A stretch of DNA of 64,000 nucleotides from Geodermatophilus ruber (GTDB lineage: Bacteria > Actinomycetota > Actinomycetes > Mycobacteriales > Geodermatophilaceae): NCBI RefSeq assembly GCF_900114385.1, contig NZ_FOSW01000003.1, positions 62,001-126,000 of the forward strand. The letters run 5' to 3'. Positions 1 to 64,000 of the stretch are shown here, piece by piece; the first letter of the stretch is position 1, and every line of letters begins with the position of its first letter. A model generated the notes under the pieces. It saw only the letters and a program-made list of their open reading frames with translations. It did no database searches and had not been told where the DNA came from. The translations under genes and the position numbers were made by a program.

Positions 1-1361
1 GGCCGGCCGTCGGTCCACAGCTCCACCAGCCGCCGTTCCCGGGAGGTCCGCTGCCGGTCCACCGGGTCGGGGAAGAGCTGCTCGGCCCGCCGGTACCGGC
101 CGGCCGCGGCCTGCAGCCGGCCGCTGACGGCGAGCCGCCGGGCCACCGCCGTGCTCAGCCACGGGTCCTCGTCGACGAGCTCGGCCGGCAGCACGTCGTC
201 CCACCGCGGTCCGGCCTCGGTGTCGATCACCTGACGCCCCGCCCGGCGCAGCAGCTGGGTCGCCCGGTCCCACCGCCCGGCCCGCAGGCAGGCGCGGACC
301 GCCTCGCCCGACGCCCCCTCCGCCTCCAGGACCTCCGCCGCACGGCCGTACCAGCAGTCGGCCTCCTCGGCCCCGAGCCGCTCCCGCAGAGCGCTCTCGA
401 GGTGGCGGCGCAGCACCTCGTGGTAGCGGAAGGTCCGGCCGTCGTCGTCGGACGACGTGAGGGCCCCGAGGTGCTCGAGCTGGTCGAGGTCCGCCTGGGA
501 CCCCGTGGTGCCGAGGAGCTGGTCGCAGCGGGCGGCCGTGACCACCTCGAACACGCTGGTGCGGGCCAGGAAGTCCCGTAGGTGCGCGGGCAGCTCGTCG
601 AGCACGGTACGGGCGAGGTAGGTGCGCGCCAGCCGCGCCCCGCCGGCCAGGGCCGCGACGGCGCGCCGGCGCTCGACCAGCGGGCGGGACAGGGTGGAGA
701 GGTGGAACAGCTGCAGGCAGGCGGCCCAGCCGTCGGTGCGACGGGTCAGGGCCGCGATGTCGTCGGGCGGCAGCGGCTCGCCGTAGAAGTCGCGGAACAG
801 CTCCTCGACCTCCCACGACCGGAACCGCAGGTGGTCGCCGCTGACGACGACCGGCTGCCCCAGCTCGGCCCGGCACAGGTTCAGCGCCGGCATGCGGCGG
901 GAGGCGAGGACGGCGCTGAACGACGGCGGGCCCCCCGTGAGCAGGCGTTCCAGCTCGGCCTCCCCGGGTGAGCCGATGATCAGCTGGGTGTCGTCCACGA
1001 CGAGGGTGAGCTGCTCCGGCGTCCGTTCCAGGCCCCGCAGCAGGTCTTCCCGGTCCCCGGTCCGCCCGATCGGCGTGCCGGTGCGCAGCAGGGCGTCGGA
1101 GAGCGAGTGCAGCAGGTGCCCGGGATCGGTGTCCTCGTGGGTGACCCGGAGCCAGGCGACTCCGGTCCGCCGGACCGCCGCGAGCTGGGTGAGCAGGGTC
1201 GTCTTGCCGTAGCCGGCCGGCGCGACGACCAGGACCAGGCGGGCGGGCCGCTGCAGGAGGTCGAGCAGCCGGCCGCGCCGGAGGCCCGCCTCCGTCGGCC
1301 ACGGCGGCCGGGGACCCGGCCCGCTCCGCGGTTGCGGCACGGCGGCGGCCACGGCGGTCAC
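1..1361 (-). CDS. MalT/LuxR-type ATPase regulator, 3' end outside window (partial)
   Basis: About 453 residues are visible and no stop is reached, so the C-terminus (where a LuxR HTH would lie) is outside. The N-terminus carries a Walker A (APAGYGKTT, about residues 48-56) and a Walker B (LVVDDTQ, about 118-124), followed by a winged-helix-like segment and helical TPR-like repeats rich in Arg, Leu and Ala. This order is that of MalT-like STAND regulators, which bind an inducer and ATP and then activate transcription. GTG at 1361 overlaps the TGA of the upstream Hsp70-like gene by 4 bp (GTGA), so the two are translationally coupled and probably one operon. Inducer and targets cannot be read from the sequence; the missing HTH means the regulator role is inferred from the ATPase part. 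Confidence 0.8.
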   Translation of the reverse strand, partial: MTAVAAAVPQPRSGPGPRPPWPTEAGLRRGRLLDLLQRPARLVLVVAPAGYGKTTLLTQLAAVRRTGVAWLRVTHEDTDPGHLLHSLSDALLRTGTPIGRTGDREDLLRGLERTPEQLTLVVDDTQLIIGSPGEAELERLLTGGPPSFSAVLASRRMPALNLCRAELGQPVVVSGDHLRFRSWEVEELFRDFYGEPLPPDDIAALTRRTDGWAACLQLFHLSTLSRPLVERRRAVAALAGGARLARTYLARTVLDELPAHLRDFLARTSVFEVVTAARCDQLLGTTGSQADLDQLEHLGALTSSDDDGRTFRYHEVLRRHLESALRERLGAEEADCWYGRAAEVLEAEGASGEAVRACLRAGRWDRATQLLRRAGRQVIDTEAGPRWDDVLPAELVDEDPWLSTAVARRLAVSGRLQAAAGRYRRAEQLFPDPVDRQRTSRERRLVELWTDGR

Positions 1362-3016
1362 CTCTCCTGCGCCGGTTCGTCGGCGGCTGCCGGCGGGGCC
1401 CCGGCCCAGCGCGCCGGATCGGACACCTGCGCCGCGGCGGAGTGCACGGCCGCCGGTGCGGCGGCGGCCCGGGCCCGGTTCCCGAGCAGGACCAGTGCGG
1501 CGAGGACGGCGACCGCGAGGAGGCAGACCACCACGGCGGTCCGTCGGCCACGGCGCCGGTCACCGGTGTGCCGGACCTGGAGCGGTTCGTCCCGGGCCGC
1601 GAGCACGGGTGCCCACCGCTGCGGGTCGGGATCGGTCGCCACCGGCGCGTCGACGGCGGCGGTGATCCCGGTCTGCGCCAGGTCGATGTCCACCATGACC
1701 GACGCCGGCGGGGGGACGTCGGTCTCCGGGTCGGCGACGTCGACGGCGACCCGGCCGGGCGCCCACTCGAGGTCGCGCTCCGTCTCCGGCTCGGGCCACC
1801 CGGACGCGTCCGGTCCGCCCGGGACCGGGGACGGCTCCGGGACCGGCGGCGGCTCGGGGACCGGCGGCGGCTCGGGGACCGGCGGGGGCTCGGGAAACGG
1901 CGGGGGCTCGGGAACCGGCGGCGGTGGAGCTGGGGTGGAGCCGGTCTCCAGCCGGGCGCCGGCGGCGATCGCGGCGCCGAGGCACACCGCGTACTTGGGG
2001 TGCGCATCGATGCCGATGTCGAGGTCGAGCTGCCCCTGGAGAAGTCGCGAGACCAGCGGGATGCGGCTCGATCCACCGACCAGCAGCGCCGTCCGGACGT
2101 CGGCCGGTGTGACCCCGGCGGCCTGGATGGCCTGCGCGAGCACGTCGACCGAGCGCAGGACCGGGATCCGGATGGCGGTCTCGAACTCGCCGCGCGTGAT
2201 GCGGACGTCGCGCACGACGCCGGGGAGGACGACGGGGACCGACGCCTCGGTGTCGACCGAGAGCGCCTCCTTGGCGGCGACCGCGTGCTCGCGAACCTGG
2301 GCCAGGGCGGCGACCACGGCCGGGTCGTCGAGGTCGAGCGTGCGCCAGGCCGTGCCGAGCACCGCGGCCACGTGGTCCATGACCGCCTCGTCGAAGTCGG
2401 CGCCGCCGAGGTGGGGGTCGCCGAGCGGCTCGCCCTGCACGGCGAAGCCCGCGTCGGTCTTGCGGACGACGGTCGCGTCGAAGGTTCCGCCGCCGAGGTC
2501 GTAGACGGCGAGCAGGGAGCCGGTCTCCAGGCGCTCGGTCGACGCGTAGAACGCCGCCGCGGCCACCGGCTCGGGCAGCAGCCCGACGTCGGTGAGCCCG
2601 GCGGTCTCCGCGGCGGCCCCGAGCAGCGCGGTGCGGTGCTCGTGCCACGTGGCCGGATGGGTCAGGGTGACGTGGGCCGGTGGGGTGCCTTCCCGCTCGG
2701 TGACCGTGTCGACCACCCACCGCAGCAGCTGGCCGGCGAGTTCCTCCGGCGTGACCTGGAGATCGCCGAGCAGCATGGGCACGTCGTCGCCGAAACGCCG
2801 CTTGAACTCCCGGGCCACCCGATCCGGCTCGCCGATGCCGCGCCGGACGGCCGCGTCACCGACCAGCAGGACGTCGTCGTCGCGCAGGAAGAGCACCGAC
2901 GGCACGCTCATCGTCGACTGCCCGAGCGGGACGCACTCCGCCCGCCCGTCGCGCCAGAGCGCCGCCGCGGTGTACGTCGTCCCGAGGTCGACCCCGAGGC
3001 CGTAGGTCTGCGACAT
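1358..3016 (-). CDS. Hsp70-like protein with Pro-rich linker and membrane segment
   Basis: 552 residues. An actin-like Hsp70 nucleotide-binding domain fills residues 1-350: phosphate-1 loop DLGTTYTAA near 10-18, phosphate-2 loop DLGGGTFD near 170, adenosine motif LVGGSSRIP near 314. The DnaK substrate-binding domain and lid are missing. Instead there is a Pro-Glu repeat linker (about 365-400) and a membrane helix (about 488-510) followed by a short Ala-rich tail. Hsp70-like proteins of this truncated form sit beside dynamin-like iniA/iniC genes in several actinobacteria, as here. It starts 22 bp after the adaptor-like membrane protein gene and overlaps the regulator gene by 4 bp. Likely an ATP-dependent envelope-stress component rather than a general chaperone (inference). 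Confidence 0.85.
   Translation of the reverse strand: MSQTYGLGVDLGTTYTAAALWRDGRAECVPLGQSTMSVPSVLFLRDDDVLLVGDAAVRRGIGEPDRVAREFKRRFGDDVPMLLGDLQVTPEELAGQLLRWVVDTVTEREGTPPAHVTLTHPATWHEHRTALLGAAAETAGLTDVGLLPEPVAAAAFYASTERLETGSLLAVYDLGGGTFDATVVRKTDAGFAVQGEPLGDPHLGGADFDEAVMDHVAAVLGTAWRTLDLDDPAVVAALAQVREHAVAAKEALSVDTEASVPVVLPGVVRDVRITRGEFETAIRIPVLRSVDVLAQAIQAAGVTPADVRTALLVGGSSRIPLVSRLLQGQLDLDIGIDAHPKYAVCLGAAIAAGARLETGSTPAPPPPVPEPPPFPEPPPVPEPPPVPEPPPVPEPSPVPGGPDASGWPEPETERDLEWAPGRVAVDVADPETDVPPPASVMVDIDLAQTGITAAVDAPVATDPDPQRWAPVLAARDEPLQVRHTGDRRRGRRTAVVVCLLAVAVLAALVLLGNRARAAAAPAAVHSAAAQVSDPARWAGAPPAAADEPAQER
1820..1930 (-). repeat. 18-bp tandem repeat encoding Pro-Glu linker
   Basis: Four to five copies of an 18-bp unit encode repeated PEPPPV hexapeptides in the Hsp70-like protein, forming a stiff spacer between the ATPase domain and the membrane helix. 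Copy number is likely to vary between strains. Confidence 0.8.
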
Positions 3017-3038
3017 GCCGTCATCCCGGTGCCATGGC

Positions 3039-4109
3039 TCAGCCGGACTCGACGACGGAACAGTTCGGGGCGGTGTCGCGGTGGCCGGCGCACACCGCCT
3101 GGGCCTGTCCTCCGTCCGGGAACCCGTCGGAGACGACCACGAAGGCCGCCCGGGAGAGGCCGGCCAGCTGGGGGGTGGTCCGGCTGTCGAGGATCCGGGC
3201 GTCCACGCCCGCGGCGCGCAGCGCGGCGAGCAGCCGCTCGGGCTCGCCCTGGCTGGCCGTGTCGTCGACGAAGGTCGTGCCCCAGAGCACGTAGAACCCG
3301 CTCAGCGTGCCCGCCTCGGCCGACGGCGCCGCTCCGGAGCTGCTCGCCGTGGGCGCCTCCGCGCCCGGCAGCAGGTCACGGACGGACGGCCTGGCGAGGA
3401 ACCCGGCCCCCACGAGGAGGGCCACCGCCGCGAGCAGCGCGGCGGTGGCCCCGGCCGCGCCCAGCACGGGGCGCTGCTCGAACCGGACGGATTCCCGGTC
3501 CGGGGCCCCGGAGTCCCCCCGGTGCGCCACTGTGAATCGGTGGGGAACCGCCCGACCGGCCAGCTTCGGCCGGCGGGGACGGACGGACAGGTAGGCCGTG
3601 GCGGTGTCGCCGGCGTCGACGGTCAGCTCGGCGGGGGCCAGCGCGAACCCGAGCTCGTGGCCGGGGTCGGCGGCCGACAGCCGCACGGACGCGGTGGCCC
3701 GCCCCTGGTTGCGGACCCGCACGAGGTAGCGGCCGGAGCGCCGTCCGCGAGCGGCGACCACGGCGGTGGACACCTCGACGTCCCGGCTGCCCCGCACCGT
3801 GACCTCCCCCTCGGCCAGGCCGCAGCGGGTCGCGTCGCGCAGGGACACGCCGCGCACCGCGAACGGCGTCGTTCCCGCGGGAGCGTCGGGGGGCGGCCGG
3901 AGCAGCAGCTCGGCCGCCGCCTGCCCACCCGCGGGCACGTCCGACAGGTGCCGGGGCTCGACCCGGGCCCAGCGGCCGGCGTCGCCCAGGACCTCGAAGC
4001 GGTAGTGGTCGGCGTCGTCGCCCGGGTTGTGCACCGTCACCGCAACCCGACCCTCACCGCCCCGGGCGACCCGCGGCGCGGCGTCCTCGATCAGCAGCAT
4101 CGGGTCCAC
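3039..4109 (-). CDS. Membrane protein with Ig-like N-terminus and SPOR-like C-terminus
   Basis: 356 residues from GTG at 4109. I chose this start because GAGGAGGGGG lies just upstream; a reading from 4184 adds a low-complexity leader without a ribosome site. Residues 1-220 look like tandem beta-sandwich (bacterial Ig-like/NEW3-type) domains rich in V/R strands. A membrane helix follows near 245-265, then an Ala/Ser linker and a C-terminal 85-residue alpha/beta segment with Cys near the end that resembles a SPOR-like fold ([17 protein letters not shown]). It is first in the minus-strand operon with the Hsp70-like ATPase and the MalT-like regulator and probably anchors or senses at the envelope. 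No family name is assigned with confidence. Confidence 0.75.
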
Positions 4110-4199
4110 GAGTCCCCCTCCTCGTGCGGACGGCCCCGTGGGTCGTGGGCGAGCCGGTGGCTGCCGGTTCACGGCAGCGGCCACGAAGGGTGGTGCCTG

Positions 4200-4229
4200 C
4201 CGGCGAAACCTGGTGTCTCCCGGCGAAAC
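4200..4229. promoter_or_regulatory. Direct repeat CCGGCGAAAC x2 between divergent operons
   Basis: Two identical 10-mers CCGGCGAAAC start at 4200 and 4220, exactly 20 bp apart (two helical turns). A TTCGCC in the opposite orientation follows at 4242. They lie between the minus-strand Hsp70/regulator operon and the plus-strand moxR operon, a natural place for one regulator to act on both. Site identity is inferred. Confidence 0.4.
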
Positions 4230-4270
4230 GAGCGAGTACGCTTCGCCATCCTGGCAAACAGGGGGACGCC

Positions 4271-5257
4271 ATGGTGGCAGAACATGGCTCGTCGTCGTCG
4301 GCCCAGGTCGAATGGTTCGCGCTCCGTTACGCCGAGTTGGCCCGCAACGTCGAATCGTTCTTCCGCGGCAAGCCCCACGTCGTCCAGGTGGCGCTGGTCT
4401 GCGTGCTGGCCGAGGGACACCTGCTCATCGACGACGTCCCCGGCGTCGGCAAGACGTCGCTGGCGAAGGCGATCTCCCAGTCGATCGACGGTGCCATGCA
4501 GCGGATCCAGTTCACGCCGGACCTGCTCCCGAGCGACGTCACCGGCACACTCGTCTACGACCCCGGCCGGCAGGAGTTCGTGTTCCACCCCGGGGCGGTG
4601 TTCGCCAACATCGTGCTGGGCGACGAGATCAACCGGGCCTCACCGAAGACCCAGTCGGCGCTGCTCGAGGTCATGGCCGAGCGTCAGGTCACCGTCGACT
4701 CGGTGCCCTACGCCGTCGCCCGGCCGTTCTGCGTCATCGCGACCCAGAACCCGGTCGAGCACAGCGGTACCTACGACCTGCCGGAGGCCCAGCTCGACCG
4801 GTTCATGTGCCGGATCCCGGTGGGCTATCCCGATCACGACGCCGAGGTCGAGGTGGTCGTCAGCGGCGCCCAGCGCCGCACGCCCGACCAGCTGCAGCCG
4901 GTCATGACCACGGGCGATCTGCTCAAGATGATCGCCATCGCCGGGCAGATCCACCTGTCGCCGGCGGCGCTCGACTACATCGTCACGATCACGGCGGCCA
5001 CCCGGAAGATGCCCGAGCTGCGGCTGGGCGTGAGCCCCCGCGGGAGCATCGCCCTCGCCCAGGCGGCGCAGGCCCTGGCGGCCACCGAGGGGCGCACCTA
5101 CGTGACCGCCGACGACGTCAAGACCATGGCCCCGGCGGTCCTGACCCACCGGATGCTGCTGCGGCCGGAGGTGGAACTGCAGGGCCGGACCGCCGAGGAC
5201 CTGCTGGACGGCGTCCTCGCCTCCGTGCCGGTGCCGCAGCAGCGACTCCCGGTCTGA
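4271..5257 (+). CDS. MoxR-family AAA+ ATPase
   Basis: 328 residues from ATG at 4271, preceded by GGGGG; an upstream in-frame ATG at 4124 runs through the operator region and is unlikely. Walker A GVGKTS lies near residue 58, Walker B LGDEIN near 116, and sensor-1 ATQNP follows. MoxR proteins remodel partner proteins, often together with DUF58/VWA proteins, and the gene order moxR - DUF58 - transglutaminase-like seen here is the classic one in actinobacteria. The stop overlaps the DUF58 start (TGATG). Family call is secure; the client protein is unknown. Confidence 0.93.
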
Positions 5258-6405
5258 TGGGCATCCTGACCGGCTCGGGACGAGGCGTCGCCGTTGCGAC
5301 GCTCGCGCTGCTCGGGGCCGGCTGGTGGCTGGACTGGCCCGAACTGGTCCTTCTCGGCCTCGCCGCCCTGGCGGCGCTCGTCGTCGCCGCGCTGTGGATG
5401 GTGCTGAGCCCCGATCTGGCCGTCACCCGGGAGATCAGCCCGTTGCGGGTGACCGAGGGGGAGCTCTCCCGCGGCGTCATCACCGTCATCAACCGGGCGA
5501 CCCGGCGCAGCCCGCCGGTCCTGGCCATCGACCACGTCGGGGGACGGCGGCTGACCGTTCCGCTGCCCAGCCTCGCCGGCGGCGAGAGCTCGTCGGCGAG
5601 CTATCCGCTCCCGACCGCGCGGCGGGGGCTGCACACCGTCGGCCCGCTCACCGTCGGGCACACCGATCCGCTCCGGCTCATGGGCCTCACCACCGACTAC
5701 ACCGCGCGCACGGTGCTGCGGGTGCATCCCCGCGTCCACCCGGTCGCCGCGATGCCGACCGGGCGGTCGACCGACATGGACGGCCCCACCAGCGCGACCG
5801 CCCCGCGCGGCGGCGTGGCGTTCCACAGCCTGCGCGAGTACGAGCCCGGTGACGACCACCGGCTCATCCACGCCAAGTCCACCGCGCGGCTCGGCGTGCT
5901 CACCGTGCGGCACAACGTGGTGCCCGAGGAGCCCCGGATGCTCGTGGTCCTCGACACCAGCAGCCCGCCGTACACCGACGATTCCTTCGAGGACGCCGTC
6001 CGGATCGCCGCCTCCCTCGCCGTCGCCGCCGCCGACGGCGGCTTCCCCCTGCAGGTCCGGACGACGGGGGGCGAGCGGATCGTCGTGCGGGGGCGCGACG
6101 TGAAGCCGGAGATGCTCGACCTCCTGGCCGGTGTCCGGCGCACGGCCGAGGACCCCGGCCTCGCCGCCCTGCCCGAGATGGCACCGCAGGAGGACGGGCT
6201 GGCGCTGGCCGTGGTCACGGGCCGGCCGGACGCGGGCATGCGGGCCGCGGTCAGCCGCGTCCGCGGGCGGTTCGAGATGGCCTCGCTCGTGCAGGTGGGG
6301 GACACCTCGGGACGGCGGGTGGCTCCGTTACAGGGGGCCTTCGTCGTCGCCGTCGAGACCAGCGAGGAGTTCCCCGCGACGTGGAACCGGCTGGTCACGC
6401 GATGA
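5257..6405 (+). CDS. DUF58 domain membrane protein, MoxR partner
   Basis: 382 residues. Two hydrophobic segments (about 8-25 and 28-48) anchor a cytoplasmic or periplasmic region ending in the DUF58 domain, whose signature [20 protein letters not shown] starts near residue 192; a VWA-like [10 protein letters not shown] segment follows with a partial MIDAS (D-x-S). ATG at 5257 overlaps the moxR stop, and its own TGA overlaps the next ATG (ATGA), so it is translationally coupled on both sides. Function is by family: DUF58 proteins act with MoxR in envelope biogenesis or assembly, with no defined reaction. Confidence 0.9.
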
Positions 6406-8717
6406 CGGCGACCAGCGCGGCGTCCACCGGCTCCGCCCGCCGGCGGGTCCGGATCGACGGGCTGCGCCTGGCCGAGTGCCTGCTGGGGCTGCTCGCCGTG
6501 GTGCTTGCCGCGGCGACCTTCGGCGCCTTCTACGACGGGTTGCGGTGGCTGCCGTGGCTGGCCGGGGCGGCGGTGGCGGGCGGTGCCCTCGTCGGGCTGT
6601 GCCTGCTCGCCGGCTGGCGGTGGTGGACGGGCACGGTCGCCGTCACGGCGGTGCTGGTCCTGCTCGCGCACGCCGCCGGTTACGGCGCGCTGAGCTGGTT
6701 CGGCCTGCCGACCCCGGCCTCGCTGCGGGCGTTCGGCTCCGGGCTGGCCACCGGGCTGCCGAAGATGCTCGCCGTCGGCCTGCCCGCCAACTTCGACGAC
6801 GACCTGGTGGTGCTGCCCGTCCTCGTCGTGGGTGCAGCGGGGGCGGGCACCGTGGCGCTGCTGCTCCGGACCCGCCGGACCGCGCCCGTGGTGCTGCCCG
6901 CGCTCCTGGTCCTGGTGCTCGGCCTCGCCCTCACGGCTGCCCGCGGCGGGGCCCGCGTGCTCCTGACCGGAGCCTTCGTGCTCGTCGTCCTCGGTCTGCT
7001 GGTCCTGCGCGGCAACCGGGTGTCGGTCGCGGAGGGGGAGGGCATCAGCGAGGCCGACGCCGATGCCGTCGGCCTGGATCTGCCGGCCCGCCGGCGCCGC
7101 TCGACGTACGGCCGGCTCGCTCTGGGGCTGCCCGTCGTCGCGGTCGTCACCGCCGTGGCGCTGGCCGGCGCCTGGTTCCTCCCCATCGCCCCCGGCGACG
7201 ACCGGGTGGACCCGCGGTCGCTGTACCGGGCGCCGGTCGAGGTCAACGCCGTCCTGTCCCCCCTGGTGGAGGTGCGGCCGCAGCAGCTGGCGCAGCCCGA
7301 CGACCCGCTGTTCACCGTGACCGTGCTGGACGACAGCGACCCGCCGCTGGACCGCCTGCGGGTCGCCGCCCTCGACAGGTTCGACGGCAGTCTCTGGACG
7401 CGCGCCCGCGGCTTCCAGGTGACCGGGACCACGCTGCCCGACCCGGAGGCGTTGCCCAGCGAGGCCAGCCAGGTCCGTCTCCGGGTCGGCGTCTCGAGCC
7501 TTCCGCAGCCGTTCCTGCCGGTGGTGGGGGAGCCCCTGCGCTTCGCCGGCACCGACTTCGCGTTCGACCGCGCGACCGGCACGGTCGTCAGCACCCGGGC
7601 CGATGTCGCCGGGTTCGGGTACAGCGTGACCGCGGCGGTGCGGCCGCTGGACCGCGCCGCTCTCGATGTCGAGCCGAGCCGGACGCGGGCGGACGAGGAC
7701 TACACGCGGCTGCCGGCGAAGCCGCCGTGGGTGGACACGCTGACGACCGACCTGATCGACCCCGCCGAGAGCCCGCTCCACCAGCTTCTGCAGATCGAGA
7801 CCTTCCTGCAGGGCCGGCAGTACAACCGGCAGGCGGCGCCGGGGCACTCCTACGGCGCCCTGGCCCGGACGCTGGGCACCTCGGATGCCGTCGGCAGCTC
7901 GGAGCAGTTCGCGTCGGCGTTCGCCGTCCTGGCCCGGGCCGCCGGCTACCCCGCGCGGGTCGCGGTCGGCTACCTCCTGCGCCCGTCGGACCGGGACGGT
8001 GACTCCTACCGTGTCAGCACCGGGGACGCGTACGCCTGGGCGGAGGTGCACCTGCAGGGCTACGGCTGGGCCACCTTCGAGCCCACACCCCCGACGGAGG
8101 TGGCGACCCCACCGCGGTCGACGGACGTGAACCTGGAGGCGACCGAGGCCGCCCCGCCACCTACCGGTTCCGGGAACGGGAACGACGGCACGGGGGGCGC
8201 GTCGGGAACGAGCCCGGCGGAGCAGGTGCGTCTCGTGGCCGTCGTCGCCGGGGCTGCCGGCTGCGCCCTTCTCGTCGGCATCGTGCTCCTCAAACGGCTG
8301 CGCCGGCTGCGGCGGCACCGGTCCGGCTCGCCCGCGCAGCGCGTGGTCGGAGCCTGGCGCGAGGTGGCCGGCCGGCTCGCGGAGGCCGGAGCGCGGGTGC
8401 CGGCGTCGCACACCGCCGGCGAGGTGGCGCGCGACCTGCTCGGGAGTCCGGCCGCACCCGTGTCCCGGCACGTGGCGGAACTCGCCCCGCTCGTGGCCGG
8501 TGCCGTCTTCGCCTATGACGAGCCCGACGAGGCCACCGTCGCCCGGGCCTGGACGCTGGAGCACCGGATCCGCCACGAGCTGGGGACCGCGCTGCCGGTC
8601 GCGGCCCGGCTGCGCGCGCTCGTCGATCCGCGGCCGCTGTTCCCGCGCCGCCGTCCGAAGGTCCGGCGTCCCCACCAGGGACCTCCGGACGTCCGCAGCC
8701 GGGCGGCGGTGGGGTGA
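6402..8717 (+). CDS. TgpA-like membrane protein with degenerate transglutaminase core
   Basis: 771 residues. About six membrane helices occupy the first 260 residues, followed by an extracytoplasmic domain with a transglutaminase-like core (about 494-565), a linker, another membrane helix near 610-630 and a DUF4129-like C-terminal tail. The fold signatures are clear ([18 protein letters not shown], then GYGW), but the three catalytic positions differ from family consensus: GSSEQFA where GxCxxFA is expected, AYAWAEV where HAWVEV is expected, and FEPTP in place of DPTP. It is therefore probably non-catalytic, acting as a peptide- or glycan-binding scaffold. It overlaps the DUF58 gene by 4 bp and the next gene by 1 bp. 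Confidence 0.88.
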
Positions 8718-10258
8718 TGCGGGCGCCGGCGTCGTCGTCCCGGCGCGGCCGGCTGCCCGGCTGGCTGGGGGGCAGCGCCGCGCTGGCGCTCGCCGGCCTC
8801 GTCGGGGTCTCGCTGTGGCTGGGTGGTTACCGGCAGTCGGAGGTGGTGCTGTCCTCGGGCATGGCCTGGCTGGCCTCACCGCAGGGCCTGGTGACGCTGG
8901 TGGACGGCGCGTCCCAGCAGGTGATCGGCAACGTGCAGTCGGCCGCCGCCTCGGAAGCGGTTCCCGCGATCGTGCAGCTCGGGACCTCGGCGCTGGTCGT
9001 GGACGAGCCGGCGGGGACGGTGGCGCGCATCGACGGAGCGACCTACGCGGTCACCGGGCCGGAGCAGGTGGGCGGGGGCGGCCCCCTGCAGGTGCTGCCG
9101 GACGGGGACCAGGCGTTCGTCGTCGACGGCGCGCGGCAGGTGGTGACCGTCGTCGACACCGGCAACCTCGAGACGCGGGAGACCATCCGGCTGGACGCGG
9201 CACCGGCGGACGGTCAGGCGGTGCTGGACCGGGACGGCGTGCTGTGGGTCGTGGACGGCGAGGGGCTGACCCGCGTCGACCGATCCCGGGAGGTCACCCG
9301 TGCCGGGGATGTGGGCGACCGGAGCGCCCGGCTGGTCACCGTCCGGGGCGGGGCGGTGCTGGTGGACCCCACCGAGGGCCGCATCGGGCGGGTCGACGCC
9401 GACGGCGAGGTGCCCACCTGGGCGTGCGAGGGCCTGCGACTCGGCAGCGAGCCACGGCTGCTCGGCTCGGCGCGATCGGCGCGCCTGTTCGCGGCGGTGC
9501 CCGACACGGGCGAGCTCCTCGTGGCCGATCTGGACACCGGCACGTGCACGCCCGAGCCGCTCGCGCCCGCGGGGACCGATCTCGGGACGCCGGTGGAGTC
9601 CGGCCGGTTCGTCCTCGTGCCCGACCGGGCCACCGGGCGGGTGGTCGTCGTCGACACGGCCGGCGACGGGGTCGTCGCGACACCAGCCGTCGCGAACCCC
9701 GGGCCCGGGCTCGAGCTGATCGCCAAGGACGGTCTGGTCTTCTACAACGACTCCACCGGCCCGGTCGCCGGGGTCGTCCAGCCGGCGGGTGGGCAGTGGG
9801 TCCCCGGAGCGCAGCTGGTCAAGTTCACGACCGGTGCGACGGCGGTCCCCTCCCTGGCCGCCGCGGACGACACCCTCGCCGTCGACCCGGCGCCGCGAGA
9901 CGTCCCGACCGCGGCCCGCACCACCGCCTCCGGCCCCCCGGCCGCGACCGGGGGCCCCAGCGGAACGACGGTGCCCCGCCCGACGACGCCGGTGCCCGTT
10001 CCGACGACGACGGTGCCTCGCCCGACGACGACGGTGCCTGTTCCGACGACGACGGTGCCCGTTCCGACGACGACGGTGCCCGTTCCGACGACGACGGTGC
10101 CCGTTCCGACCACGACGGTGCCTCGCCCGACGACGACGGTGCCCGCCCCGACGACGACGGAGCCCGTCCCGACCACGACGGTGCCCGTCCCGACCACGAC
10201 GGTGCCCGTTCCGACCACGACGGTGCCCGTTCCGCCGCCGACCACGGAGCCGGGGTAG
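8717..10258 (+). CDS. Membrane-anchored beta-propeller-like protein with Thr/Pro repeat tail
   Basis: 513 residues from ATG at 8717, whose A is the last base of the preceding TGA. A basic N-terminus and a membrane helix (about 18-38) are followed by about 360 residues of repeating beta-strand motifs (VVDxA, VLDRDG, VLVPDRATGRVVVVD) like YVTN/NHL-type propeller blades. The last 95 residues are repeats of TTTVPVP, probably a wall-spanning stalk. There is no LPXTG sorting signal. As last gene of the moxR operon it likely displays a binding propeller outside the membrane. Homology to a named family is not secure. Confidence 0.75.
   Translation: MRAPASSSRRGRLPGWLGGSAALALAGLVGVSLWLGGYRQSEVVLSSGMAWLASPQGLVTLVDGASQQVIGNVQSAAASEAVPAIVQLGTSALVVDEPAGTVARIDGATYAVTGPEQVGGGGPLQVLPDGDQAFVVDGARQVVTVVDTGNLETRETIRLDAAPADGQAVLDRDGVLWVVDGEGLTRVDRSREVTRAGDVGDRSARLVTVRGGAVLVDPTEGRIGRVDADGEVPTWACEGLRLGSEPRLLGSARSARLFAAVPDTGELLVADLDTGTCTPEPLAPAGTDLGTPVESGRFVLVPDRATGRVVVVDTAGDGVVATPAVANPGPGLELIAKDGLVFYNDSTGPVAGVVQPAGGQWVPGAQLVKFTTGATAVPSLAAADDTLAVDPAPRDVPTAARTTASGPPAATGGPSGTTVPRPTTPVPVPTTTVPRPTTTVPVPTTTVPVPTTTVPVPTTTVPVPTTTVPRPTTTVPAPTTTEPVPTTTVPVPTTTVPVPTTTVPVPPPTTEPG
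9970..10245 (+). repeat. 21-bp tandem repeat coding TTTVPVP
   Basis: About 13 copies of a 21-bp unit (consensus acgacgacggtgcccgttcc plus one g) encode TTTVPVP, TTTVPRP or TTTVPAP heptapeptides. The repeat keeps all six frames open, which explains the long spurious reading frames here on both strands. Confidence 0.9.
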
Positions 10259-10371
10259 CCGGAGCCATCGGCCGAGGCGACCGAGCCGGTGTCGTGAGCG
10301 CCATGACCGGGACGCGGCGCGGTGAGGCGGGTGCCGGCCCGGGCCTCGTCCCCTGACGGGGCCAGGCGGCG

Positions 10372-11889
10372 TCAGGCGCCCGAGCTGGTCCGCAGTGTGC
10401 GCAGCGGGCGGCGGACCGGAGCCGCGGTAGCGCCGAGCAGCCCCTCGCAGGTCCGCCGCAGCACGGCGGCCACCCGCTGGACGGCGGCGTCGGCGACGGG
10501 GCTCTCCCCACGGCGCTGCCACAGCCGCAGCGTGGCGAGCGCGCCGGCCCGCACCGCGTCGTCCGGGGCGTCGGCGGGCAGCCCGAGCCGGGATCGGGCG
10601 CCGGAGCCCGCCCGCCCCAGGAGCACCTCCGCCTCCTCGACCAGCGCCGGGTCCGGCAGCTGCACCACGCCGGTCCGCAGGTCGTTGAGCAGCCGCAGTT
10701 CCACCAGCTCGTGGGCGCCAGCGAGGATGCCCTCCACCTGCGCGCGCAGCCGGTCGCCCTGGGGCACCGGCGAGGCGTCGAGGAGCCGTTCGACCGTGTG
10801 CAGCGCCGCCTGCGCCTTCAGCAGGTCGCAGCGGTCGGCGAACTGGCTGAGCAGCGCGTGGCGGACCTCGTCGAGACCGCTGCGCCGCCGCAGCTCCCGG
10901 GCCAGCTCGCCGGCGTCGCGCACCAGCCCGGCGCGGATGAGCGCCACGGACAACCGCACCCCGGTCAGCCCCATGGCGGCCAGCAGCTCGCGCCGCACGG
11001 CCGCGTCGACCGGCGCGCCGTCGTCCCCGGCGAACCGATCGGCCGAGAGCAGCAACGACTCGTCGGCGCCGGCGAGCGCCCGCAGTGCCGCGTGGTCGCG
11101 TTCCCGCAGCCCGGCCCCCGCCTCCGCGAGGAGGCCGGCCACGGGCAGCACGGTCTGCACGAGCCCCCGCACCCGCGGGTCCTGCCGGTAGTTCGCCGCG
11201 ATGCGGGCCGCGATCTCGACGGCGTCGGTCCGCCCGCCGCCGACCTCGTCGGCCCGGGACAGCAGGCCGATCGCGTTCACGGGGGTCACGCCGAGGAACT
11301 GGTGGTCGTGGAAGGCCTCCAGGAAGCCGACGTCCGACGCGTGCAGGTGCCGCATCAGGTAGAGGACGGCGTCGGCCACCGGCGCCTGGCCGTCGACCAC
11401 GTTGAGCGCGTCGACCGTCCGGGCGGAGACGTCGGCCGACAGCGAGCCGATGCCGGGCGTGTCGATGAGCGTCAGCCGCTCCAGCCGGGCGCTGGGCACC
11501 TCGACGACGATCCGGTCGAGGTCCTCGGCGCGCAGGCCGCCGAGCTGCAGCACGGTGCGCTCGTCGACGCGGTCCATCCTGATCTGCCGCCGGGCGCCGT
11601 CCCGCGGGTGCGCCCACGCCCGCTCGGCCGGCCCGTTCTCGTACCAGGCGATGACGCGCGTGCACTCGCCGGCGTCGGTGGCGGCCAGCCGCTCGCCGAT
11701 CAGCGCGTTGAGCAGGGTGGATTTCCCCGCCTTGAGCCGCCCGGCGATGGCCACCCGCAGCGGCTCGTCGAGGCGGATCAGCAGCGCGGCGACGACGTCC
11801 GCGGACGGGGTGCCGGCGTAGGCCGCCGCGACGGTCGCGAGCAGGGCCCGCAGCCGCGCGGGCAGCGCCTCGGAACCGCTCGTGGTCAT
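10372..11889 (-). CDS. Dynamin-like GTPase, IniC-like
   Basis: 505 residues from ATG at 11889; a much longer open frame continues upstream but is only the shadow of the next gene. P-loop GRLKAGKST near residue 48, switch/G3 DTPGIG near 143, and a long helical region after 200. Length and layout match mycobacterial IniC (about 490 residues). It overlaps the IniA-like gene by 4 bp. Bacterial dynamin pairs bind and remodel membranes; the mycobacterial ini genes are induced by cell-wall inhibitors. Acts at the inner membrane face, probably as a hetero-oligomer with its neighbour. Confidence 0.88.
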   Translation of the reverse strand: MTTSGSEALPARLRALLATVAAAYAGTPSADVVAALLIRLDEPLRVAIAGRLKAGKSTLLNALIGERLAATDAGECTRVIAWYENGPAERAWAHPRDGARRQIRMDRVDERTVLQLGGLRAEDLDRIVVEVPSARLERLTLIDTPGIGSLSADVSARTVDALNVVDGQAPVADAVLYLMRHLHASDVGFLEAFHDHQFLGVTPVNAIGLLSRADEVGGGRTDAVEIAARIAANYRQDPRVRGLVQTVLPVAGLLAEAGAGLRERDHAALRALAGADESLLLSADRFAGDDGAPVDAAVRRELLAAMGLTGVRLSVALIRAGLVRDAGELARELRRRSGLDEVRHALLSQFADRCDLLKAQAALHTVERLLDASPVPQGDRLRAQVEGILAGAHELVELRLLNDLRTGVVQLPDPALVEEAEVLLGRAGSGARSRLGLPADAPDDAVRAGALATLRLWQRRGESPVADAAVQRVAAVLRRTCEGLLGATAAPVRRPLRTLRTSSGA

Positions 11890-13748
11890 CGCGCCGCCTC
11901 CGGGCCGGTGCCGAGCAGTTCGCCGAGCAGCGCCTCGGCGCGGCCGGCCAGGGCCCGGAGCCGGGTCAGCTCGGCGTCGGCGCGCTGCAGCCGCTCCTGC
12001 CGTCCCTGTTGGTCCTCGCGGACCGTGTGCGCGAGGGTCTCCAGGTTGCGGTGCACCGAGGCCTGCAGCTCGGTGGCGTGGCCGGCGAACACGTCCCGCA
12101 GGTGCTGGTGGATCCGGCGCAGGCTGTCGCGGGTGTCCCGCCGGGCCCGCATCTCCACCTCGTCGAGGTGGAGCGAGATCGTCCGCTCCGCCTCGGCGCG
12201 CAGGGCGCGCAGCTGGGCGGTCCGGGCCGCGCGGTACGTCGTCCGGGCGAAGAGCCCGCCGAGCAGAGCCGCCGTGGGGAACACCACCGGCGCCAACGGC
12301 ACGGACGCGACGGCAACGACGAGCAGCCCGACGGCGTGGCTGAGCACGGCACCGGTGGAGCCACCGCGCACGGCGGCGATCCCGAGCTCGACGCGGGACG
12401 CCCGTGACGCGGCGAGCGCGGCCAGCCCGATCTCGTCCGGCGCGGCCTCCCGCTGGTCGGTGACGCGCACGATGTCGGCGTGCGCGCGCAGCCGCCAGGC
12501 GTCCTCGCCGAACCGGCCGGCCACCTCGTCGGCCACCTCGTCGGCCTGGTCGCGCAGCAGCCGGAGGTGGTCGGCGAGCGCGGCGTTGACCCGCTCGTGC
12601 AGCCACGGCTCGAGCTCCACCCATTCGCGTCGCGGATCGGCGGTCTCCAGGCGGTCGAACGCCTCCTTGCGGACGGCGCGGATGCGCATGGCGAGGTCGA
12701 AGTCGACGGTCGAGGTGAGGTCGCCGATCCGGTCGTTGAGCAGCTGCAGCCAGCGGGAGCCGCCGCCGCGCAGCTCCTCCGCCCGGTGTTGGGCGTCGCG
12801 CAGCGCCTCGAGCTGCTCGCGCTGCCGCGCGGGGTCGGTCAGGGCGGCTCGTGCGGTGGCCAGCTCCGCCACCAGCTGGCTGAGCGCGCTGTGCGCGGCG
12901 GCCGCGGCCGCCGCGAGGCCCTGCCGGCCCGTCGCGGCCACCGTGCCGCGGAGGAAGGCGGCCAGCCGGGGATACCCGGAGTCGGTGACCGCCCTGCGGT
13001 CCCCGGTGCGCAGGCCGTGGTGTCGCAGGGCGGAGGACAGCGGCTGGACCGGCAGCCGGAGGCCGGCGGTGCGCAGGTGGGCCTCGTCCAGATCGCGGAT
13101 GCGCCGCCACTCGGGGTAGAGGTCGAGCTTGGTGAGGACGCACAGCACCCGACGGCACAGCCCCGCGACGCGGCGCAGCAGCTCCACCTCCGGGGCGGTG
13201 AGCTCCTGGCTGGCGTCGGTCACGAAGACCACGGCGTCGGCCCCGGCCAGCGCGCGTAGGGCGCGCGCGGCGTGGGCGGAGGCGAGGCCGCCGCCCATGC
13301 CCGGCGTGTCCACCAGCACCAGCCCGTCCCGGAGCAGCTCGCGGGGGACGGCGACCTCCACGACCTCGGCCCCGGCGGGCGCGGACCGGTCGTCGCGCGT
13401 CTGCAGCGCCTCGGTGTCCGCAGGATCGACCGGCGACCGGGCCGCGTCGTCCGCTCCGCCGGAGGCGACGGTGAGCTGCTCCCCGAACCGCACGACGGTG
13501 GGGACGGCGGTGGCGACGTCGGCGTCCGTGGCGCAGACCCGCGCGTTGAGCAGCGCGTTGACCAGGGAGCTCTTGCCCTTGTTGAACTCGCCCACCACCA
13601 GGACCGCGCAGGAGCCGCGCAGCACGCGCCGCCGCTCGGCCACGAGCCGGGTCGCGAGGTCGTCCCGGCGCCGGCCCTGCGCCTCGTGCACGGCCTCGTC
13701 GACCAGCGCCAGGACCCGCGCCGTCTCCGCGTCCTGGGCGTTCGGCAC
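11886..13748 (-). CDS. Dynamin-like GTPase, IniA-like
   Basis: 620 residues. P-loop GEFNKGKSS near 53, G3 DTPGMGG near 149, G4 TKLD near 207, and a hydrophobic hairpin near 465-500 that would be the membrane-inserting paddle, flanked by long amphipathic coiled coils. The segment DASQELTAPEVELLRR followed by TKLDLYPEWR closely resembles IniA of mycobacteria, and the length agrees. Its ATG overlaps nothing upstream but lies 12 bp after the peptidoglycan hydrolase gene, so the three may form one operon. Role by family: GTP-driven membrane stabilisation under envelope stress. Confidence 0.9.
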   Translation of the reverse strand: MPNAQDAETARVLALVDEAVHEAQGRRRDDLATRLVAERRRVLRGSCAVLVVGEFNKGKSSLVNALLNARVCATDADVATAVPTVVRFGEQLTVASGGADDAARSPVDPADTEALQTRDDRSAPAGAEVVEVAVPRELLRDGLVLVDTPGMGGGLASAHAARALRALAGADAVVFVTDASQELTAPEVELLRRVAGLCRRVLCVLTKLDLYPEWRRIRDLDEAHLRTAGLRLPVQPLSSALRHHGLRTGDRRAVTDSGYPRLAAFLRGTVAATGRQGLAAAAAAAHSALSQLVAELATARAALTDPARQREQLEALRDAQHRAEELRGGGSRWLQLLNDRIGDLTSTVDFDLAMRIRAVRKEAFDRLETADPRREWVELEPWLHERVNAALADHLRLLRDQADEVADEVAGRFGEDAWRLRAHADIVRVTDQREAAPDEIGLAALAASRASRVELGIAAVRGGSTGAVLSHAVGLLVVAVASVPLAPVVFPTAALLGGLFARTTYRAARTAQLRALRAEAERTISLHLDEVEMRARRDTRDSLRRIHQHLRDVFAGHATELQASVHRNLETLAHTVREDQQGRQERLQRADAELTRLRALAGRAEALLGELLGTGPEAAR

Positions 13749-13760
13749 GACGGCCCCGCG

Positions 13761-15263
13761 TCAGTAGCCGGTGACCGGGTCGGGTTGCCAGGTGGCGGGG
13801 GAGGGCTGGCCGAGGGGGTCGGCGTCCTGGCCCAGGGGTCCGGAGGCGAGGCCTCCGGACCCCGAGGTCGGGGTCGGGAGTGCCGCGTTCACCGGGTCGA
13901 GGGGGTTCATCCCCGACCGGTACTCCAGCTGGTCGGTCACCCCGTCGGCGTCGGAGTCGATCGAGTCCGGCCGGGTGCCCAGGATCTTCTCCAGCATGTC
14001 GGACAGGCCGTCCTGGTCGGTGTCCGCGGAGGTGTCCCCGCCGTCCACCCGGCCGTCGCCGTCGCTGTCGGCGCGGATGGGGTCGGTGCCCCGCACCAGC
14101 TCGGCGGCGTCGCTGGTGCCGTCGCCGTCGGAGTCGGCGCGGGTGGGATCGGTGCCCAGGCTGTACTTCTCGTAGCCGTCGGACACGCCGTCGGCGTCGG
14201 TGTCGGTCTTCAGCGGGTCGGTGCCGAGGAGGAGCTCCATGGCGTCGACGAGGCCGTCGCGGTCGGTGTCGACAGCGGGGAACGTCATGGGGGCCGCCGG
14301 CGCTGCGACGGGCCCCGGCGGGAGCGCCGGGGCAGCGGCGGGCCCCGCCGGGAGCGCCGCCGGGGCCGTGGCGGTGGCGAGCTCCGGGATCACCGCCGCG
14401 TAGTTGAACCGCTTGGTGTCGGCCGTGGACTCGAGGACGCCGCGCTGGGGGTTCATCGCCTCGATCGTCCTGCCGTCGCCCTGGCTGATCGCGACGTGCG
14501 CCTGGGAGGGCCGTCCCCCCGAGGCCGACGGGGGGGCGGAGAAGTAGAAGAGCAGCGCCCCCCGGGTGTGCAGCGCCTGCTCGACCGACAGCGCCCCGCC
14601 CTGCTCCTGCAGGTCCAGGTACTGGTGCCAGGAACCGTCCGGCAGCTCCACCCCCACCTGGGCGGCCGCCCACTGGGTCAGCTCCGAGCAGTCGAACGTG
14701 GTGGGGTCGGGGTCGGTCGGGTCGGCCTCGGCGCCGAAGACGTAGGAGTCGCCCTTCTGGGCCAGCGCGGCCTGGACGAACTGCTCGGTCGCACCGCCGC
14801 CCGTCGCCGGGCCGGTCGCCGGCATGTCCGCGGCCAGCGCCGGGCCCCCGCCGTTGCCGGCGGCCAGCGGGCTCCCGTAGCCGGGGGTGCCGGTCCACAC
14901 GCCGGTGGCGTTGTCACCGGCGGCGCGGGCGGCCGACTCGGCCTCGGCCCGGTAGGCGACGTAACGCGCACTCGTGCCGCGGTGCGTCGTCGTCCAGGGA
15001 GAGATGTCCTTGCCGCCCTGCGACACCCGGTAGGCGGCCTGGGCGTTCACGAGGGGGTCGTAGAGGTTCTGGCCACCGAGGTTCCGGTGCGCGGCGACGT
15101 TGATCTGCCACAGCCCGCGGGAGTCCTCACCGCGGGGGTTGTGCGCGCCGGCCTCACCGCCGGACTCGGCGAGCGCGACGGCGGTCATGGTCACGGCCTG
15201 GTCGGGGCTGAACCCGGCCATGCGGGCGTAGCGGTAGATCTCCACCGCCGACAGGACGGCCAT
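13761..15263 (-). CDS. Peptidoglycan hydrolase: lysozyme-like + NlpC/P60-like + TSP3 Ca-binding repeats, no signal peptide
   Basis: 500 residues in three parts. Residues 1-125 resemble phage-type lysozyme/transglycosylase domains (ALAESGGEAGAHNP, then DSRGLWQIN). Residues 155-310 look like an NlpC/P60 peptidase with Cys in FDCSELTQWA near 191 and His in AHVAISQG near 254. Residues 330-460 are thrombospondin type 3-like calcium repeats (DTDADGVSDGYEK, DSDGDGTSDAAEL and similar). There is no signal peptide or membrane helix: the protein begins directly with the lysozyme domain. Such leaderless muralytic proteins are usually exported by phage-like or contractile machinery, or freed by lysis (inference). 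It lies 12 bp before the IniA-like gene. Confidence 0.82.
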   Translation of the reverse strand: MAVLSAVEIYRYARMAGFSPDQAVTMTAVALAESGGEAGAHNPRGEDSRGLWQINVAAHRNLGGQNLYDPLVNAQAAYRVSQGGKDISPWTTTHRGTSARYVAYRAEAESAARAAGDNATGVWTGTPGYGSPLAAGNGGGPALAADMPATGPATGGGATEQFVQAALAQKGDSYVFGAEADPTDPDPTTFDCSELTQWAAAQVGVELPDGSWHQYLDLQEQGGALSVEQALHTRGALLFYFSAPPSASGGRPSQAHVAISQGDGRTIEAMNPQRGVLESTADTKRFNYAAVIPELATATAPAALPAGPAAAPALPPGPVAAPAAPMTFPAVDTDRDGLVDAMELLLGTDPLKTDTDADGVSDGYEKYSLGTDPTRADSDGDGTSDAAELVRGTDPIRADSDGDGRVDGGDTSADTDQDGLSDMLEKILGTRPDSIDSDADGVTDQLEYRSGMNPLDPVNAALPTPTSGSGGLASGPLGQDADPLGQPSPATWQPDPVTGY

Positions 15264-15410
15264 CGCCCCAGCCTAGGAACGCCCGTCCCGGTGGAACAGG
15301 GGATTTCGGCGGCTTTCGAGGCAGCCGGCTGGGACGGAGCGGCACGCGCGAGCCCTCCCGCATGCGTGACGGCCGTGGCACGATGTGCATCGGTCAGCCG
15401 GGGGTTGCGC

Positions 15411-15920
15411 ATGCCGGAGCGGGTCGAGGTGGGCTCCGGGACCGTCCGTGCTCGAATCACCGTCGGCGTCGGCCGGCGCTTCCTCCCGCTGCCCCGGGCC
15501 CAGTTGCTCCGGGGCGGCGGTGACGGCCGGGTGGCGGTCATCCCGGCTGCACCGGGTACGCCGGTGCACGCGGTGTCGGCGGGCCAGGTCGCCGACGTCG
15601 ACGGCCGTGGGGGCGTCGCCCTCAGCGACGAGGACGGCGCGGCGCAGCACTACGCCGGGCTGGACCCGGCACGCGTGACGGTCGCCGTCGACACGCGGGT
15701 CCGTGCCGGCGGGATCCTCGGCGCGGTGGGGGAGGAGAGCCGGATCGAGATCCGGCTCAGCGACGCGTCCGGCGATCCGCTGGACGCCGTCGAGGCCCTG
15801 ATCGGCCTGCCGGACCCCAACGAGCTGGGCTTCCAGCCCGTGGGGGAGGGGCTGGGGGTCGATCCCGACGCGCTGGACCGGGAGCTGGTTCCCACCGATC
15901 CGTTCGGAGAGCCACCGTGA
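15411..15920 (+). CDS. Degenerate LytM/M23-like protein, probably non-catalytic
   Basis: 169 residues from ATG 15411 (GGGGG upstream). Residues 45-125 follow the LytM pattern (GTPVHAVSAGQVADVDG, then a Tyr-Ala-x-Leu strand, then V-RAGGILGAVGE, then EIRL), but the zinc ligands are gone: YAGL replaces YAHL and no HxH precedes EIRL. The protein has no signal peptide. Its GTGA overlap with the zinc-ribbon gene indicates coupling. A wall-binding or structural role is more likely than hydrolysis; low sequence length and divergence leave the family call moderate. Confidence 0.65.
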   Translation: MPERVEVGSGTVRARITVGVGRRFLPLPRAQLLRGGGDGRVAVIPAAPGTPVHAVSAGQVADVDGRGGVALSDEDGAAQHYAGLDPARVTVAVDTRVRAGGILGAVGEESRIEIRLSDASGDPLDAVEALIGLPDPNELGFQPVGEGLGVDPDALDRELVPTDPFGEPP

Positions 15921-16726
15921 CGATCTGCTCGACCTGCCAGTGGGAGAACGACGCCGGAGCCGGCTCCTGCGTGGGCTGCGGCGCCGCGCTCGACGGCGCG
16001 TCCGCCGGAACACCCGCGCCTCCGCCGCCGCGTCCACCGGAGCCTCCGCCGCCCCGGCCGCCGCCCGAGGTGGTGGAGCCCGAGGACGTCGTCCCCGAAC
16101 CCCGGCAGGCGCCGCTCGGCCCCGTGCCGATCAGTCCCGGGGCCAGACCGTCGCCGCGCGTGGTGGAGGTGCCGCGCGGCGCACCCCGGCCGGTCGACGC
16201 GGCCCGGCGGGCGCGGTCGGCACCGCACGCCCCCGAGATGCCCGCGCGGGCGCCGGCGCCGGTCCGGTCCATCCCCGTCGTGGTCGCGCCGGCGGGGAAA
16301 CGCCCGGCCGTCCGGCGCCGCGCCGGGTCCGGGGAGGCGGATCCGGTGGCCCGGGTCGACACGGCGCCCCAGCCGGTGCTGCCCGGCCCCGGCGCCCAGC
16401 TGTGCCCCAGCTGCGGGACGTCGGTCGCGGCGGACCGGCGCTTCTGCCGGTGCGGTGCCCGGCTGCCGAGCGCGTCGCAGGCATCGTCGGAGCCGAGGAT
16501 CGACGCGGTGGCGATGCGCAGGTCCACGTTCCGCCGCGCGCAGCGGCTCGCGAACCACGGACGGCGTCCGCGCTACGACGTCCCGCTGTCGTGGCGCACG
16601 CGGTTCGCGCGGGCGTTCGTCGTCCTGCTGGTGCTCGGCGCCGTCGGCTCCCAGGTGCCGCCGTGGGGCGACGACGTCCGCAGCTGGCTGGACACCCGCG
16701 TGCAGGAGGCCGTGCCGTGGCAGTGA
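15917..16726 (+). CDS. Double zinc-ribbon membrane protein
   Basis: 269 residues. An N-terminal zinc ribbon (CSTCQ ... CVGCG, residues 4-22) is followed by a long Pro-rich stretch, a second zinc ribbon (CPSCG ... CRCG, about 157-176), a basic region and one C-terminal membrane helix (about 233-250). This layout is common for actinobacterial regulatory or scaffolding membrane proteins without known reaction. The GTG start overlaps the upstream stop by 4 bp, and the downstream gene starts within it at 16717, so the four genes from 15411 to 18452 form one coupled operon. Confidence 0.75.
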   Translation: MTICSTCQWENDAGAGSCVGCGAALDGASAGTPAPPPPRPPEPPPPRPPPEVVEPEDVVPEPRQAPLGPVPISPGARPSPRVVEVPRGAPRPVDAARRARSAPHAPEMPARAPAPVRSIPVVVAPAGKRPAVRRRAGSGEADPVARVDTAPQPVLPGPGAQLCPSCGTSVAADRRFCRCGARLPSASQASSEPRIDAVAMRRSTFRRAQRLANHGRRPRYDVPLSWRTRFARAFVVLLVLGAVGSQVPPWGDDVRSWLDTRVQEAVPWQ

Positions 16727-18018
16727 CCGCCGCCGTGTCCCGGCGCCTTCCCACCACGACCCGGCGAGTTTCCCGGCGTCGGCCGTCCCGGACCGCCGGC
16801 CCGACCGGGCTGCTGTGGCTGCAGCGGACTGCGGGCAACGCGGCGACGTCGCGGCTGATGACGCAGCGGACCATCGTGGACGACCTGGGCCGGGTGCTGG
16901 CCGGTGGCGCGGCGGCGCTGAAGAAGGCGCTGTCGCCGCCGCTGAAGGCGGGCGACACGGGCCCTTCGGTGCTGTCGCTGCAGCAGTCGCTGAACCGCGT
17001 CGGCGCGGCGTTGATCGAGGACAGCATCTTCGGAACGCGCACGAAGGCGGCCGTCGCCGCGTTCCAGCGGGACCACGGCGTCCGCCCGGCCCGCGGTGCG
17101 GGAACGGTGGACGAGGCGACGTGGGACGCGCTGCGCCTCGGTGGGCGCGCGACCGCGTCGGCGGTACCGGGGCAGGGGTCGACCGAGAGCTGGGCGGCGA
17201 TGCCGGCCCAGCGCCGTGCGGACTTCAGGACGCTCGGCTACACGGCGGCGACCTGGCGGTCCAAGACGCCGCCGCTCGCCGGACTGCTGCCGTATGCGCT
17301 GCTCAGCGAGAAGCAGCGCGCGGCGGCGACCCGTCTCGGCTACACGAGGGAGAGCTGGCGGGCCAACCGCGACACGACCGCCGGCACCGCGGCGAAGGGG
17401 TTCGCGGCCGAGGAGGCGGCCGCCAAACGCAAGGCCGGCGCCAGGGTGCTGCCGGCGAAGTACGTGGGGAGTCTGCGGGCGAAGGCGATGATCGCCGCCG
17501 AGTTCGGCGCCGACGTGGACATCCAGCTGGCCAAGGTGCACCTGCTGACCGAGGCCGAGATGAAGAAGGCCTACGAGGGCTACTACGGGGCGGGGTCCTA
17601 CACACCCATCAACGGCTTCACGGTCAAGCCGGACATCTACCTCAACAACAGCTCGATCTGGGCGGGCACCACGGTCCACGAGTCGCTGCACGTGCAGGAG
17701 CACGGGACCTGGGACGCCTTCGCGTACCAGCCCACGTCGGCGTTCGGGGAGGGGGCCACGACGATCCTCACCGAGCTGGTGATGACCCGGCACGAGCAGC
17801 CGGTGACCCACCACCCGTACGCCGCGGAAGTGGCGCTGGTACGGAAGATGAACACCCACGCCGGCCTGGACAAGATGCGCGCCGCCTACTTCCAGGGGGC
17901 GACCGGCGACTACCGGACCGGGGTCACCGGGGGGCTGAAGCCCGGCACCACCTGGGCGCAGTTCCGGGCGCTGGTCGATGCCGGCGCGCTCGCGGCCGCG
18001 CAGGCCCGGCTGAAGTGA
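16717..18018 (+). CDS. Putative metallopeptidase effector: LQRTAGN motif + peptidoglycan-binding domain + HExxH
   Basis: 433 residues from GTG 16717, chosen because AGGAGG lies 7 bp upstream; GTG 16723 is the alternative. A basic N-terminus leads to GLLWLQRTAGNAATSRLM near residues 31-48, a motif I associate with proteins of contractile-injection loci. Residues 78-145 form a PG_binding_1 domain (LSLQQSLNRVG, FGTRTKAAVAAFQRDHG). After an Ala/Arg helical region comes a zinc site HESLH at 321-325, with FGEGATTILTE near 341-351 as candidate third ligand. No signal peptide. The stop overlaps the following small gene by 4 bp. Substrate unknown; metallopeptidase activity is inferred from the motif only. 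Confidence 0.72.
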   Translation: MAVTAAVSRRLPTTTRRVSRRRPSRTAGPTGLLWLQRTAGNAATSRLMTQRTIVDDLGRVLAGGAAALKKALSPPLKAGDTGPSVLSLQQSLNRVGAALIEDSIFGTRTKAAVAAFQRDHGVRPARGAGTVDEATWDALRLGGRATASAVPGQGSTESWAAMPAQRRADFRTLGYTAATWRSKTPPLAGLLPYALLSEKQRAAATRLGYTRESWRANRDTTAGTAAKGFAAEEAAAKRKAGARVLPAKYVGSLRAKAMIAAEFGADVDIQLAKVHLLTEAEMKKAYEGYYGAGSYTPINGFTVKPDIYLNNSSIWAGTTVHESLHVQEHGTWDAFAYQPTSAFGEGATTILTELVMTRHEQPVTHHPYAAEVALVRKMNTHAGLDKMRAAYFQGATGDYRTGVTGGLKPGTTWAQFRALVDAGALAAAQARLK

Positions 18019-18452
18019 CCGATCTGGTGGGCGGGGCCCTCGACCGGCTGGCGGCGGATCTGCCGTCGGACCAGCGCGGGCGGTTTCTCGAGCTCATGCG
18101 GACGGGACTGGCCGAGTTCGACGCCGTGGTGGGTCCGGAGGACCAGGTGGTGGAGATCGAGGCGGCGGCGGACGTGCCGCCGGGGGAGCGGTTGGCTGCT
18201 GCGGAGCGGTTCGCGGCGAAGCGTCGCGCTTTCACCCTGGGACGGCGTTCGGGGGAACTGCTCACCGCGTTCGCCGAGGGCCGTGACGTGGCGGCGGACG
18301 CCGAGCGGCTGCTGGCCGAGATCGAGACGGCCCTGGCGGAGATGCGTGATGATGGAATCCGTCGCGAACTGGGCGACTACGCCACGGAGTGCCGCTACGT
18401 CCTCTCCGGCGGCACCGGCCCCAATAGCCCGCGGGGCTCAAAGCTCGCGTGA
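18015..18452 (+). CDS. Small helical protein coupled to the HExxH gene
   Basis: 145 residues, GTG overlapping the stop of the HExxH protein gene (GTGA). The sequence is almost entirely amphipathic helix (ERLAAAERFAAKRRAF, DAERLLAEIETALAEMRD) with no signal peptide or membrane segment. I do not recognise the family. Strict coupling and size suggest a chaperone, loading factor or inhibitor for its neighbour, but nothing in the sequence proves any of these. Confidence 0.6.
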   Translation: MTDLVGGALDRLAADLPSDQRGRFLELMRTGLAEFDAVVGPEDQVVEIEAAADVPPGERLAAAERFAAKRRAFTLGRRSGELLTAFAEGRDVAADAERLLAEIETALAEMRDDGIRRELGDYATECRYVLSGGTGPNSPRGSKLA

Positions 18453-18918
18453 AGGCTTTGCCGGTGGTCTCGCGCTGGACCCTGGAGCGGCCGTTCAACG
18501 TCGCGGGCCCGGATGTCCGCCAGTCCGCATTATCCATGTAGATGAATCCGCGGTCGCGGTCCGAGAAGCTCGACCGTTTCGGTCGTTGACCTTCGGGTCT
18601 GGTGCGTCCCACGCCAATGAGAGCACTCCCCGAGGGGAGGATTCGGCGTCCGGCCGATTCGTGTCGACCGCGGAGCGGATGCCTTGCAGTACGCCGACGC
18701 ATCCAACCCTCCCGCGTGCAAGGTGGGATGCGTTCGCGTACGAGCCGACGTCGTTCGGCGAGGGCGCCACGACGATCCCGACCGAGCTGGGGATGACCCG
18801 CCACGGAAGGCGACGACCCCGCACTCGTACACCGGACGGGCTGGCGCTGGTGGGGAAGATGAACGCGCACGCCAGGCTGGCGAAGTGGAGGAACGTTCGA
18901 TCGCCTGAGGCGATACCG
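18453..18918. other. Intergenic stretch with a decayed gene copy
   Basis: 466 bp between the small helical gene and the end of the large minus-strand toxin-like gene. Base composition is visibly lower in GC than the neighbours. Apart from the decayed metallopeptidase fragment (separate entry) I see no gene, promoter or immunity-type reading frame behind the toxin-like gene. Confidence 0.6.
18720..18895 (+). pseudogene. Decayed duplicate of the HExxH protein 3' half
   Basis: Read in one plus frame this gives WDAFAYEPTSFGEGATTIP, then TELGMTRH, then LALVGKMNAHARLAKW. The intact gene at 17707-17890 encodes WDAFAYQPTSAFGEGATTIL, TELVMTRH and ALVRKMNTHAGLDKM at the same spacing, with a one-codon deletion in the first block and a divergent middle. 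The HESLH part and the N-terminal half are missing and there is no start codon context. It is a remnant of a tandem duplication or of a second allele of the effector, about 1 kb downstream of the working copy. Confidence 0.8.
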
Positions 18919-21900
18919 CTACCGGACTTGTCGTCGGTCGCGTTCCTGGAGCAGCCTCGCGTGAACTGCCGACATCTGGGCCCGTGTACTCGCCGGGGCC
19001 GTTCCCGAGTGGTCCGTCAACCAACGGGAGAAGCGGCCAGCCAAGTTCGAGACCTTCGTGGCGAACTTAGGGTCGCTGTCGCCCGCCGAAATCAGCGACG
19101 CCGCCAAGGAGATCAGGTTTTGCGATCCCTCGAAGTCCGCGCCGCGGGACATGGCAACGTCGGCGTTCTCGCGAGCAAACCGCACGACCTCACCCACCTG
19201 GAGCGCTGCCGCTTGGGAGACCGCGGCTCTGGTCGGCATTGGCTCACCCGGGCGGTGATTGGCCTGGTGATCCGCGTTGATCGCCCGCATCGTCAGGTCC
19301 ACCCGGGTGACGACGGAGGGTCCGGCGTTGCCGATGCCTTCCTCGCCGGTGAGCAGGCGCCGCAGACCGGTGTTGTCTCCCTCGTCGCCCTCGGTCTTGA
19401 GGTCCGCGGCGCCCTTCCAGATGAGGATGGTCGTCATCTGTGCATACTGACGGTCACTGAGCGGGCGGAGCCCGGCCGCATGCTCAAAGATGTTGGACAG
19501 CCACTTGCGAGGCAGAACATGCTCCGACTCGAGATTCGGTCGTGGGGTGATCTGGCGCGCATGGGGCGCAATGTTGCCCAGGCCGTCCGGCGTGACGACA
19601 TTCGCTTCGCCCGGGCGCCCCGAATAATGGATGACGGTCCAGATTTGGCGCGCCATTGCGACGATCGTGTCGATTGCGGCGAGGAATGGGCGATTCTTCG
19701 GGTCGCTGGGATCGAGGTTCGCCACCTCCTGGTCCCTCACCGCTGCAAAGTGGGCCTCGTGGCGCAACCGCAAGGCGTTGAGCTCTTCGATTGAGGGCAG
19801 CATGTCAGTGCGCCCGCTGGCCCGGGCCGCCTCTTGCGCGCCGCGGGCGTGCGCGTCCATGGTGAGACCGCTATTCGAGGCGATCAGGATTTTTCCGGCC
19901 CTGTTCACCGTGAGTGTGTGACTTACGCCCTCGACAGAGAAGGGCTTTCTAAGCAGCCGGAAAAGGGCCTCCTTGCCGGCCTGGACCTTTCCGGCAACCC
20001 AGGTCCTCCCGGCCTCGACCTTGCCCTTCACGTAGCCCTTGACGCCTTCCCACTTCTTCTTGACGTAAGCCTTGCCGGCCTCGTACTTGCCCTTCACGTA
20101 GGCCTTGCCGGCTTCGTACTTCTTCTTGACGTAGCCCACGCCCTTCATGGCCAGCCGGATCAGCGGCCTCGCGAGGTTGATGACCTTGCCGAGGACCCAG
20201 TCGATGCCCTTGCCGACCAGTTCCTGGCCCTTGGCGAAGAACTCCTTGACCTTCTCGGAGATGCCGCCGAGCCCGAGCAGCCCGGCGAGGAAGCTGATCA
20301 CCAGCGGGACGGCCCTGGACAGGGAGTTCTCGATCTTCTCCGGGACGCCGCCCAGGCCGCCGCGGGCGATGTCCATGACGGCGTCGATGATCGTGCCGAT
20401 GAACTCGCCCATCTCCTTGCCGCGCTCCATGATCCACTGCACGACGCTGATCAGCGCCTGAACGATCTTGATGAGCGCGCCGGCGGGGTTGAGCATGCCG
20501 AGCACCCAGGTGATGCCGGCCTTGACCACCCGCTCGATGACGAACGACTTGATCTGGTCGAAGATCATCTGCTTGACGTCGCCGACCTTCTCCTTGATCC
20601 AGTTCCAGATCCCGGTGATGCCCTCGGTGGCGAACTTCTTGGCGATGTCGATCTTCGACTCGACGGCGTCCCAGACCTTGCCGAGCGGCGGCACCTTGGC
20701 GATGATCCGCGACTTGAGGTGGGCCCAGGTGAGGCCCATCAACGAGGCGATCATCTTCAGCACGCCCATCAGGTCGAGCTTCTCGGGAAGCTCGATCCCG
20801 GCGTTGGCGAGCTGACCGAACAGCCAGCCCTGCAGGCCCTTCTTCAGGTGCGCGAGGATGTTGTCGGCGAACTTCAGGAAGCCCTGCTTCACCGCGCTCA
20901 TGAAGTTCGTGATGAACCGCACGGGGGCCGCGACGATGGCGTCGAACGCGGACGCCGCCTTCGACAGCAGGCCGAAGAACAGGTCCTTGAGCTGCAGGAT
21001 CGCCTTGACCGATTCGCCGATGGCGTTCTTCGCCATGTCGACCAGCCCGGCGTTCTTCGCCTGCTCCGCCTTGATCTCCTCGTCGACGGCGTTGCGTGCC
21101 TCGACGTACTTCTGGGCCAGGTCGTCGACCAGGGAGGTCGACTTGTCGTCGACGTCCGACTCGAGCTGGTCGAACTTGCCCGACACCTCGGTGGCCGTGG
21201 CCTGCGCGATCTTCTGCAGGTCCTTGGGCTGCTTGGCGACGTAGACCCGGATCTCCTCGCGCCCGGCGGCGATCTTCTTCTTGGCCTCGTCCAGCTGCTG
21301 CCCGATGAGATCGGCGACCTTGGAGATCACCGCGGTCAGCCGCTCCTCGTACAGCGCTTTCGCCCGCACGAAGATGTCGTTGGCCTCCTTGGGCACGCTC
21401 ATGAACAGGTCGCCGGTCCAGCGCAGCCAGCCGGCCGGCCCGGAGTAGCGCTGGTCCTTGTACTTCTCCATCTCCGCCTTGTGCTGGGCGGTGAACGCGG
21501 CGCGCGCCTCCTTCTCACCGGCCTCGAACTCACCGGAGACCTTGGCGTCCAGCCCGGTGAGGATGGCCGTGACCTCGCCCTTGACCCGGTCGTAGATCTT
21601 GTTGATGTCGCCGGAGATCCGCTTGCGCTCGGTCTCCTCGCGGGCCTTGGCGGCACTCTTCTGGGTGCCCACCTGGCCGCCGGCCTGGCCCTTCACCCCG
21701 GTCAGTGCGGCCACGGCGGTCTTCGCGTCCGCGCTCGCGCCGGCCTGTGCCTCCTGGAGGGCCTCGCCCTCCTTCTGCCGGATCTGCGCCGGCGCCTGCG
21801 CGGCGTGCGCCTCGGCCGTCTTCTTGGCGGCGAGGGCCTGCTGCATCTGCGGCTCGTTGGAGGCGGCGAGGTCCTGGTCGCTCACGTTCGCGACCGCCAT

Positions 21901-22722
21901 GTCCTTGTTCACCGAGCACGGCCCACCGCGCAGGTCGGTCTGCTCGGTCGGCGCCTTGCCCGGCATCGCCTTGGCGCCGTCCACGGCCGGCACCTGCGGC
22001 GCCGGTTGCGGCGGCAGGGGGGTGACCGGCTTGTCCTTGGCCACCGACGGGTCCGGCGGCTGCGCGGTCGTGGCCTCGATGTCCGCGGCGGAGCTCTTCT
22101 TGCCCTCCGCGACCTTCCCCATCACCTCGCCCTTGACCGCGTCGGCCTTGCCCGAGGTCGCGAACTTGTCCGCCTCGTCGAGGTTCTGCGGCGCCGCCTT
22201 GGCTATCGCCGCCTTCACCGCCGCCATGAAGCCGGCCTTGTCGAACCCCTTGGGCTTGGCCGCGGCCATCCGGTCGGCCTGCGCCGCCTTGGCCTGGCCG
22301 GCCTTGTCGTCGGACGGCGGCTCGGCGGCCCGGCGCGCCTGGTCGGCCTCGGCCGCCCCGGACGGGTGCTTCTTCGCGGCCGCGGCCGCACCGTGCACCT
22401 GGCCCTCGACCGCCGCGAACCGCGAGTCCGCCCTCGGGTCGGCCGGCGTGGGGGCGACCGGTGGCGGCGGGCACGCTCCGCCGGCCTCGACGAGCCGCTG
22501 CATGCCGACGTTGCCGCTCGCTACGGGCCCCGCGGGCGCGGCCGTCGTCCGCCCTCGCGTTGCGGCGTCCGGAGCCAGCAGCCGGGCGACTGCTCCGTTG
22601 CCGGCCCGCGCCTGGAGCCGCACCAGTGCCTGCACGTTGCCCGGGTGCGCAGGTCGCCGCCCCGCGGCCTGACCGTCCGGCCGCCGGCCCGGGTTGCCGG
22701 GTTCCCTGGCGGGGGCTTTCAC
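18919..22722 (-). CDS. 1267-residue putative polymorphic toxin/effector of contractile-injection type
   Basis: GTG start at 22722, weak ribosome site. Residues 1-60 are basic and contain VRLQARAGNGAVARLL (about 33-48), related to the LQRTAGN motif of the neighbouring effector. Residues 80-560 are Ala/Lys-rich coiled coil. Residues 560-870 are long amphipathic/hydrophobic helices including FLAGLLGLGGISEKVKEFF, a pattern I know from large DUF4157-type proteins of extracellular contractile injection loci, but no DUF4157 HELAH motif is present. Residues 875-925 repeat AGKAYVKGKYE. From about 925 the C-terminal tip changes: GC drops (34 of 60 bases at 19621-19680), and LESEHVLPRKW near 1067 looks like an HNH-type nuclease motif (EH-x2-P). 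No immunity gene follows. Toxin function is inferred. Confidence 0.72.
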   Translation of the reverse strand: MKAPAREPGNPGRRPDGQAAGRRPAHPGNVQALVRLQARAGNGAVARLLAPDAATRGRTTAAPAGPVASGNVGMQRLVEAGGACPPPPVAPTPADPRADSRFAAVEGQVHGAAAAAKKHPSGAAEADQARRAAEPPSDDKAGQAKAAQADRMAAAKPKGFDKAGFMAAVKAAIAKAAPQNLDEADKFATSGKADAVKGEVMGKVAEGKKSSAADIEATTAQPPDPSVAKDKPVTPLPPQPAPQVPAVDGAKAMPGKAPTEQTDLRGGPCSVNKDMAVANVSDQDLAASNEPQMQQALAAKKTAEAHAAQAPAQIRQKEGEALQEAQAGASADAKTAVAALTGVKGQAGGQVGTQKSAAKAREETERKRISGDINKIYDRVKGEVTAILTGLDAKVSGEFEAGEKEARAAFTAQHKAEMEKYKDQRYSGPAGWLRWTGDLFMSVPKEANDIFVRAKALYEERLTAVISKVADLIGQQLDEAKKKIAAGREEIRVYVAKQPKDLQKIAQATATEVSGKFDQLESDVDDKSTSLVDDLAQKYVEARNAVDEEIKAEQAKNAGLVDMAKNAIGESVKAILQLKDLFFGLLSKAASAFDAIVAAPVRFITNFMSAVKQGFLKFADNILAHLKKGLQGWLFGQLANAGIELPEKLDLMGVLKMIASLMGLTWAHLKSRIIAKVPPLGKVWDAVESKIDIAKKFATEGITGIWNWIKEKVGDVKQMIFDQIKSFVIERVVKAGITWVLGMLNPAGALIKIVQALISVVQWIMERGKEMGEFIGTIIDAVMDIARGGLGGVPEKIENSLSRAVPLVISFLAGLLGLGGISEKVKEFFAKGQELVGKGIDWVLGKVINLARPLIRLAMKGVGYVKKKYEAGKAYVKGKYEAGKAYVKKKWEGVKGYVKGKVEAGRTWVAGKVQAGKEALFRLLRKPFSVEGVSHTLTVNRAGKILIASNSGLTMDAHARGAQEAARASGRTDMLPSIEELNALRLRHEAHFAAVRDQEVANLDPSDPKNRPFLAAIDTIVAMARQIWTVIHYSGRPGEANVVTPDGLGNIAPHARQITPRPNLESEHVLPRKWLSNIFEHAAGLRPLSDRQYAQMTTILIWKGAADLKTEGDEGDNTGLRRLLTGEEGIGNAGPSVVTRVDLTMRAINADHQANHRPGEPMPTRAAVSQAAALQVGEVVRFARENADVAMSRGADFEGSQNLISLAASLISAGDSDPKFATKVSNLAGRFSRWLTDHSGTAPASTRAQMSAVHARLLQERDRRQVR

Positions 22723-23035
22723 GGCGTGACCGACCGGTGCGGCGGTGGTGCACGGCGGATCGCATCACCGCGGGAAGGGGCGACGGCGTGCGGGTGGATG
22801 GCCATGCGGCACGGGCCGGTCTCCGCGGCTGCGGACGTCGCCCGCCCGGAGAGGGCAGGCCCGTCGAGCCGCTCGTGGTCACGACCGCGCATGGCACACC
22901 TCACGGACGTCGGCAACCACCGACGGTGGCAGGGCGGATGGCGGAGTCGCCAGACCCGCGCGCCCCGTCCATTCGGACCCCGATGCGTGCCCGAACGGGC
23001 AGCGCAGGATCAGTGACGCCCCTCGAGCGCCACGG

Positions 23036-23182
23036 GGGGTGACGCGCGACGGGCGCACACGCCGCCCGGGTCCGGCGGACCCGGACCAGCCCGGCGGCCA
23101 GGCCGACGTCCGACCAGTGCAGGGCGAGAGCCTGGCCGCGGCGCAGTCCGGTCGCCAGCGTGAGACGGAGCAGGGCTTCCAG
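23036..23182 (-). pseudogene. Fragment of a phage-type tyrosine recombinase
   Basis: The minus strand from 23182 reads LEALLRLTLATGLRRGQALA, then LHWSDVGLAAGLVRVRRTRA. This is the conserved box I region of tyrosine recombinases (consensus ATGLRRGEALGLRWSDVDL; first catalytic Arg in GLRRGE), with Gln where Glu is usual. Neither the rest of the catalytic domain nor an N-terminal domain is present, so it is a stump of an integrase left by a mobile element. Confidence 0.75.
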
Positions 23183-23212
23183 TCCCCGCGGGGGGACTGC
23201 GGCGCGGTGGGT

Positions 23213-23400
23213 GTGGTCGGACCCCCAGGTGCCCCGTTCCGGGCCCGGTTCAACGTGGCGATCCGGACGGTGGTGCTCGAGCGGGAGGCCGGCACCGCGG
23301 TCTACGGCTCCGGTGGCGGCATCACGTGCGACTCCGACCGGCCGCGGATTTCGCGGAGCCCTCGCCGAGGCCCGGGTCCTGGACGCCCGGCCGCAGGGCC
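23213..23400 (+). pseudogene. Fragment of aminodeoxychorismate synthase component I (pabB-like)
   Basis: In frame from 23213: VVGPPGAPFRARFNVAIRTV, then VYGSGGGITCDSD, which is the conserved C-terminal region of chorismate-binding enzymes of the PabB type (FNVAIRTVV ... YGVGGGITWDSD). After CDSD the expected sequence continues in another frame (ALAEARVLDARP at about 23350-23390), so there is at least one frameshift. The rest of the gene is missing. It is a decayed remnant. Confidence 0.72.
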
Positions 23401-23558
23401 TTTGTGCAGGTCGGTCAGTGGCCGCGTGCCAGTCGAGGGTCGGTGAGCGGGAGAGGGCGCCTGATCACCGCGACACCGTGCGAGGGCGGTGGGCGGCAAT
23501 CGTGGATGGGCGGGACGAGCGGGCCCGCCCCGTGACCCCCTTACCTCTACCGAGACAT

Positions 23559-23581
23559 CTGTCGCGAGTCGTATGCGACAG
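23559..23581. promoter_or_regulatory. Inverted repeat CTGTCGC-N9-GCGACAG
   Basis: A perfect 7-bp inverted repeat with a nested near-palindrome GTCGTATGCGAC, similar in style to GntR-family operators of actinobacteria. It lies 187 bp upstream of the substrate-binding lipoprotein gene. Regulator unknown. Confidence 0.4.
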
Positions 23582-23767
23582 CCGCCAGCTGTGTCGCACG
23601 CCACCAACAGACATGATCGCCGTCCAAGGAGACCGCTGTGTCAGCGGCTGGCTGCTCCGCCGGTTCCCCCGACCGGTGTCCGGTGCCGTGTAGGCGGCCG
23701 GGCCGCTGGGATCGATGGTGCCGCGTTCTCGCCGTCAGCATGCCCAGTAACAACCGGAGGAGAGCGC

Positions 23768-24763
23768 GTGACGATCAGTCGTTCGGTCAAGCGGGGGGTC
23801 CCGGTAGCCCTGGCCGCCTGCCTGCTGGTGGCCTGCGGGGCTGGTGAGGACGAGGGTGCCACTGGCAACACGCAGCTGAGTCCGGAGGACCCGGTGTCGA
23901 TCCTGGTCGGCACGCTCCCGATCCCGGACAACGCCCCGCTGTTCCTGGCCATCCAGGAGGGCTACTTCGAGGAGGAGGGGCTCGAGGTCGAGACGCAGAT
24001 GGTCGCGGGCGGGTCGGCCGCGCTCCCGGCGATGGTCGCCGGCGACCTGCAGTTCAGCAGCTCGAACTGGACCACGGTGCTCCAGGCTGCCAGTCAGGGC
24101 CTGCCTGCGCAGATGGTCTGGGAGATGACCGGCCCGAAGGAGGGGGTCAACGGGATCATGGTGGCGGGGAACTCCCCGTACCAGGACCCCGCCGCCCTGC
24201 GCGGCCAGCGGGTCGCAGTGAACACCCTGGCCGGCCTGGTGGAGCTGCAGGTCCGGGAGTGCATGGCCGCCTCCGGCCTGCAGGACGGTGACTACACCCT
24301 CGTCGAGATCCCCTTCCCCGACATGCCCGGGGCCGTCCAGAACGGCAACGTGGCCGCCGCGTTCATCGGCGAGCCGTTCGTCACCCTCGCCGAGGACCAG
24401 GGGCAGCGGGTGATCGCCGGGCCCTCCTCCTGCAGCGACCGGCTGGCCGAGATGCCCGTCATCGGCTTCATGACCACGGCCGAGTACTCCGCGCAGAACC
24501 CGGAGATCACCGCGGCGTTCGCCCGGGCACTGGAGCGCGGCGCCGAGCTGGCCGCCTCCGACCCGCAGGAGGTCATCGACATCCTGCCGACCTACACCCA
24601 GCTCTCCCCGGAGCTGGCCGCGCGCATGGAGCTCCCGGCCTGGCTGGAGGACCGCGCCCCCAGCACCGAGCGGGCCGAGATCACCCAGGAGGCGATGATC
24701 GACTTCGGGTTCATCGACGAGCCGGTCGACGACCTCGACGCGCTCATCGCCCCCGTCGACTGA
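23768..24763 (+). CDS. NitT/TauT-type ABC substrate-binding lipoprotein
   Basis: 331 residues from GTG 23768 (GGAGG 8 bp upstream). A lipoprotein signal ends in LVAC with Cys 23 as lipidation site. The mature part follows the SsuA/NMT1 pattern: P-x2-NAPLFLAIQEGYFEEEGLEVE, then FSSSNWTTVLQAASQGL and a cleft domain. Such proteins bind sulfonates, nitrate-like ions, pyrimidine precursors or aromatic acids for an ABC importer. No permease or ATPase gene lies in this window, so it is an orphan here. It sits upstream of a SulP anion transporter and of a sulfonate-making operon, which makes a sulfonate or sulfate-ester ligand attractive but unproven. Confidence 0.88.
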   Translation: MTISRSVKRGVPVALAACLLVACGAGEDEGATGNTQLSPEDPVSILVGTLPIPDNAPLFLAIQEGYFEEEGLEVETQMVAGGSAALPAMVAGDLQFSSSNWTTVLQAASQGLPAQMVWEMTGPKEGVNGIMVAGNSPYQDPAALRGQRVAVNTLAGLVELQVRECMAASGLQDGDYTLVEIPFPDMPGAVQNGNVAAAFIGEPFVTLAEDQGQRVIAGPSSCSDRLAEMPVIGFMTTAEYSAQNPEITAAFARALERGAELAASDPQEVIDILPTYTQLSPELAARMELPAWLEDRAPSTERAEITQEAMIDFGFIDEPVDDLDALIAPVD

Positions 24764-24866
24764 CGCTGCCTGACTGCTGGTCGACCGGCCGGCAGCCTCG
24801 CCGCTCCCCGGGTATCGATCCGGCACCCGGGGACGGCGCGGTCGGTTGCGGAGGGAGCTGTGGACC

Positions 24867-25049
24867 GTGACCGCCGGCCTTCTGGCTCCGCTTGTCGGTG
24901 CGGTGGGTGGCATGTTCGGCAGGGAGGAGCTCGAGCTGCGCCGGCGCAGCGGCAGCCTGGTCGCCAGCGCCGGGGCGCACCGGGCCACCGACGCCCTCGG
25001 CGTCCTCTTCGGCCTGATGGCCCGTCGGCTGGATGCGTCGGCGGGCTGA
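24867..25049 (+). CDS. Small hypothetical protein
   Basis: 60 residues from GTG 24867, with GGAGGGAG 9 bp upstream; TTG 24846 would add seven residues. A short hydrophobic start (AGLLAPLVGAVGGMFG) is followed by a polar middle and an amphipathic helix. I do not recognise it. Its strong ribosome site and position before a second small protein and a SulP gene support expression. Confidence 0.45.
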   Translation: MTAGLLAPLVGAVGGMFGREELELRRRSGSLVASAGAHRATDALGVLFGLMARRLDASAG

Positions 25050-25156
25050 CCTGCGCTGCCGCGGGACGCACGGTCATCCGCCGCGGGGGATCTCCGCGCG
25101 TTCCGCGGGCGGGACCGTGGTGCGGTCGCACCGGGCGCGGGACGAGGAGGTGCCGG

Positions 25157-25396
25157 GTGACCGTGGTCGCTGCGGAGGCCGTTCCCGAGGACGATGAGCC
25201 GCTCCCCGCCCCACCCGAGGCGTCGTTCGTGGACCTTCTGGTGGCCCGGGTCTCCCGGGAGTACGGCGTGGACCCCGAGGGGGTCCGGGACCGGGCCGCG
25301 GCGGCGCTCGCGGCGTTCGCCGGCGCCCGGGTGCAGACCTTCGTCCCCATCCTGGTGGAGAAGAGGCTGCGGGCGAGCTACCGCGGCTGCCGGTGA
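25157..25396 (+). CDS. Three-helix-bundle dimerisation domain protein
   Basis: 79 residues from GTG 25157, GAGGAGG upstream. After an acidic Pro-rich leader, FVDLLVARVSREYGVDPEGV, then AAALAAFAGARVQTFVPILVEK follow the pattern of the small actinobacterial three-helix-bundle dimerisation domain (helix - VDPE turn - helix ARVxxFVPVLVE helix). These stand-alone domains often sit beside transporters. It ends 10 bp before the SulP start, so the two are probably co-translated, suggesting a regulatory or assembly partner (inference). Confidence 0.65.
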   Translation: MTVVAAEAVPEDDEPLPAPPEASFVDLLVARVSREYGVDPEGVRDRAAAALAAFAGARVQTFVPILVEKRLRASYRGCR

Positions 25397-25406
25397 GGTG
25401 GTGGCC

Positions 25407-27173
25407 ATGACCCCGGTCCCACCCGGCGTCCGTGCGCTGTCCGGCTACCGCCGGCCGTGGCTGGTCAAGGATGTCGTCGCCGGCGTGGTGCTGACCACGC
25501 TGCTGGTGCCGCAGGGGATGGCCTACGCCGAACTGGCGGGGCTCCCACCGATCACCGGCCTGTACACGACCGTCACATGCCTGCTCGCCTACGCCGTGTT
25601 CGGCCCGTCGCGGGTGCTGGTGCTCGGGCCCGACTCCTCGCTCGGGCCGATGATCGCGGCGACGGTCCTGCCGCTGGTGGCCGCGGGCGGGGACCCGGAA
25701 CGGGCGGTCGCCCTGGCGTCGATGCTCGCCCTGATGACGGCCGGGGTCATGATCGCGGCGGGACTGGCCGGGCTGGGTTTCGTCGCCGACCTGCTCTCCA
25801 AGCCCACCATGATCGGTTACATGAACGGGCTGGCGCTGACCATCCTGGTCGGCCAGCTGCCCAAGCTGCTCGGATTCTCCGTCGACGCCGACGGGTTGAT
25901 CGGGGAGCTCGTGGGGGTCGTCGAGGGCGTGGCTCGGGGGGAGACCGTCCCGGCCGCCGCGGCGGTCGGGGTCGGCGGCATCGCGGTGGTCCTCGCCCTC
26001 CGGCGGTGGGCGCCCAGGGTGCCGGGCGTGCTGGTCATGGTGGTCCTGGCCATCGGCGTCAGCGCGGTCTTCCGGCTCGGCGAGCGCGGCGTGAGCCTGG
26101 TCGGGGTGCTGCCGGAGGGGTTCCCGCCCTTGACGCTCCCCACGGTCGCCTGGTCCGACGTCGGGCCGCTGCTGGCCGGGGCGCTGGCCATCTCACTGGT
26201 GTCACTGGCCGACACCATCTCCACCGCGTCGTCGTTCGCCGAGCGCACCGGGCAGGAGGTGCGCGGCAACCAGGAGATGATCGGCATCGGCGCGGCCAAC
26301 CTGGCCGCGGGCCTGTTCCAGGGTTTCCCGGTGAGCACCAGCGCCTCCCGCACCGCGGTGGCCGAGCGCGCGGGCGCCCGCACGCAGCTGACCGGGGTCA
26401 CCGGGGCCGCGCTGATCATCGTCATGATCCTGTTCCTGCCCGGGCTGTTCCGTGACCTGCCGCAGTCCGCGCTGGCGGCCGTGGTTATCACCGCATCGCT
26501 GTCGCTGGCCGACCTGCGCGGCACCGCCCGGCTGTGGCACCAACGCAGGGTCGAGTTCATCCTGTCGGTCGTCGCGTTCGCCGGGGTGGCGCTGCTCGGG
26601 GTCCTGCCCGGCATCGCGATCGCCGTCGGCCTGTCGATCCTCAACGTGTTCCGGCGGGCGTGGCGGCCGTACCAGACCGTCCTCGGGCTGGCTGACCGCG
26701 TGGCCGGGTTCCACGACGTCCGCTCGTACCCCGACGCGCGACAGCTGCCGGGGCTGGTCATCTACCGGTTCGACGCGCCGCTGTTCTTCGCCAACGCCAA
26801 GACCTTCCGCGACGCGGTCATGGCCCTCGCCCGGACCCAGCCGCCGCCCCGGTGGGTCCTGGTCGCCGCCGAGCCGATCACCGACGTCGACACCACGGCC
26901 GCCGACGTGCTGTTCGACCTCGCCCGCCTGCTGGACGAGCGCGGGCAGACCCTCGCGTTCGCCGAGCTCAAGGACCCGGTCCGTCGCAAGGTCGAGCGCT
27001 ACGGGCTGGCCCGCGAGATCGAGCCGCAGCACTTCTTCCCGACCGTGGAGGCCGGGGTCGACGCCTTCCGCACCCGGACCGGCGCCGCGTGGCCCGCGCC
27101 CCGCGACGCGCCGGCGGTGGAGACGGGCGTCCTCGAGCGGCCGGATCCCCCGCCGGCCCAGACGCCGGCCTGA
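25407..27173 (+). CDS. SulP-family anion transporter with STAS domain
   Basis: 588 residues from ATG 25407. The SulP signature appears at the start (VLTTLLVPQGMAYAELAGLP), with 10-12 membrane helices to about 430, including the conserved QEVRGNQEMIGIGAANLAAG segment, then a cytoplasmic STAS domain (about 445-560: LPGLVIYRFDAPLFFANAK; DVDTTAADVLFDLA). SulP proteins move sulfate, bicarbonate or other anions. Context next to an orphan substrate-binding lipoprotein and 7 kb from a sulfonate biosynthesis operon favours sulfate or sulfite supply, but bicarbonate cannot be excluded. Confidence 0.92.
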   Translation: MTPVPPGVRALSGYRRPWLVKDVVAGVVLTTLLVPQGMAYAELAGLPPITGLYTTVTCLLAYAVFGPSRVLVLGPDSSLGPMIAATVLPLVAAGGDPERAVALASMLALMTAGVMIAAGLAGLGFVADLLSKPTMIGYMNGLALTILVGQLPKLLGFSVDADGLIGELVGVVEGVARGETVPAAAAVGVGGIAVVLALRRWAPRVPGVLVMVVLAIGVSAVFRLGERGVSLVGVLPEGFPPLTLPTVAWSDVGPLLAGALAISLVSLADTISTASSFAERTGQEVRGNQEMIGIGAANLAAGLFQGFPVSTSASRTAVAERAGARTQLTGVTGAALIIVMILFLPGLFRDLPQSALAAVVITASLSLADLRGTARLWHQRRVEFILSVVAFAGVALLGVLPGIAIAVGLSILNVFRRAWRPYQTVLGLADRVAGFHDVRSYPDARQLPGLVIYRFDAPLFFANAKTFRDAVMALARTQPPPRWVLVAAEPITDVDTTAADVLFDLARLLDERGQTLAFAELKDPVRRKVERYGLAREIEPQHFFPTVEAGVDAFRTRTGAAWPAPRDAPAVETGVLERPDPPPAQTPA

Positions 27174-27439
27174 GGTCGGGGGTCAGGTCTCCCGAGCCGT
27201 CCGTGGCGCGTCGGGGTCCGCCCCCACGGGTGCCGGCCGGTGCGCCGCGGCGTCCCTGGTGGTGGAGGAGCGGCCGGCGGCCAGGTGCCACAGCGCGGCC
27301 CAGTGGAGGTGGCCCCGCGGCGGCCGTACGCCCGGCCGCTCCCGGGGGAGCCGGACCCGCGGGGCTCCGGGACGGACGGTGCAGCGAACCGGGGCGGGGA
27401 CCGGCGGGGCCGACGGCACGGTGAGCACCTCGCACCGCC

Positions 27440-27904
27440 CTACAGGCCGAGGTCGCTGAGCCCCGGGTGATCATCGGGGCGCCGACCCTGGGGCCAGCGG
27501 TAGAGGCGGTCGGCCTCGGAGATGGGGAGGTCGTTGATGCTGGCGTGACGCCGTCGCATCAGGCCGTTCTCGTCGAACTCCCAGTTCTCGTTCCCGTAGG
27601 AGCGGAACCAGTTCCCTGCGGCGTCATGCGACTCGTAGGCGAATCGGACCGCGATGCGGTTCCCCTCGGCGGCCCACAGCTCCTTGATCAGCCGGTAGTC
27701 CAACTCCCTGGCCCACTTCCGGGCCAGGAACTCCTGGATCTCCGTGCGGCCGGTGATGAACTCCGATCGGTTACGCCACCGGGAGTCCACCGTGTACGCG
27801 GCGGCGACCTTCTCCGGGTCGCGTGTGTTCCAGGCGTCCTCGGCCAGCCGCACCTTCTGGACGGCCGTGTCGTGCGTGAACGGGGGGAGTGGTGGACGGG
27901 ACAT
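27440..27904 (-). CDS. DUF1348 / NTF2-like (SnoaL-fold) protein
   Basis: 154 residues. [20 protein letters not shown], then [20 protein letters not shown] and [19 protein letters not shown] are the conserved blocks of DUF1348 proteins, an NTF2-like alpha+beta cone fold that binds small hydrophobic ligands. No catalytic residues can be assigned. It lies 44 bp downstream of the coenzyme M-like operon on the same strand and could be its last gene. Confidence 0.88.
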
Positions 27905-27948
27905 GGCGCACTCCTCGGTAGTACAGGTGATGTGACGGCGCTGGAGGG

Positions 27949-29394
27949 TCAGCCGTTGTGTGCGTCCCTCGGCGCGGTCAGCCGCGCGTCGAGGTCGAGC
28001 AGCGCGGCCCGGAAGCAGCTGAGCGGCGCCTCCGCCACGCCCGCGCCCACCTGGCCGCTGCCGTCGCTGTTGTGCAGAATGCCGGTTGTCACCTTCGGCG
28101 TGATGCCGTGCTCCACCACCCGGCGGACGTCCACGCCGAGCGGGGTGCCGCGGCCACCGAACGTGGGCAGGGTGAAGCGGCTGGACCTGCCGACACAGAC
28201 GCGACCCAGCTCATCGGTGAGTTCCGCGGCCGCCGCCAGGCCGCCGACCAGCTGCCCGACGGCGGGGGAGCCGGCCGCAGCCGCTCCGCCGAGACCGACC
28301 AGCTCGAGCACCGCGCTGTCGCCGATGTCCGGCGCGCTGTCGTCGGGGCCCTTGCCCGGGTGGTAGAGCGCGTGCCCGACCATCGGGGCGGGCGCCAGGA
28401 ACCACTCCTGTCCGCCGGAGAGCTTCGCGCCGAACTCGGTGCCGTTGCGGGCCATCGTGGTCACGATCGAGGAGCCCTCGACCTGCCCGGCCCAGGCGGT
28501 GAGCGTCCGGGCGGCGGCCATCGCCAGGGTGAGGAACAGCAGGTGGTTCGCGGCCAGGTAGCGGGCGACCTCCACGCGCCGGGGGTGCTCGGAGGCCATC
28601 AGGGACGGCAGCAGCTGCTTGATCAGCAGGTTGGTCGCCGCCTGGGTGCGCACGTGCACGTCGTCCCCCATGGCCACCGCCTGCGCCGCGATCGAGAAGA
28701 CGTCCACGGGGCCGCTGTCGCGCAGCACCTCCGCGAGCACCGGCTCCGCGGCTTCGCGCAACAGCACCAGCCGCTCCACGGCCTCAGGGGTGTCGCGGCC
28801 GAACCAGGCGACGTTGCCGGAGCCCTGCCCCAGCGGGGCCCAGGAGGAGAGCCCACCGGCCTCGAGCTCGACCACCCAGACCGGCGTGGTCGGGCCCATG
28901 ACGGTGGCCATCGGGACCACGCCGCCGGACTCGTTCGCCGGGGCGAGGGTGATCTCGCCACTGGCCAGCATCGCGTCTGCGCGGGCCACGTCCTCGGCCC
29001 AGCCCTCGGCGACGACAGCGGCGCGCATGGACCGGCGCAGCGGGTCGCAGGCTTCGGCCAGTTCCATCGGCGGGCCGGCGTGCAGCAGGGTGCGGCCGGA
29101 AAGCCCCGGCACCACGTCGCCGGCCCGCCGGACGCCGGTGAGCATCGGGACACCTGTGTCGAGCCGGCGGAACACCTCGGCGTTCGCCTCGTCCACCTGC
29201 TCGTTCAGCGGCCCGGACAGCCGGCGCAGCGCGGCCAGCGCCACCGGGTCGCCACCGGCGGGGACCCGCCAGTCGACCTGGACCGAGGGCCGGCCCTGCG
29301 CGGCGACCGCGGCGGCGAACAGCGGCAGGCCGACGTTGACGACCCCGACCTCGGTGGGGAGGGCGATGGGGGCGGTGGTGTCGGTCGAGCTCAT
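27949..29394 (-). CDS. DUF1116 protein, AllG/YlbE-like carbamoyltransferase subunit
   Basis: 481 residues. The DUF1116 core is visible: [20 protein letters not shown] near 165-185, GSGNVAWFG near 205, and [20 protein letters not shown] near 250. In Escherichia coli the DUF1116 protein AllG (YlbE) works with FdrA (AllF) and AllH as oxamate carbamoyltransferase, passing carbamoyl phosphate to carbamate kinase. FdrA and a carbamate kinase are both present 10 kb away, but AllH (DUF2877) is not. It is the last gene of the six-gene overlapping operon (4-bp overlap with the ASL-like gene), so its substrate may be linked to that pathway instead of oxalurate. Confidence 0.8.
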
Positions 29395-30935
29395 CGGGAG
29401 TCCTCCTGGTCCGCGCCGGAGGCGAACGCCTCGGCCGTCTCGAGCAGGCGGCGGTCGGCCGCCTGGAAGCCCTCGCGGCGGTCGAGGGCTAGGTCACGCA
29501 GTTCCCGGGCCTGTTCCCTGCAGGACGCCGCCATCCCCTCGACCACCGGCGGCGCGGCCCCACCGGCGGCGGTCCGGGTCGCCACGATGTGCCGCGGGTC
29601 GAGGATCTCGACGAGGTCGCGGCCGGTCAGCCCGATGGGCCGGCCGGTGTACTCCCGGGCGGCGGCGTCGAGCATCGCGCCATCGAGGTCGATGCCGCGC
29701 AGCCCCGCCGCGTTGGCCCGGCGGACGGCGACCCCGACCACCTGGTAGGCGGTGCGGTAGTCGACGTCGCAGGTCTGCATCACGTACTCGGCGAGGTCGG
29801 TCGCCTGGCAGAAACCCGACTCCAGCGCGGTCCACATCCGGGCGGTGTTGACCTGCAGGGTGCGGGCGACTCCGCCGGTGAGCCGCGTGGTGCGCAGCGC
29901 GAGGTCGAGGGCGCGCGGCACCTCCCCGTAGGCGTAGATCAGGTTGTCGCTGCGGGCCGAGGGGCTCTTGACGACGGCGAGGAAGCCGCTGACCCGGCCG
30001 ATCAGGGTGCCCGAGGCGCCCCGAATGATCGACAGGGCGTAGGGGTTGCGCTTCTGCGGCATGAGCACACTGGAGCGGCTGAACCCGTCGGCCAGCGTGA
30101 CGTAGTCGAACTCGCTCGAGGCCCAGATCTCCAGGTCCTCGGCCAGCTTGCTCTGGGTGCCCACCAGGCTGGCGGCGACGGCCAGCACGTCGACGAGGCC
30201 GTCGGTCTGCCACATGGCGTCGCGGGTGTGCTCGATGACGCTGTCGAAGCCGAGCATCTGCGCCACCGGGCCCCGGTCGTCGAGCAGCCGACTGCCGTTC
30301 ACGCACCCGGCCCCGCCCGGGCTGCTGTTGATCCAGGCCAGCGCGTCGACCAGGCGGCGCACGTCGCGGAGCACCGGGTAGGCGAAGGACAGCAGGTAGT
30401 GGCCGTAGGTCGAGGGCTGGGCGTGCTGCAGGTAGGTCTGATCCGGCATCCAGGTGCGGCTGTGCTCCGCAGCCGTCTCCGCCAGGGTCTCGGCCAGTGC
30501 GGCGCCGGCCTCGATCAGGTCCACCACCTGGGTGCGCAGGTGCAGGCGCAGCGCGATGCGCACCGCCTCCCGCCGGGGGCGCCCGGCGTGCAGCCAGCCG
30601 GCGTCGTCCCCGATCTGGGAGATGAAGTGCCGCTCCCGGCTGTTGTACGGCTCGCCGAAGGCGGGGTCGTAGGGGAACTCCTCGGGTGTGGTGCGGTCGG
30701 CCTCCAGCAGCAGCGCGAGCAACCGGCGGGCCGGTTCCTCGGGCACCACGCCTCGGGCGCGCAGGTCGAGCACGTGCGCCAGGTCGGCCCGGTTCAGGCC
30801 GGCGTGCAGCAGCGGTGCGTCCGCGTTCTCCAGGTGGAACCCGGAGTCCACGAGCTCGGGGGCGGGCCCTTCTTGCGGTGGTCCGAGCCGGTGTCCGGCG
30901 GTCACGGGCGGGCTCCCCTCAGTGTCGCCTGTCAT
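29391..30935 (-). CDS. Argininosuccinate lyase-like aspartase/fumarase-superfamily enzyme
   Basis: 514 residues. The superfamily signature SSVLMPQKRNPYALS lies near residue 297, with the catalytic region HAQPSTYGHYLLSF near 175 and NSSPGGAGCVNGS near 212. Closest in look to argininosuccinate lyase, but no arginine genes are nearby. In bacterial coenzyme M biosynthesis (Xanthobacter xcb operon) two members of this superfamily act, one eliminating phosphate from phosphosulfolactate and one in thiolation; this gene and the adenylosuccinate lyase-like one fit those roles. It overlaps its neighbours by 4 bp on both sides. Confidence 0.82.
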   Translation of the reverse strand: MTGDTEGSPPVTAGHRLGPPQEGPAPELVDSGFHLENADAPLLHAGLNRADLAHVLDLRARGVVPEEPARRLLALLLEADRTTPEEFPYDPAFGEPYNSRERHFISQIGDDAGWLHAGRPRREAVRIALRLHLRTQVVDLIEAGAALAETLAETAAEHSRTWMPDQTYLQHAQPSTYGHYLLSFAYPVLRDVRRLVDALAWINSSPGGAGCVNGSRLLDDRGPVAQMLGFDSVIEHTRDAMWQTDGLVDVLAVAASLVGTQSKLAEDLEIWASSEFDYVTLADGFSRSSVLMPQKRNPYALSIIRGASGTLIGRVSGFLAVVKSPSARSDNLIYAYGEVPRALDLALRTTRLTGGVARTLQVNTARMWTALESGFCQATDLAEYVMQTCDVDYRTAYQVVGVAVRRANAAGLRGIDLDGAMLDAAAREYTGRPIGLTGRDLVEILDPRHIVATRTAAGGAAPPVVEGMAASCREQARELRDLALDRREGFQAADRRLLETAEAFASGADQEDSR

Positions 30936-31888
30936 CCGTCGCCTCCCATGAGTCCGGCGATGGCGTCGAGCAGGCCACCGGTGTGCCAGAACAGCGCCGG
31001 TTGTCCTCCGGCGGCGGCGGGCAGCGCGGCGAGCGCCTTGGCCGTGTACACGGGGTCGAGCACCAGCCCGGCGGCGCGCAGGGCGAGTGCGGCGGCGGCA
31101 TCCCCGGCGGGTGACGCCACGCCGTGCCCGGGGCCCCGGGCGTCGACGAGTTCGACGTCGGACTCGACCGGCCGGGGCTCACCGCGCCGGTCGGCGACCT
31201 GGCAAGCGAGCTCGAGCACCCGGGCGCTGACCTCCGCCGGGGGGCGGCTCACCGAGGCGCCGACGATGCGCAGCGGCCGTCCGAGCGCCACGTTGCCCGC
31301 GACGAGTCCGGCCAGGGTCCCGCCGGCGCCGGCAGCGATGACGACGACCGGTGCCTGCCCGTCGAGCTGGGCGAGGACCTCGTCGACCGCGAGCCGATAA
31401 CCCTCGGCGCCGACCGGGCTGGCGCCCCCCCGGGGGACGACGTAGGGCCGGCAACCGGCGGCGGTGAGCTCGGCGGCGACGACCGGTAGCTGCGCGTCCA
31501 CGGTGGTCCGGTCGAGGTCGTCGGTGAACCGGACCTCGGCGCCCCAGGCGGTGGCAGCGGCCAGGTTCGGGTGTGCCGATCGAGGGACGGGCGGCCCGGC
31601 GAGCACCAGCACGCACCCCAGCCCGGCCCAGGCGGCGGCCGCCGCGGCGGCCTGCACGAAGTTGGAGCCGAGCGTGCCGCCGGTGACCAGGACGTCGGCG
31701 CCACGTGCCCGGGCGTCCTCGACCAGCAGCTCGAGCTGGCGTGCCTTGTTGCCGGCGACAGCGAAACCGGTGAGGTCGTCGCGCTTGACCCAGAGCGGCC
31801 CGGTGAGCCCGAGGGCCGTCGCCAGCCGGGGAGCCGGGGTCAGCGGGGTGGGCAGCAGAGCCATGCCGCTGATGCCCTGCCGCGTCAC
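30932..31888 (-). CDS. PLP-dependent enzyme, D-cysteine desulfhydrase / ACC deaminase fold
   Basis: 318 residues. LWVKRDDLTGFAVAGNKARQ near 30-50 carries the PLP-binding Lys of AGNKARQLE, followed by TGGTLGSNF and a phosphate-binding loop GAGGTLAGL near 208. This is fold type II, the D-cysteine desulfhydrase / aminocyclopropane-carboxylate deaminase family. In bacterial coenzyme M synthesis a PLP enzyme of this kind takes part in the late sulfur step, and position between the two lyases supports that. ATGA-type overlaps on both sides. Catabolic D-cysteine desulfhydrase is the alternative, but operon context speaks against it. Confidence 0.85.
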   Translation of the reverse strand: MTRQGISGMALLPTPLTPAPRLATALGLTGPLWVKRDDLTGFAVAGNKARQLELLVEDARARGADVLVTGGTLGSNFVQAAAAAAAWAGLGCVLVLAGPPVPRSAHPNLAAATAWGAEVRFTDDLDRTTVDAQLPVVAAELTAAGCRPYVVPRGGASPVGAEGYRLAVDEVLAQLDGQAPVVVIAAGAGGTLAGLVAGNVALGRPLRIVGASVSRPPAEVSARVLELACQVADRRGEPRPVESDVELVDARGPGHGVASPAGDAAAALALRAAGLVLDPVYTAKALAALPAAAGGQPALFWHTGGLLDAIAGLMGGDG

Positions 31889-33237
31889 GCCTCGCCCTCC
31901 GCCGCCCGCGCCGCGCGCGCTCGCGCCACGACCAGGTCGACCATCGCGCCGGCCGCGCCGGCATCAGGTGCCAGCGCGGCGACCTCCTGCCCGCTGAGCA
32001 GGCCGGCTTCGACGAGCACGTCGGCCATCGGCCGCCCGGCGCGGCGGCCCTGTGCGAGCGCGACCTGCATGGCCTCCTGCGCGGCGTGCTTGCCGAGGCG
32101 CTCGGTGAGCACGGTGAGCGCCCGCTCGCTGCCGGTGTAGTCGTCCAGGTTCCGCCGCATGCCGGCGACGTCGACCTCCAGGCCGGTCAGCAGCTCCACG
32201 GCGAACGAGGCGGACGTCGCGGTGAGCAGGCACACCTCGGGCAGCGCGACCCACTCGGCCTTCCAGCTGCGCCCGTCGCGTTCGTGCACGCCGGTCATGC
32301 CCTCCAGCAGCACGGCCGTCGAGGCGCGGACCAGCCGGGCGAGGGTGTCCAGGTGCTCACTGCGTTCGGGGTTGCGCTTGTGCGGCATCGTGATGCTGCC
32401 GACCACCCCGGCGGGGACCGGCTCTGTCAGCTCACCGAGCTCGGGTCGCTGGAGCTCGTAGACCTCGTTGCCGATGCGGGCCAGGGTGCCGGTGACCATG
32501 GCGAGGACGCTCCCCACCTCGGCGATGCGGTCCCGGGCGGTGAGCCACGAGATGCCGGGGTCCGCGAGGCCCAGCTCGGCGCAGAACCGGGCCCGCACGT
32601 GCAGCCCGCGGGGCCCCTGGGCGGCGAGGGTGCCGACGCCGCCGCCGAGCTGGCCGACCAGCCACCGCGGCGTGCCCTCGCGCAGCCGGTCGAGGTGCCG
32701 GCGGATCTCGTCGGCCCAGGAGGCGGCCTTCCAGCCGAAGGTCACCGGCGCGCCCGGCTGCCCGTGCGTCCGCCCGGCGAGCAGCGTGTCGCGGTGCTGT
32801 TCGGCGAGATCGAGTGCCAGCTCCTCGGCGCGCAGCAGGTCGCGCCGCACCTCGCCGAGGACGGTGCGCAGGGCCAGCGACGTCCACGTGTCGGTGAGGT
32901 CCTGCACGGTGGCCCCGACGTAGACGTGGGGATGCACGTCGGCGGGCAGCACCTCGCGCAGCGCCCGGATCAGCCCGAGGGTGCTGTGCCCGGTGGCCCG
33001 GGTCTGGGCGGCGACCAGATCCAGGTCCAGCAGCTCCACCCGGGCGCGGGCGGTGATCTGCTCGGCGGCGGATGCGGGCACCAGCCCCTCGGCCGCCTGC
33101 GCCCGCGCCAGCGCGGCCAGCACATCCAGCCAGGCCTGCAGCCGGCCGCGCTCCTCGAACACCGCGCGGACCGGGGGCGTGCCCCAGAGGTGCCCGTACA
33201 TCGTCGAGTCGGAGATGCGGGCGCCGGAGATCGTCAT
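31885..33237 (-). CDS. Adenylosuccinate lyase-like aspartase/fumarase-superfamily enzyme
   Basis: 450 residues from ATG 33237. Signature GSITMPHKRNPERSE near 283, HGQPGAPVTFGWK near 155 and TVQDLTDT near 100. Length matches adenylosuccinate lyase and the related 3-carboxymuconate cycloisomerase, but purine or protocatechuate genes are absent. Its place in an operon that starts with a phosphosulfolactate synthase homologue suggests phosphate elimination from phosphosulfolactate to sulfoacrylate, the XcbC1-type step, or the later thiol addition; which of the two lyases does which cannot be told from the sequence. Confidence 0.82.
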   Translation of the reverse strand: MTISGARISDSTMYGHLWGTPPVRAVFEERGRLQAWLDVLAALARAQAAEGLVPASAAEQITARARVELLDLDLVAAQTRATGHSTLGLIRALREVLPADVHPHVYVGATVQDLTDTWTSLALRTVLGEVRRDLLRAEELALDLAEQHRDTLLAGRTHGQPGAPVTFGWKAASWADEIRRHLDRLREGTPRWLVGQLGGGVGTLAAQGPRGLHVRARFCAELGLADPGISWLTARDRIAEVGSVLAMVTGTLARIGNEVYELQRPELGELTEPVPAGVVGSITMPHKRNPERSEHLDTLARLVRASTAVLLEGMTGVHERDGRSWKAEWVALPEVCLLTATSASFAVELLTGLEVDVAGMRRNLDDYTGSERALTVLTERLGKHAAQEAMQVALAQGRRAGRPMADVLVEAGLLSGQEVAALAPDAGAAGAMVDLVVARARAARAAEGEA

Positions 33238-34109
33238 GCTTGCTCGGCCAGCTCCGCGGCCGCCTCGAGGGCCTCGCGCAGGTGCCCGAAGGAGGCCCCC
33301 CACGGAGTGATGACCACCCGGCCGTCGACCTCGACGTGGTTCTCCAGCAGGCAGCACTTGGTCAGCAGCACCTCGCCGGGGGGCAGCTCCACCCCGGCGG
33401 CGAGGGTGCGTGGGCAGGTGTCGACCTGGCGGACCGGTCCCTCGTAGAAGAAGTCGTGGATGGCGCGGGACCGGGCGCAACCCAGCAGGGTCCAATCGGC
33501 CTTCGGAGGCACCTCGTCGAGGTAGGACACCTCGGCGCCGGGCACGTCCATGCCACCGCCCCGGCACGGCAGCAGGTAGTGGCCCGTCGGTTCGCCGGGC
33601 AACAGGTCGGGGAGCTCCACGACGTGGGGGACCGGCAGCACGCCGGTCAGGTCGTCGGCGGTCTCCAGTACCCGCTCCACCTGGTCGAGCAGCTTGGCCG
33701 GCCAGGGCGGGGCGACGTCGAGAACGTGCAGGCGCACCGGGTCCGGGTCCAGCACGAAGCTCACGTGCCCGTACGAACCCTCGACGACCACGCACCGGGC
33801 GTCCGGCGCGGCCTGTGCGGCCCTGACCAGGTTGCTGGGGACGCCGGTGTCCAGCTCGGGGCGGTGCAGGTAGACGGTCTCGGCCGGGCTCGCCAGCAGC
33901 ACGACGTCCTCGACGGCCGAGAACAACCCGCTGGTCGCTCCCCGGATCACCTCGACCAGCGCGGTCTCCGCCCCGCGGCGCACGACGACGTACCGGCTGC
34001 GGCGGTAGACCGGCCGGGAGGTCAGCAGGGCTCGCAGGGGCTCGAGTTCCAGCGGCACATCGACGTCGGTCACCGAGACCTCGCGGTAGCGGTCGGGGAA
34101 GGTGCTCAC
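33234..34109 (-). CDS. Unrecognised Cys-rich protein in coenzyme M-like operon
   Basis: 291 residues, GTG start overlapping the previous stop by 4 bp. No family is recognised. Residues 1-180 look alpha/beta (YVVVRRGAETALVEVIRG, VHLHRPEL-like strands). The C-terminal third is Cys-rich: CRGGGMD, LLGCARSRAIHDFFYEG, VDTCPRT and LLTKCCLLENHVEVDG, all in motif-like settings that could bind metal or form a thiol/flavin active site. The operon holds candidates for sulfite addition, phosphate elimination, thiolation and C-S cleavage; the one missing step of the known five-step route is decarboxylation of sulfoacrylate, for which this is the only unassigned protein (inference). Confidence 0.7.
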   Translation of the reverse strand: MSTFPDRYREVSVTDVDVPLELEPLRALLTSRPVYRRSRYVVVRRGAETALVEVIRGATSGLFSAVEDVVLLASPAETVYLHRPELDTGVPSNLVRAAQAAPDARCVVVEGSYGHVSFVLDPDPVRLHVLDVAPPWPAKLLDQVERVLETADDLTGVLPVPHVVELPDLLPGEPTGHYLLPCRGGGMDVPGAEVSYLDEVPPKADWTLLGCARSRAIHDFFYEGPVRQVDTCPRTLAAGVELPPGEVLLTKCCLLENHVEVDGRVVITPWGASFGHLREALEAAAELAEQA

Positions 34110-34888
34110 CGGACGTGCACCCGGCCAGGGGTGGCGTCGAAGGTGTCCGCGCGCAGCCCCAGCCGCAGCGCCTCCAGCCCGAGCGCGTCCGACGGGGCGA
34201 CGTTGGCCAGGTTGACGTCCGGGCCGAAGCGACGGATCAGCCAGGCCTGCTGCTCCTTGCGCGGCGCCTCGAACACCGTGGTGCCGATCCCGACGGACTC
34301 GACGACCGCGTCGACGACATCGGAGCGCACCTCGCCGGTGGGGTCGAACAACCCGACCGTGCCGCTCTCCCGGCCCTCGGTCACCACCCAGGTCGCCCCG
34401 GCGGCGAGGTCGGCGGCGGCGTCGGCCGCCCAGACCGCCGGGGAGACCTCTGCCGTGGGGTCCTTCGCGCCGATCTCGGCGAGCACGATGAAACGGTCCG
34501 CGGCCGCCTCGATCAGCGCGCGTTTGTCGTCGGCGCTCATCGGGGCGACGCCGCAGGACACCTCGACGCAGGGGAACCCGACCTCGGCGGCCCACTGCAG
34601 GTAGGGCTCCACCGCGCCCTGCTGCCAGGCGACCTCGAGCAGCGTCCCGCCGGCGCAGGCGAGCACGCCGTGCCCGTCCAGCACCCTCAGCTTCTCGGCA
34701 AGCCCGGGGTCGAGGTACGCGGTGCCCCAGCCCAGCTTCCAGACATCGACATAGGCTCCGCACACGCGCAGCAGCGGGGCGATCTCGGCGACGGGCAGGC
34801 CCTTGTCGAGCACATGCGTGATGCCCCGCCGGCGTGGCTTCGCCGTGCGCTGTGGCAGGTTGAGGAAGGTCGGCATGGCGTTCACCAT
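34106..34888 (-). CDS. Phosphosulfolactate synthase homologue (ComA / XcbB1 type)
   Basis: 260 residues from ATG 34888, GGAAGGTGG 9 bp upstream. Clear ComA-family blocks: RGITHVLDKGLPV near 22-34, DVWKLGWGTAYL near 48-60, FPCVEVSCGV near 103 and EIGAKDP near 136, in a TIM-barrel length typical for the family. The reaction is addition of sulfite to phosphoenolpyruvate giving phosphosulfolactate, the first committed step to coenzyme M. First gene of the six-gene operon; only 44 bp separate it from the divergent AIRS-like gene, so both promoters must lie in or beyond those bases. Confidence 0.88.
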   Translation of the reverse strand: MVNAMPTFLNLPQRTAKPRRRGITHVLDKGLPVAEIAPLLRVCGAYVDVWKLGWGTAYLDPGLAEKLRVLDGHGVLACAGGTLLEVAWQQGAVEPYLQWAAEVGFPCVEVSCGVAPMSADDKRALIEAAADRFIVLAEIGAKDPTAEVSPAVWAADAAADLAAGATWVVTEGRESGTVGLFDPTGEVRSDVVDAVVESVGIGTTVFEAPRKEQQAWLIRRFGPDVNLANVAPSDALGLEALRLGLRADTFDATPGRVHVR

Positions 34889-34932
34889 CGTAAACAGCCA
34901 CCTTCCGCCGACCCGACCCACAGGAGCCGCCC

Positions 34933-35880
34933 GTGTCCGACCTCGCGAGCCTCGCCGACCACCTGCGGGGGCTGCCGGGCGTCCTGGCCAAGGCCGACAT
35001 CGGCCTGGTCGCCGACGTGCTGGGCGGTGGCGACTGGTATGCCGGTCCGGGCGACGACGGTGCGGTGCTGCCCGAGGGATCGGGGCACGTCGTGGTGGGG
35101 GGCGAGGCGATCCTGCCGGCGTTCGTGGCCGCCGACCCCTACGGCGCCGGGATCGCGGCCGTCCTGGCCAACATCAACGACCTCGCCGCCATGGGCGCGC
35201 GACCCGTCGCCCTGCTCGACACGGTGGTCGGACCCGAGCAGATCACCCGGGAGGCCCTGCGGGGCATGCGCTGGGCGGCCGGGATGTACGACGTCCCCAT
35301 CGTGGGGGGGCACCTCACCCGCACGGACGGGACGCCGGCGCTGTCCGCCTTCGGCATCGGCCGGGCCGACCGCGTGCTGTCGGCCAACCACGCTGCGGCC
35401 GGTCAGGTGCTCGTGCTCGGATGCTGCCTGGAAGGCGCGATGCGCCCGGACTTCCTGTTCTTCCCGTCCTTCCGCGAGCGGGGTGCGCGCATGGCAGGGG
35501 ACGTGCGCCTGCTGGCCGACCTGGCGGCGACCGGCGCCGCGGTGGCGGCGAAGGACGTCAGCATGGCGGGCCTGGTGGGGTCGCTGGCGATGCTGCTGGA
35601 GCCGCAGCGGCTCGGCGTGACCGTCGACCTCGACGTCCTGCCCGTCCCGGACGGGGTCCCGCTCGCCGACTGGCTGAGCTGCTTCCCTGCGTTCGCCTTC
35701 CTGCTGACCTGCCCGGCGGACCGTGTGGAGAGCTGCCTCGAAGGGTTCCGCGACCGCGGTCTGACCGCGCAGCCGATCGGCGAGCTCGACGACAGCGGCG
35801 AGGTGCGGCTGGCACGGTCGGGCGAGCAGGTGACCGTCTTCGACCTGACGGCTGAGGGTGTGACGAACCTGCGGCGATGA
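34933..35880 (+). CDS. AIR synthase-like protein, sll0787 / NitF family
   Basis: 315 residues, GTG 34933 with CAGGAG upstream. GPGDDGAVL near 38, then AAVLANINDLAAMGARPVAL near 75 are the PurM/AIRS signatures (ATP-binding and dimer interface), and VVGGHLTRTDG near 120 fits the sll0787 subfamily that occurs only in the Nit1C nitrogen-starvation cluster. Proteins of this superfamily phosphorylate or activate small substrates with ATP. The reaction in Nit1C is not known to me. Divergent from the coenzyme M-like operon with a 44-bp gap. Confidence 0.87.
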   Translation: MSDLASLADHLRGLPGVLAKADIGLVADVLGGGDWYAGPGDDGAVLPEGSGHVVVGGEAILPAFVAADPYGAGIAAVLANINDLAAMGARPVALLDTVVGPEQITREALRGMRWAAGMYDVPIVGGHLTRTDGTPALSAFGIGRADRVLSANHAAAGQVLVLGCCLEGAMRPDFLFFPSFRERGARMAGDVRLLADLAATGAAVAAKDVSMAGLVGSLAMLLEPQRLGVTVDLDVLPVPDGVPLADWLSCFPAFAFLLTCPADRVESCLEGFRDRGLTAQPIGELDDSGEVRLARSGEQVTVFDLTAEGVTNLRR

Positions 35881-35906
35881 GCCCTCGATCCGCCGGGCGG
35901 CGGTGC

Positions 35907-36395
35907 TCACCGCCGCGCCAGCGGGATCGTCATCCGCTGGTGCAGCACGCCGAGGTGGTCCTCGGGCCCACCGACGGGCGACCACCCCAGATGCACGAAG
36001 AACCGCACGTTCGGGGCCTGGACGAGGGCGTTCATCCGGCTGCCGCCACGGTCGCCGGCGAGGGCAACTGCGAGCCGCACCAAGGGCCCGCCGATGTGCG
36101 AGCGGCGGTGTTCGGGCAGAACCGCGAGCCGATCGCCCTTCCACAGCGTGCCGCTCAGCGGGTACAGCCGCACCGTGCCCGCCGGCTCCCCGTGGACGAA
36201 GCCGAGGACGTGCACGGTCGCCGGGTGCTCATCGTGCTCGTCGTGATCGTCGGCGGCGAAGAGGCCCTGCTCGGCGACGAACACCGCTCGGCGGATCTCG
36301 TGGTGTGCGGCAAGTTCCAGCGGCCCCCGGACGGGCCGGCAGGCGAGCGACTCCTCAGTGGGAGGTGAAGAGCGGGAGAGACGGACGTCCGTCAC
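35907..36395 (-). CDS. GNAT acetyltransferase, MSMEG_0567 / Sll0786 (NitE) family
   Basis: 162 residues from GTG 36395; ATG 36404 is the alternative, and both lie inside the end of the radical SAM gene. CRPVRGPLELAAHHEIRRAVF, then VAEQGLFA and RLAVLPEHRRSHIGGPLVRL (acetyl-CoA binding motif A) are typical for this nitrogen-starvation N-acetyltransferase family. The 41-bp overlap with the upstream gene indicates coupling. Acetyl acceptor unknown. Confidence 0.85.
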   Translation of the reverse strand: MTDVRLSRSSPPTEESLACRPVRGPLELAAHHEIRRAVFVAEQGLFAADDHDEHDEHPATVHVLGFVHGEPAGTVRLYPLSGTLWKGDRLAVLPEHRRSHIGGPLVRLAVALAGDRGGSRMNALVQAPNVRFFVHLGWSPVGGPEDHLGVLHQRMTIPLARR

Positions 36396-37536
36396 TGATC
36401 CCACCGTCCATCCGCTCGAAGGCCCCGATGCCCGAACAGGCCTGGCACCGCGCGCACCCGGCAGCGACCCCTGCGGAGGACATGCCCTTCTTCGCCAGGT
36501 AGGGAACGACCTTGCGGTACACGGCCTCGACGGCCTCCCGCGGCGGTGGGAGCAGGTCCTCCATGAGGCTGCCCGGTACCGGACGCAGGGGGACGATGAA
36601 GGGGTAGACGCCCAGGTCGATGGCGCGCTTGCAGCCGTCGATGGTCGTCTGCTCGTCCTCGCCCATCCCGAGGATCACGTAGGTGGACACCTGACCGGAT
36701 CCGAACGCCTTGACGGCCCGCTCCCAGGCGGAGAAGTAGGCCTCGATCCCCCAGCGGGCCTTGCCCGGTGCCACCCGGGCGAGCACGGCGGGGTCGAACG
36801 TCTCCACGTGGATGCCGACCGAGTCGATGCCCATGTCGGCGACCCGGTCGATGACGTCGAGATCGGCCGGTGGCTCGAACTGCACCTGGACGGGGAGCCC
36901 GGCGGCCTGCTTGACCGCCTCGCCGCACCGGGCGACATACATGGCGCCGCGGTCGGGGGTGGCGGTGCTGCCGGTGGTCAGCGTGGCGTCGACCGCGCCG
37001 TCGAGGTCACGGGCGGCGACCGCCACCTCGGCGAGCATGGCCGGCGTCTTCTTGGCGATGGTGCGCCCCGCTGCCAGGGTGACGCCGATCCCGCAGAACG
37101 CGCACTGGTCGTCGTTGCCCCAGTAGGCGCAGGTCTGCAGCACGGTGCTCGCCATGGAGTCCAGGTGCAGCAGGGCGATCTGGTGGTAGGGGATACCGTC
37201 TGCGGTGGTGAGGTCGTAGTACTTCGGCCGTGGGGCGAGCGCTGCGCCGGCGAGGCGTACGCCGTCGCGGTAGACACCCCAGCTGCCGTCGTCCTCACCG
37301 CGCAGGGCGTAGGGGGAGTCCGCCACGTAGGAGGCGTTGGTCGGGACGGTCGTCTGCACGCCCTCGATGTAGAGCATCCCGGCGTCCGCCGGGCCCGCGC
37401 CGCCGGCTCGGGCGTCCAGCGGGACCTCGACGCGCAGACCCGAGCTCTGCACCGCGGTCAGCAGCTGAGCCAACTCCTCGGCCGACAGCGCGGGAGGAGG
37501 CGCTGTCGCGGTCGGGGTGTCTGCGGTGACGGTCAT
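36355..37536 (-). CDS. Radical SAM protein, MSMEG_0568 / Sll0785 (NitD) family
   Basis: 393 residues. The iron-sulfur motif is CAYWGNDDQCAFCG near 136-149 (C-x8-C-x2-C), the long form of this family instead of C-x3-C-x2-C. HLDSMASTVLQTC, then GIHVETFDPAVLARVAPGKA and STYVILGMGEDE match the MSMEG_0568 family closely. A C-terminal CARCQACSG may hold a second cluster. Family membership is restricted to Nit1C-type clusters; a biotin-synthase-like or AmmeMemo-like radical reaction is presumed. Gene order with the GNAT protein is as in cyanobacteria and mycobacteria. Confidence 0.92.
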   Translation of the reverse strand: MTVTADTPTATAPPPALSAEELAQLLTAVQSSGLRVEVPLDARAGGAGPADAGMLYIEGVQTTVPTNASYVADSPYALRGEDDGSWGVYRDGVRLAGAALAPRPKYYDLTTADGIPYHQIALLHLDSMASTVLQTCAYWGNDDQCAFCGIGVTLAAGRTIAKKTPAMLAEVAVAARDLDGAVDATLTTGSTATPDRGAMYVARCGEAVKQAAGLPVQVQFEPPADLDVIDRVADMGIDSVGIHVETFDPAVLARVAPGKARWGIEAYFSAWERAVKAFGSGQVSTYVILGMGEDEQTTIDGCKRAIDLGVYPFIVPLRPVPGSLMEDLLPPPREAVEAVYRKVVPYLAKKGMSSAGVAAGCARCQACSGIGAFERMDGGISDGRPSLPLFTSH

Positions 37537-37585
37537 CCGAGGCCTTCCTCCGAGCGGTCGCGCCGAGTGGGCGCGCGTTCACTAA

Positions 37586-37592
37586 AGGAAAC
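37586..37592 (-). promoter_or_regulatory. AGGAAAC element upstream of the radical SAM gene
   Basis: On the minus strand TTGACA at about 37620 is followed 17 bp later by the region containing GTTTCCT (37592-37586), 50 bp upstream of the radical SAM start. Similar GTTTCCT or GTTCCT strings follow at 38390 and 43032 in front of other genes of the island, so a shared operator for the XRE-cupin regulator is possible. Confidence 0.25.
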
Positions 37593-37638
37593 ACTCGATG
37601 TGAGGTCCGTCTCTGTCAAGACCCGATCGGTCGTGCCT

Positions 37639-38349
37639 TCATCGAGCCGCCCTCATCGCGCTCGCGCGCGCCTCCCGGGCCGCAGCGTCCGGGCAGGTGG
37701 CGGTGGGCTCCCCGGTCGGGATCTCCTGCACCGCGCCGCTGCCCAGGTCCACCTGCACGACCTGCACGGTGTGGTGCACGTCGCGGAAGTCGTCGTCCGC
37801 GGTGGCCGACACCAGCAGCGCGCGACCGGTCTCCACCTCCACCTCGAGTCGGTGGTAGGGCAGGAACGGGTCACCCTCGGGGTGACCCGCCTCCTCGGTC
37901 ACCACCCACGGTTGCCCCGCGCGGCGTGCCTCGGCGATCAGTCGGAGGCGGCGCAGGAGGGACTGCTCGCCGCGCACCTCGCGGTACCGCATGGCCAGTG
38001 CCGCGCGGGCCACCAGGTCGAGATCGAGCTCGGCGGCGCTCACCCCGCTCTCGTCCACCACCTGCGCGACCAGCTCCGCCCCGCGGTCGGCCGCCGCGAG
38101 AAGGGCGCTGGTGGACGGGCCCTGCTCGCGAAGCCGGTCGACCGTGCGGCGGACCAGGAGGACGATGCGCTGATACAGGTCCGGCCGCTCCGTCACGGCG
38201 GGGTAGAGCTGCGCCTCCGCCTGCTGCCAGGAGGCCGCCGTCAGGGTAGGCACCGAGGCGTCGTCGGGGCCCGCGGTGATCGCTGGATCGCCGTGGACCG
38301 CGGGAGTGCCGGCGTACGGGTCGTCAGCGATCTGGTGCGGATCGGTCAT
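37639..38349 (-). CDS. Unrecognised 236-residue protein in Nit1C-like island
   Basis: No family recognised. Residues 1-40 are polar and disordered, 40-140 mostly helical (LYQRIVLLVRRTVDRLREQG; LDLDLVARAALAMRYREVRG), and 140-220 strand-rich (LPYHRLEVEVETGRALLVSA; HTVQVVQVDLGSGAVQEI). No signal peptide, membrane helix or catalytic motif. It is not AllH/DUF2877, which would carry a GDD-type glycine motif. The gene precedes the radical SAM gene on the same strand (102-bp gap with its own promoter-like bases) and is divergent from the carbamate kinase. Confidence 0.7.
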   Translation of the reverse strand: MTDPHQIADDPYAGTPAVHGDPAITAGPDDASVPTLTAASWQQAEAQLYPAVTERPDLYQRIVLLVRRTVDRLREQGPSTSALLAAADRGAELVAQVVDESGVSAAELDLDLVARAALAMRYREVRGEQSLLRRLRLIAEARRAGQPWVVTEEAGHPEGDPFLPYHRLEVEVETGRALLVSATADDDFRDVHHTVQVVQVDLGSGAVQEIPTGEPTATCPDAAAREARASAMRAAR

Positions 38350-38374
38350 TGCGCTCGCCCCTCGAAGACTCCAC

Positions 38375-38396
38375 TATGCTGGACATGTCGTTTCCT
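38375..38396 (+). promoter_or_regulatory. Possible promoter for carbamate kinase - fdrA
   Basis: TATGCT at 38375-38380 fits an actinobacterial -10 box, and GTTTCCT (38390-38396) lies just after it, in the expected initiation/operator region. No clear -35 is visible. The element sits between divergent genes. Confidence 0.3.
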
Positions 38397-38443
38397 ATCC
38401 GATGCGGGTTGCCGGCGCGGCATGCCCCCCCGGTGCTGCAGCC

Positions 38444-39451
38444 ATGACGGCCATGTCCTCGACGGCAGCGCCTTCATCGGCAGCGCCCGTGCCGGCGACT
38501 GCGGTCGTGGCCGTGGGCGGCAACGCCCTCACGGCCGCCGGCCAGGACGGCACCTGGACCGAGATCGAGGCCAACGCGGCGGAGATGGCGGGCAGTCTCG
38601 CTGCCCTCGTCCGCTCCGGGTGGCAGATCGCGGTCGTGCACGGCAACGGCCCCCAGGTGGGCAACCTGGCGATGCAGCAGAACGCCTCGGAACACCTCGT
38701 CCCCGCGCAACCGCTGCACCAGCTCTGCGCTATGACGCAGGGGCAGCTCGGCAGCGTCCTGGTGCGGGCGATCGACCGTGAGTGCGGCCCCGGCACCGCC
38801 GTCTGCGTGGTGACGCACGCGGGCATCGACCCGCAGGACCCGGCTTTCGAGCACCCGACGAAGCCGATCGGTCCGTTCCTCAGCCGCGAGCGGGCCGACC
38901 AGCTGGCCCGCGAGCGTGGTTGGCAGGTCGTGGAGGACTCCGGGCGCGGGTACCGCCGTGTCGTCGCCTCGCCGCGGCCCGCCCGGATCATCGAGATGGA
39001 CGCCGTCCGCACCTTGCTGCAGGCCGGGCACGTGGTGCTCGCGGCCGGTGGCGGCGGGGTCGCGGTCAGTCTGGGAGGGGACGGCGCGATGACCGGGATC
39101 GACGCCGTGATCGACAAGGACCACGCCGCGGCGGCGCTCGCGACCGCTGTGGGGGCCGACGAGCTCTACCTGCTGACCGGGGTGGACTCCGTGCTCCTGG
39201 ACTACGGCACCCCCGAGCAGCGGCCGGCGCACCGGCTCACGCCCGAGGAGGCCGCGCGCCACCTCCAGAACGGTCAGTTCCCCCCCGGCAGCATGGGTCC
39301 GAAGATCAGCGCGGCCCTGCGCTTCCTGGAGGACGGCGGTCACCGGGTCATCATCACCTCTGCCCGCATGCTGGCGGCGGCCGCCGCGGGCCGCCCGGGG
39401 ACGGGCACCTGCATCGAGCCGGCACACGTCGCCGTGGGGAGCGCATCATGA
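38444..39451 (+). CDS. Carbamate kinase
   Basis: 335 residues from ATG 38444; ATG 38402 and 38453 are also in frame and no start has a good ribosome site. VVAVGGNALTAAGQDGTW, then HGNGPQVGNLAMQQ, AAGGGGVAVSLGGD and GSMGPKISAALRF are the canonical carbamate kinase motifs for binding carbamoyl phosphate and ATP. The enzyme converts carbamoyl phosphate plus ADP into ATP, CO2 and ammonia. It overlaps fdrA by 4 bp, as an AllK-FdrA pair, so the carbamoyl phosphate source is probably the FdrA/DUF1116 transferase and not arginine deiminase. Confidence 0.93.
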   Translation: MTAMSSTAAPSSAAPVPATAVVAVGGNALTAAGQDGTWTEIEANAAEMAGSLAALVRSGWQIAVVHGNGPQVGNLAMQQNASEHLVPAQPLHQLCAMTQGQLGSVLVRAIDRECGPGTAVCVVTHAGIDPQDPAFEHPTKPIGPFLSRERADQLARERGWQVVEDSGRGYRRVVASPRPARIIEMDAVRTLLQAGHVVLAAGGGGVAVSLGGDGAMTGIDAVIDKDHAAAALATAVGADELYLLTGVDSVLLDYGTPEQRPAHRLTPEEAARHLQNGQFPPGSMGPKISAALRFLEDGGHRVIITSARMLAAAAAGRPGTGTCIEPAHVAVGSAS

Positions 39452-40995
39452 CCGCGAGCGGGATGCGGGTCCACAAGGACACCTATCTGGACTCCTTGCT
39501 CCTGATGGTCACCACCGTGACCATGGACGAGCGCCCCGGGGTCAGCTGGGCCGGCGCGGTGATGGCGAGCAGGCGTGGCCTGGAGGACCTGGCCGCGGCC
39601 GGGTTCTCCGGCAGCGAGCTGGACGGACTGGGCGCCAACGACCTGGTGCTCGCGGTACGGGCCGAGGACGACGAGACCCTCGAGGCCGCGCTCGACGCCG
39701 GCCGGGACGCCGCCTTCAGCGAGCGGGAGACGAGTGGCGGGGCGACCGAGGAGAAGCCGCCGACCAGCACGGCCGAGGCCGTGCGCCGGACCCCGGGCAT
39801 CGACGTGGCCATCGTCTCCGTGCCGGGGGAGTACGCGGCGCTGGAGGCCCATCACGCCTTGACAGCCGGCCTGCACGTCCTGCTCTTCAGCGACAACGTC
39901 CCGCTGGAGGAGGAGGTCGAGCTCAAGGAGCGGGCGGCGCGACTCGGGTTGCTGGTGATGGGCCCCGGTGCGGGGACCGCGGTCCTCGGCGGTACCGGGC
40001 TCGGCTTTGCCAACGAACTGCGCGCAGAAGGGGGCGGCGCCGTCGGCGTCGTGGCAGCGGCCGGGACGGGGGCTCAGGAAGTCTCTGCCCTGCTGGACCG
40101 CTGGGGGGTCCGGGTCTCCCAGGTCATCGGCGTCGGGGGGCGGGACCTCTCCGAGGCGGTCGGCGGCCGGATGGCCCAGCTCGCGGCCCGGGCCCTGGAC
40201 GCGGACCCGGGCACGAGCGCCGTGCTGCTGGTCTCCAAGCCTCCCTCCGCCGGGGCAGCGGAGGCCGTGCTGGCCGAGTGCCGGGACACCGCCGCGGTCG
40301 CGGTCTTCCTCGGCCTGGACGATCTGGAGCCGCCCGAGGGCGTCCGGTTGGCCCCGACCCTGGAGCAGGGGGCGCTCGCTGCCGCCGCACTGACCGGGGC
40401 ATTCCCGCCCGCCCTGAACGAGGGGCTGTGCGGCCGGGTCGCGGCCGCCGCCGAGCGCCTCGGCGCCGGGCGGACGACCGTGCGCGGGCTCTTCTCGGGC
40501 GGCACGCTCTGCTACGAGGCGCAGTACGTGCTGGAGAGCCTGCTGGGCCCGGTCTACTCGAACGAGCCACTGCGCAAGGACCACGGACTGCCGGCTCCCG
40601 AGCGTGCCCACGTGCTGCTCGACCTGGGCGCGGAGGAGTACACCCAGGGGCGGCCGCACCCGATGATCGACCCGAGCGGCCGGCTGGAGTTGTTGCGCGC
40701 CACCGCGGAGGACCCGACGATCGCGGTCATCCTGCTCGACGTCGTGATCGGCCACGGCAGCCACGAGGACCCGGCGGGTCAGCTCGCCCCGGTCTGCGCC
40801 GAGCTCATGGCCGGCGGTGGCCCGCAGGTCGTCGCCTACCTGCTGGGCACGGAGGCGGATCCGCAGGTCTACTCGCGGCAGCGCGCCGTCCTGGAGGAGG
40901 CCGGCTGCATCGTGCCGGAGACCAACGCCCGCGCGGCGTACGCCGCCGCCGCCCTCGTCCGCCGTGAACCCGGACTCGCGGAGGAGGGGCTGTGA
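39448..40995 (+). CDS. fdrA: FdrA-family protein (AllF-like carbamoyltransferase subunit)
   Basis: 515 residues. It has two Rossmann-type halves as in succinyl-CoA synthetase relatives: DVAIVSVPGEYAALEAHHAL near 115, GPGAGTAVLGG near 172, GVVAAAGTGAQEVSALLDRW near 195, GVGGRDL near 222, then GLFSGGTLCYEAQYVLE near 350. FdrA (AllF) with AllG and AllH forms oxamate carbamoyltransferase in enterobacteria. Here the DUF1116 partner is in the coenzyme M-like operon and AllH is missing. ATGA overlap with the carbamate kinase gene couples transfer to ATP recovery. Confidence 0.88.
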   Translation: MTASGMRVHKDTYLDSLLLMVTTVTMDERPGVSWAGAVMASRRGLEDLAAAGFSGSELDGLGANDLVLAVRAEDDETLEAALDAGRDAAFSERETSGGATEEKPPTSTAEAVRRTPGIDVAIVSVPGEYAALEAHHALTAGLHVLLFSDNVPLEEEVELKERAARLGLLVMGPGAGTAVLGGTGLGFANELRAEGGGAVGVVAAAGTGAQEVSALLDRWGVRVSQVIGVGGRDLSEAVGGRMAQLAARALDADPGTSAVLLVSKPPSAGAAEAVLAECRDTAAVAVFLGLDDLEPPEGVRLAPTLEQGALAAAALTGAFPPALNEGLCGRVAAAAERLGAGRTTVRGLFSGGTLCYEAQYVLESLLGPVYSNEPLRKDHGLPAPERAHVLLDLGAEEYTQGRPHPMIDPSGRLELLRATAEDPTIAVILLDVVIGHGSHEDPAGQLAPVCAELMAGGGPQVVAYLLGTEADPQVYSRQRAVLEEAGCIVPETNARAAYAAAALVRREPGLAEEGL

Positions 40996-41068
40996 CCGAG
41001 CTCGCGAGGTCACCCATGGGCAGGGCACCCCAGGTCGCCGGCCCCACGAGCGCAGGCGAGGAGGGACC

Positions 41069-42250
41069 GTGACCGACCGGCCGATCGCCCTGCTGACCTA
41101 CTCGACCAAACCCCGCGGGGGGGTCGTGCACACCCTCGAGCTCGCCGAGGCGCTGCACGACCTCGGTGTGCCCGTGCGGGTGGTCGCTCTCGGGGACCCG
41201 GCCACCGGGTTCTTCCGGCCGGTGCGGGTGCCGGTCACCCTCGTTCCCGGACCGACGGGTGCCGCTGATCTCGAGGAGAAGGTGGCCGGCAGCATCGACT
41301 GCATCGAGCGGGCCCTGCTCGACGTCGTCCGGGCCGCCCCGGAAACGGTCCTGCACGCGCAGGACTGCATCAGCGCCCGAGCGGCCGCGCGCGTCCGGGA
41401 CGCGGGGTACGGCGTGCCGGTGGTGCGCACCGTGCACCATGTCGACGACTTCTCCAGCCAGATCCTGATGGACTGTCAGCGCCAGGCGATCCTCGAACCG
41501 GACGTCGTGCTGGCCGTCACCGAGGTGTGGCGGGAGATCCTCAGCCGGGAGTACGGCGTCCGGCCCGGGGTGGTGCCCAACGGGGTCGACGTCGCCAAGT
41601 ACGCCGCAGGTTCGCGGGAGCGCGCCGCGCAGCTGCGGTGGGGGGTGGGGGCCCGGAACCGCCCGCTGATCCTGGCCGTCGGCGGGCTCGAGCCGCGCAA
41701 GGGCAGCGACTCGCTGGTGCGTGCGCTTGCCCGGCTCCGCGACCGGAGCGGCCTCGCTCCGGTGCTCGCCGTCCTCGGCGGCCACTCCTTCCAGGACTAC
41801 CGCGCCTACCGCGACGCCGTGCTGGCCGAGCTCCCGGAGCTCGGACTCGAGCTCGGCCGCGACGTCGTGGAGGTGGGGACGGTTCCGGAGGAGGACATGG
41901 CTTCCTGGTACCAGGCCGCCGACGTGCTCGCCTTCCCCTCGGTCAAGGAGGGCTTCGGGCTGGCCGTCCTCGAGGCGATGAGCGCCGGGCTGCCGGTCGT
42001 CACCAGCGATCTCCCGGTCTTCCGCGAGTACCTCGTCCCTGGCCGGGACGCTCTGCTGGTCGCCCTCGGCGACGTCGAGGGCCTCGCCGGGGCCCTTCTG
42101 TCCGTCCTGCAGGACGAGGACCGGCGGGCGGCACTCGTGCAGGCCGGCCGGGCCGTGGCGGACCGCTTCACCTGGCACGAGAGCGCCCGCCGCCATCTGG
42201 CGGTGTACACCGGACTGGAGCAGCGCACGTCGCGGCCCGTGCCCGCCTGA
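41069..42250 (+). CDS. Glycosyltransferase, MSMEG_0565 family
   Basis: 393 residues, GTG 41069 with GAGGAGGGA upstream. GT-B fold, family GT4-like: TYSTKPRGGVVHTLELAEAL at the N-terminus (diagnostic for the MSMEG_0565 subfamily), VPNGVD near 170, GGLEPRKGSDSLVRAL near 208 and the nucleotide-sugar motif FPSVKEGFGLAVLEAM near 287. These transferases are confined to Nit1C-type loci, so the cluster may make or modify a glycosylated product. Donor and acceptor are unknown. Confidence 0.9.
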   Translation: MTDRPIALLTYSTKPRGGVVHTLELAEALHDLGVPVRVVALGDPATGFFRPVRVPVTLVPGPTGAADLEEKVAGSIDCIERALLDVVRAAPETVLHAQDCISARAAARVRDAGYGVPVVRTVHHVDDFSSQILMDCQRQAILEPDVVLAVTEVWREILSREYGVRPGVVPNGVDVAKYAAGSRERAAQLRWGVGARNRPLILAVGGLEPRKGSDSLVRALARLRDRSGLAPVLAVLGGHSFQDYRAYRDAVLAELPELGLELGRDVVEVGTVPEEDMASWYQAADVLAFPSVKEGFGLAVLEAMSAGLPVVTSDLPVFREYLVPGRDALLVALGDVEGLAGALLSVLQDEDRRAALVQAGRAVADRFTWHESARRHLAVYTGLEQRTSRPVPA

Positions 42251-42253
42251 ACC

Positions 42254-42268
42254 CCGCCCGCGGGGCGG
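42254..42268 (+). terminator. Short GC hairpin after glycosyltransferase gene
   Basis: CCGCCC-GCG-GGGCGG, a perfect 6-bp stem, starts 3 bp after the stop codon and is followed by TT. It lies between convergent genes (glycosyltransferase and XRE-cupin regulator), where a bidirectional terminator is expected. Confidence 0.45.
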
Positions 42269-42330
42269 TTCTGCGGGAGGGCCGCGGTGGCTGCCGCTGG
42301 TGGGGACCCGTGCTGGCGGGGGCGTGTCCG

Positions 42331-42906
42331 CTACTGGGGGCGCAGCGCCATCCAGAGCGCGACCGCGTCCACGCTGCCCGGGTTGCGCCAGGAGTGTTGC
42401 TGCACGGTGCGGAAGTGCAGTGAGTCGCCGGGCTGCAGCCGGTAGGTCTGCTGGTTCACGACGAACTCCAGCTCGCCTTCGAGCAGGTAGACGAGTTCCT
42501 CGCCGGGGTGCTCCAGGAAGTGGTCACCGCTACTGGCCCCCGGCAGCACGGTGGCGCGGGCCCCGGCGAGGTAGAAGCGACCGTAGGTGCCGCTGATGCC
42601 GGCCAGGTCGATGCCGGTGTGCGAAGTCAGGATGGGCCGCTGCTCGCCCTCCCGGACGAAGACGGTCGGGTCCGAGGCCACTTCTTCCTCGTCCACGAAG
42701 TAGGCGACCGGTCGCCCCAGGGCCCCGGCCACCTTGAGCAGGGTCGTGATGGTCGGGACCATGCCGCTCTGCTCGATCTTGTGGATCGCGGCCGCGGAGA
42801 CGTCGGCCTTGACCGCCAACTGCTGCAGTGAGAGGCCGGCCTGCTTGCGCAGCGTGCGTAGCTTCGGGCCGATCCCCGAGACGATCCGGCTGAGGTCCTC
42901 GGTCAC
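42331..42906 (-). CDS. XRE-family regulator with cupin sensor domain
   Basis: 191 residues. HTH_XRE at about 15-70 (LRTLRKQAGLSLQQLAVKAD; AAIHKIEQSG) and a C-terminal cupin barrel at about 115-185 (HPGEELVYLLEGELEF; LQPGDSLHFRT; HSWRNPG). These PuuR/SutR-like proteins bind a small metabolite in the cupin and repress or activate nearby operons. It is divergent from the flavoprotein-Nit1C-nitrile hydratase operon and is the only dedicated regulator inside the island, hence the likely controller of it. Confidence 0.9.
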   Translation of the reverse strand: MTEDLSRIVSGIGPKLRTLRKQAGLSLQQLAVKADVSAAAIHKIEQSGMVPTITTLLKVAGALGRPVAYFVDEEEVASDPTVFVREGEQRPILTSHTGIDLAGISGTYGRFYLAGARATVLPGASSGDHFLEHPGEELVYLLEGELEFVVNQQTYRLQPGDSLHFRTVQQHSWRNPGSVDAVALWMALRPQ

Positions 42907-43083
42907 TGATCAACCCCCCGTGGGCGCGACGTGGTGCTCGACGGAGTGGGAGCCAGGTGGACGCCTGTGACGTACCTCTCGAACAACCCTTGACGCCGCC
43001 ATTCGCTTCTGCCCACCATAGTGGACGTCCCGTTCCTCATGCTCAACGTCTACGCGGGTCCTGCCCGGCGAAGGAGGGCCTAC

Positions 43084-44421
43084 GTGGCCAAGCGCATCCT
43101 GATCATAGGTGGCGGTGCCGCGGGCATCGGCGCCGCGGGAGCAGCCAGGGGCACCGATCCGACCGCCGAGATCACCGTCTACACCGAGTACCAGGACGCC
43201 GCCTACAGCCCCTGCGGGATCCCCTACGTGCACGGCGGGGAGATCCCGGACTTCGAGCGCCTCTTCCTCGGCACCAAGCAGCAGTACGCCGACCAGGGCA
43301 TCGATATCCGCTACGAGACCGCCGTCGAGGCGATCGACGTCCGGGCGAAGACCGTCACCGTGGCGGGTCGGCCGGTCCCCTACGACTCGCTGGTCGTGGC
43401 CACGGGCTGGGACTACGGCCGGCCCGACGTGCCGGGCAACGACCTGTCCGGCATCTACTACATGAAGAACATCCGCGAGGCCATGGAGTGGGACAAGACC
43501 CTGGACGGCGTCCGGAGCGCCGTGGTCCTCGAGGCCGGCCCGCTGGGCATGGAGATGGTCACCGCACTGTGTCACCGCGGCATCGAGACCCACCTGGTCG
43601 ACCCGAGCCCGTGGGCCCTGTCGATGGCCACCGACCCGGACATCGCCAAGCCGGTCCAGGACTCCTGGCTCGAGATGGGCGCCACGCTGCACTTCAACAC
43701 CAAGCTCGAGGCCATCCTGGGTGACGCCGCAGGCAAGGTGCGGGCGGTCGCGACCTCGGACGGCGAGATCGCCTGCGACCTCCTGGTCGTGTGCACGCAC
43801 AAGGAGCCGCAGACCCGGCTCGGCGCTGCGGCCGGTCTCACGACCGGGTCGGCCGGTGGGTTCATCGTCGACGAGACGATGGCGACCTCGGCCCCTCACG
43901 TCTGGGCCGCGGGTGACTGTGCCGAGATCCCGCACGGCGTGAGCAACGTGCCGGTACAGGGGCTGTCCGGCAGCCACGCGTACGCACAGGGCAAGGTCGC
44001 CGGGGTCAACGCCGCAGGGGGGAAGCGGGCCTACCAGCCGGTCTACGTCCCCTGGGGCATGGTCGCCGGCAAGTGGATGATCGGCGGGGTCTCCTTCTCC
44101 GAGACGCTGGCCACCGCGATCGGTATCCCCTACGTCATGGGAGAGGCCCAGGGCATCTCCCGGGCCCGCTACTTCCCGGACATGAAGCCGGTCAAGGTCA
44201 AGCTCCTCGCGGAGCCGGGCAGCCTCCGGCTCATCGGCGCCCAGATGGTCGGCGGCGAGGGGATCAAGGAGCGGGCCGACTTCCTGGCGATGGCCGTCCG
44301 CACCGGCATCACGCTGCGCGACCTGGCCACGATGGAGAACGTCTACTCCCCGCCCATCGGCGCGCTCAACGAGCCGATCGCCATGGCGGCCCAGAACGCG
44401 CTGTCCCGGCTGGGGTCCTGA
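43084..44421 (+). CDS. CoA-disulfide reductase-like FAD/NAD(P)-dependent oxidoreductase
   Basis: 445 residues from GTG 43084, GAAGGAGGG upstream; an earlier GTG at 43021 has no ribosome site. FAD-binding GGGAAGIGAA at 9-18, single redox Cys 44 in YSPCGIPY, second dinucleotide fold VVLEAGPLGMEM near 160 and WAAGDCAEI near 278. The single-cysteine form belongs to CoA-disulfide reductases/NADH oxidases, not to the MSMEG_0569 monooxygenase usual in Nit1C. Note GAGPLG where GxGxxG is normal has EAGPLG here. Because the island appears to make coenzyme M, reduction of a CoM-type disulfide is an attractive but untested role. Confidence 0.87.
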   Translation: MAKRILIIGGGAAGIGAAGAARGTDPTAEITVYTEYQDAAYSPCGIPYVHGGEIPDFERLFLGTKQQYADQGIDIRYETAVEAIDVRAKTVTVAGRPVPYDSLVVATGWDYGRPDVPGNDLSGIYYMKNIREAMEWDKTLDGVRSAVVLEAGPLGMEMVTALCHRGIETHLVDPSPWALSMATDPDIAKPVQDSWLEMGATLHFNTKLEAILGDAAGKVRAVATSDGEIACDLLVVCTHKEPQTRLGAAAGLTTGSAGGFIVDETMATSAPHVWAAGDCAEIPHGVSNVPVQGLSGSHAYAQGKVAGVNAAGGKRAYQPVYVPWGMVAGKWMIGGVSFSETLATAIGIPYVMGEAQGISRARYFPDMKPVKVKLLAEPGSLRLIGAQMVGGEGIKERADFLAMAVRTGITLRDLATMENVYSPPIGALNEPIAMAAQNALSRLGS

Positions 44422-44422
44422 G

Positions 44423-44677
44423 GTGGCGTTCGCCCGCTGGGTCCGTGCGGTCTCGGAGAAGCAACTGCTGACCGCCGCCCAGGTCGAGGTCGCCCGCCGG
44501 CGCGGGGCGCCGCTGCCACCACCGCCACGCGGGGTGGACATCTTCTGGCAGAAGGTCTACGTCCCGATCTACCACAAGCTGCCCTGGAAGCTGCGGTCCA
44601 AGGTGATGCTCGCGATGCCGGGCAGCCACCGGCGGACCTGGCACACACCTGACCAGGTGAAGGGCCCGGCCGTCTGA
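44423..44677 (+). CDS. Small hypothetical protein after the flavoprotein
   Basis: 84 residues, GTG 44423, one base after the preceding stop. Basic and aromatic (VDIFWQKVYVPIYHKLPWKL; VMLAMPGSHRRTWH), without membrane helix or signal peptide. Unrecognised. Tight spacing on both sides indicates it belongs to the operon; it might be the counterpart of the small uncharacterised Nit1C proteins, but the sequence does not prove this. Confidence 0.6.
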   Translation: MAFARWVRAVSEKQLLTAAQVEVARRRGAPLPPPPRGVDIFWQKVYVPIYHKLPWKLRSKVMLAMPGSHRRTWHTPDQVKGPAV

Positions 44678-44742
44678 CGGCCAGTACCACCGCACTGCAC
44701 GACCCGTATGCCGGTTCGCATCCCAGCCCAGGAGGAACACGC

Positions 44743-45234
44743 ATGAGCACGAAGACCGTCGACATCCCGAAGGCCCAAGAGGGCGACATCCTGTACGACA
44801 CCAGCGAGAAGGTGTTCCCGGACATCAAGGCCGAGCCCGGCCAGAAGGCGTTCGTGTTCATCCACACCGTCCCGTTCGAGGGCTCGGTGGCGCTGGTGAA
44901 CCTGAAGACCTCGACGCGCCTCGTTCGCAAGGGCTTCGACGTCAGCATCGTGCTGTACGGGCCGGCCGTCCTGCTGGCCTCGGCCACCCGCGGCTACCCG
45001 TCCGTCGGGGCCGAGGGCTTCCCGGGCAACCTGGCGGTCAACGAGCAGCTCAAGGTCCTCATGAAGGAAGGGGCGACGATCTACGCCTGCCGCTTCGCCA
45101 TGGGCGCCCTGTACGGCTTCCGCGAGGACGACCTCATCGAGGGCGTCAAGGCTTTCAACCCGCTCGACGTCCTGGACTCCGCGCTCTACGCGTGGAAGGA
45201 GAAGGCGTTCCAGCTCAACACCTGGACCGTCTGA
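44743..45234 (+). CDS. MSMEG_0572 / Sll0783 (NitB) family nitrogen-starvation protein
   Basis: 163 residues, CAGGAGG upstream of ATG 44743. FVFIHTVPFEGSVALVNLKT, then GFDVSIVLYGPAVLL, GNLAVNEQLKVLMKEGATIY and CRFAMGALYG match this family and a DsrE-like fold, with a conserved Cys near 116. The family is strongly induced under nitrogen starvation in cyanobacteria and mycobacteria and marks Nit1C clusters. Biochemical role unknown. A strong hairpin follows 21 bp after its stop. Confidence 0.9.
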   Translation: MSTKTVDIPKAQEGDILYDTSEKVFPDIKAEPGQKAFVFIHTVPFEGSVALVNLKTSTRLVRKGFDVSIVLYGPAVLLASATRGYPSVGAEGFPGNLAVNEQLKVLMKEGATIYACRFAMGALYGFREDDLIEGVKAFNPLDVLDSALYAWKEKAFQLNTWTV

Positions 45235-45255
45235 CCCGTTCAGCCACACCCGCCA

Positions 45256-45294
45256 GTACGGCGATCGGCGGACCAGCAGCGCCGGTCGCCGTAC
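45256..45294 (+). terminator. Strong hairpin between nitB-like gene and nitrile hydratase operon
   Basis: Arms gtacggcgatcggc (45256-45269) and gccggtcgccgtac (45281-45294) pair at 13 of 14 positions around an 11-nt loop. No T-run follows, as is common in high-GC actinobacteria. It would terminate or attenuate transcription before the nitrile hydratase genes 40 bp further on. Confidence 0.7.
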
Positions 45295-45334
45295 CGGTGG
45301 GTCCCTACTCGCGACGACGCCAGGAGGACCCGTC

Positions 45335-45997
45335 ATGGACGGCGTGCACGACATGGGTGGCAAGGCCGAGCACTTCGGGCCGCTCCCGACCATCGACCCC
45401 CAGGAGCCGGTCTTCCACGCGGAGTGGGAGGGCAAGGCATTCGCCCTGGCGCTGCTGGCGAACCGGGTCTCGGGGGCGAACCTGCACGCCTTCCGGCACG
45501 CCATCGAGCGGGTGCCCGAGCCGGAGTACCTGTCGGGTTACTACGAGCGCTGGCTGGCCAGCGCCGAGATCCTGCTGGTGGACAGCGGCATCCTGGCGCC
45601 GGGCGCGGTCGCGGCCCGGGCGGAGAACCTGAGGGGTGGCCGGGTGGAAGAGCCCGCCGTCCCCGAGCCGCACAAGCCCACCATGCCCAGCGGTGGCGGC
45701 GGCAACCTGCGCACCGTCGAGGAGTCACCGGCCTTCGCGGTCGGCGACGCGGTCACTACGCGGACCAGCGTCCCCTCGACGCACGACCGGCTGCCGTCCT
45801 ATGCCCGCGGCAGAACCGGCACCGTCACCGCGGTGCAGCCGGCGCAGGTGCTGCCCGACACCGCGGCCCACTTCGTCGGGGAGAACCCCCAGCACGTCTA
45901 CGCCGTCGAGTTCGCCGCGCACGAGCTGTGGGGAGAGGACGCCGAACCGTTCACGCTGACCCTCGACCTCTACGAGAGCTACCTGGAGAAGGCCTGA
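45335..45997 (+). CDS. Nitrile hydratase beta subunit (copy 1)
   Basis: 220 residues, AGGAGG upstream of ATG 45335. MDGVHDMGG at the start is the hallmark of nitrile hydratase beta chains; WERxxFA-like WEGKAFAL near 34, [13 protein letters not shown] near 67 and a C-terminal SH3-like barrel ([31 protein letters not shown]) complete it. The subunit shields the cobalt site on alpha. The stop overlaps the alpha start (TGATG). Order beta-alpha-activator is that of cobalt-type enzymes, which hydrate nitriles to amides. Confidence 0.95.
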
Positions 45998-46599
45998 TGA
46001 CCGAGGTGGAAGCCACCGTCGACCCGACCATCTCCCCGGCGCTGCGCGCCGAGGCGCTGGAGTCGCTGCTGCTCGAGCGCGGGCTGATCGACACGAAGAC
46101 GATCGAGACCTTCATCCGCACCTACGAGACCGCCGTCGGCCCGATGAACGGGGCGAAGGTCGTGGCCAAGGCGTGGACGGACCCGGAGTACAAGCAGCAC
46201 CTGCTCGCCGACGGCACCGCGGCGATCGCGGCGCTCGGCTTCAAGGGGCCCCAGGGCGAGCACATGGTCGTCCTCGAGAACACTCCGGACGTACACCACG
46301 TCGTGGTCTGCACCCTCTGCTCCTGCTACCCGTGGCCGGTCCTCGGGCTGCCGCCGTCCTGGTACAAGGACCCCGCCTACCGGGCGCGCGTGGTCAAGGA
46401 GCCGCGTGCCGTGCTCGCCGAGTGGGGCACCGAGCTGGACCCGGGCGTGGAGGTGCGGGTGATGGACTCCAGCTCCGAGGTGCGCTACCTGGTGCTGCCC
46501 GAACGCCCGGCCGGCACCGAGTCCATGTCGGAGGAAGAGCTGGCTGCGCTCGTCACCCGGGACTCGATGGTGGGCGTGACGAAGGTGCTGGCGCCGTGA
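45997..46599 (+). CDS. Nitrile hydratase alpha subunit, cobalt type (copy 1)
   Basis: 200 residues. The metal claw is CTLCSC at 105-110 in [20 protein letters not shown]; Thr after the first Cys and the [10 protein letters not shown] context indicate non-corrin cobalt rather than iron (CSLCSC). The claw cysteines are oxidised post-translationally in the family. Coupled by overlap to beta (1 bp) and to the activator gene (4 bp). Confidence 0.96.
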
Positions 46600-46985
46600 C
46601 GACGGCGACCCTCCCGCTGGACGTCGAGGGTCCGGCGGCGCCGCCGCGCGCCAACGGTGAACTGGTGTTCGCCGAGCCGTGGGAGGGCCGCGCCTTCGGC
46701 CTGACCATGGCCCTGGCCGACCGCGGAGTGCTGTCCTATGACGCGTTCCGCGAGGTGCTCATCGCACGGATCGCGGCGTGGGAGGCCGACCACCCGGTGG
46801 GGGAGTGTTTCAGCTACTACCGCTGCTGGCTGCAGGCGCTGGAGCAGGTGCTCGCGAGTGAGGACCTCGTGCCGGCGGAGGAGCTCGTGGCGCGGTCCGC
46901 GGCATTCGCCGCGCGTCCGGCGGGCCACGACCACGAGCACGAGCACGACCACGGACATGACCACGGACATGACCACGACCACTGA
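46596..46985 (+). CDS. Nitrile hydratase activator/accessory protein with His-rich tail (copy 1)
   Basis: 129 residues. [20 protein letters not shown], then [15 protein letters not shown] is the beta-subunit-like fold of the P14K-type activators that deliver cobalt to the alpha chain by self-subunit swapping. The last 20 residues are [20 protein letters not shown], a metal-binding tail absent from the second copy. That tail is encoded by the bases in which the OsmC gene starts in another frame. Confidence 0.9.
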
Positions 46986-47397
46986 GCGCGGCGGTACGAA
47001 CACCGCCGTCGCCACCTGGCAGGGCGGCTGGCTCTGTTCGGTGGACGCGGGCGGGTTCCGGCTGGTCGTCGACGAACCGGCGGCGGTCGGCGGCACCGGC
47101 CTGGGACCGATGCCCACCGACCTGCTGCTGGCCTCCCTGTCGTCCTGCTACGCCCTGGCACTCGCCTGGGCCGCGAGGAAACGCGGGCTGGAACTGCCCG
47201 ATCTGGAGGTCACGGCGACGGGTAGTTACGCCGGCCAGAAGTTCGGTGCGCTCGTCCTGACCGTGCGCACCAGCCTGCCGGCCGAGCACGTCGAACCGCT
47301 TCTGGAGCCCGCCAAGCGGGTCTGTTACGTCTCCAACACCTTCGCGCACGTCCCCGAGGTGCACGTGGCTCTTGCCGCCCCCACCCCGGGGCTGTGA
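46969..47397 (+). CDS. OsmC-family peroxiredoxin-like protein
   Basis: 142 residues from ATG 46969 (46957 also possible); either start lies inside the His-rich tail of the activator. VGGTGLGPMPTDLLLASLSS, then CYALALAWAARKRG holds one of the expected cysteines, and KRVCYVSNTF the second; both redox Cys of OsmC/Ohr are therefore present. OsmC proteins reduce organic peroxides with thiols. Co-expression with a cysteine-oxidised cobalt enzyme suggests thiol or peroxide protection. GTGA overlap with the next gene. Confidence 0.85.
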   Translation: MTTTTERGGTNTAVATWQGGWLCSVDAGGFRLVVDEPAAVGGTGLGPMPTDLLLASLSSCYALALAWAARKRGLELPDLEVTATGSYAGQKFGALVLTVRTSLPAEHVEPLLEPAKRVCYVSNTFAHVPEVHVALAAPTPGL

Positions 47398-47600
47398 GCA
47401 CGACTCCACCGCACGCACCGGCCTGGGCGGGTCGCCCGGGGGGCTGTCTCGACGTGTCGCCAGCAGGGCTGTCGTCGCACGCTGTTCGTCCTCCTGCTGC
47501 TGCCCAGGCGGCGGACGGCCGGTTGCTGCTCGGCCGGCTGCTCGCCGAGAACCCCGCCCTGCTCTGCCCCTGGGAGGCCCGCGTCCTGAAGAACGCCTGA
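47394..47600 (+). CDS. Small hypothetical protein at operon end
   Basis: 68 residues, GTG overlapping the OsmC stop by 4 bp. Ala/Pro-rich start and ADGRLLLGRLLAENPALL near the end; no known motif. Support for being real is the coupling and the terminator that begins right after its stop codon. Confidence 0.45.
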   Translation: MSTTPPHAPAWAGRPGGCLDVSPAGLSSHAVRPPAAAQAADGRLLLGRLLAENPALLCPWEARVLKNA

Positions 47601-47634
47601 CCCGGTCCGGCAGTGCACACCTGCGCGGACCGGG
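47601..47634. terminator. Bidirectional terminator between the two nitrile hydratase operons
   Basis: CCCGGTCCG (47601-47609) and CGGACCGGG (47626-47634) form a perfect 9-bp stem, extended by GCAG/CTGC inside. It begins directly after the stop of the plus-strand operon and lies 10 bp before the end of the convergent amidase gene. Confidence 0.85.
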
Positions 47635-47644
47635 CCCGACGGCA

Positions 47645-49039
47645 TCACACGACCGGAGCGATCCGGCCCACCGTGGTGACCGCGCCCTCGTAGGCCGTCC
47701 CGACCCTGAGGACCGTCACCTCGTCGAAGGGCCGTCCGGTCACCTGCATGCCCAGGGGCAGTCCGGCGGCGTCGAAGCCGACGGGCAGCGACAGGGCCGG
47801 GAGGCCGGTCAGGTTCCCCGGCGAGGTCAGCCGCACGAGCGCGGTGGTGACGTCCTCGGAGCTCCCGTCGGGCCAGGTCAGCTCCGTCGCGCCCACCTCC
47901 GGGGCGGCGACAGGCATCGCGGGGGTCACGAGGACGTCGATGTCGTCGTACATCCTCGCCCACGCCTGCTGCATCAAGGTGCGGACCCGGAGCGCCTTGA
48001 TGTAGTCGGTTGCCAGAACCAACTCGCCCACCTCGAGGAACAGCCGCACGTCCTCGGTGTACAGATCGCCCTTGGTCCGCAGCATCTCCTGGTGGTAGGC
48101 GCTCGCCTCGGGCAGCAGGATCCCCCATTCGGCGGCAAGGATCTCGTCGGCGTACGGGATGGTCACCTCGCGCAGCTCGGCACCCAGCCCGTCGAGCACG
48201 CCGATGGCCGCGTGCACCGCGGCCGCGACGTCCTCGTGCACCCGGTCGAAGTAGTAGTTGGACGGCACGCCGACCCGCAGCCCGGCGATCCCGCGGTCGA
48301 GCCCGCTGGTGTAGTCGGGCACGGGGACGTCGACGGTCGCGGGGTCGAGCCGGTCGAAGCCCGCGATCTCGTTCATGACCAGGGCACAGTCGACCACGTT
48401 GCGGGAGAGCGGTCCTACGTGGTCCAGGGACCACGAGAGCGACGCGACGCCGCGGCGGGATGCGCGGCCGTACGTGGGCTTGAGCCCCACCGTGCCGCAG
48501 AGACTGGCCGGGATGCGGATCGAGCCGGCCGTGTCGCTGCCCAGCCCGACCATGCAGGTGCCGGACGCGACCGCCGCCCCCGAACCGCCGCTGGACCCGC
48601 CCGGGATGCGCCCGGTGTCCCAGGGGTTGCGCGTGGTGGGGGTGATGGCACCGAAGGCGAACTCGTGGGTGTGGGTCTTGCCGACAGGGATCATCCCCGC
48701 GGCGACGAGGCGTTCGACGGCCACCGCGTCGGTGTCCGGCACGTTGCCCGCACGAACCGCGGAGCTGCAGGTGGTCGGCACCCCGGCGGTGTCGTAGAGG
48801 TCCTTCACCCCCAGGGGGATGCCGTGGAGGGGACCGCGGTACCGGCCGGCGGCGATCTCCTGCTCGGCCTGCGCGGCGGCCTTGCGGGCCGGCTCCGCGG
48901 TCACACAGGCATAGGCGTTCAACGCCCCCTCGGTCGCCTCGATCCGGGCCAGGACCGAATCGATGAGCTCGACCGGCGACAGCCGGCGGGCCTCGATCTC
49001 CCCGGCGGCAGCGGTGAGCGACAGCTCGAACGGCTCCAT
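47645..49039 (-). CDS. Amidase-signature hydrolase
   Basis: 464 residues. Ser-cisSer-Lys triad: Lys in GVKDLYDTAG near 76, cis-Ser in GGSSGGSGAAVASG near 150 and nucleophile Ser in GSDTAGSIRIPASLCG near 172. It converts an amide to the acid and ammonia, so together with nitrile hydratase it completes nitrile use as nitrogen source. Two bases separate it from the AtzG-like gene, as in AtzE-AtzG type heteromeric amidases. Confidence 0.94.
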   Translation of the reverse strand: MEPFELSLTAAAGEIEARRLSPVELIDSVLARIEATEGALNAYACVTAEPARKAAAQAEQEIAAGRYRGPLHGIPLGVKDLYDTAGVPTTCSSAVRAGNVPDTDAVAVERLVAAGMIPVGKTHTHEFAFGAITPTTRNPWDTGRIPGGSSGGSGAAVASGTCMVGLGSDTAGSIRIPASLCGTVGLKPTYGRASRRGVASLSWSLDHVGPLSRNVVDCALVMNEIAGFDRLDPATVDVPVPDYTSGLDRGIAGLRVGVPSNYYFDRVHEDVAAAVHAAIGVLDGLGAELREVTIPYADEILAAEWGILLPEASAYHQEMLRTKGDLYTEDVRLFLEVGELVLATDYIKALRVRTLMQQAWARMYDDIDVLVTPAMPVAAPEVGATELTWPDGSSEDVTTALVRLTSPGNLTGLPALSLPVGFDAAGLPLGMQVTGRPFDEVTVLRVGTAYEGAVTTVGRIAPVV

Positions 49040-49041
49040 GC

Positions 49042-49242
49042 TCAGGCTCCCCAGCGGGCATCGAAGGCGGTGGCGGGCGGGGTTTCCCCGAGCGGGACGT
49101 CGTCGAGCCGGTCGATCAGTGCGTAGATCGCCTCCGCCGTGGGGCCGACGAACTCCGCCCGCTCGGAGGCGATTTCCAACCGGGCCGTACGGGCGGCGTG
49201 GGTCAGCGCCTCCCCGGAGAAGGATCGCGGGGTCGTGGGCAT
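49042..49242 (-). CDS. AtzG-like (DUF4089) amidase partner
   Basis: 66 residues from ATG 49242, GAGGAGC 7 bp upstream. Two helices (ALTHAARTARLEIASERAEF; TAEAIYALIDRLDDVPLG) and the ending TPPATAFDARW follow the GatC/AtzG pattern, where a small helical-hairpin protein wraps the amidase and stabilises it. Immediate position before the amidase supports this. Confidence 0.7.
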   Translation of the reverse strand: MPTTPRSFSGEALTHAARTARLEIASERAEFVGPTAEAIYALIDRLDDVPLGETPPATAFDARWGA

Positions 49243-49259
49243 GGAGCAGCTCCTCAGGA

Positions 49260-50351
49260 TCAGACGTGGACCGACGGGCGGACGGCTGAGCGCTCGGGGA
49301 CGCCGCCGGGACCGTCGGGCACGGCCCGGCGGCGGACAGCGGCCGTCGCCCAGACGGCCAGGAACAGGGCGGCGACGGCGTAGCCGATGTACTCGAAGTG
49401 CCCGGCCAACGCGCCGTACGGCGTGAGCCAGGTCCAGCCGGCCTCGTCGGCCAGCAGGCCGGCCAGGTAGACGCTGGAGACGAAGGCGCCGATCGCGACG
49501 GTCAGAGCGGTGGTGAGGATGTTGTACGAGAGCCGGCGGGCCGGTTTCTGCTGGGACCAGGCGTAGGCCCGGGTCATCAGCAACCCGTCGCAGGTGTCGA
49601 AGGCGCTCATGCCTGCGGCGAACAACAGAGGCAGCGACAGCACCGCGAGGAAGGAGAGCCCGCCGTCGGACACGGTCGTTGCCGACAACGCCAGCAGCGC
49701 GACCTCCGAGGCCGTCTCCAGCCCCAGGCCGAACAGGATGCCGAGGGGGTACATGTGCCAGGACGAACGCACCAAGGCACGCGCCCGCCCGCCGAGGACC
49801 CGGTTGAGCAGCCCGCGGTTCAGGAGGAGGAGCTCGATCTGCTCCTCGTCGGCCTCGCCGGCCCGGTACCGCCGGCGGGCCAGGACCAGCCCCCTCAGGA
49901 CGACGGCGTTGATCCCCGCCACCGCGAGCAGGAACAGGACCGCCACTGCGGCCGCGACCAGCCCGCCGACCTCCTCGACCGGACCGAGGTCCCCCACGGA
50001 GACCCACCCGGCGGCGAACGCGGCCACCAGGGCGAGGACCACGACGACGGAGGAGTGTCCGAGCGCGAAGAAGAAGCCGACACCCACCGGACGTCTGCCC
50101 TGCGCGACCATCAGCCGGGTGGCGTCGTCGATCGCCGCGATGTGGTCGGCGTCGAAGGCGTGCCGCACCCCCAGCGCGTAGGCGAGCGTGCCTGCGCCCG
50201 CGAAGGCACCGGCTCCCGCGTAGGTTCGCGACTCCAGCAGGAACAGGGTCCAGCCCAGGACGTGCAGGGCCAGTACCGCGCCGAGCACACCGGCGACGCG
50301 CAGCCTCAGGTTCCGCCGCACACCGGGCACGGCGATCGTCACGGTCGTCAC
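49260..50351 (-). CDS. HoxN/NixA-family nickel/cobalt permease
   Basis: 363 residues, eight membrane helices. The family signature RHAFDADHIAAIDD lies near 62-75 (H-x4-DH), with LGHSSVV near 92, LGFxTASE-like GLGLETASEV near 205 and a further conserved segment GMSAFDTCDG. NhlF of Rhodococcus, next to a cobalt nitrile hydratase, belongs to this family; the same context here means cobalt import for the two enzymes. Confidence 0.94.
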   Translation of the reverse strand: MTTVTIAVPGVRRNLRLRVAGVLGAVLALHVLGWTLFLLESRTYAGAGAFAGAGTLAYALGVRHAFDADHIAAIDDATRLMVAQGRRPVGVGFFFALGHSSVVVVLALVAAFAAGWVSVGDLGPVEEVGGLVAAAVAVLFLLAVAGINAVVLRGLVLARRRYRAGEADEEQIELLLLNRGLLNRVLGGRARALVRSSWHMYPLGILFGLGLETASEVALLALSATTVSDGGLSFLAVLSLPLLFAAGMSAFDTCDGLLMTRAYAWSQQKPARRLSYNILTTALTVAIGAFVSSVYLAGLLADEAGWTWLTPYGALAGHFEYIGYAVAALFLAVWATAAVRRRAVPDGPGGVPERSAVRPSVHV

Positions 50352-50402
50352 GCGGCGCTCGTCCGGGGCCCACGTGCCACGACCACCGGGGTTCTCACGC
50401 CC

Positions 50403-50807
50403 TCAGTGGTGCTTCGGGTCCCGAACCCCGTGCAGGAATTCATGAGTGCGCGCATCCAGCTCGTCGGCATCCACCAGCCCCCGCTCGAGGAGGAGGGACT
50501 CCAGCCCCTGCAGCCACTCCCGGTAGTAGCTCCAGGACGCCCGCTCGGCCGGATCCGCCCGTTCCCACCGGTCGATCGCCGCGACGAGCCGGCCCTGGAA
50601 CTCCGGCCACGAGAAGCGCCCGTCCCGGTGTGCCGCGACCGCCAGTGCGAAGGCGCGGATCTCCCAGGGCGCCGAGAAGGCGAGCTCACCCTCCTTGCGC
50701 GGCAGCAGATCCTGACCGGGCAGGTCGGCCACGATCCGTTCCACGTCCGGCCGGCAGTCCTCCTCGACCCTTCCGCCGGTGCCCGTCACATCGGTCACCG
50801 CGGTCAC
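50403..50807 (-). CDS. Nitrile hydratase activator/accessory protein (copy 2)
   Basis: 134 residues, GTG overlapping the alpha-2 stop by 4 bp. [20 protein letters not shown], then [20 protein letters not shown] has the activator fold of copy 1 but no His-rich tail; the C-terminus ends in [13 protein letters not shown]. Presumed cobalt chaperone for alpha-2. Confidence 0.9.
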
Positions 50808-51457
50808 CGGGCACCCGCCGGGGAGTCGGGCGTGCGGGGCAGGCCGGTCCCGATCATCGAGTCACGGGTGATGAGCTCGACGAGCTCCTCCTCCGACAGC
50901 CCCTCGGTGCCCGGCGGCTGCTGCGGGAGGACCCAGTAGCGGACCTCGGCGCTGGAGTCCCACACCTTGATGGTCTTCTCGTCGGGAACGTCGAGCTCGA
51001 ACTCCCCGCGCAGCAGCGCCCGGGGGTCCTTCACGATCCGGGACCGGTACGCGGGGTACTTGTACCAGTTCGGCGGGAGGCCGAGCACCGGCCACGGGTA
51101 GCAGGAGCACAGCGTGCAGACGATGACGTTGTGGACCTCGTCGGTGTTCTCGACGACGACCATGTCCTCCCCCTGCATGCCCCCGATGCCGAGTTCGGCG
51201 CAGGCCGCGACGGGATCGGCCAGCAGGCGCTGCTTGAAGTCCGGATCGGTCCAGGCCCGGGCGACCGCGCGGGCGCCGTTGCGCGGGCCCACCTCCTTCT
51301 CGTAGAGGTCGGCCACCCGGTCCACCGTCTCCGAGGCCAGGACTCCCTTCTCCAGCAGCAGGGACTCCAGGGCCTTCACGCGGGCCACGACCACCGGGTC
51401 CGGTGTCGGGTCGGCGTTGTAGTCCGGCCGGACCGGCAGGACGTGGTCGGTGCTCAT
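50804..51457 (-). CDS. Nitrile hydratase alpha subunit, cobalt type (copy 2)
   Basis: 217 residues, AAGGAGG upstream of ATG 51457. Claw CTLCSC at 114-119 in [20 protein letters not shown], again cobalt type. It differs from copy 1 in many surface positions and has a longer C-terminal tail, so the two are not a recent duplication. Substrate range probably differs. Confidence 0.96.
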
Positions 51458-51488
51458 GGTCGATTCCTCCTTGATTCGGGGGCGGACG

Positions 51489-52199
51489 TCACCGGTCGAG
51501 GGCGGCGCGGTCGTCCGTGTCCCCGTCGAGCGCCACGAGGTAGGACTCCCACATGTCGAAGTGGTTCACGGTCCGCGGATCGGCCCCGGGACCCCACACC
51601 TCGACGGAGTCGAAGCGCACGGTGTAGACGTGCTGGGGCTGTTCGCCCAACCCGTGGGCATGGGTGTCGGGGAAGACGAACGCGCCGTGCACGGCGTCGA
51701 TCACGCCCCGCTTGCCACGGAGGTAGCCGGCCAGGCGGGTGTGCCCCTTCGGGTGCAGGTTCCGGACGAGGACCCGGTCCCCGGGCGCGAAGGCCGGCTT
51801 GGCGTCGATCTCCCGCCGGGCCGGGGCGCCGGACCGCAGGAACCCCACGATCGCTTCCGCGGCCGCAGGATCCGAGCGCTGCGGCAGGGGCGCCGACGGG
51901 TCGTCGAGGAACTGTTGCGTCCGGGCCCGGAGCTCCTCCTCTGTGAGCAGGCCGGTCTCCACCAGCCCCTTCTCCATGGTGAACAACCAGTGCTCGTAGT
52001 AGGGCGAGGACAGGTAGTCGACCGGGTGCATCTTCTCGATGCCGTGCCGGAACGCGTCGAGGTTGAGCCCCGAAGCCATCGCCGGGAAGCTCATCGCGAA
52101 GACGGTCCGTTCCCACGGGTTGTCGAAGAGCGGTTCCTCCGGGCGGTAGCCCACCGGCCCCAGGCCATCCGTGCCACCGATGTCGTGCACACCGTCCAC
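51489..52199 (-). CDS. Nitrile hydratase beta subunit (copy 2)
   Basis: 236 residues from GTG 52199 with GGGAG about 5 bp upstream; a GTG at 52205 would add two residues. Starts MDGVHDIGG, then [35 protein letters not shown] and the C-terminal barrel [19 protein letters not shown]. First gene of the minus-strand operon beta-alpha-activator-permease-AtzG-amidase. Confidence 0.95.
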
Positions 52200-52677
52200 A
52201 GTCACTCCCGAGGGGTCACTGGCAGCCGAAGCCGCGGGTAGGGGGGCCCTGAGACTGCCCGCGCGGGTGTGACGTTGGCAATACCCTTCTGCGAACTCGG
52301 TGTAGCAGGATCTGGCACCGGCGCGACTCCCCGGCGGCGGAACAGGCGTCGCGGACCACCAGGTGGCCGCCGCGCTCGTCACCGGGACACCGGAGGCGTC
52401 GTCCCCGATTCCTCGCCGACCTGGTGACGTTCGCCGACCCGACGTCCCCGGTCCTCCTCCCTGGCCTACCTCAGGGGGCAGGACCGGCTCTACCGCTTCT
52501 GCACCAGCGTCGATACCGCCACCGGCGACCGCCGGACCGGCCGCGGGGGCCGGACGAGAGCGGTCCAGCGCGTCGTGAGGGCCGCGGCTCACCTCGGCGG
52601 GGTGATTCCTGGCCCCGGCCCCTGCGGTCGGCTCGGGTGTCCGCACCAACCAGATGCCCGGGGAACGGAGCCGGATC
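52200..52677. other. Divergent intergenic region without a clear gene
   Basis: 478 bp between the second nitrile hydratase operon and the chloroperoxidase-like hydrolase. It must hold both promoters, but I see no clear -35/-10 pair, no cobalamin riboswitch and no intact coding frame. A few bases at 52460-52520 read like a protein fragment but could not be assigned. Confidence 0.5.
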
Positions 52678-53499
52678 ATGAGCTTCATCACCACCGCAGA
52701 CGGCACCGAGATCTACTACAAGGACTGGGGTGAGGGACCCGTCGTCACGTTCTCGCACGGCTGGCCGCTGAACGCCGACGCGTGGGACGGACAGATGCTC
52801 TTCCTGGCCCAGCACGGCTACCGGGTCATCGCGCACGACCGCCGCGGCCACGGCCGTTCCAGCCAGCCCACGGCCGGCAACGACATGGACGGCTACGCCG
52901 ACGACCTGGCGGCCCTGCTGAACTTCCTGAACGTGCGCGACGCGACGCTGGTGGGGCACTCCACCGGCGGCGGCGAGGTCGCCCGCTACATCGGTCGGCA
53001 CGGCACGAGCCGGGTGGCGAAGGCGGTCCTGCTGTCGGCCGTGCCGCCGCTCATGCTGCAGACCGAGGCCAACCCCGAGGGGCTGCCCAGGCAGGTCTTC
53101 GACGGCCTGCGCGCCGGGGTGGCCGGCGACCGCTCGCAGTTCTACAAGGACCTGGCGGTGCAGTTCTACGGCGCCAACCGGGACGGCGCCAACGTCTCCC
53201 AGGGCCTGCTGGACCAGTTCTGGCTGTGGAGCATGCAGGCCGGCGCGTGGGGCGCCTACGCCAGCATCAAGGCGTTCTCGGAGACCGACTTCACCGAGGA
53301 CCTGACGAAGATGGACGTGCCCACGCTGGTGATGCACGGCGAGGACGACCGGATCGTCCCGGTGCACGACTCGGCCCGGAAGTCCGCCCGGCTGCTCAAG
53401 AACGCGCGGGAGATCTACTACCCGGGCGGCCCGCACGGGATCACCGCCACCAACCCCGGCCGGATCAACGCCGACCTGCTCGCCTTCCTCCGCAGCTGA
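52678..53499 (+). CDS. Alpha/beta hydrolase, non-haem chloroperoxidase/esterase type
   Basis: 273 residues from ATG 52678 (GGAACGGAGCC upstream). [18 protein letters not shown], nucleophile elbow GHSTGGG near 94, Asp in [10 protein letters not shown] and His in [12 protein letters not shown] form the Ser-Asp-His triad of the bromoperoxidase/arylesterase family. These enzymes hydrolyse esters and lactones and can perhydrolyse carboxylic acids. A strong terminator follows. No link to the neighbours is evident. Confidence 0.92.
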
Positions 53500-53962
53500 A
53501 GCCCGGGCGGCTCACCGCCGCGCGCGAACACGCGGCTGCCCCGGACGGCGGTACCGGTCCTCCGCGAAGGACACCGTCACCCTGAGCAAGGGTGGCGGTG
53601 GGCTGGAGCTCGGGATCCAGGGGGCGACCAGGCGCTGCTCGAACCCCTGCCCACTCGCACGGACGCGCCGCCTCGGACCGGTACCGGCGCGACACGACGC
53701 TGCCGCTGCCGGTCGGGCCGAAGACGCTGTGGTTCCTTCGTCGCAACACGGTCCGGCCCCCGGTCGACCGCTGAAGGGATGCCGCGCCGGGTGGGAGGGG
53801 GTCGGCTCGCCGGACGCCGGCCCTGCACCTCATCCGGGACGGACGATCCGGGTGGACCTGACCGGCGTGAGGATGGGCGCTGTCCTGCCCAGCGGGACGT
53901 GGACACCGCGACCGTCGCCCGGCGCCTGCGTGCCGTTTCGCCGCAGCCGAGGAGCAAACGCC
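53500..53962. other. Intergenic region with terminator
   Basis: 463 bp. Apart from the hairpin at 53572-53600 no feature is supported; short open frames here lack ribosome sites and familiar motifs. The stretch 53900-53962 should contain the promoter of the HdeD-like gene. Confidence 0.5.
53572..53600 (+). terminator. Strong hairpin after the hydrolase gene
   Basis: Arms caccgtcaccct (53572-53583) and agggtggcggtg (53589-53600) pair over 12 bp with one G-T wobble around a 5-nt loop. Confidence 0.8.
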
Positions 53963-54646
53963 ATGACCGACGACATCTCGCAGGTCCGCGGCACCGGACG
54001 CGCGCTGCTGGAGCGAGGGGCGGCCCGGTGGTGGTGGGCGCTGCTCGTGGCCGGGCTCGTCTGGTTCGTCATCGGCTGGCTGGTGCTGCGCGCCGACTAC
54101 ACCTCGCTGGCGACGGTCGGCGTGCTGGTCGGCATCGTCTTCCTGATCGCCGCGGTCAGCGAGGGCGCCCTGGCCGCGGTCGTGACGGGGGGCTGGAAGG
54201 TGTGGCACCTCGCGCTGGCGGCGCTGTTCGTGCTCGGTGCGATCTGGGCGTTCGTCCGTCCGGTCGACACCTTCTTCGCCCTCGCCTCGATGCTGGGCCT
54301 GCTGCTGTTCATCCAGGGCTTCTTCTACATCACCGAGGCGTTCGTGATGCGGGACGCCAGCCCGTACTGGTGGCTGGGGCTGACCAGCGGTGGCCTGCTC
54401 GTGCTGCTGGCCCTGTGGATCTCGACGTCCGACCGCGTCTGGACCCTGGCCACCCGCTCGGCGTTCATCCTGCTCTGGGTGGGGTTCATGGCCGTGTTCC
54501 GCGGGATCCGGGACATCGCGCTGGCCTTCGAGCTCCGCAGGGTGGGCCAGCAGGCGGAGGCCCGCCTGGAGGAGGCGGAGGCACCGTTCGTCCCGGCGCA
54601 GGAACGGCGGACGGCGGCGGAGGCACCCCACGCCCGGCAGCCGTAG
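53963..54646 (+). CDS. HdeD/DUF308-family membrane protein
   Basis: 227 residues, CGAGGAGC upstream. Six membrane helices in three hairpins (WWWALLVAGLVWFVIGWLVL; LALAALFVLGAIWAFV; LLLFIQGFFYITEAFVM) followed by a charged tail. This is the HdeD-like pattern; E. coli HdeD is linked to acid stress. No enzymatic residues. Confidence 0.85.
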   Translation: MTDDISQVRGTGRALLERGAARWWWALLVAGLVWFVIGWLVLRADYTSLATVGVLVGIVFLIAAVSEGALAAVVTGGWKVWHLALAALFVLGAIWAFVRPVDTFFALASMLGLLLFIQGFFYITEAFVMRDASPYWWLGLTSGGLLVLLALWISTSDRVWTLATRSAFILLWVGFMAVFRGIRDIALAFELRRVGQQAEARLEEAEAPFVPAQERRTAAEAPHARQP

Positions 54647-54662
54647 CGAGGGGCTGACGGCG

Positions 54663-54881
54663 ATGGGACAGGCGGCTCCCCGGCTGAACGCACCGCGGCA
54701 GCCGGAGCCTGCTGCCCAGCCCCCGGAGGAGGTGCCGCGCGGGTTCCAGGCGCACGTGCGGCCGGTGTTCCGCGGGCGGGACCGGCAGCCGATGCACGTC
54801 GCCTCGACCTGTGGTCGGCCGGCGACGTCCGCGCGCACGCCGCAGGGATCGGCGCGAGCGGAACGGCCGGCTCGGTGGTGA
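54663..54881 (+). CDS. Possible small protein, doubtful
   Basis: 72 residues, GAGGGG 8 bp upstream of ATG 54663. Pro/Arg-rich and without recognisable motif. Spacing after the HdeD-like gene is compatible with an operon, but codon pattern gives little support. Confidence 0.25.
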   Translation: MGQAAPRLNAPRQPEPAAQPPEEVPRGFQAHVRPVFRGRDRQPMHVASTCGRPATSARTPQGSARAERPARW

Positions 54882-54934
54882 GCGCTGCGGCCGACCGCCC
54901 CCGATGACCACCCGAGCACAGGAGGGATCTCGTC

Positions 54935-55813
54935 ATGGCGTCGATTTCCGAGCGGGAGATGCGAGAGATCGAGGCGGCCAACGCCTCTGACGCCACTCCG
55001 GTCGTCCTCATCCACGGCCTCTGGCTGCTGCCCAGCAGCTGGGCGAACTGGGCGGACTTCCTCGCGCAGGCCGGCTACGCGCCGTTGACGCCGGACTGGC
55101 CGGACGATCCGGAGACGGTCGAAGCAGCCCGGGCGAACCCGGAGGCCCTCGCCAAGAAGACCTTGAGTCAGGTCGCCGCGCACACCACCGAGATCATCCA
55201 GGCCCTCGACGAGAAGCCGGTCGTCATGGGGCACTCGACCGGGGGGCTGCTGGCGCAGATGCTCGCGGGCCGGGGCCTGGCGGCGGCCACGGTGGCGATC
55301 GACCCCGGGGTCTTCCGCGGCGTCCTCCCGCTGCCGGTCTCGGTGCTCAAGGGCGTGGGCCCGTTCCTGCTCGACCCGCGCACGCGCGGGCGCGCGATCA
55401 CCCTCACGTTCGACCAGTTCCGGTACGGCTGGGCGAACGCGCTGGACGAGCAGGAGGCGAGGGAGCTCTACGAGGAGTTCCACGTCGCCGCCCCGGGGAT
55501 CGCCCTGGTGCAGATGGGCAGCGCGAACCTCAACCCCTGGACCGAGGCGAAGGTGGACACGACCAACCCCGACCGCGGGCCGCTGCTGATCATCGACGGC
55601 GAGCAGGACCACACGGTCCCCTGGGCGATCGCGCACGCCGCCTACAACCGGCAGCGGCGCAACCCCGGCGTGACCGAGATCGTGAAGATGTCGAACCGGG
55701 GCCACTCCCTGACCATCGACCACGGCTGGCGCCAGGTCGCCCAGACGGCGCTCGACTTCGTCAACCGGTACGTGCCGACCCGGGACCGCGCCGGCGACAA
55801 GGAGATGTCGTGA
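54935..55813 (+). CDS. Alpha/beta hydrolase
   Basis: 292 residues, GGAGGG upstream. VVLIHGLWLLPSSWANWADF (oxyanion region), nucleophile GHSTGGLLAQMLAG near 98, Asp in IIDGEQDHTVP and His in NRGHSLTIDHGW complete the triad. Related to uncharacterised actinobacterial lipase-like hydrolases. Its stop overlaps the NmrA-like gene (GTGA), a pair often acquired together. Confidence 0.9.
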   Translation: MASISEREMREIEAANASDATPVVLIHGLWLLPSSWANWADFLAQAGYAPLTPDWPDDPETVEAARANPEALAKKTLSQVAAHTTEIIQALDEKPVVMGHSTGGLLAQMLAGRGLAAATVAIDPGVFRGVLPLPVSVLKGVGPFLLDPRTRGRAITLTFDQFRYGWANALDEQEARELYEEFHVAAPGIALVQMGSANLNPWTEAKVDTTNPDRGPLLIIDGEQDHTVPWAIAHAAYNRQRRNPGVTEIVKMSNRGHSLTIDHGWRQVAQTALDFVNRYVPTRDRAGDKEMS

Positions 55814-56565
55814 AGATCGTCGTCATCGGCGGAACCGGCCTCATCGGTTCGAAGCTCGTCGCGCAGCTGCGCGAGGACGGCCACGAGCCGCTCGCGGCCT
55901 CGCCCGGCACCGGCGTCAACACGCTGACCGGCGAGGGGTTGGCGGCCGCGCTCGCGGGCGCCCACCTCGTCGTCGACGTCGCCAACGCGCCCGCCTGGGA
56001 CGACGTGGCGGTCATGGACTTCTTCCGGACCTCGGCGCGGAACGTCCTGGCGGCGGAAACGGGCGCCGGCGTGCGGCACCACCTCGTGTTGTCCGTCGTC
56101 GGCGCCGACCGGCTCCCCGACAGCGGCTACCTTCGTGCGAAGGTCGCCCAGGAGGAGATCGTGCGGGCCGGATCCGTGCCGTTCACGATCCTCCGCGCGA
56201 CGCAGTTCTTCGAGTTCGTCGGCCGCATCGTCGATTCCAGCACCGTGGACGGCACGGTCCGCCTGGCGCCCGTGCTCGTCCAGCCCGAGGCGGCCGACGA
56301 CGTGGCAGCCACGCTGTGCGACGTGGCCGTGGACGAACCGCGCAACGGCCTCCTCGAACTGGCCGGGCCCGAGCAATTCCGGTTCGACGAGCTCGCCCGG
56401 CGGTTCCTCGACGCCAACCACGACTCGCGCCCCGTGACGGTCGACGTGCACGCGCGCTACTTCGGCACGGAGCTCGCCGAGCAGTCCCTGGTTCCCACCG
56501 GTGGCCACGCCCGCATCGCCCCGACCCGGTTCGAGGACTGGCTCAGCCGGTCGGTCGCAGTGTGA
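55810..56565 (+). CDS. NmrA-like NAD(P)-binding SDR (atypical)
   Basis: 251 residues. GGTGLIGSKLV at 7-17 is the dinucleotide-binding motif; HLVLSVVGADRLPDSGYLRA, then K-x3-E and PFTILRATQFFEF match the NmrA/atypical-SDR family, which lacks the Tyr-x3-Lys catalytic pair. Either a quinone/carbonyl reductase or a redox sensor. Confidence 0.88.
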   Translation: MKIVVIGGTGLIGSKLVAQLREDGHEPLAASPGTGVNTLTGEGLAAALAGAHLVVDVANAPAWDDVAVMDFFRTSARNVLAAETGAGVRHHLVLSVVGADRLPDSGYLRAKVAQEEIVRAGSVPFTILRATQFFEFVGRIVDSSTVDGTVRLAPVLVQPEAADDVAATLCDVAVDEPRNGLLELAGPEQFRFDELARRFLDANHDSRPVTVDVHARYFGTELAEQSLVPTGGHARIAPTRFEDWLSRSVAV

Positions 56566-56627
56566 GCGCCCCAGGGCGACGGCAGCTCCCGCAGGGGCCG
56601 CAGATCGTCCCGGATCGTTCCGGTCAT
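56457..56627 (-). CDS. Small antisense-overlapping ORF after the reductase operon (doubtful)
   Basis: 56 residues; ATG 56627 overlaps the stop of the 27-codon ORF and has AAGGGAG 6 bp upstream. Begins MTGTIRDDLRPLRELPSP. Its last two thirds run antisense to the 3' end of the NmrA-like gene, so only the first part may be functional. Confidence 0.3.
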   Translation of the reverse strand: MTGTIRDDLRPLRELPSPWGAHTATDRLSQSSNRVGAMRAWPPVGTRDCSASSVPK

Positions 56628-56707
56628 GACGATCTCCCTTGCAGGCGGATCAGGAGGTAGCCGCCTCGCGCAGCTGCCCGGCCGACCTCGTTGTCGAGGA
56701 TCGTCAT
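56624..56707 (-). CDS. 27-residue micro-ORF coupled to ferredoxin reductase gene
   Basis: ATG 56707 overlaps the reductase stop by 4 bp (ATGA). Product MTILDNEVGRAAARGGYLLI then RLQGRSS. Amphipathic. Real only if conserved in relatives; included because both ends show perfect coupling. Confidence 0.3.
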   Translation of the reverse strand: MTILDNEVGRAAARGGYLLIRLQGRSS

Positions 56708-57933
56708 CGCGCTGCTCCCACGGCCCCGGCGCCGGCCAGCGCCAGGGCGTCGTCCCAGCTCGCACCCGCGACGAGCAGCTTCCGATAGGGCATCAGCGGG
56801 CGCATCGCACCGAGACCGACGACCCCCTGCAACGCGCCGTCTCCGCCGGAGACGGCGACGAAGGACCCGTCGAGGGCGCCGTGGACGATCCGCAGGTCGT
56901 CCTGGGGTCGGAGCCGGCCGAACACCTGCAGTCGCGAGTCCAGCTGGTCGCTCCACACGTAGGGCACCGGGTCGTGCACCTGGTTCCCGCCGGTGAGGTT
57001 GGCGGCCACCACCCCGGCGCTCTCGACCGCGTTGGTCCAGTGCTCCACCCGCGTGTCCTGCCCGTAGCGCGGGTGCCGCCATCGGACGACGTCTCCGACT
57101 GCGAACACGTCGTCGACCCCGCGCGCGGCCAGCCGCTCGTCGCAGACCACGCCGTCGCGCAGGTCCAGACCGGAGTCCTCCAGCCACGAGGTCTCCGGGC
57201 GGGTGCCCAACCCGAGGACGACGAGGTCCGCCGGGAGGCGCGACCCGTCGGTCAACCGGACCTCTTCGACCCGCCGGTCGCCCCCGATGTCCACGACGCC
57301 GACGCCCATCCGCAGGTCGATGCCCGCGGCGGCGTAGCGGCGGGTGAGCGCGGCGCCCACCACCGGACCCAGGCCGCGCACCATCATCTGCGGCAGCAGC
57401 TCCACGACGGTGACCGTGCAGCCCAGCGCGCGGGCGGTCCATGCGACCTCCGCCCCGATGAACCCGCCGCCGACCACTACCAACCGAGTGGCCGCTGCGC
57501 ACCCGGCCCGGATGGCCGTGGCGTCAGCGAGCGTGCGCAGCTGGTGCACACCCGGCCGCGGTTCGACCCCGGGCAGCGGCCGGGGCGTGGACCCGGTGGC
57601 AACGACGACCTGCGAGAAGTCGAGGCGCTGCCCGTCGGCCAGCAGGACCTGGTGGCCTGGGACGTCGAGGTGCACGGCGGGCCCGCGAACGAGCCGGACG
57701 TCGAGCTCGGCCAGGTCGTCGGGCGACAGCAGCGGCATGGGCGCAGCGGCCGGATCGGTGAGGAAGTCCTTGGACAGTGCCGGGCGGTCGACGGCTACGA
57801 CGTCGTCCCCGCCCGGCTCGGCCCCGATCAGGACGATCTCGCCGGCGTACTGCCGTGCGCGCAGCGCTCGGACCGTGTGTACACCGGCCAGCGAGGCGCC
57901 GGCCACCACGATCCGCGCGGGGGCCAGCGGCAT
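56704..57933 (-). CDS. Ferredoxin reductase of ring-hydroxylating dioxygenase
   Basis: 409 residues. FAD motif VVAGASLAGVHTVRALR at the N-terminus, PALSKDFL, the NAD-binding VVVGGGFIGAEVAW near 150 and DVFAVGDVVRW near 275 define the BphA4/BenC-like reductase family. It passes electrons from NADH to the Rieske ferredoxin encoded upstream in the same operon. Four bases separate it from the hydrolase gene. Confidence 0.92.
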   Translation of the reverse strand: MPLAPARIVVAGASLAGVHTVRALRARQYAGEIVLIGAEPGGDDVVAVDRPALSKDFLTDPAAAPMPLLSPDDLAELDVRLVRGPAVHLDVPGHQVLLADGQRLDFSQVVVATGSTPRPLPGVEPRPGVHQLRTLADATAIRAGCAAATRLVVVGGGFIGAEVAWTARALGCTVTVVELLPQMMVRGLGPVVGAALTRRYAAAGIDLRMGVGVVDIGGDRRVEEVRLTDGSRLPADLVVLGLGTRPETSWLEDSGLDLRDGVVCDERLAARGVDDVFAVGDVVRWRHPRYGQDTRVEHWTNAVESAGVVAANLTGGNQVHDPVPYVWSDQLDSRLQVFGRLRPQDDLRIVHGALDGSFVAVSGGDGALQGVVGLGAMRPLMPYRKLLVAGASWDDALALAGAGAVGAAR

Positions 57934-57937
57934 CCGC

Positions 57938-58789
57938 CTACCGCCCGTGGGTGACGGAATCCGCGGTCTGCCTGCGGTAGCCGTCGAGGAAGTCCAGCGT
58001 GACGGCGGAGAAGATCTCCGGGTATTCGATCATCGCCCAGTGGCGGCAGTTCGGGATCAGGTACCCGGAGGAGTTCTCCAGCAGCTCCAGGAATCGGTAC
58101 GCCTGTGCCACGGGGACGACCAGGTCGTCCTTTCCGTGCACGACCAGCGTCCGGGTCTTGATCTTCGCGATCTCCTCGGGCGGATACGCGAGCTCGTGCT
58201 CGCGCACCCACTTCATGGTCGCCGCATAGGCCGCCCGGGTAGCCGGTTGGGTGGACAGCTCGTAGCGGTACTGCACCTGTTCCTCGGTGGCGGTGAAGTG
58301 GGGGTTGGCCAGCGCGGCGATGATCCGGCGCATCCCCTCGACCGTGAAGTCGTAGCCGAGGATCGCGCCCAGCGCCGGGTTCGGCTCGCCGGACAAGCCG
58401 GCACTGCCCATCAGGACCAGGTTCTCGACCAGGTCGGGCCGCTGCATGGCCACGCCCAGGGAGGTGGCCCCGCCCATGGAGTTGCCCACCAGGCTGACCT
58501 TCTCGAGCCCGAGGGCTTCGATGAAGGCGATGAGCTGGGCGTTGCGGGCGTCCTGGCTGTAGGTGAACCCCGCCGGGTCCGGCTTGTCCGAGTGCCCGAA
58601 GCCGACCAGGTCGACGGCGATCGCGCGCTTGCGCGCGGCGAAGAAGGGGAGGCAGGTGGTCCAGTTGGACACCCCGTCGGCCCCGGCACCGCCGCCGTGG
58701 ATCAGGATGACCGGATCGCCGGAACCTTCCTCGATGTAGTGGGTCCGGAAATCACCCGTCTGGATCATCTTGCCGGTGGGGGAGACCAT
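57938..58789 (-). CDS. Meta-cleavage product hydrolase (BphD-like)
   Basis: 283 residues. LIHGGGAGADGVSNWT (oxyanion hole of C-C hydrolases), nucleophile GNSMGGATSLG near 103, Asp in VHGKDDLVVP and His in NCRHWAMIEYP. The family cleaves 2-hydroxy-6-oxo-dienoates from extradiol ring cleavage to a dienoate and an acid. Directly downstream of the extradiol dioxygenase gene. Confidence 0.92.
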   Translation of the reverse strand: MVSPTGKMIQTGDFRTHYIEEGSGDPVILIHGGGAGADGVSNWTTCLPFFAARKRAIAVDLVGFGHSDKPDPAGFTYSQDARNAQLIAFIEALGLEKVSLVGNSMGGATSLGVAMQRPDLVENLVLMGSAGLSGEPNPALGAILGYDFTVEGMRRIIAALANPHFTATEEQVQYRYELSTQPATRAAYAATMKWVREHELAYPPEEIAKIKTRTLVVHGKDDLVVPVAQAYRFLELLENSSGYLIPNCRHWAMIEYPEIFSAVTLDFLDGYRRQTADSVTHGR

Positions 58790-58849
58790 GGTTCTCGTTC
58801 TTCTTTCCTGAGCTGAAGGGGTTCGGTCGAGCGGGCAGTGAGGCTGGGG

Positions 58850-59764
58850 CTACGAGGCGGGCGGCGACACCGGCTCCAGGCAGGCCGGCGGCGGAGCGTC
58901 GCCGGGGCGGTGCCCCCAGATGCTGGTGCTCTTCATGTGGGTCACCACCCACTGGTCCGGGACGTCGACGGTCGAGGCGCCCCAGCCGTACTCGATCTCG
59001 AAGCCGCTGGGGGACCGGACGTAGAAGCTCAGCATCCGGTCGTTGGCGTGCCGGCCGAGCGTCATGGCCAGAGGGATCTGCCGGTCCAGGACGAGCTGGT
59101 GGGCGATGCCGACGTCGTCGAGGTCCTCCACCTGCAGCATCAGGTGATGCAGGCCCCGCATGCCCGGGATCCCCATGATCGCCAGGCTGTGGTGCCGCGG
59201 GTTGACGTGCAGGAAGACAAGCGTGTTGCCGTCGAAGTCGATCTCGTCGCTGACCCGGAACCCGAGCACCGTGCAGAAGAAGTCGAGCGACTCCGTCAGG
59301 TCGGGAACCACGAGCACCACGTGGCCCAGGCCTTGACCGCGGGTGACGAAGCCGGCCGTGCCCCGGCCGGGCCGGAAGGAGCCCGGAACGACCAGCTGGC
59401 CGTAGAACAACTCGTGGGTGAAGCCCGCCGGGTCGGTGAAGCGGACCAGCTGGCGGACCTTCGCTGCCCGGCACTCCTCTGCGGTGCCTCGCTCCACGGT
59501 CACCCCGGCCTGCTCCAGCGTGGCCACCGCGTCGGCCAGATCCCCGGCGCCGGGCAGCTCCCAGCCGATGCACTGCACCCGGTTGTGCGGCCCTTCGCTG
59601 ATCTGGAGCCGGCCCGGCCGGTCGTCGTTGGTGAGGGAGACCGTGTCCGGTCCTCCGGCCAGGTCCTCGGAGACCGCGAGGCCGAGCACCTCCGGGCCGA
59701 ACGTGGCCCACTCCTTCGCGTTGGGTGATTCCACCCGCAGGTACCCGAGCGATGTGATCTTCAT
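58850..59764 (-). CDS. Extradiol dioxygenase, type I two-domain VOC (BphC-like)
   Basis: 304 residues with two VOC modules. Iron ligands: His in GLGHVVLVV near 146, His in GLHHLMLQV near 205 and Glu in GFEIEYGW near 257. Cleaves a catechol next to the hydroxyls. Size and domain pattern match 2,3-dihydroxybiphenyl 1,2-dioxygenases and relatives. Confidence 0.93.
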   Translation of the reverse strand: MKITSLGYLRVESPNAKEWATFGPEVLGLAVSEDLAGGPDTVSLTNDDRPGRLQISEGPHNRVQCIGWELPGAGDLADAVATLEQAGVTVERGTAEECRAAKVRQLVRFTDPAGFTHELFYGQLVVPGSFRPGRGTAGFVTRGQGLGHVVLVVPDLTESLDFFCTVLGFRVSDEIDFDGNTLVFLHVNPRHHSLAIMGIPGMRGLHHLMLQVEDLDDVGIAHQLVLDRQIPLAMTLGRHANDRMLSFYVRSPSGFEIEYGWGASTVDVPDQWVVTHMKSTSIWGHRPGDAPPPACLEPVSPPAS

Positions 59765-59803
59765 GGTCCTACCTTTCTCGACGCCCGCGTGGCGTCTGTC
59801 GTG

Positions 59804-60127
59804 TCAGAGGTCGTCGGGTCGCTCAGGTACATCGACGAACAGGTCATCGCCGTCGCGGCGTACCGGGTAGGTCTCCAGCGGGATGAAGGCGGGCGGCGCG
59901 AGCACCTTCCCGGTGCGCAGGCAGAACTTCGCCATGTGCAGCGGGCACTCGACCACGTCGCCGTCGAGGTATCCCTGCGCCAAGGAGAACTCGTCGTGCG
60001 TGCAGCTGTCGCCGGTGGCGAAGAACTCGTCCACCACCCTGAAGACGGCGATCGGCGGTTCCGTGGGCAGCCGGAGGCCCTCGTCCTCGGGCACCTGCTG
60101 CACGGTGCAGGCCCGGATCCACGTCAT
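59804..60127 (-). CDS. Rieske ferredoxin of aromatic-ring dioxygenase
   Basis: 107 residues. Rieske ligands Cys42-x-His44 and Cys61-x2-His64 (SCTHDE; ECPLHM). BphA3-type electron carrier between reductase and terminal oxygenase. Confidence 0.93.
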   Translation of the reverse strand: MTWIRACTVQQVPEDEGLRLPTEPPIAVFRVVDEFFATGDSCTHDEFSLAQGYLDGDVVECPLHMAKFCLRTGKVLAPPAFIPLETYPVRRDGDDLFVDVPERPDDL

Positions 60128-60195
60128 GTGGCCTCCTCATCGGTCCGGGGTGCGTGGTGGGGCGGCGGACGCCTGCGTGCGCCGCCCCACCACGG

Positions 60196-60741
60196 TCAGA
60201 GGAAGATGCTGATGTTCTTGGACAGGACGGTGGCCTGGTCGAGCAGGATCGTCCGCCGGGCGATCTGCCACCCGAGGTCGGTGTTCGAGCGCCGGAGCAG
60301 ATCGGTGCGCTGCCCCACGAACATGTCCTGCTCGCGCTCCAGCCGGGTGCGGTACGCGAGGAAGTTGGACTCGACGGTGTACTCGTTCTCATCCTCGGTC
60401 GGAGCCACCCGGACGTTGGTGATCAGGCGACGGGTCCGGCTCGGCGGGTCCTCGGCCCAGGCCGTGCCGAGCCGGAAACGCCGGACACGTTGGTAGAGCA
60501 GCGCGTGGGTCTCGTCGAAGTGGGCGATGTCGCCCACGCCGGACACCTCCTGGTCGAGCTCGCGCTGCAGCCGGTTGCTCCGGACGGGCATGAAGTAGTG
60601 CACGTCCGGAGCCATCAGCTCGAACCAGTCGTCGAGCTTGCGCCTGTCCAGGAGCGCTGCCTCCGCGTAGAGGAACTGCTCGATCTCGTGCTGGAGCTCC
60701 GTGCTGCTCGTGGTCGTCGTGGCCCGCAGGATCCCGGTCAT
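60196..60741 (-). CDS. Ring-hydroxylating dioxygenase beta subunit
   Basis: 181 residues, ATG 60741 overlapping the alpha stop by 1 bp. EIEQFLYAEAALLDRRKLDD, then WFELMAPDVHYFMPVRSNR and TRRLITNVRVAPTED are typical of small subunits (NTF2-like fold) that hold the alpha3beta3 hexamer together. Confidence 0.93.
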   Translation of the reverse strand: MTGILRATTTTSSTELQHEIEQFLYAEAALLDRRKLDDWFELMAPDVHYFMPVRSNRLQRELDQEVSGVGDIAHFDETHALLYQRVRRFRLGTAWAEDPPSRTRRLITNVRVAPTEDENEYTVESNFLAYRTRLEREQDMFVGQRTDLLRRSNTDLGWQIARRTILLDQATVLSKNISIFL

Positions 60742-62063
60742 CAGCGGGCTCCCGCCGGGACGGAGGTGCGCACCCGGGTCAGCTCGTCGAGGTCCTCCCA
60801 GGTGGCCGCCGTGAGCATGTCGGCCCACCGCTGGTAGAAGCCGCGCGCAGCCTCCTCGCCGTAGGCGTCCCCGGTCCTCCCGGGCATCCCGTTGGCGTCC
60901 TGCTCGGTGTGTCCCAGGCCCATCTGCACGTTGAACTTCGTGCGCCGGGCCATGTGGCCGCGAAGCACGCGCTGAACCTCCACCCAGTTCTCGCCGTCGT
61001 CCTGCTCGAAGTTGCCGGCCGGGCTGAAGGCCCGGGACGTCGTGATCTGCAGCGCCCGCTTGACCTCCGGGGGTGCGGCTGCGGGCACCAGCGCCCAGGC
61101 CCACACCTCGATCTCGTTGGGGCCGCGGGGGTGCCAGACGCGCATCGTGTTGTAGGGCGTCAGGAAGGAGAAGGTCGGGAAGAGCGTGTTGTGGCCCTGG
61201 AACGCGTAGCGGGTCTCGCCGATCCGGGCGATGATGCTGTCCTTCTGGGTGGCCAACCAGGCGTCCACCCCCGGCCCGCCGAAGTCCGGCGTCTCCGGCG
61301 TCGTCCAGAAGCCGGTGCCGTGGCCCAGCGGCGAGCTGAACTGACGTCCCGGACCACCGGTCGCCATCTCGAGCATCTCGGCCTCGGCGCCCTCGGGAGC
61401 GAGGATGGAGATGCCCGACGCGTGCGAGATCGCGATGTGGTACATGTCGCTGGCGAACTGCTCGGCCGCGAACTTCCAGTTGCACGGGATGACCCAGCGG
61501 TGCATTCCGCCGACGACTTCCAGGCCGCCCTCGTACTTGTCGACGTAGGCGTCGAAGTACCAGGCGTAATCGCCCAGGTACTCCTCGAAGCTCGGCGCAG
61601 TTGCGTCCCAGGTGCCGAAGATGAAGCCCTTGTAGTTGGTCAGCTGGGCGAGCTGGGTGGGCCCCCAGGCCGACGTGTCGAGTTCGTTCTTGTATCCCCG
61701 CTCGAGCCGCGGAACGCTCACCAGGTTGCCGGCGAGGTCGTAGCTCCACCCGTGATAGCTGCAGGTGAAGGCCTTGGCCGTGCCGCTGTCGGCGCGGCAG
61801 ATGCGCATGCCGCGGTGCCGGCACTGGTTGAGGAAGGCGCGGATCGAGCCGTCCCGTTGCCGGACCACCAGGACCGGGTCCTCACCCATGTAGGTCTGCA
61901 CGAACGAGCCCGGCTTGGCCAGCTGGGACTCGTGGGCGAGGAAGAGCCAGCTGCGGGAGAAGATCCGTTCCAGCTCCAGTTGGTACAGGTGCTCGTCGGT
62001 GTAGATCGTCGGGTCGATCTCCCCCCGCGCCGAGTCGATGAGCTGTGCCAGATCGGCAGCCAT
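60741..62063 (-). CDS. Ring-hydroxylating dioxygenase alpha subunit
   Basis: 440 residues from ATG 62063 (AAAGGA upstream). Rieske centre CRHRGMRIC ... CSYHGWSY near 80-102, mononuclear iron ligands in [11 protein letters not shown] near 203-213 and a distal Asp. Biphenyl/toluene/benzoate-type terminal oxygenase inserting O2 into an aromatic ring to give a cis-dihydrodiol. Exact substrate cannot be read from sequence alone. First gene of the operon alpha-beta-ferredoxin-extradiol-hydrolase-reductase. Confidence 0.94.
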
Positions 62064-62180
62064 GGCAGTCCTTTTCCAGCGGATGTCGTGTCGGATGCGC
62101 AGCGTGGAGGGCCCGGAGTGGCGTTCCTGGTGCTGCGGCGCTCGAATGCTGCGGTGGGGCCGGAAGCTGTTCCAGCGTTC

Positions 62181-62197
62181 GTTCCGGTCCTTGGAAC
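62181..62197. promoter_or_regulatory. Inverted repeat GTTCC-N7-GGAAC in divergent promoter
   Basis: Perfect 5-bp arms in the 251-bp region between the dioxygenase operon and the TetR gene; candidate TetR operator. A GTTCCAGCGTTC string just upstream resembles a half site. Confidence 0.35.
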
Positions 62198-62314
62198 TCG
62201 GCGCCTGCGGGCAGTCGCGACGGCTCCGCATCACCGGCTGCGTCGATCGACGGGCCCGGCATCGCGTGTGGGCGGTCAACCGGTTCACGGGCACCGCTGG
62301 GCTACCGTCAGGGA

Positions 62315-62956
62315 GTGTCGGGCAAGGACGGCCGGGATCCAGCGAACTCCAGAGAGACGATCCTGGACGCCGCGGAATCGCTGCTGGCTGAACGTGGATA
62401 TTCGGGTACCTCGATCGCCGCCGTGTGTGCCGCCTCGGGAATGCCGACAGGCTCGATCTACTGGCATTTCGGCAACAAGGCCGGGGTGGCGTCGGCGGTC
62501 ATGCAGCGTGGCGCCCGTGCCTTCTTCGCCCGCCTGCCCCGGGCGTCGGAACTCGACGGCAACCCGGCTGAGCGGCTCCGCTCGTTCTTCGAGGCGGCGG
62601 CCGAGGCGATCGCCGCACATCCGGCCTTCTTCCGGCTCGAGGTCGTGCTGAACATGGAGAGCCACGACGACGAGATGCGCGGGATCCTCCGCCAGGTCAC
62701 CGACTACACCATGCAGGAGATCGTGAGCGTGGTGGAGCCGGCTGCCCGGGACTCCGGTGTGGCTGAGCCGACGGCGCTGGCTGCCGAACTGGCGGAGCTC
62801 ACGATCGCTCTGACGCGGGGCAGCCTGCTGTCCTTCGGAGGGGACAGGGACAAGGTGACGCTGACGATGCGCCGCCTGCACCACCTCATCGTGCTGTCGA
62901 TCGCCGATGCCGCCGCTCGGGCACCGCTGAGCGGTCAAGGCGGCTCGCAGCCGTGA
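62315..62956 (+). CDS. TetR-family regulator
   Basis: 213 residues, GTG 62315 with AGGGA immediately upstream. HTH at about 10-55 ([38 protein letters not shown]) and a helical ligand domain. Divergent from the dioxygenase operon, so it most likely represses that operon and its own gene and responds to the aromatic substrate. Confidence 0.93.
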
Positions 62957-62961
62957 CCGCG

Positions 62962-62996
62962 GAGGGCCGGGGCATCCGGCGGATGCCCTGGCCCTC
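62962..62996. terminator. Bidirectional terminator between TetR and dihydrodiol dehydrogenase genes
   Basis: Arms gagggccggggcatcc and ggatgccctggccctc pair at 15 of 16 positions around GGC. Ideally placed between two convergent genes. Confidence 0.9.
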
Positions 62997-63005
62997 GCGA
63001 TCCGC

Positions 63006-63797
63006 TCAGCGGGGACGGCGGGGGGTGCCGAACCCGGAGAGGTCGATGACCGTTCCCGTGGCGGTGCGGGACTCGCGGGCCGCGCCGAGCAGCACGTAGG
63101 CCTCCGCGTAGTCCTCGGGCAGCGGCTCGATCTCGAGGGCGGAGTTCTCGCGCACGATCTGACCGATCGGGATCGCCGTGCTGATCGATTCGCCGGAGAG
63201 ATCCATGGCGGCCGGGCCGCGCAGATCGGTGGCCATGCCGCCCGGCGCGACCGCGTTGACCCGGATCTCCGGCGCGAGCTCGTAGGCCAGCTGGCGCACC
63301 AGGCCGTGCCCTGCGTGCTTGGCGGCGGTGTAGAGCACCCCGCCGCCACCGGGGTAGAACGCGGCGTTCGAGAGGGTGAAGATCATCGACCCCCGGGACT
63401 CCCGGAGGAGGGGGGCGGCCGCTCTGGCACCCAGGACGTAGCCCTTGACGTTGACCGAGAAGAGCTCATCGAACCCGGCGACCAGGTGCTCGGGCGTGGA
63501 GTCGAGCAGTGCGCGGGAGAAGTCCCAGATCCCGGCGTTCCCTATGAAGACGTCCAGGCCGCCGAACTCGCGCTGGGCGACCGCGCAGGCCTGCGCGTTG
63601 TCGGCGTACTCGGTCACGCTTCCGAGCACGCCGCGCACCGCGTCCCCGTACGAGGCCTCCAGTGCATCGAGCTTGTCCTGCACCCGGTCGAGGACCACCA
63701 CCCGGGCGCCCTCCTCGACGAACCTCCCGACGACGGCGGCGCCCATGCCGGATCCGCCGCCCGTGATCACGGCTGTTCGGTTCTGCAAACGGCCCAT
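63006..63797 (-). CDS. cis-Dihydrodiol dehydrogenase (BphB-like SDR)
   Basis: 263 residues from ATG 63797, GAAGGA 5 bp upstream; longer readings from 63848 lack a ribosome site. TGGGSGMGAAVVGRF (NAD-binding) near 12-26, FIGNAGIWDFSRALLDST near 88 and the catalytic Tyr-x3-Lys in YTAAKHAGHG near 155. DFSRALLDS after NAGIWD is typical for biphenyl- and benzene-type dihydrodiol dehydrogenases, giving the catechol for the extradiol enzyme. Confidence 0.92.
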   Translation of the reverse strand: MGRLQNRTAVITGGGSGMGAAVVGRFVEEGARVVVLDRVQDKLDALEASYGDAVRGVLGSVTEYADNAQACAVAQREFGGLDVFIGNAGIWDFSRALLDSTPEHLVAGFDELFSVNVKGYVLGARAAAPLLRESRGSMIFTLSNAAFYPGGGGVLYTAAKHAGHGLVRQLAYELAPEIRVNAVAPGGMATDLRGPAAMDLSGESISTAIPIGQIVRENSALEIEPLPEDYAEAYVLLGAARESRTATGTVIDLSGFGTPRRPR

Positions 63798-63921
63798 CGT
63801 CATCCTTCGCTCGTCGCCGGTGGCCCGGGAGGTGTGCGTCCGGGTCACGGTGCGGGCCGCGACGGACCCTGACCACGCTCGGTTCCAGTGGCCGGAACGG
63901 TGGGGCGCCCGCAGGAGCTGA

Positions 63922-63977
63922 TTGACCCGAGATCTCCACCACTGTTAGCTTCGTCTCTAGAACGTTCACTCTAGAAC
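63922..63977 (+). promoter_or_regulatory. Promoter with overlapping operator for a gene beyond the window
   Basis: TTGACC (63922-63927) and TTAGCT (63945-63950) are separated by 17 bp. Directly downstream lie two CTCTAGAAC repeats (63955 and 63969, 14-bp period) enclosing the palindrome GAACGTTC (63960-63967). A repressor bound there would block initiation of a plus-strand gene past 64000. Confidence 0.5.
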
Positions 63978-64000
63978 CCCTCAGTGAGCCTGGGATCGGA

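What the first reader, a model, noticed from the sequence alone, without database searches (positions are those of the whole stretch)
29391..34888. Five-gene set matching the complete bacterial coenzyme M pathway
A ComA-type phosphosulfolactate synthase, two aspartase/fumarase-superfamily lyases, a D-cysteine desulfhydrase-fold PLP enzyme and one unassigned protein lie in one operon with 4-bp overlaps throughout. Published work on Xanthobacter describes a five-step route: sulfite addition, phosphate elimination, decarboxylation, thiolation and final release, using exactly these families. Coenzyme M is known only from few bacteria, mostly alkene oxidisers, and no epoxyalkane-CoM transferase is visible here, so the cofactor would serve another purpose.
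Basis: partly seen in the sequence, partly recalled or inferred. Interest (0 to 1): 0.85.

Follow-up and report, generated by a model that had tools for sequence, protein, structure and literature searches.

The report
Coenzyme M operon inside nitrile-nitrogen island
A bacterium, probably an actinobacterium, carries all five bacterial coenzyme M genes, not beside alkene-oxidation genes as in the known cases but inside an island of nitrile/cyanide nitrogen genes; related bacteria and some distant ones share the arrangement, which points to an unrecognised second use of this rare cofactor.

Summary
Window 34888-29391 (minus strand) is an xcbB-A-D-E-C operon with 4-bp overlaps. All five proteins have a coenzyme M (CoM) family (XcbA, C, D, E or archaeal ComA) as best NCBIfam match, including the 'unassigned' one (XcbA/DUF7714, over cut-off). 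AllG follows XcbC with the same overlap. The lyases are not ASL/ADSL; no epoxyalkane-CoM transferase is recognisable in the genome.

Of 85 xcb loci, 56 carry nitrile-type markers, 22 alkene markers, none both, 7 neither (the sample favours the window's relatives). One Methylocystis genome has one xcb set of each type.

I conclude that CoM probably serves nitrile/cyanide nitrogen metabolism here. My best mechanism, inferred only: CoM carries the cyano carbon, released as carbamoyl phosphate. Neither CoM itself nor its role has been demonstrated in these cells.

The parts
34106..34888 (-). xcbB / comA, phosphosulfolactate synthase (ATG at 34888; an upstream GTG at 34921 is possible)
   Evidence: PF02679 272 bits over cut-off; TIGR03849 247 bits, cut-off 280; solved homologues 1u83, 9cm1, 24fo, 1qwg; 46 of 49 alkene-type conserved columns kept
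33234..34109 (-). xcbA-family protein (DUF7714), the 'unassigned' gene
   Evidence: NF052538 277.6 bits, cut-off 150; PF24830 285 bits; C182, C211, C232, C252, C253, H115, H218 invariant in 66 sequences; no credible solved relative by sequence
31885..33237 (-). xcbD, aspartase/fumarase superfamily
   Evidence: NF052536 576 bits, cut-off 600, ahead of adenylosuccinate lyase 399; 114/121 conserved columns; tree
30932..31888 (-). xcbE, D-cysteine desulfhydrase-fold PLP enzyme
   Evidence: NF052537 252.7 bits (cut-off 450), ahead of CuyA 190 and ACC_deam_rel 189; solved D-cysteine desulfhydrases as relatives
29391..30935 (-). xcbC, phosphosulfolactate phosphate-eliminating lyase family
   Evidence: NF052535 443 bits (cut-off 575), ahead of argH 273; 64/64 conserved columns
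27949..29394 (-). allG / DUF1116, sixth gene of the same operon (4-bp overlap)
   Evidence: PF06545 AllG 212.9 bits; overlap; AllG directly follows XcbC in 23 of 46 nitrile-type loci with contiguous B-A-D-E-C
34933..35880 (+). AIR-synthase-like (Sll0787/NitF-like), divergent from xcbB, 44 bp apart
   Evidence: TIGR04049 252 bits, cut-off 321
35907..36404 (-). MSMEG_0567-type GNAT (NitE-like)
   Evidence: TIGR04045 93.6 bits, cut-off 68.5
36355..37536 (-). MSMEG_0568-type radical SAM protein (NitD-like)
   Evidence: TIGR04043 380.7 bits, cut-off 303.7
37639..38349 (-). conserved protein of unknown family; related proteins in other nitrile-type loci
   Evidence: no Pfam/NCBIfam match at E 0.001; tblastn relatives in 14 fetched loci
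38444..39451 (+). carbamate kinase (start codon uncertain)
   Evidence: TIGR00746 323 bits (cut-off 358), NF009007 291 bits (cut-off 266)
39448..40995 (+). FdrA/AllF, succinyl-CoA-synthetase family
   Evidence: NF004760 379 bits (cut-off 433); solved FdrA 3dmy
41066..42250 (+). MSMEG_0565-type glycosyltransferase
   Evidence: TIGR04047 376.5 bits, cut-off 259.9
42331..42906 (-). helix-turn-helix/cupin regulator, conserved in nitrile-type loci
   Evidence: NCBIfam PuuR-like 70 bits, cut-off 211; tblastn
43084..44421 (+). CoA-disulfide-reductase-like flavoprotein, candidate CoM-disulfide or persulfide reductase
   Evidence: TIGR03385 243 bits, cut-off 579; 61% identical in Methylocystis
44423..44677 (+). 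84-aa protein conserved between the flavoprotein and MSMEG_0572
   Evidence: sequence; relatives in 35 other fetched loci or stretches
44743..45234 (+). MSMEG_0572/Sll0783 family (NitB-like)
   Evidence: TIGR04044 202.8 bits, cut-off 109.9
45353..45997 (+). nitrile hydratase beta subunit
   Evidence: TIGR03888 168 bits, cut-off 152
45997..46599 (+). nitrile hydratase alpha subunit
   Evidence: TIGR01323 301 bits, cut-off 250; thiocyanate hydrolase gamma 198, cut-off 291
46596..46985 (+). nitrile hydratase accessory protein with His-rich tail
   Evidence: TIGR03889 60.7 bits, cut-off 46
46990..47397 (+). OsmC-family protein (start codon uncertain)
   Evidence: OsmC/Ohr family matches below cut-offs; tblastn relatives in 42 of 55 nitrile-type loci

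Best explanation
The five genes are a complete bacterial coenzyme M biosynthesis operon (xcbBADEC). In this organism CoM is made for a nitrile/cyanide nitrogen pathway, not for alkene oxidation. SHOWN by sequence: the five families, the operon layout, no recognisable epoxide arm, and a conserved island joining xcb to Nit1C-type genes, nitrile hydratase (or a nitrilase), FdrA/AllG(/AllH), carbamate kinase, OsmC and a CoA-disulfide-reductase-like flavoprotein. INFERRED mechanism: CoM is the thiol carrier of a cyano carbon. CoM disulfide or persulfide reacts with cyanide to give S-cyano-CoM. Nitrile hydratase, related to thiocyanate hydrolase, hydrates it to S-carbamoyl-CoM. The AllF/AllG carbamoyltransferase phosphorolyses it to carbamoyl phosphate and free CoM; AllF belongs to the succinyl-CoA synthetase family, which converts thioester plus phosphate to acyl phosphate plus thiol. 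Carbamate kinase then yields ATP, ammonia and CO2. The flavoprotein and OsmC would keep CoM reduced. The roles of the radical SAM, GNAT, AIR-synthase-like and glycosyltransferase proteins are unassigned. The confidence given is for 'CoM made here serves nitrile/cyanide nitrogen metabolism'; for the S-cyano/S-carbamoyl chemistry alone I give about 0.2.
For: XcbA-E as best families. 64/64, 114/121, 46/49, 45/53 and 52/73 conserved alkene-type columns kept. No XecA or 2-KPCC orthologue recognisable in the genome. Of 85 xcb loci, 56 have only nitrile-type markers, 22 only alkene markers, 0 both, 7 neither. Same-genome co-occurrence: 9 of 10 XcbA-positive genomes (own genome included) among 396 of the phylum also hold the Nit1C radical SAM over cut-off, which 22 of 396 hold (hypergeometric 8e-12), on one contig in 7 of the 9. 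FdrA in 8 of 8 nitrile-type genomes searched. Methylocystis iwaonis, another phylum, has xcbBADEC beside Nit6803 nitrilase, MSMEG_0568, 0567, Sll0787, 0565, 0572, AllG and FdrA. Methylocystis sp. Sn-Cys has a second xcb set with XecA, KPCC and CoA transferase on another contig, and its two XcbD copies fall in the two sets of the tree. [quoted passage not shown]
Against: No CoM measurement and no genetics. XcbB-E score below the NCBIfam cut-offs. Control: the ethene oxidiser JS614 also misses them for XcbB, XcbE and XcbC, with XcbB and XcbC lower than the window's, but its XcbE (315) is higher than the window's (253) and its XcbD (695) passes; nitrile-type Methylocystis XcbD, E and C also fall below (504, 209, 423). 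XcbA and XcbE are the least conserved between the types (52/73, 45/53). The only two nitrilase-like matches of the genome to the Nit6803 type (35% and a weak 30%) are on other contigs. AllH is not in the cluster, while E. coli OXTCase needs AllF, AllG and AllH (PMC11326118, passages); the only AllH of this genome is on another contig. Nitrile hydratase is not universal: 7 of 21 nitrile-type genomes lack it; five of those seven have an Amidohydro_2 gene at the locus or its extension, one a Nit1C nitrilase (L037), one neither seen (L024). 13 of the 22 radical SAM genomes have no XcbA, so Nit1C-type genes do not need CoM as a rule. AIRS is below its cut-off. OXTCase is known to act on oxalurate, not on S-carbamoyl thiols.
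Confidence: 0.6

Rival explanations
1. CoM is made as a general redox thiol or detoxification reagent (with OsmC and the CoA-disulfide-reductase-like protein) that protects cells handling nitriles, cyanide or peroxides; it is not a carrier in the nitrogen pathway itself.
For: OsmC in 42 and the flavoprotein in 32 of the 55 nitrile-type loci among the 80 (flanks up to 10 kb); CoA-disulfide reductase is the flavoprotein's best family, below cut-off.
Against: AllG overlaps XcbC by 4 bp in the window, and AIRS, AllG and M0572 are nearly as regular as OsmC (38, 31 and 31 of 55).
Confidence: 0.18
2. The five enzymes make a relative of CoM or a sulfonate building block for a natural product assembled by the radical SAM, GNAT, AIRS and glycosyltransferase proteins.
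For: XcbE and XcbC fall well below their cut-offs and the window's XcbE scores lower than that of JS614; glycosyltransferase and GNAT lie in the island; a 2005 study had no experimental function for any Nit1C gene (PMC1199592, passages).
Against: All five enzymes are shared with alkene-type loci, with the order B-A-D-E-C in 7 of 22 of them; 64/64 conserved columns in XcbC; XcbE of JS614 also misses the cut-off.
Confidence: 0.12
3. An alkene/epoxide CoM pathway whose epoxide genes lie elsewhere in the genome.
For: The bacterial CoM loci described in the papers whose passages I saw are of alkene or epoxide metabolism (PMC11507031, PMC8727900).
Against: Best XecA-like gene 27% over its length and best-scoring KPCC-like match 27%, with shorter lower-scoring segments up to 36%; of 20 nitrile-type genomes only Methylocystis Sn-Cys has a true XecA, beside a separate second xcb set.
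Confidence: 0.05
4. CoM adds to an unsaturated or otherwise electrophilic organic nitrile, making a nitrile-CoM conjugate that nitrile hydratase, nitrilase or amidohydrolase then opens.
For: Nitrile hydratase, a Nit6803 nitrilase and an Amidohydro_2 enzyme occur in different members, as if one hydrolytic step were exchangeable.
Against: Does not explain AllF/AllG and carbamate kinase; the nitrile hydratase substrate is unknown; Amidohydro_2 and nitrile hydratase stand together in L018, L031 and L107.
Confidence: 0.15

Closest known systems
Xcb coenzyme M biosynthesis operons of Xanthobacter Py2, Nocardioides JS614 and Mycolicibacterium NBB4
   Same: All five enzyme families; order B-A-D-E-C as in JS614 and NBB4; conserved residues
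   Different: No recognisable epoxide genes; nitrile-type XcbD forms a 55-sequence set apart from the alkene type (SH-aLRT 100); AllG is appended to the operon
Nit1C cluster (nitBCDEFGH) of cyanide-assimilating Pseudomonas and of cyanobacteria
   Same: Radical SAM, GNAT, MSMEG_0572 and MSMEG_0565 families over their cut-offs; AIRS-like
   Different: No NitC nitrilase in the window (nitrile hydratase instead); CoM synthesis, FdrA/AllG, carbamate kinase and OsmC added; NitG and NitH were not searched for
AllFGHK oxamic transcarbamylase plus carbamate kinase of E. coli (PMC11326118)
   Same: AllF (FdrA), AllG and carbamate kinase; AllH relatives in 25 related loci (two of them checked against Pfam AllH)
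   Different: No AllH in the window cluster; link to CoM synthesis; allantoin genes were not searched for
CoM-dependent epoxide clusters of methanotrophs (M. crimeensis, PMC11507031, passages)
   Same: CoM synthesis genes in a methanotroph
   Different: Those carry etnE; the nitrile-type set of Methylocystis Sn-Cys does not have it in the stretch held, and that genome carries both sets

Membership tests
Bacterial CoM biosynthesis (Xcb) | All five families XcbA, B, C, D, E present together | tested here: met
Bacterial CoM biosynthesis (Xcb) | Scores over the curated NCBIfam cut-offs | tested here: inconclusive
   XcbA over; XcbB, C, D, E below. JS614, used as control, is also below for XcbB, XcbE and XcbC and over for XcbD and XcbA
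Bacterial CoM biosynthesis (Xcb) | Lyases distinct from ASL/ADSL and retaining Xcb-conserved residues | tested here: met
   Tree with the genome's other four lyases outside both Xcb lyase sets ('quick' method, LG+G4, long branches flagged by the tool); 64/64 and 114/121 columns against at most 42/64 and 63/121
Bacterial CoM biosynthesis (Xcb) | Sulfite/PEP-binding residues of ComA | not tested
   Only overall alignment to solved synthases and 46/49 conserved columns; residues not mapped individually
Bacterial CoM biosynthesis (Xcb) | Cells make CoM | not testable with these tools
   needs LC-MS
CoM-dependent epoxide pathway | Epoxyalkane:CoM transferase and downstream CoM enzymes in the genome | tested here: not met
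   (searched with the Xanthobacter proteins only)
Nit1C cluster | Radical SAM, GNAT and MSMEG_0572 proteins of the Nit1C families | tested here: met
   over cut-offs
Nit1C cluster | NitC/Nit6803 nitrilase in the cluster | tested here: not met
   A 35% nitrilase-like match on contig C14 and a weak one on C8, none on the window's contig; nitrile hydratase in the cluster. Hence Nit1C-like, not Nit1C
Nit1C cluster | AIR-synthase (NitF) of the curated family | tested here: inconclusive
   TIGR04049 is best but 252 against cut-off 321
Nit1C cluster | NitG and NitH | not tested
   no query for them was run; the protein that I had first labelled as the MSMEG_0569-type oxidoreductase of Methylocystis proved to be FdrA
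AllFGHK oxamic transcarbamylase | AllF, AllG and carbamate kinase | tested here: met
   (AllF below its NCBIfam cut-off, AllG over Pfam cut-off, carbamate kinase over one of its cut-offs and below others)
AllFGHK oxamic transcarbamylase | AllH with AllF and AllG | tested here: not met
   Absent from the cluster; one AllH on contig C23 without AllF/AllG in the 18 kb around it. Works-like claim only
AllFGHK oxamic transcarbamylase | Carbamoyl transfer to phosphate | not testable with these tools
   enzyme assay needed

The most novel reading that the evidence does not exclude
Coenzyme M is a one-carbon/nitrogen carrier in bacteria: it takes up cyanide as S-cyano-CoM, which is hydrated to S-carbamoyl-CoM and phosphorolysed by an AllF/AllG(/AllH) complex to carbamoyl phosphate, so that cyanide nitrogen is gained with ATP. 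To my knowledge this would be the first CoM function outside hydrocarbon metabolism, and it would explain Nit1C-type islands that carry xcb.
Probability: 0.2. Interest if true: 0.92.

Novelty: new variant of a known kind. Interest (0 to 1): 0.8.

Why it matters
[quoted passage not shown] The present data place complete xcb operons in a second, nitrile/nitrogen context in Actinomycetota, Pseudomonadota and a MAG labelled Acidobacteria (L027), with contig-cut or partial ones in a second Acidobacteria MAG (L014) and a MAG labelled Bacillota (L038). This gives a directly testable function for CoM outside hydrocarbon metabolism and a thiol partner for part of the long-enigmatic Nit1C-type clusters. 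It also warns against calling alkene oxidation from comA/xcb genes alone.

Tried and rejected
So the XcbA fold stays unknown, and the PDB sequence search found nothing credible (best E 0.31).

Industrial link considered and dropped: I asked whether the island's nitrile hydratase is a known industrial Pseudonocardia enzyme. The P. thermophila genome (L030) holds two alpha subunits, 73% and 62% identical to the window's, and solved cobalt nitrile hydratases are relatives; nothing ties the island's enzyme to a named one, so no claim is made.

LarB/LarE-like genes (21 and 20 loci) were considered as part of the system. They occur only in Pseudonocardia, Actinomycetospora and one other Pseudonocardiaceae MAG, plus (LarB only) one Mycolicibacterium MAG: kept as an observation. 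The DUF1348 gene beside the window cluster recurs in one other fetched locus (L013) and the SsuA-type gene has one weak relative (L120, 27%), so neither is counted as part of the island.

I first took the two locus types as mutually exclusive per genome. The search of 20 nitrile-type genomes for XecA corrected this: Methylocystis Sn-Cys has both, as separate xcb sets.

Bias: the 80 genome loci are the best 80 of 179 relatives ranked by similarity to the window's XcbA, so the 55:18:7 split among them overstates the nitrile type. The hypergeometric value ignores relatedness (three of the ten genomes share a genus and two further pairs a family). L079_D in the lyase tree is a mis-extracted duplicate of L079_C. 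The novelty statement rests in an open-licence library, of which only the top 12-15 of 43 to 477 papers were listed (one search found none at all). The main CoM pathway papers (PNAS 2022, JBC 2018) are not held, so their content is recalled or taken from other papers' passages.

Full report
OBSERVATION. On the minus strand, 34888-29391, five intact genes follow one another with exact 4-bp overlaps: xcbB/comA, xcbA, xcbD, xcbE, xcbC. AllG (29394-27949) continues the chain with the same overlap. The order is that of Nocardioides JS614 and M. chubuense NBB4 (B-A-D-E-C), while Xanthobacter has A-B-C-D-E. Contiguous B-A-D-E-C is found in 46 of 56 nitrile-type and 7 of 22 alkene-type loci; AllG follows XcbC directly in 23 of those 46.

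IDENTITY OF THE FIVE PROTEINS. Best NCBIfam matches are XcbD 576 bits (cut-off 600), XcbC 443 (575), XcbE 253 (450), XcbA family 278 (150) and archaeal ComA 247 (280). Four are below cut-off. As a control I scored the ethene oxidiser JS614: ComA 217 and XcbC 378 are lower than the window's; XcbE 315 is also below cut-off but higher than the window's; XcbD 695 and XcbA 411 pass. Nitrile-type Methylocystis XcbD, XcbE and XcbC score 504, 209 and 423. The cut-offs therefore do not decide. Columns conserved in at least 95% of alkene-type sequences are kept in 64 of 64 (XcbC), 114 of 121 (XcbD), 46 of 49 (XcbB), 45 of 53 (XcbE) and 52 of 73 (XcbA) cases. The four other lyases of the genome keep 22-42 of the 64 and 41-63 of the 121. 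In a 'quick' LG+G4 tree of 150 lyases the genome's own four (by signature and length an ArgH, a PurB, a FumC and a PcaB type; the labels are mine) lie outside both Xcb lyase sets; the tool flags their branches as long. XcbA has five invariant cysteines and two invariant histidines over 66 sequences and no credible solved relative by sequence. Its reaction could not be checked, since the pathway papers are not held. A Mycolicibacterium paper describes a further conserved gene, xcbF1, in these clusters (PMC8727900, passages), which I take to be the XcbA family.

NO EPOXIDE ARM RECOGNISED. In the whole genome (4.99 Mb, 32 contigs, 99.7% complete) the best match to Xanthobacter 2-hydroxypropyl-CoM lyase (XecA) is one gene, 29% over residues 9-223 plus a 69-residue segment at 41%, 27% over the whole length. 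The best-scoring match to 2-ketopropyl-CoM oxidoreductase is 27% over 376 residues; shorter, lower-scoring segments of other flavoproteins reach 36%.

THE ISLAND. On either side lie a Sll0787-like AIR synthase, MSMEG_0567 GNAT, MSMEG_0568 radical SAM, a conserved unknown, carbamate kinase, FdrA, MSMEG_0565 glycosyltransferase, a cupin regulator, a CoA-disulfide-reductase-like flavoprotein, an 84-aa protein, MSMEG_0572, nitrile hydratase beta, alpha and accessory protein, and OsmC. Radical SAM, GNAT, MSMEG_0572, MSMEG_0565 and all three nitrile hydratase proteins pass their curated cut-offs; AIRS, FdrA, the flavoprotein and OsmC do not pass theirs.

THE SAME ISLAND ELSEWHERE. A scan of 84,980 species genomes with an XcbA alignment gave 195 stretches and 179 relatives, of which the best 80 were kept. 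I scored these 80 and the five plasmid loci L002-L006 with a panel of 39 proteins. Nitrile-type markers only (any of 11, at 60 bits): 56; alkene markers only (XecA, KPCC or CoA transferase at 150-200 bits): 22; both: 0; neither: 7. Among the 80 the split is 55, 18 and 7, and it favours relatives of the window by construction. Within flanks of up to 10 kb of the 55: OsmC 42, AIRS 38, flavoprotein 32, AllG 31, MSMEG_0572 31, cupin regulator 29, GNAT 28, radical SAM 19, nitrile hydratase beta 17 and alpha 16, FdrA 14, carbamate kinase 13, glycosyltransferase 12, Nit6803 nitrilase 1. Flank length explains many absences: FdrA is in 8 of 8 nitrile-type genomes searched, and 20-kb extensions show further island genes just beyond the first flanks in six of them; in the seventh (L015) they are already in the locus, and in P. 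dioxanivorans FdrA and part of the set lie at another place of the chromosome. AllH relatives occur in 25 loci (two checked against Pfam) but not in the window or its nearest relatives L011-L013.

INDEPENDENT CO-OCCURRENCE. In 396 genomes of the phylum XcbA is found in 10, the own genome among them (9 over cut-off). The MSMEG_0568 radical SAM is over cut-off in 22, including 9 of those 10, on the same contig in 7 of the 9; hypergeometric P = 8e-12, without correction for kinship. Thirteen of the 22 radical SAM genomes have no XcbA, so the Nit1C-type genes do not need CoM as a rule. In the window's own family 7 of 96 genomes have XcbA and none of the 20 other same-genus genomes. Of the six relatives' loci, five carry XecA in the short stretch held, so the window's island is unusual in its family. 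The family is probably Geodermatophilaceae, inferred from a contig of identical length, 13875 bases, in G405 and in a named Geodermatophilaceae MAG.

TWO SETS IN ONE GENOME. Methylocystis iwaonis has xcbBADEC beside Nit6803 nitrilase, radical SAM, GNAT, AIRS, MSMEG_0565, MSMEG_0572, AllG, FdrA (annotated 'oxidoreductase') and OsmC. Methylocystis sp. Sn-Cys has a near-identical set (L037; AllG, MSMEG_0572 and the glycosyltransferase are not in the stretch held) and, on another contig, XecA, KPCC, SDR, CoA transferase and xcbA-B-C-D-E in Xanthobacter order. Its two XcbD copies sit in the nitrile-type set (55 rows, SH-aLRT 100) and with Xanthobacter respectively. Of 20 nitrile-type genomes it is the only one with a true XecA (76% over 370 residues); 12 others have best-scoring partial matches of 26-33% (shorter segments up to 44%), and 7 have none.

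HOW IT MAY WORK. Nit1C is required for growth on cyanide in Pseudomonas, where a nitrilase releases ammonium from cyanohydrins (PMC11049912, passages); the passages give no proven reaction for its other genes. AllFGH makes carbamoyl phosphate and carbamate kinase takes ATP from it (PMC11326118, passages). Established family knowledge: succinyl-CoA synthetases, the family of FdrA, turn a thioester plus phosphate into an acyl phosphate plus thiol; nitrile hydratases are related to thiocyanate hydrolase, which hydrates an S-C-N group (the relation is seen). Put together, S-cyano-CoM to S-carbamoyl-CoM to carbamoyl phosphate is a coherent route that uses CoM catalytically, but every step of it is inference. 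Against it: nitrile hydratase is missing in 7 of 21 nitrile-type genomes, though an Amidohydro_2 gene stands at the locus or its extension in five of these seven and a nitrilase in one, and Amidohydro_2 also occurs together with nitrile hydratase in L018, L031 and L107; AllH is missing in the window cluster; the radical SAM, GNAT, AIRS and glycosyltransferase proteins have no place in the scheme.

NOVELTY. No paper in the held library contains both 'coenzyme M' and 'nit1C'. Searches combining coenzyme M or phosphosulfolactate synthase with nitrile hydratase, nitrilase, cyanide or Pseudonocardia listed nothing that joins them (only the top 12-15 papers of each were listed). Two listed papers were opened at the terms: PMC6941271 is a false match, and PMC4412061, a sponge transcriptome, names the enzymes in unrelated places. 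The library is open-licence only. NCBIfam already defines the Xcb families, so the operon is a member of a known kind; the nitrile/nitrogen context is the new part.

VERDICT. Operon and pathway identity: strong. CoM in a nitrile/cyanide nitrogen role: likely (about 0.6). S-cyano/S-carbamoyl carrier chemistry: possible (about 0.2).

Noticed in passing
window 50804-52116 and 49260-50351, 47645-49039: A second nitrile hydratase alpha (Pfam) with a beta-like gene (tblastn), a NicO nickel/cobalt transporter and an amidase lie on the minus strand just beyond the island.
   Followed up: partly
window 23489-27173: An SsuA/NMT1-type substrate-binding protein and a SulP-family sulfate permease lie on the far side of the operon; SsuA-type genes are also reported near CoM genes in vinyl-chloride mycobacteria (PMC8727900, passages), but only one weak relative was seen in the other fetched loci.
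   Followed up: partly
L033 1181-2029, L052 868-1692 and about 20 loci: LarE-like and LarB-like genes (the Lar naming is mine; Pfam gives Asn_synthase and AIRC) lie on the OsmC side of Pseudonocardia and Actinomycetospora nitrile-type clusters, suggesting a link to nickel-pincer cofactor synthesis.
   Followed up: partly
L009 8665-9005: Methylocystis iwaonis carries two short XecA-like fragments near its nitrile-type cluster, apparently remains of an epoxide gene; annotated cytochrome d (CydAB-type) oxidase genes lie between them and the cluster.
   Followed up: no
L120/L121 (P. dioxanivorans CB1190, about 6.63-6.66 Mb): A second partial island with FdrA, carbamate kinase, AllG, MSMEG_0572, flavoprotein and an XcbB homologue (no other Xcb hit in these two stretches), far from the main xcb operon at 1.69-1.71 Mb.
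   Followed up: no
L027 5584-6444 and eight other loci: An Amidohydro_2 enzyme occurs in nine fetched loci or extensions, among them five of the seven genomes without nitrile hydratase, as if it could replace it; three others hold both.
   Followed up: partly
L087, L089, L079, L088: XcbA-bearing loci (actinobacterial, Chloroflexi and Acidimicrobiia MAGs) with neither nitrile nor alkene markers; possibly a third context or cut contigs.
   Followed up: no
Methanosarcina acetivorans (control genome): The XcbA-family model gives a match below its cut-off in a methanogen that makes CoM by another route.
   Followed up: no
G000:C23:92000-110000 (L140): The only AllH-like gene of the genome lies beside what looks like a PucR-type regulator and riboflavin genes (my reading of the ORFs), without AllF or AllG.
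   Followed up: partly
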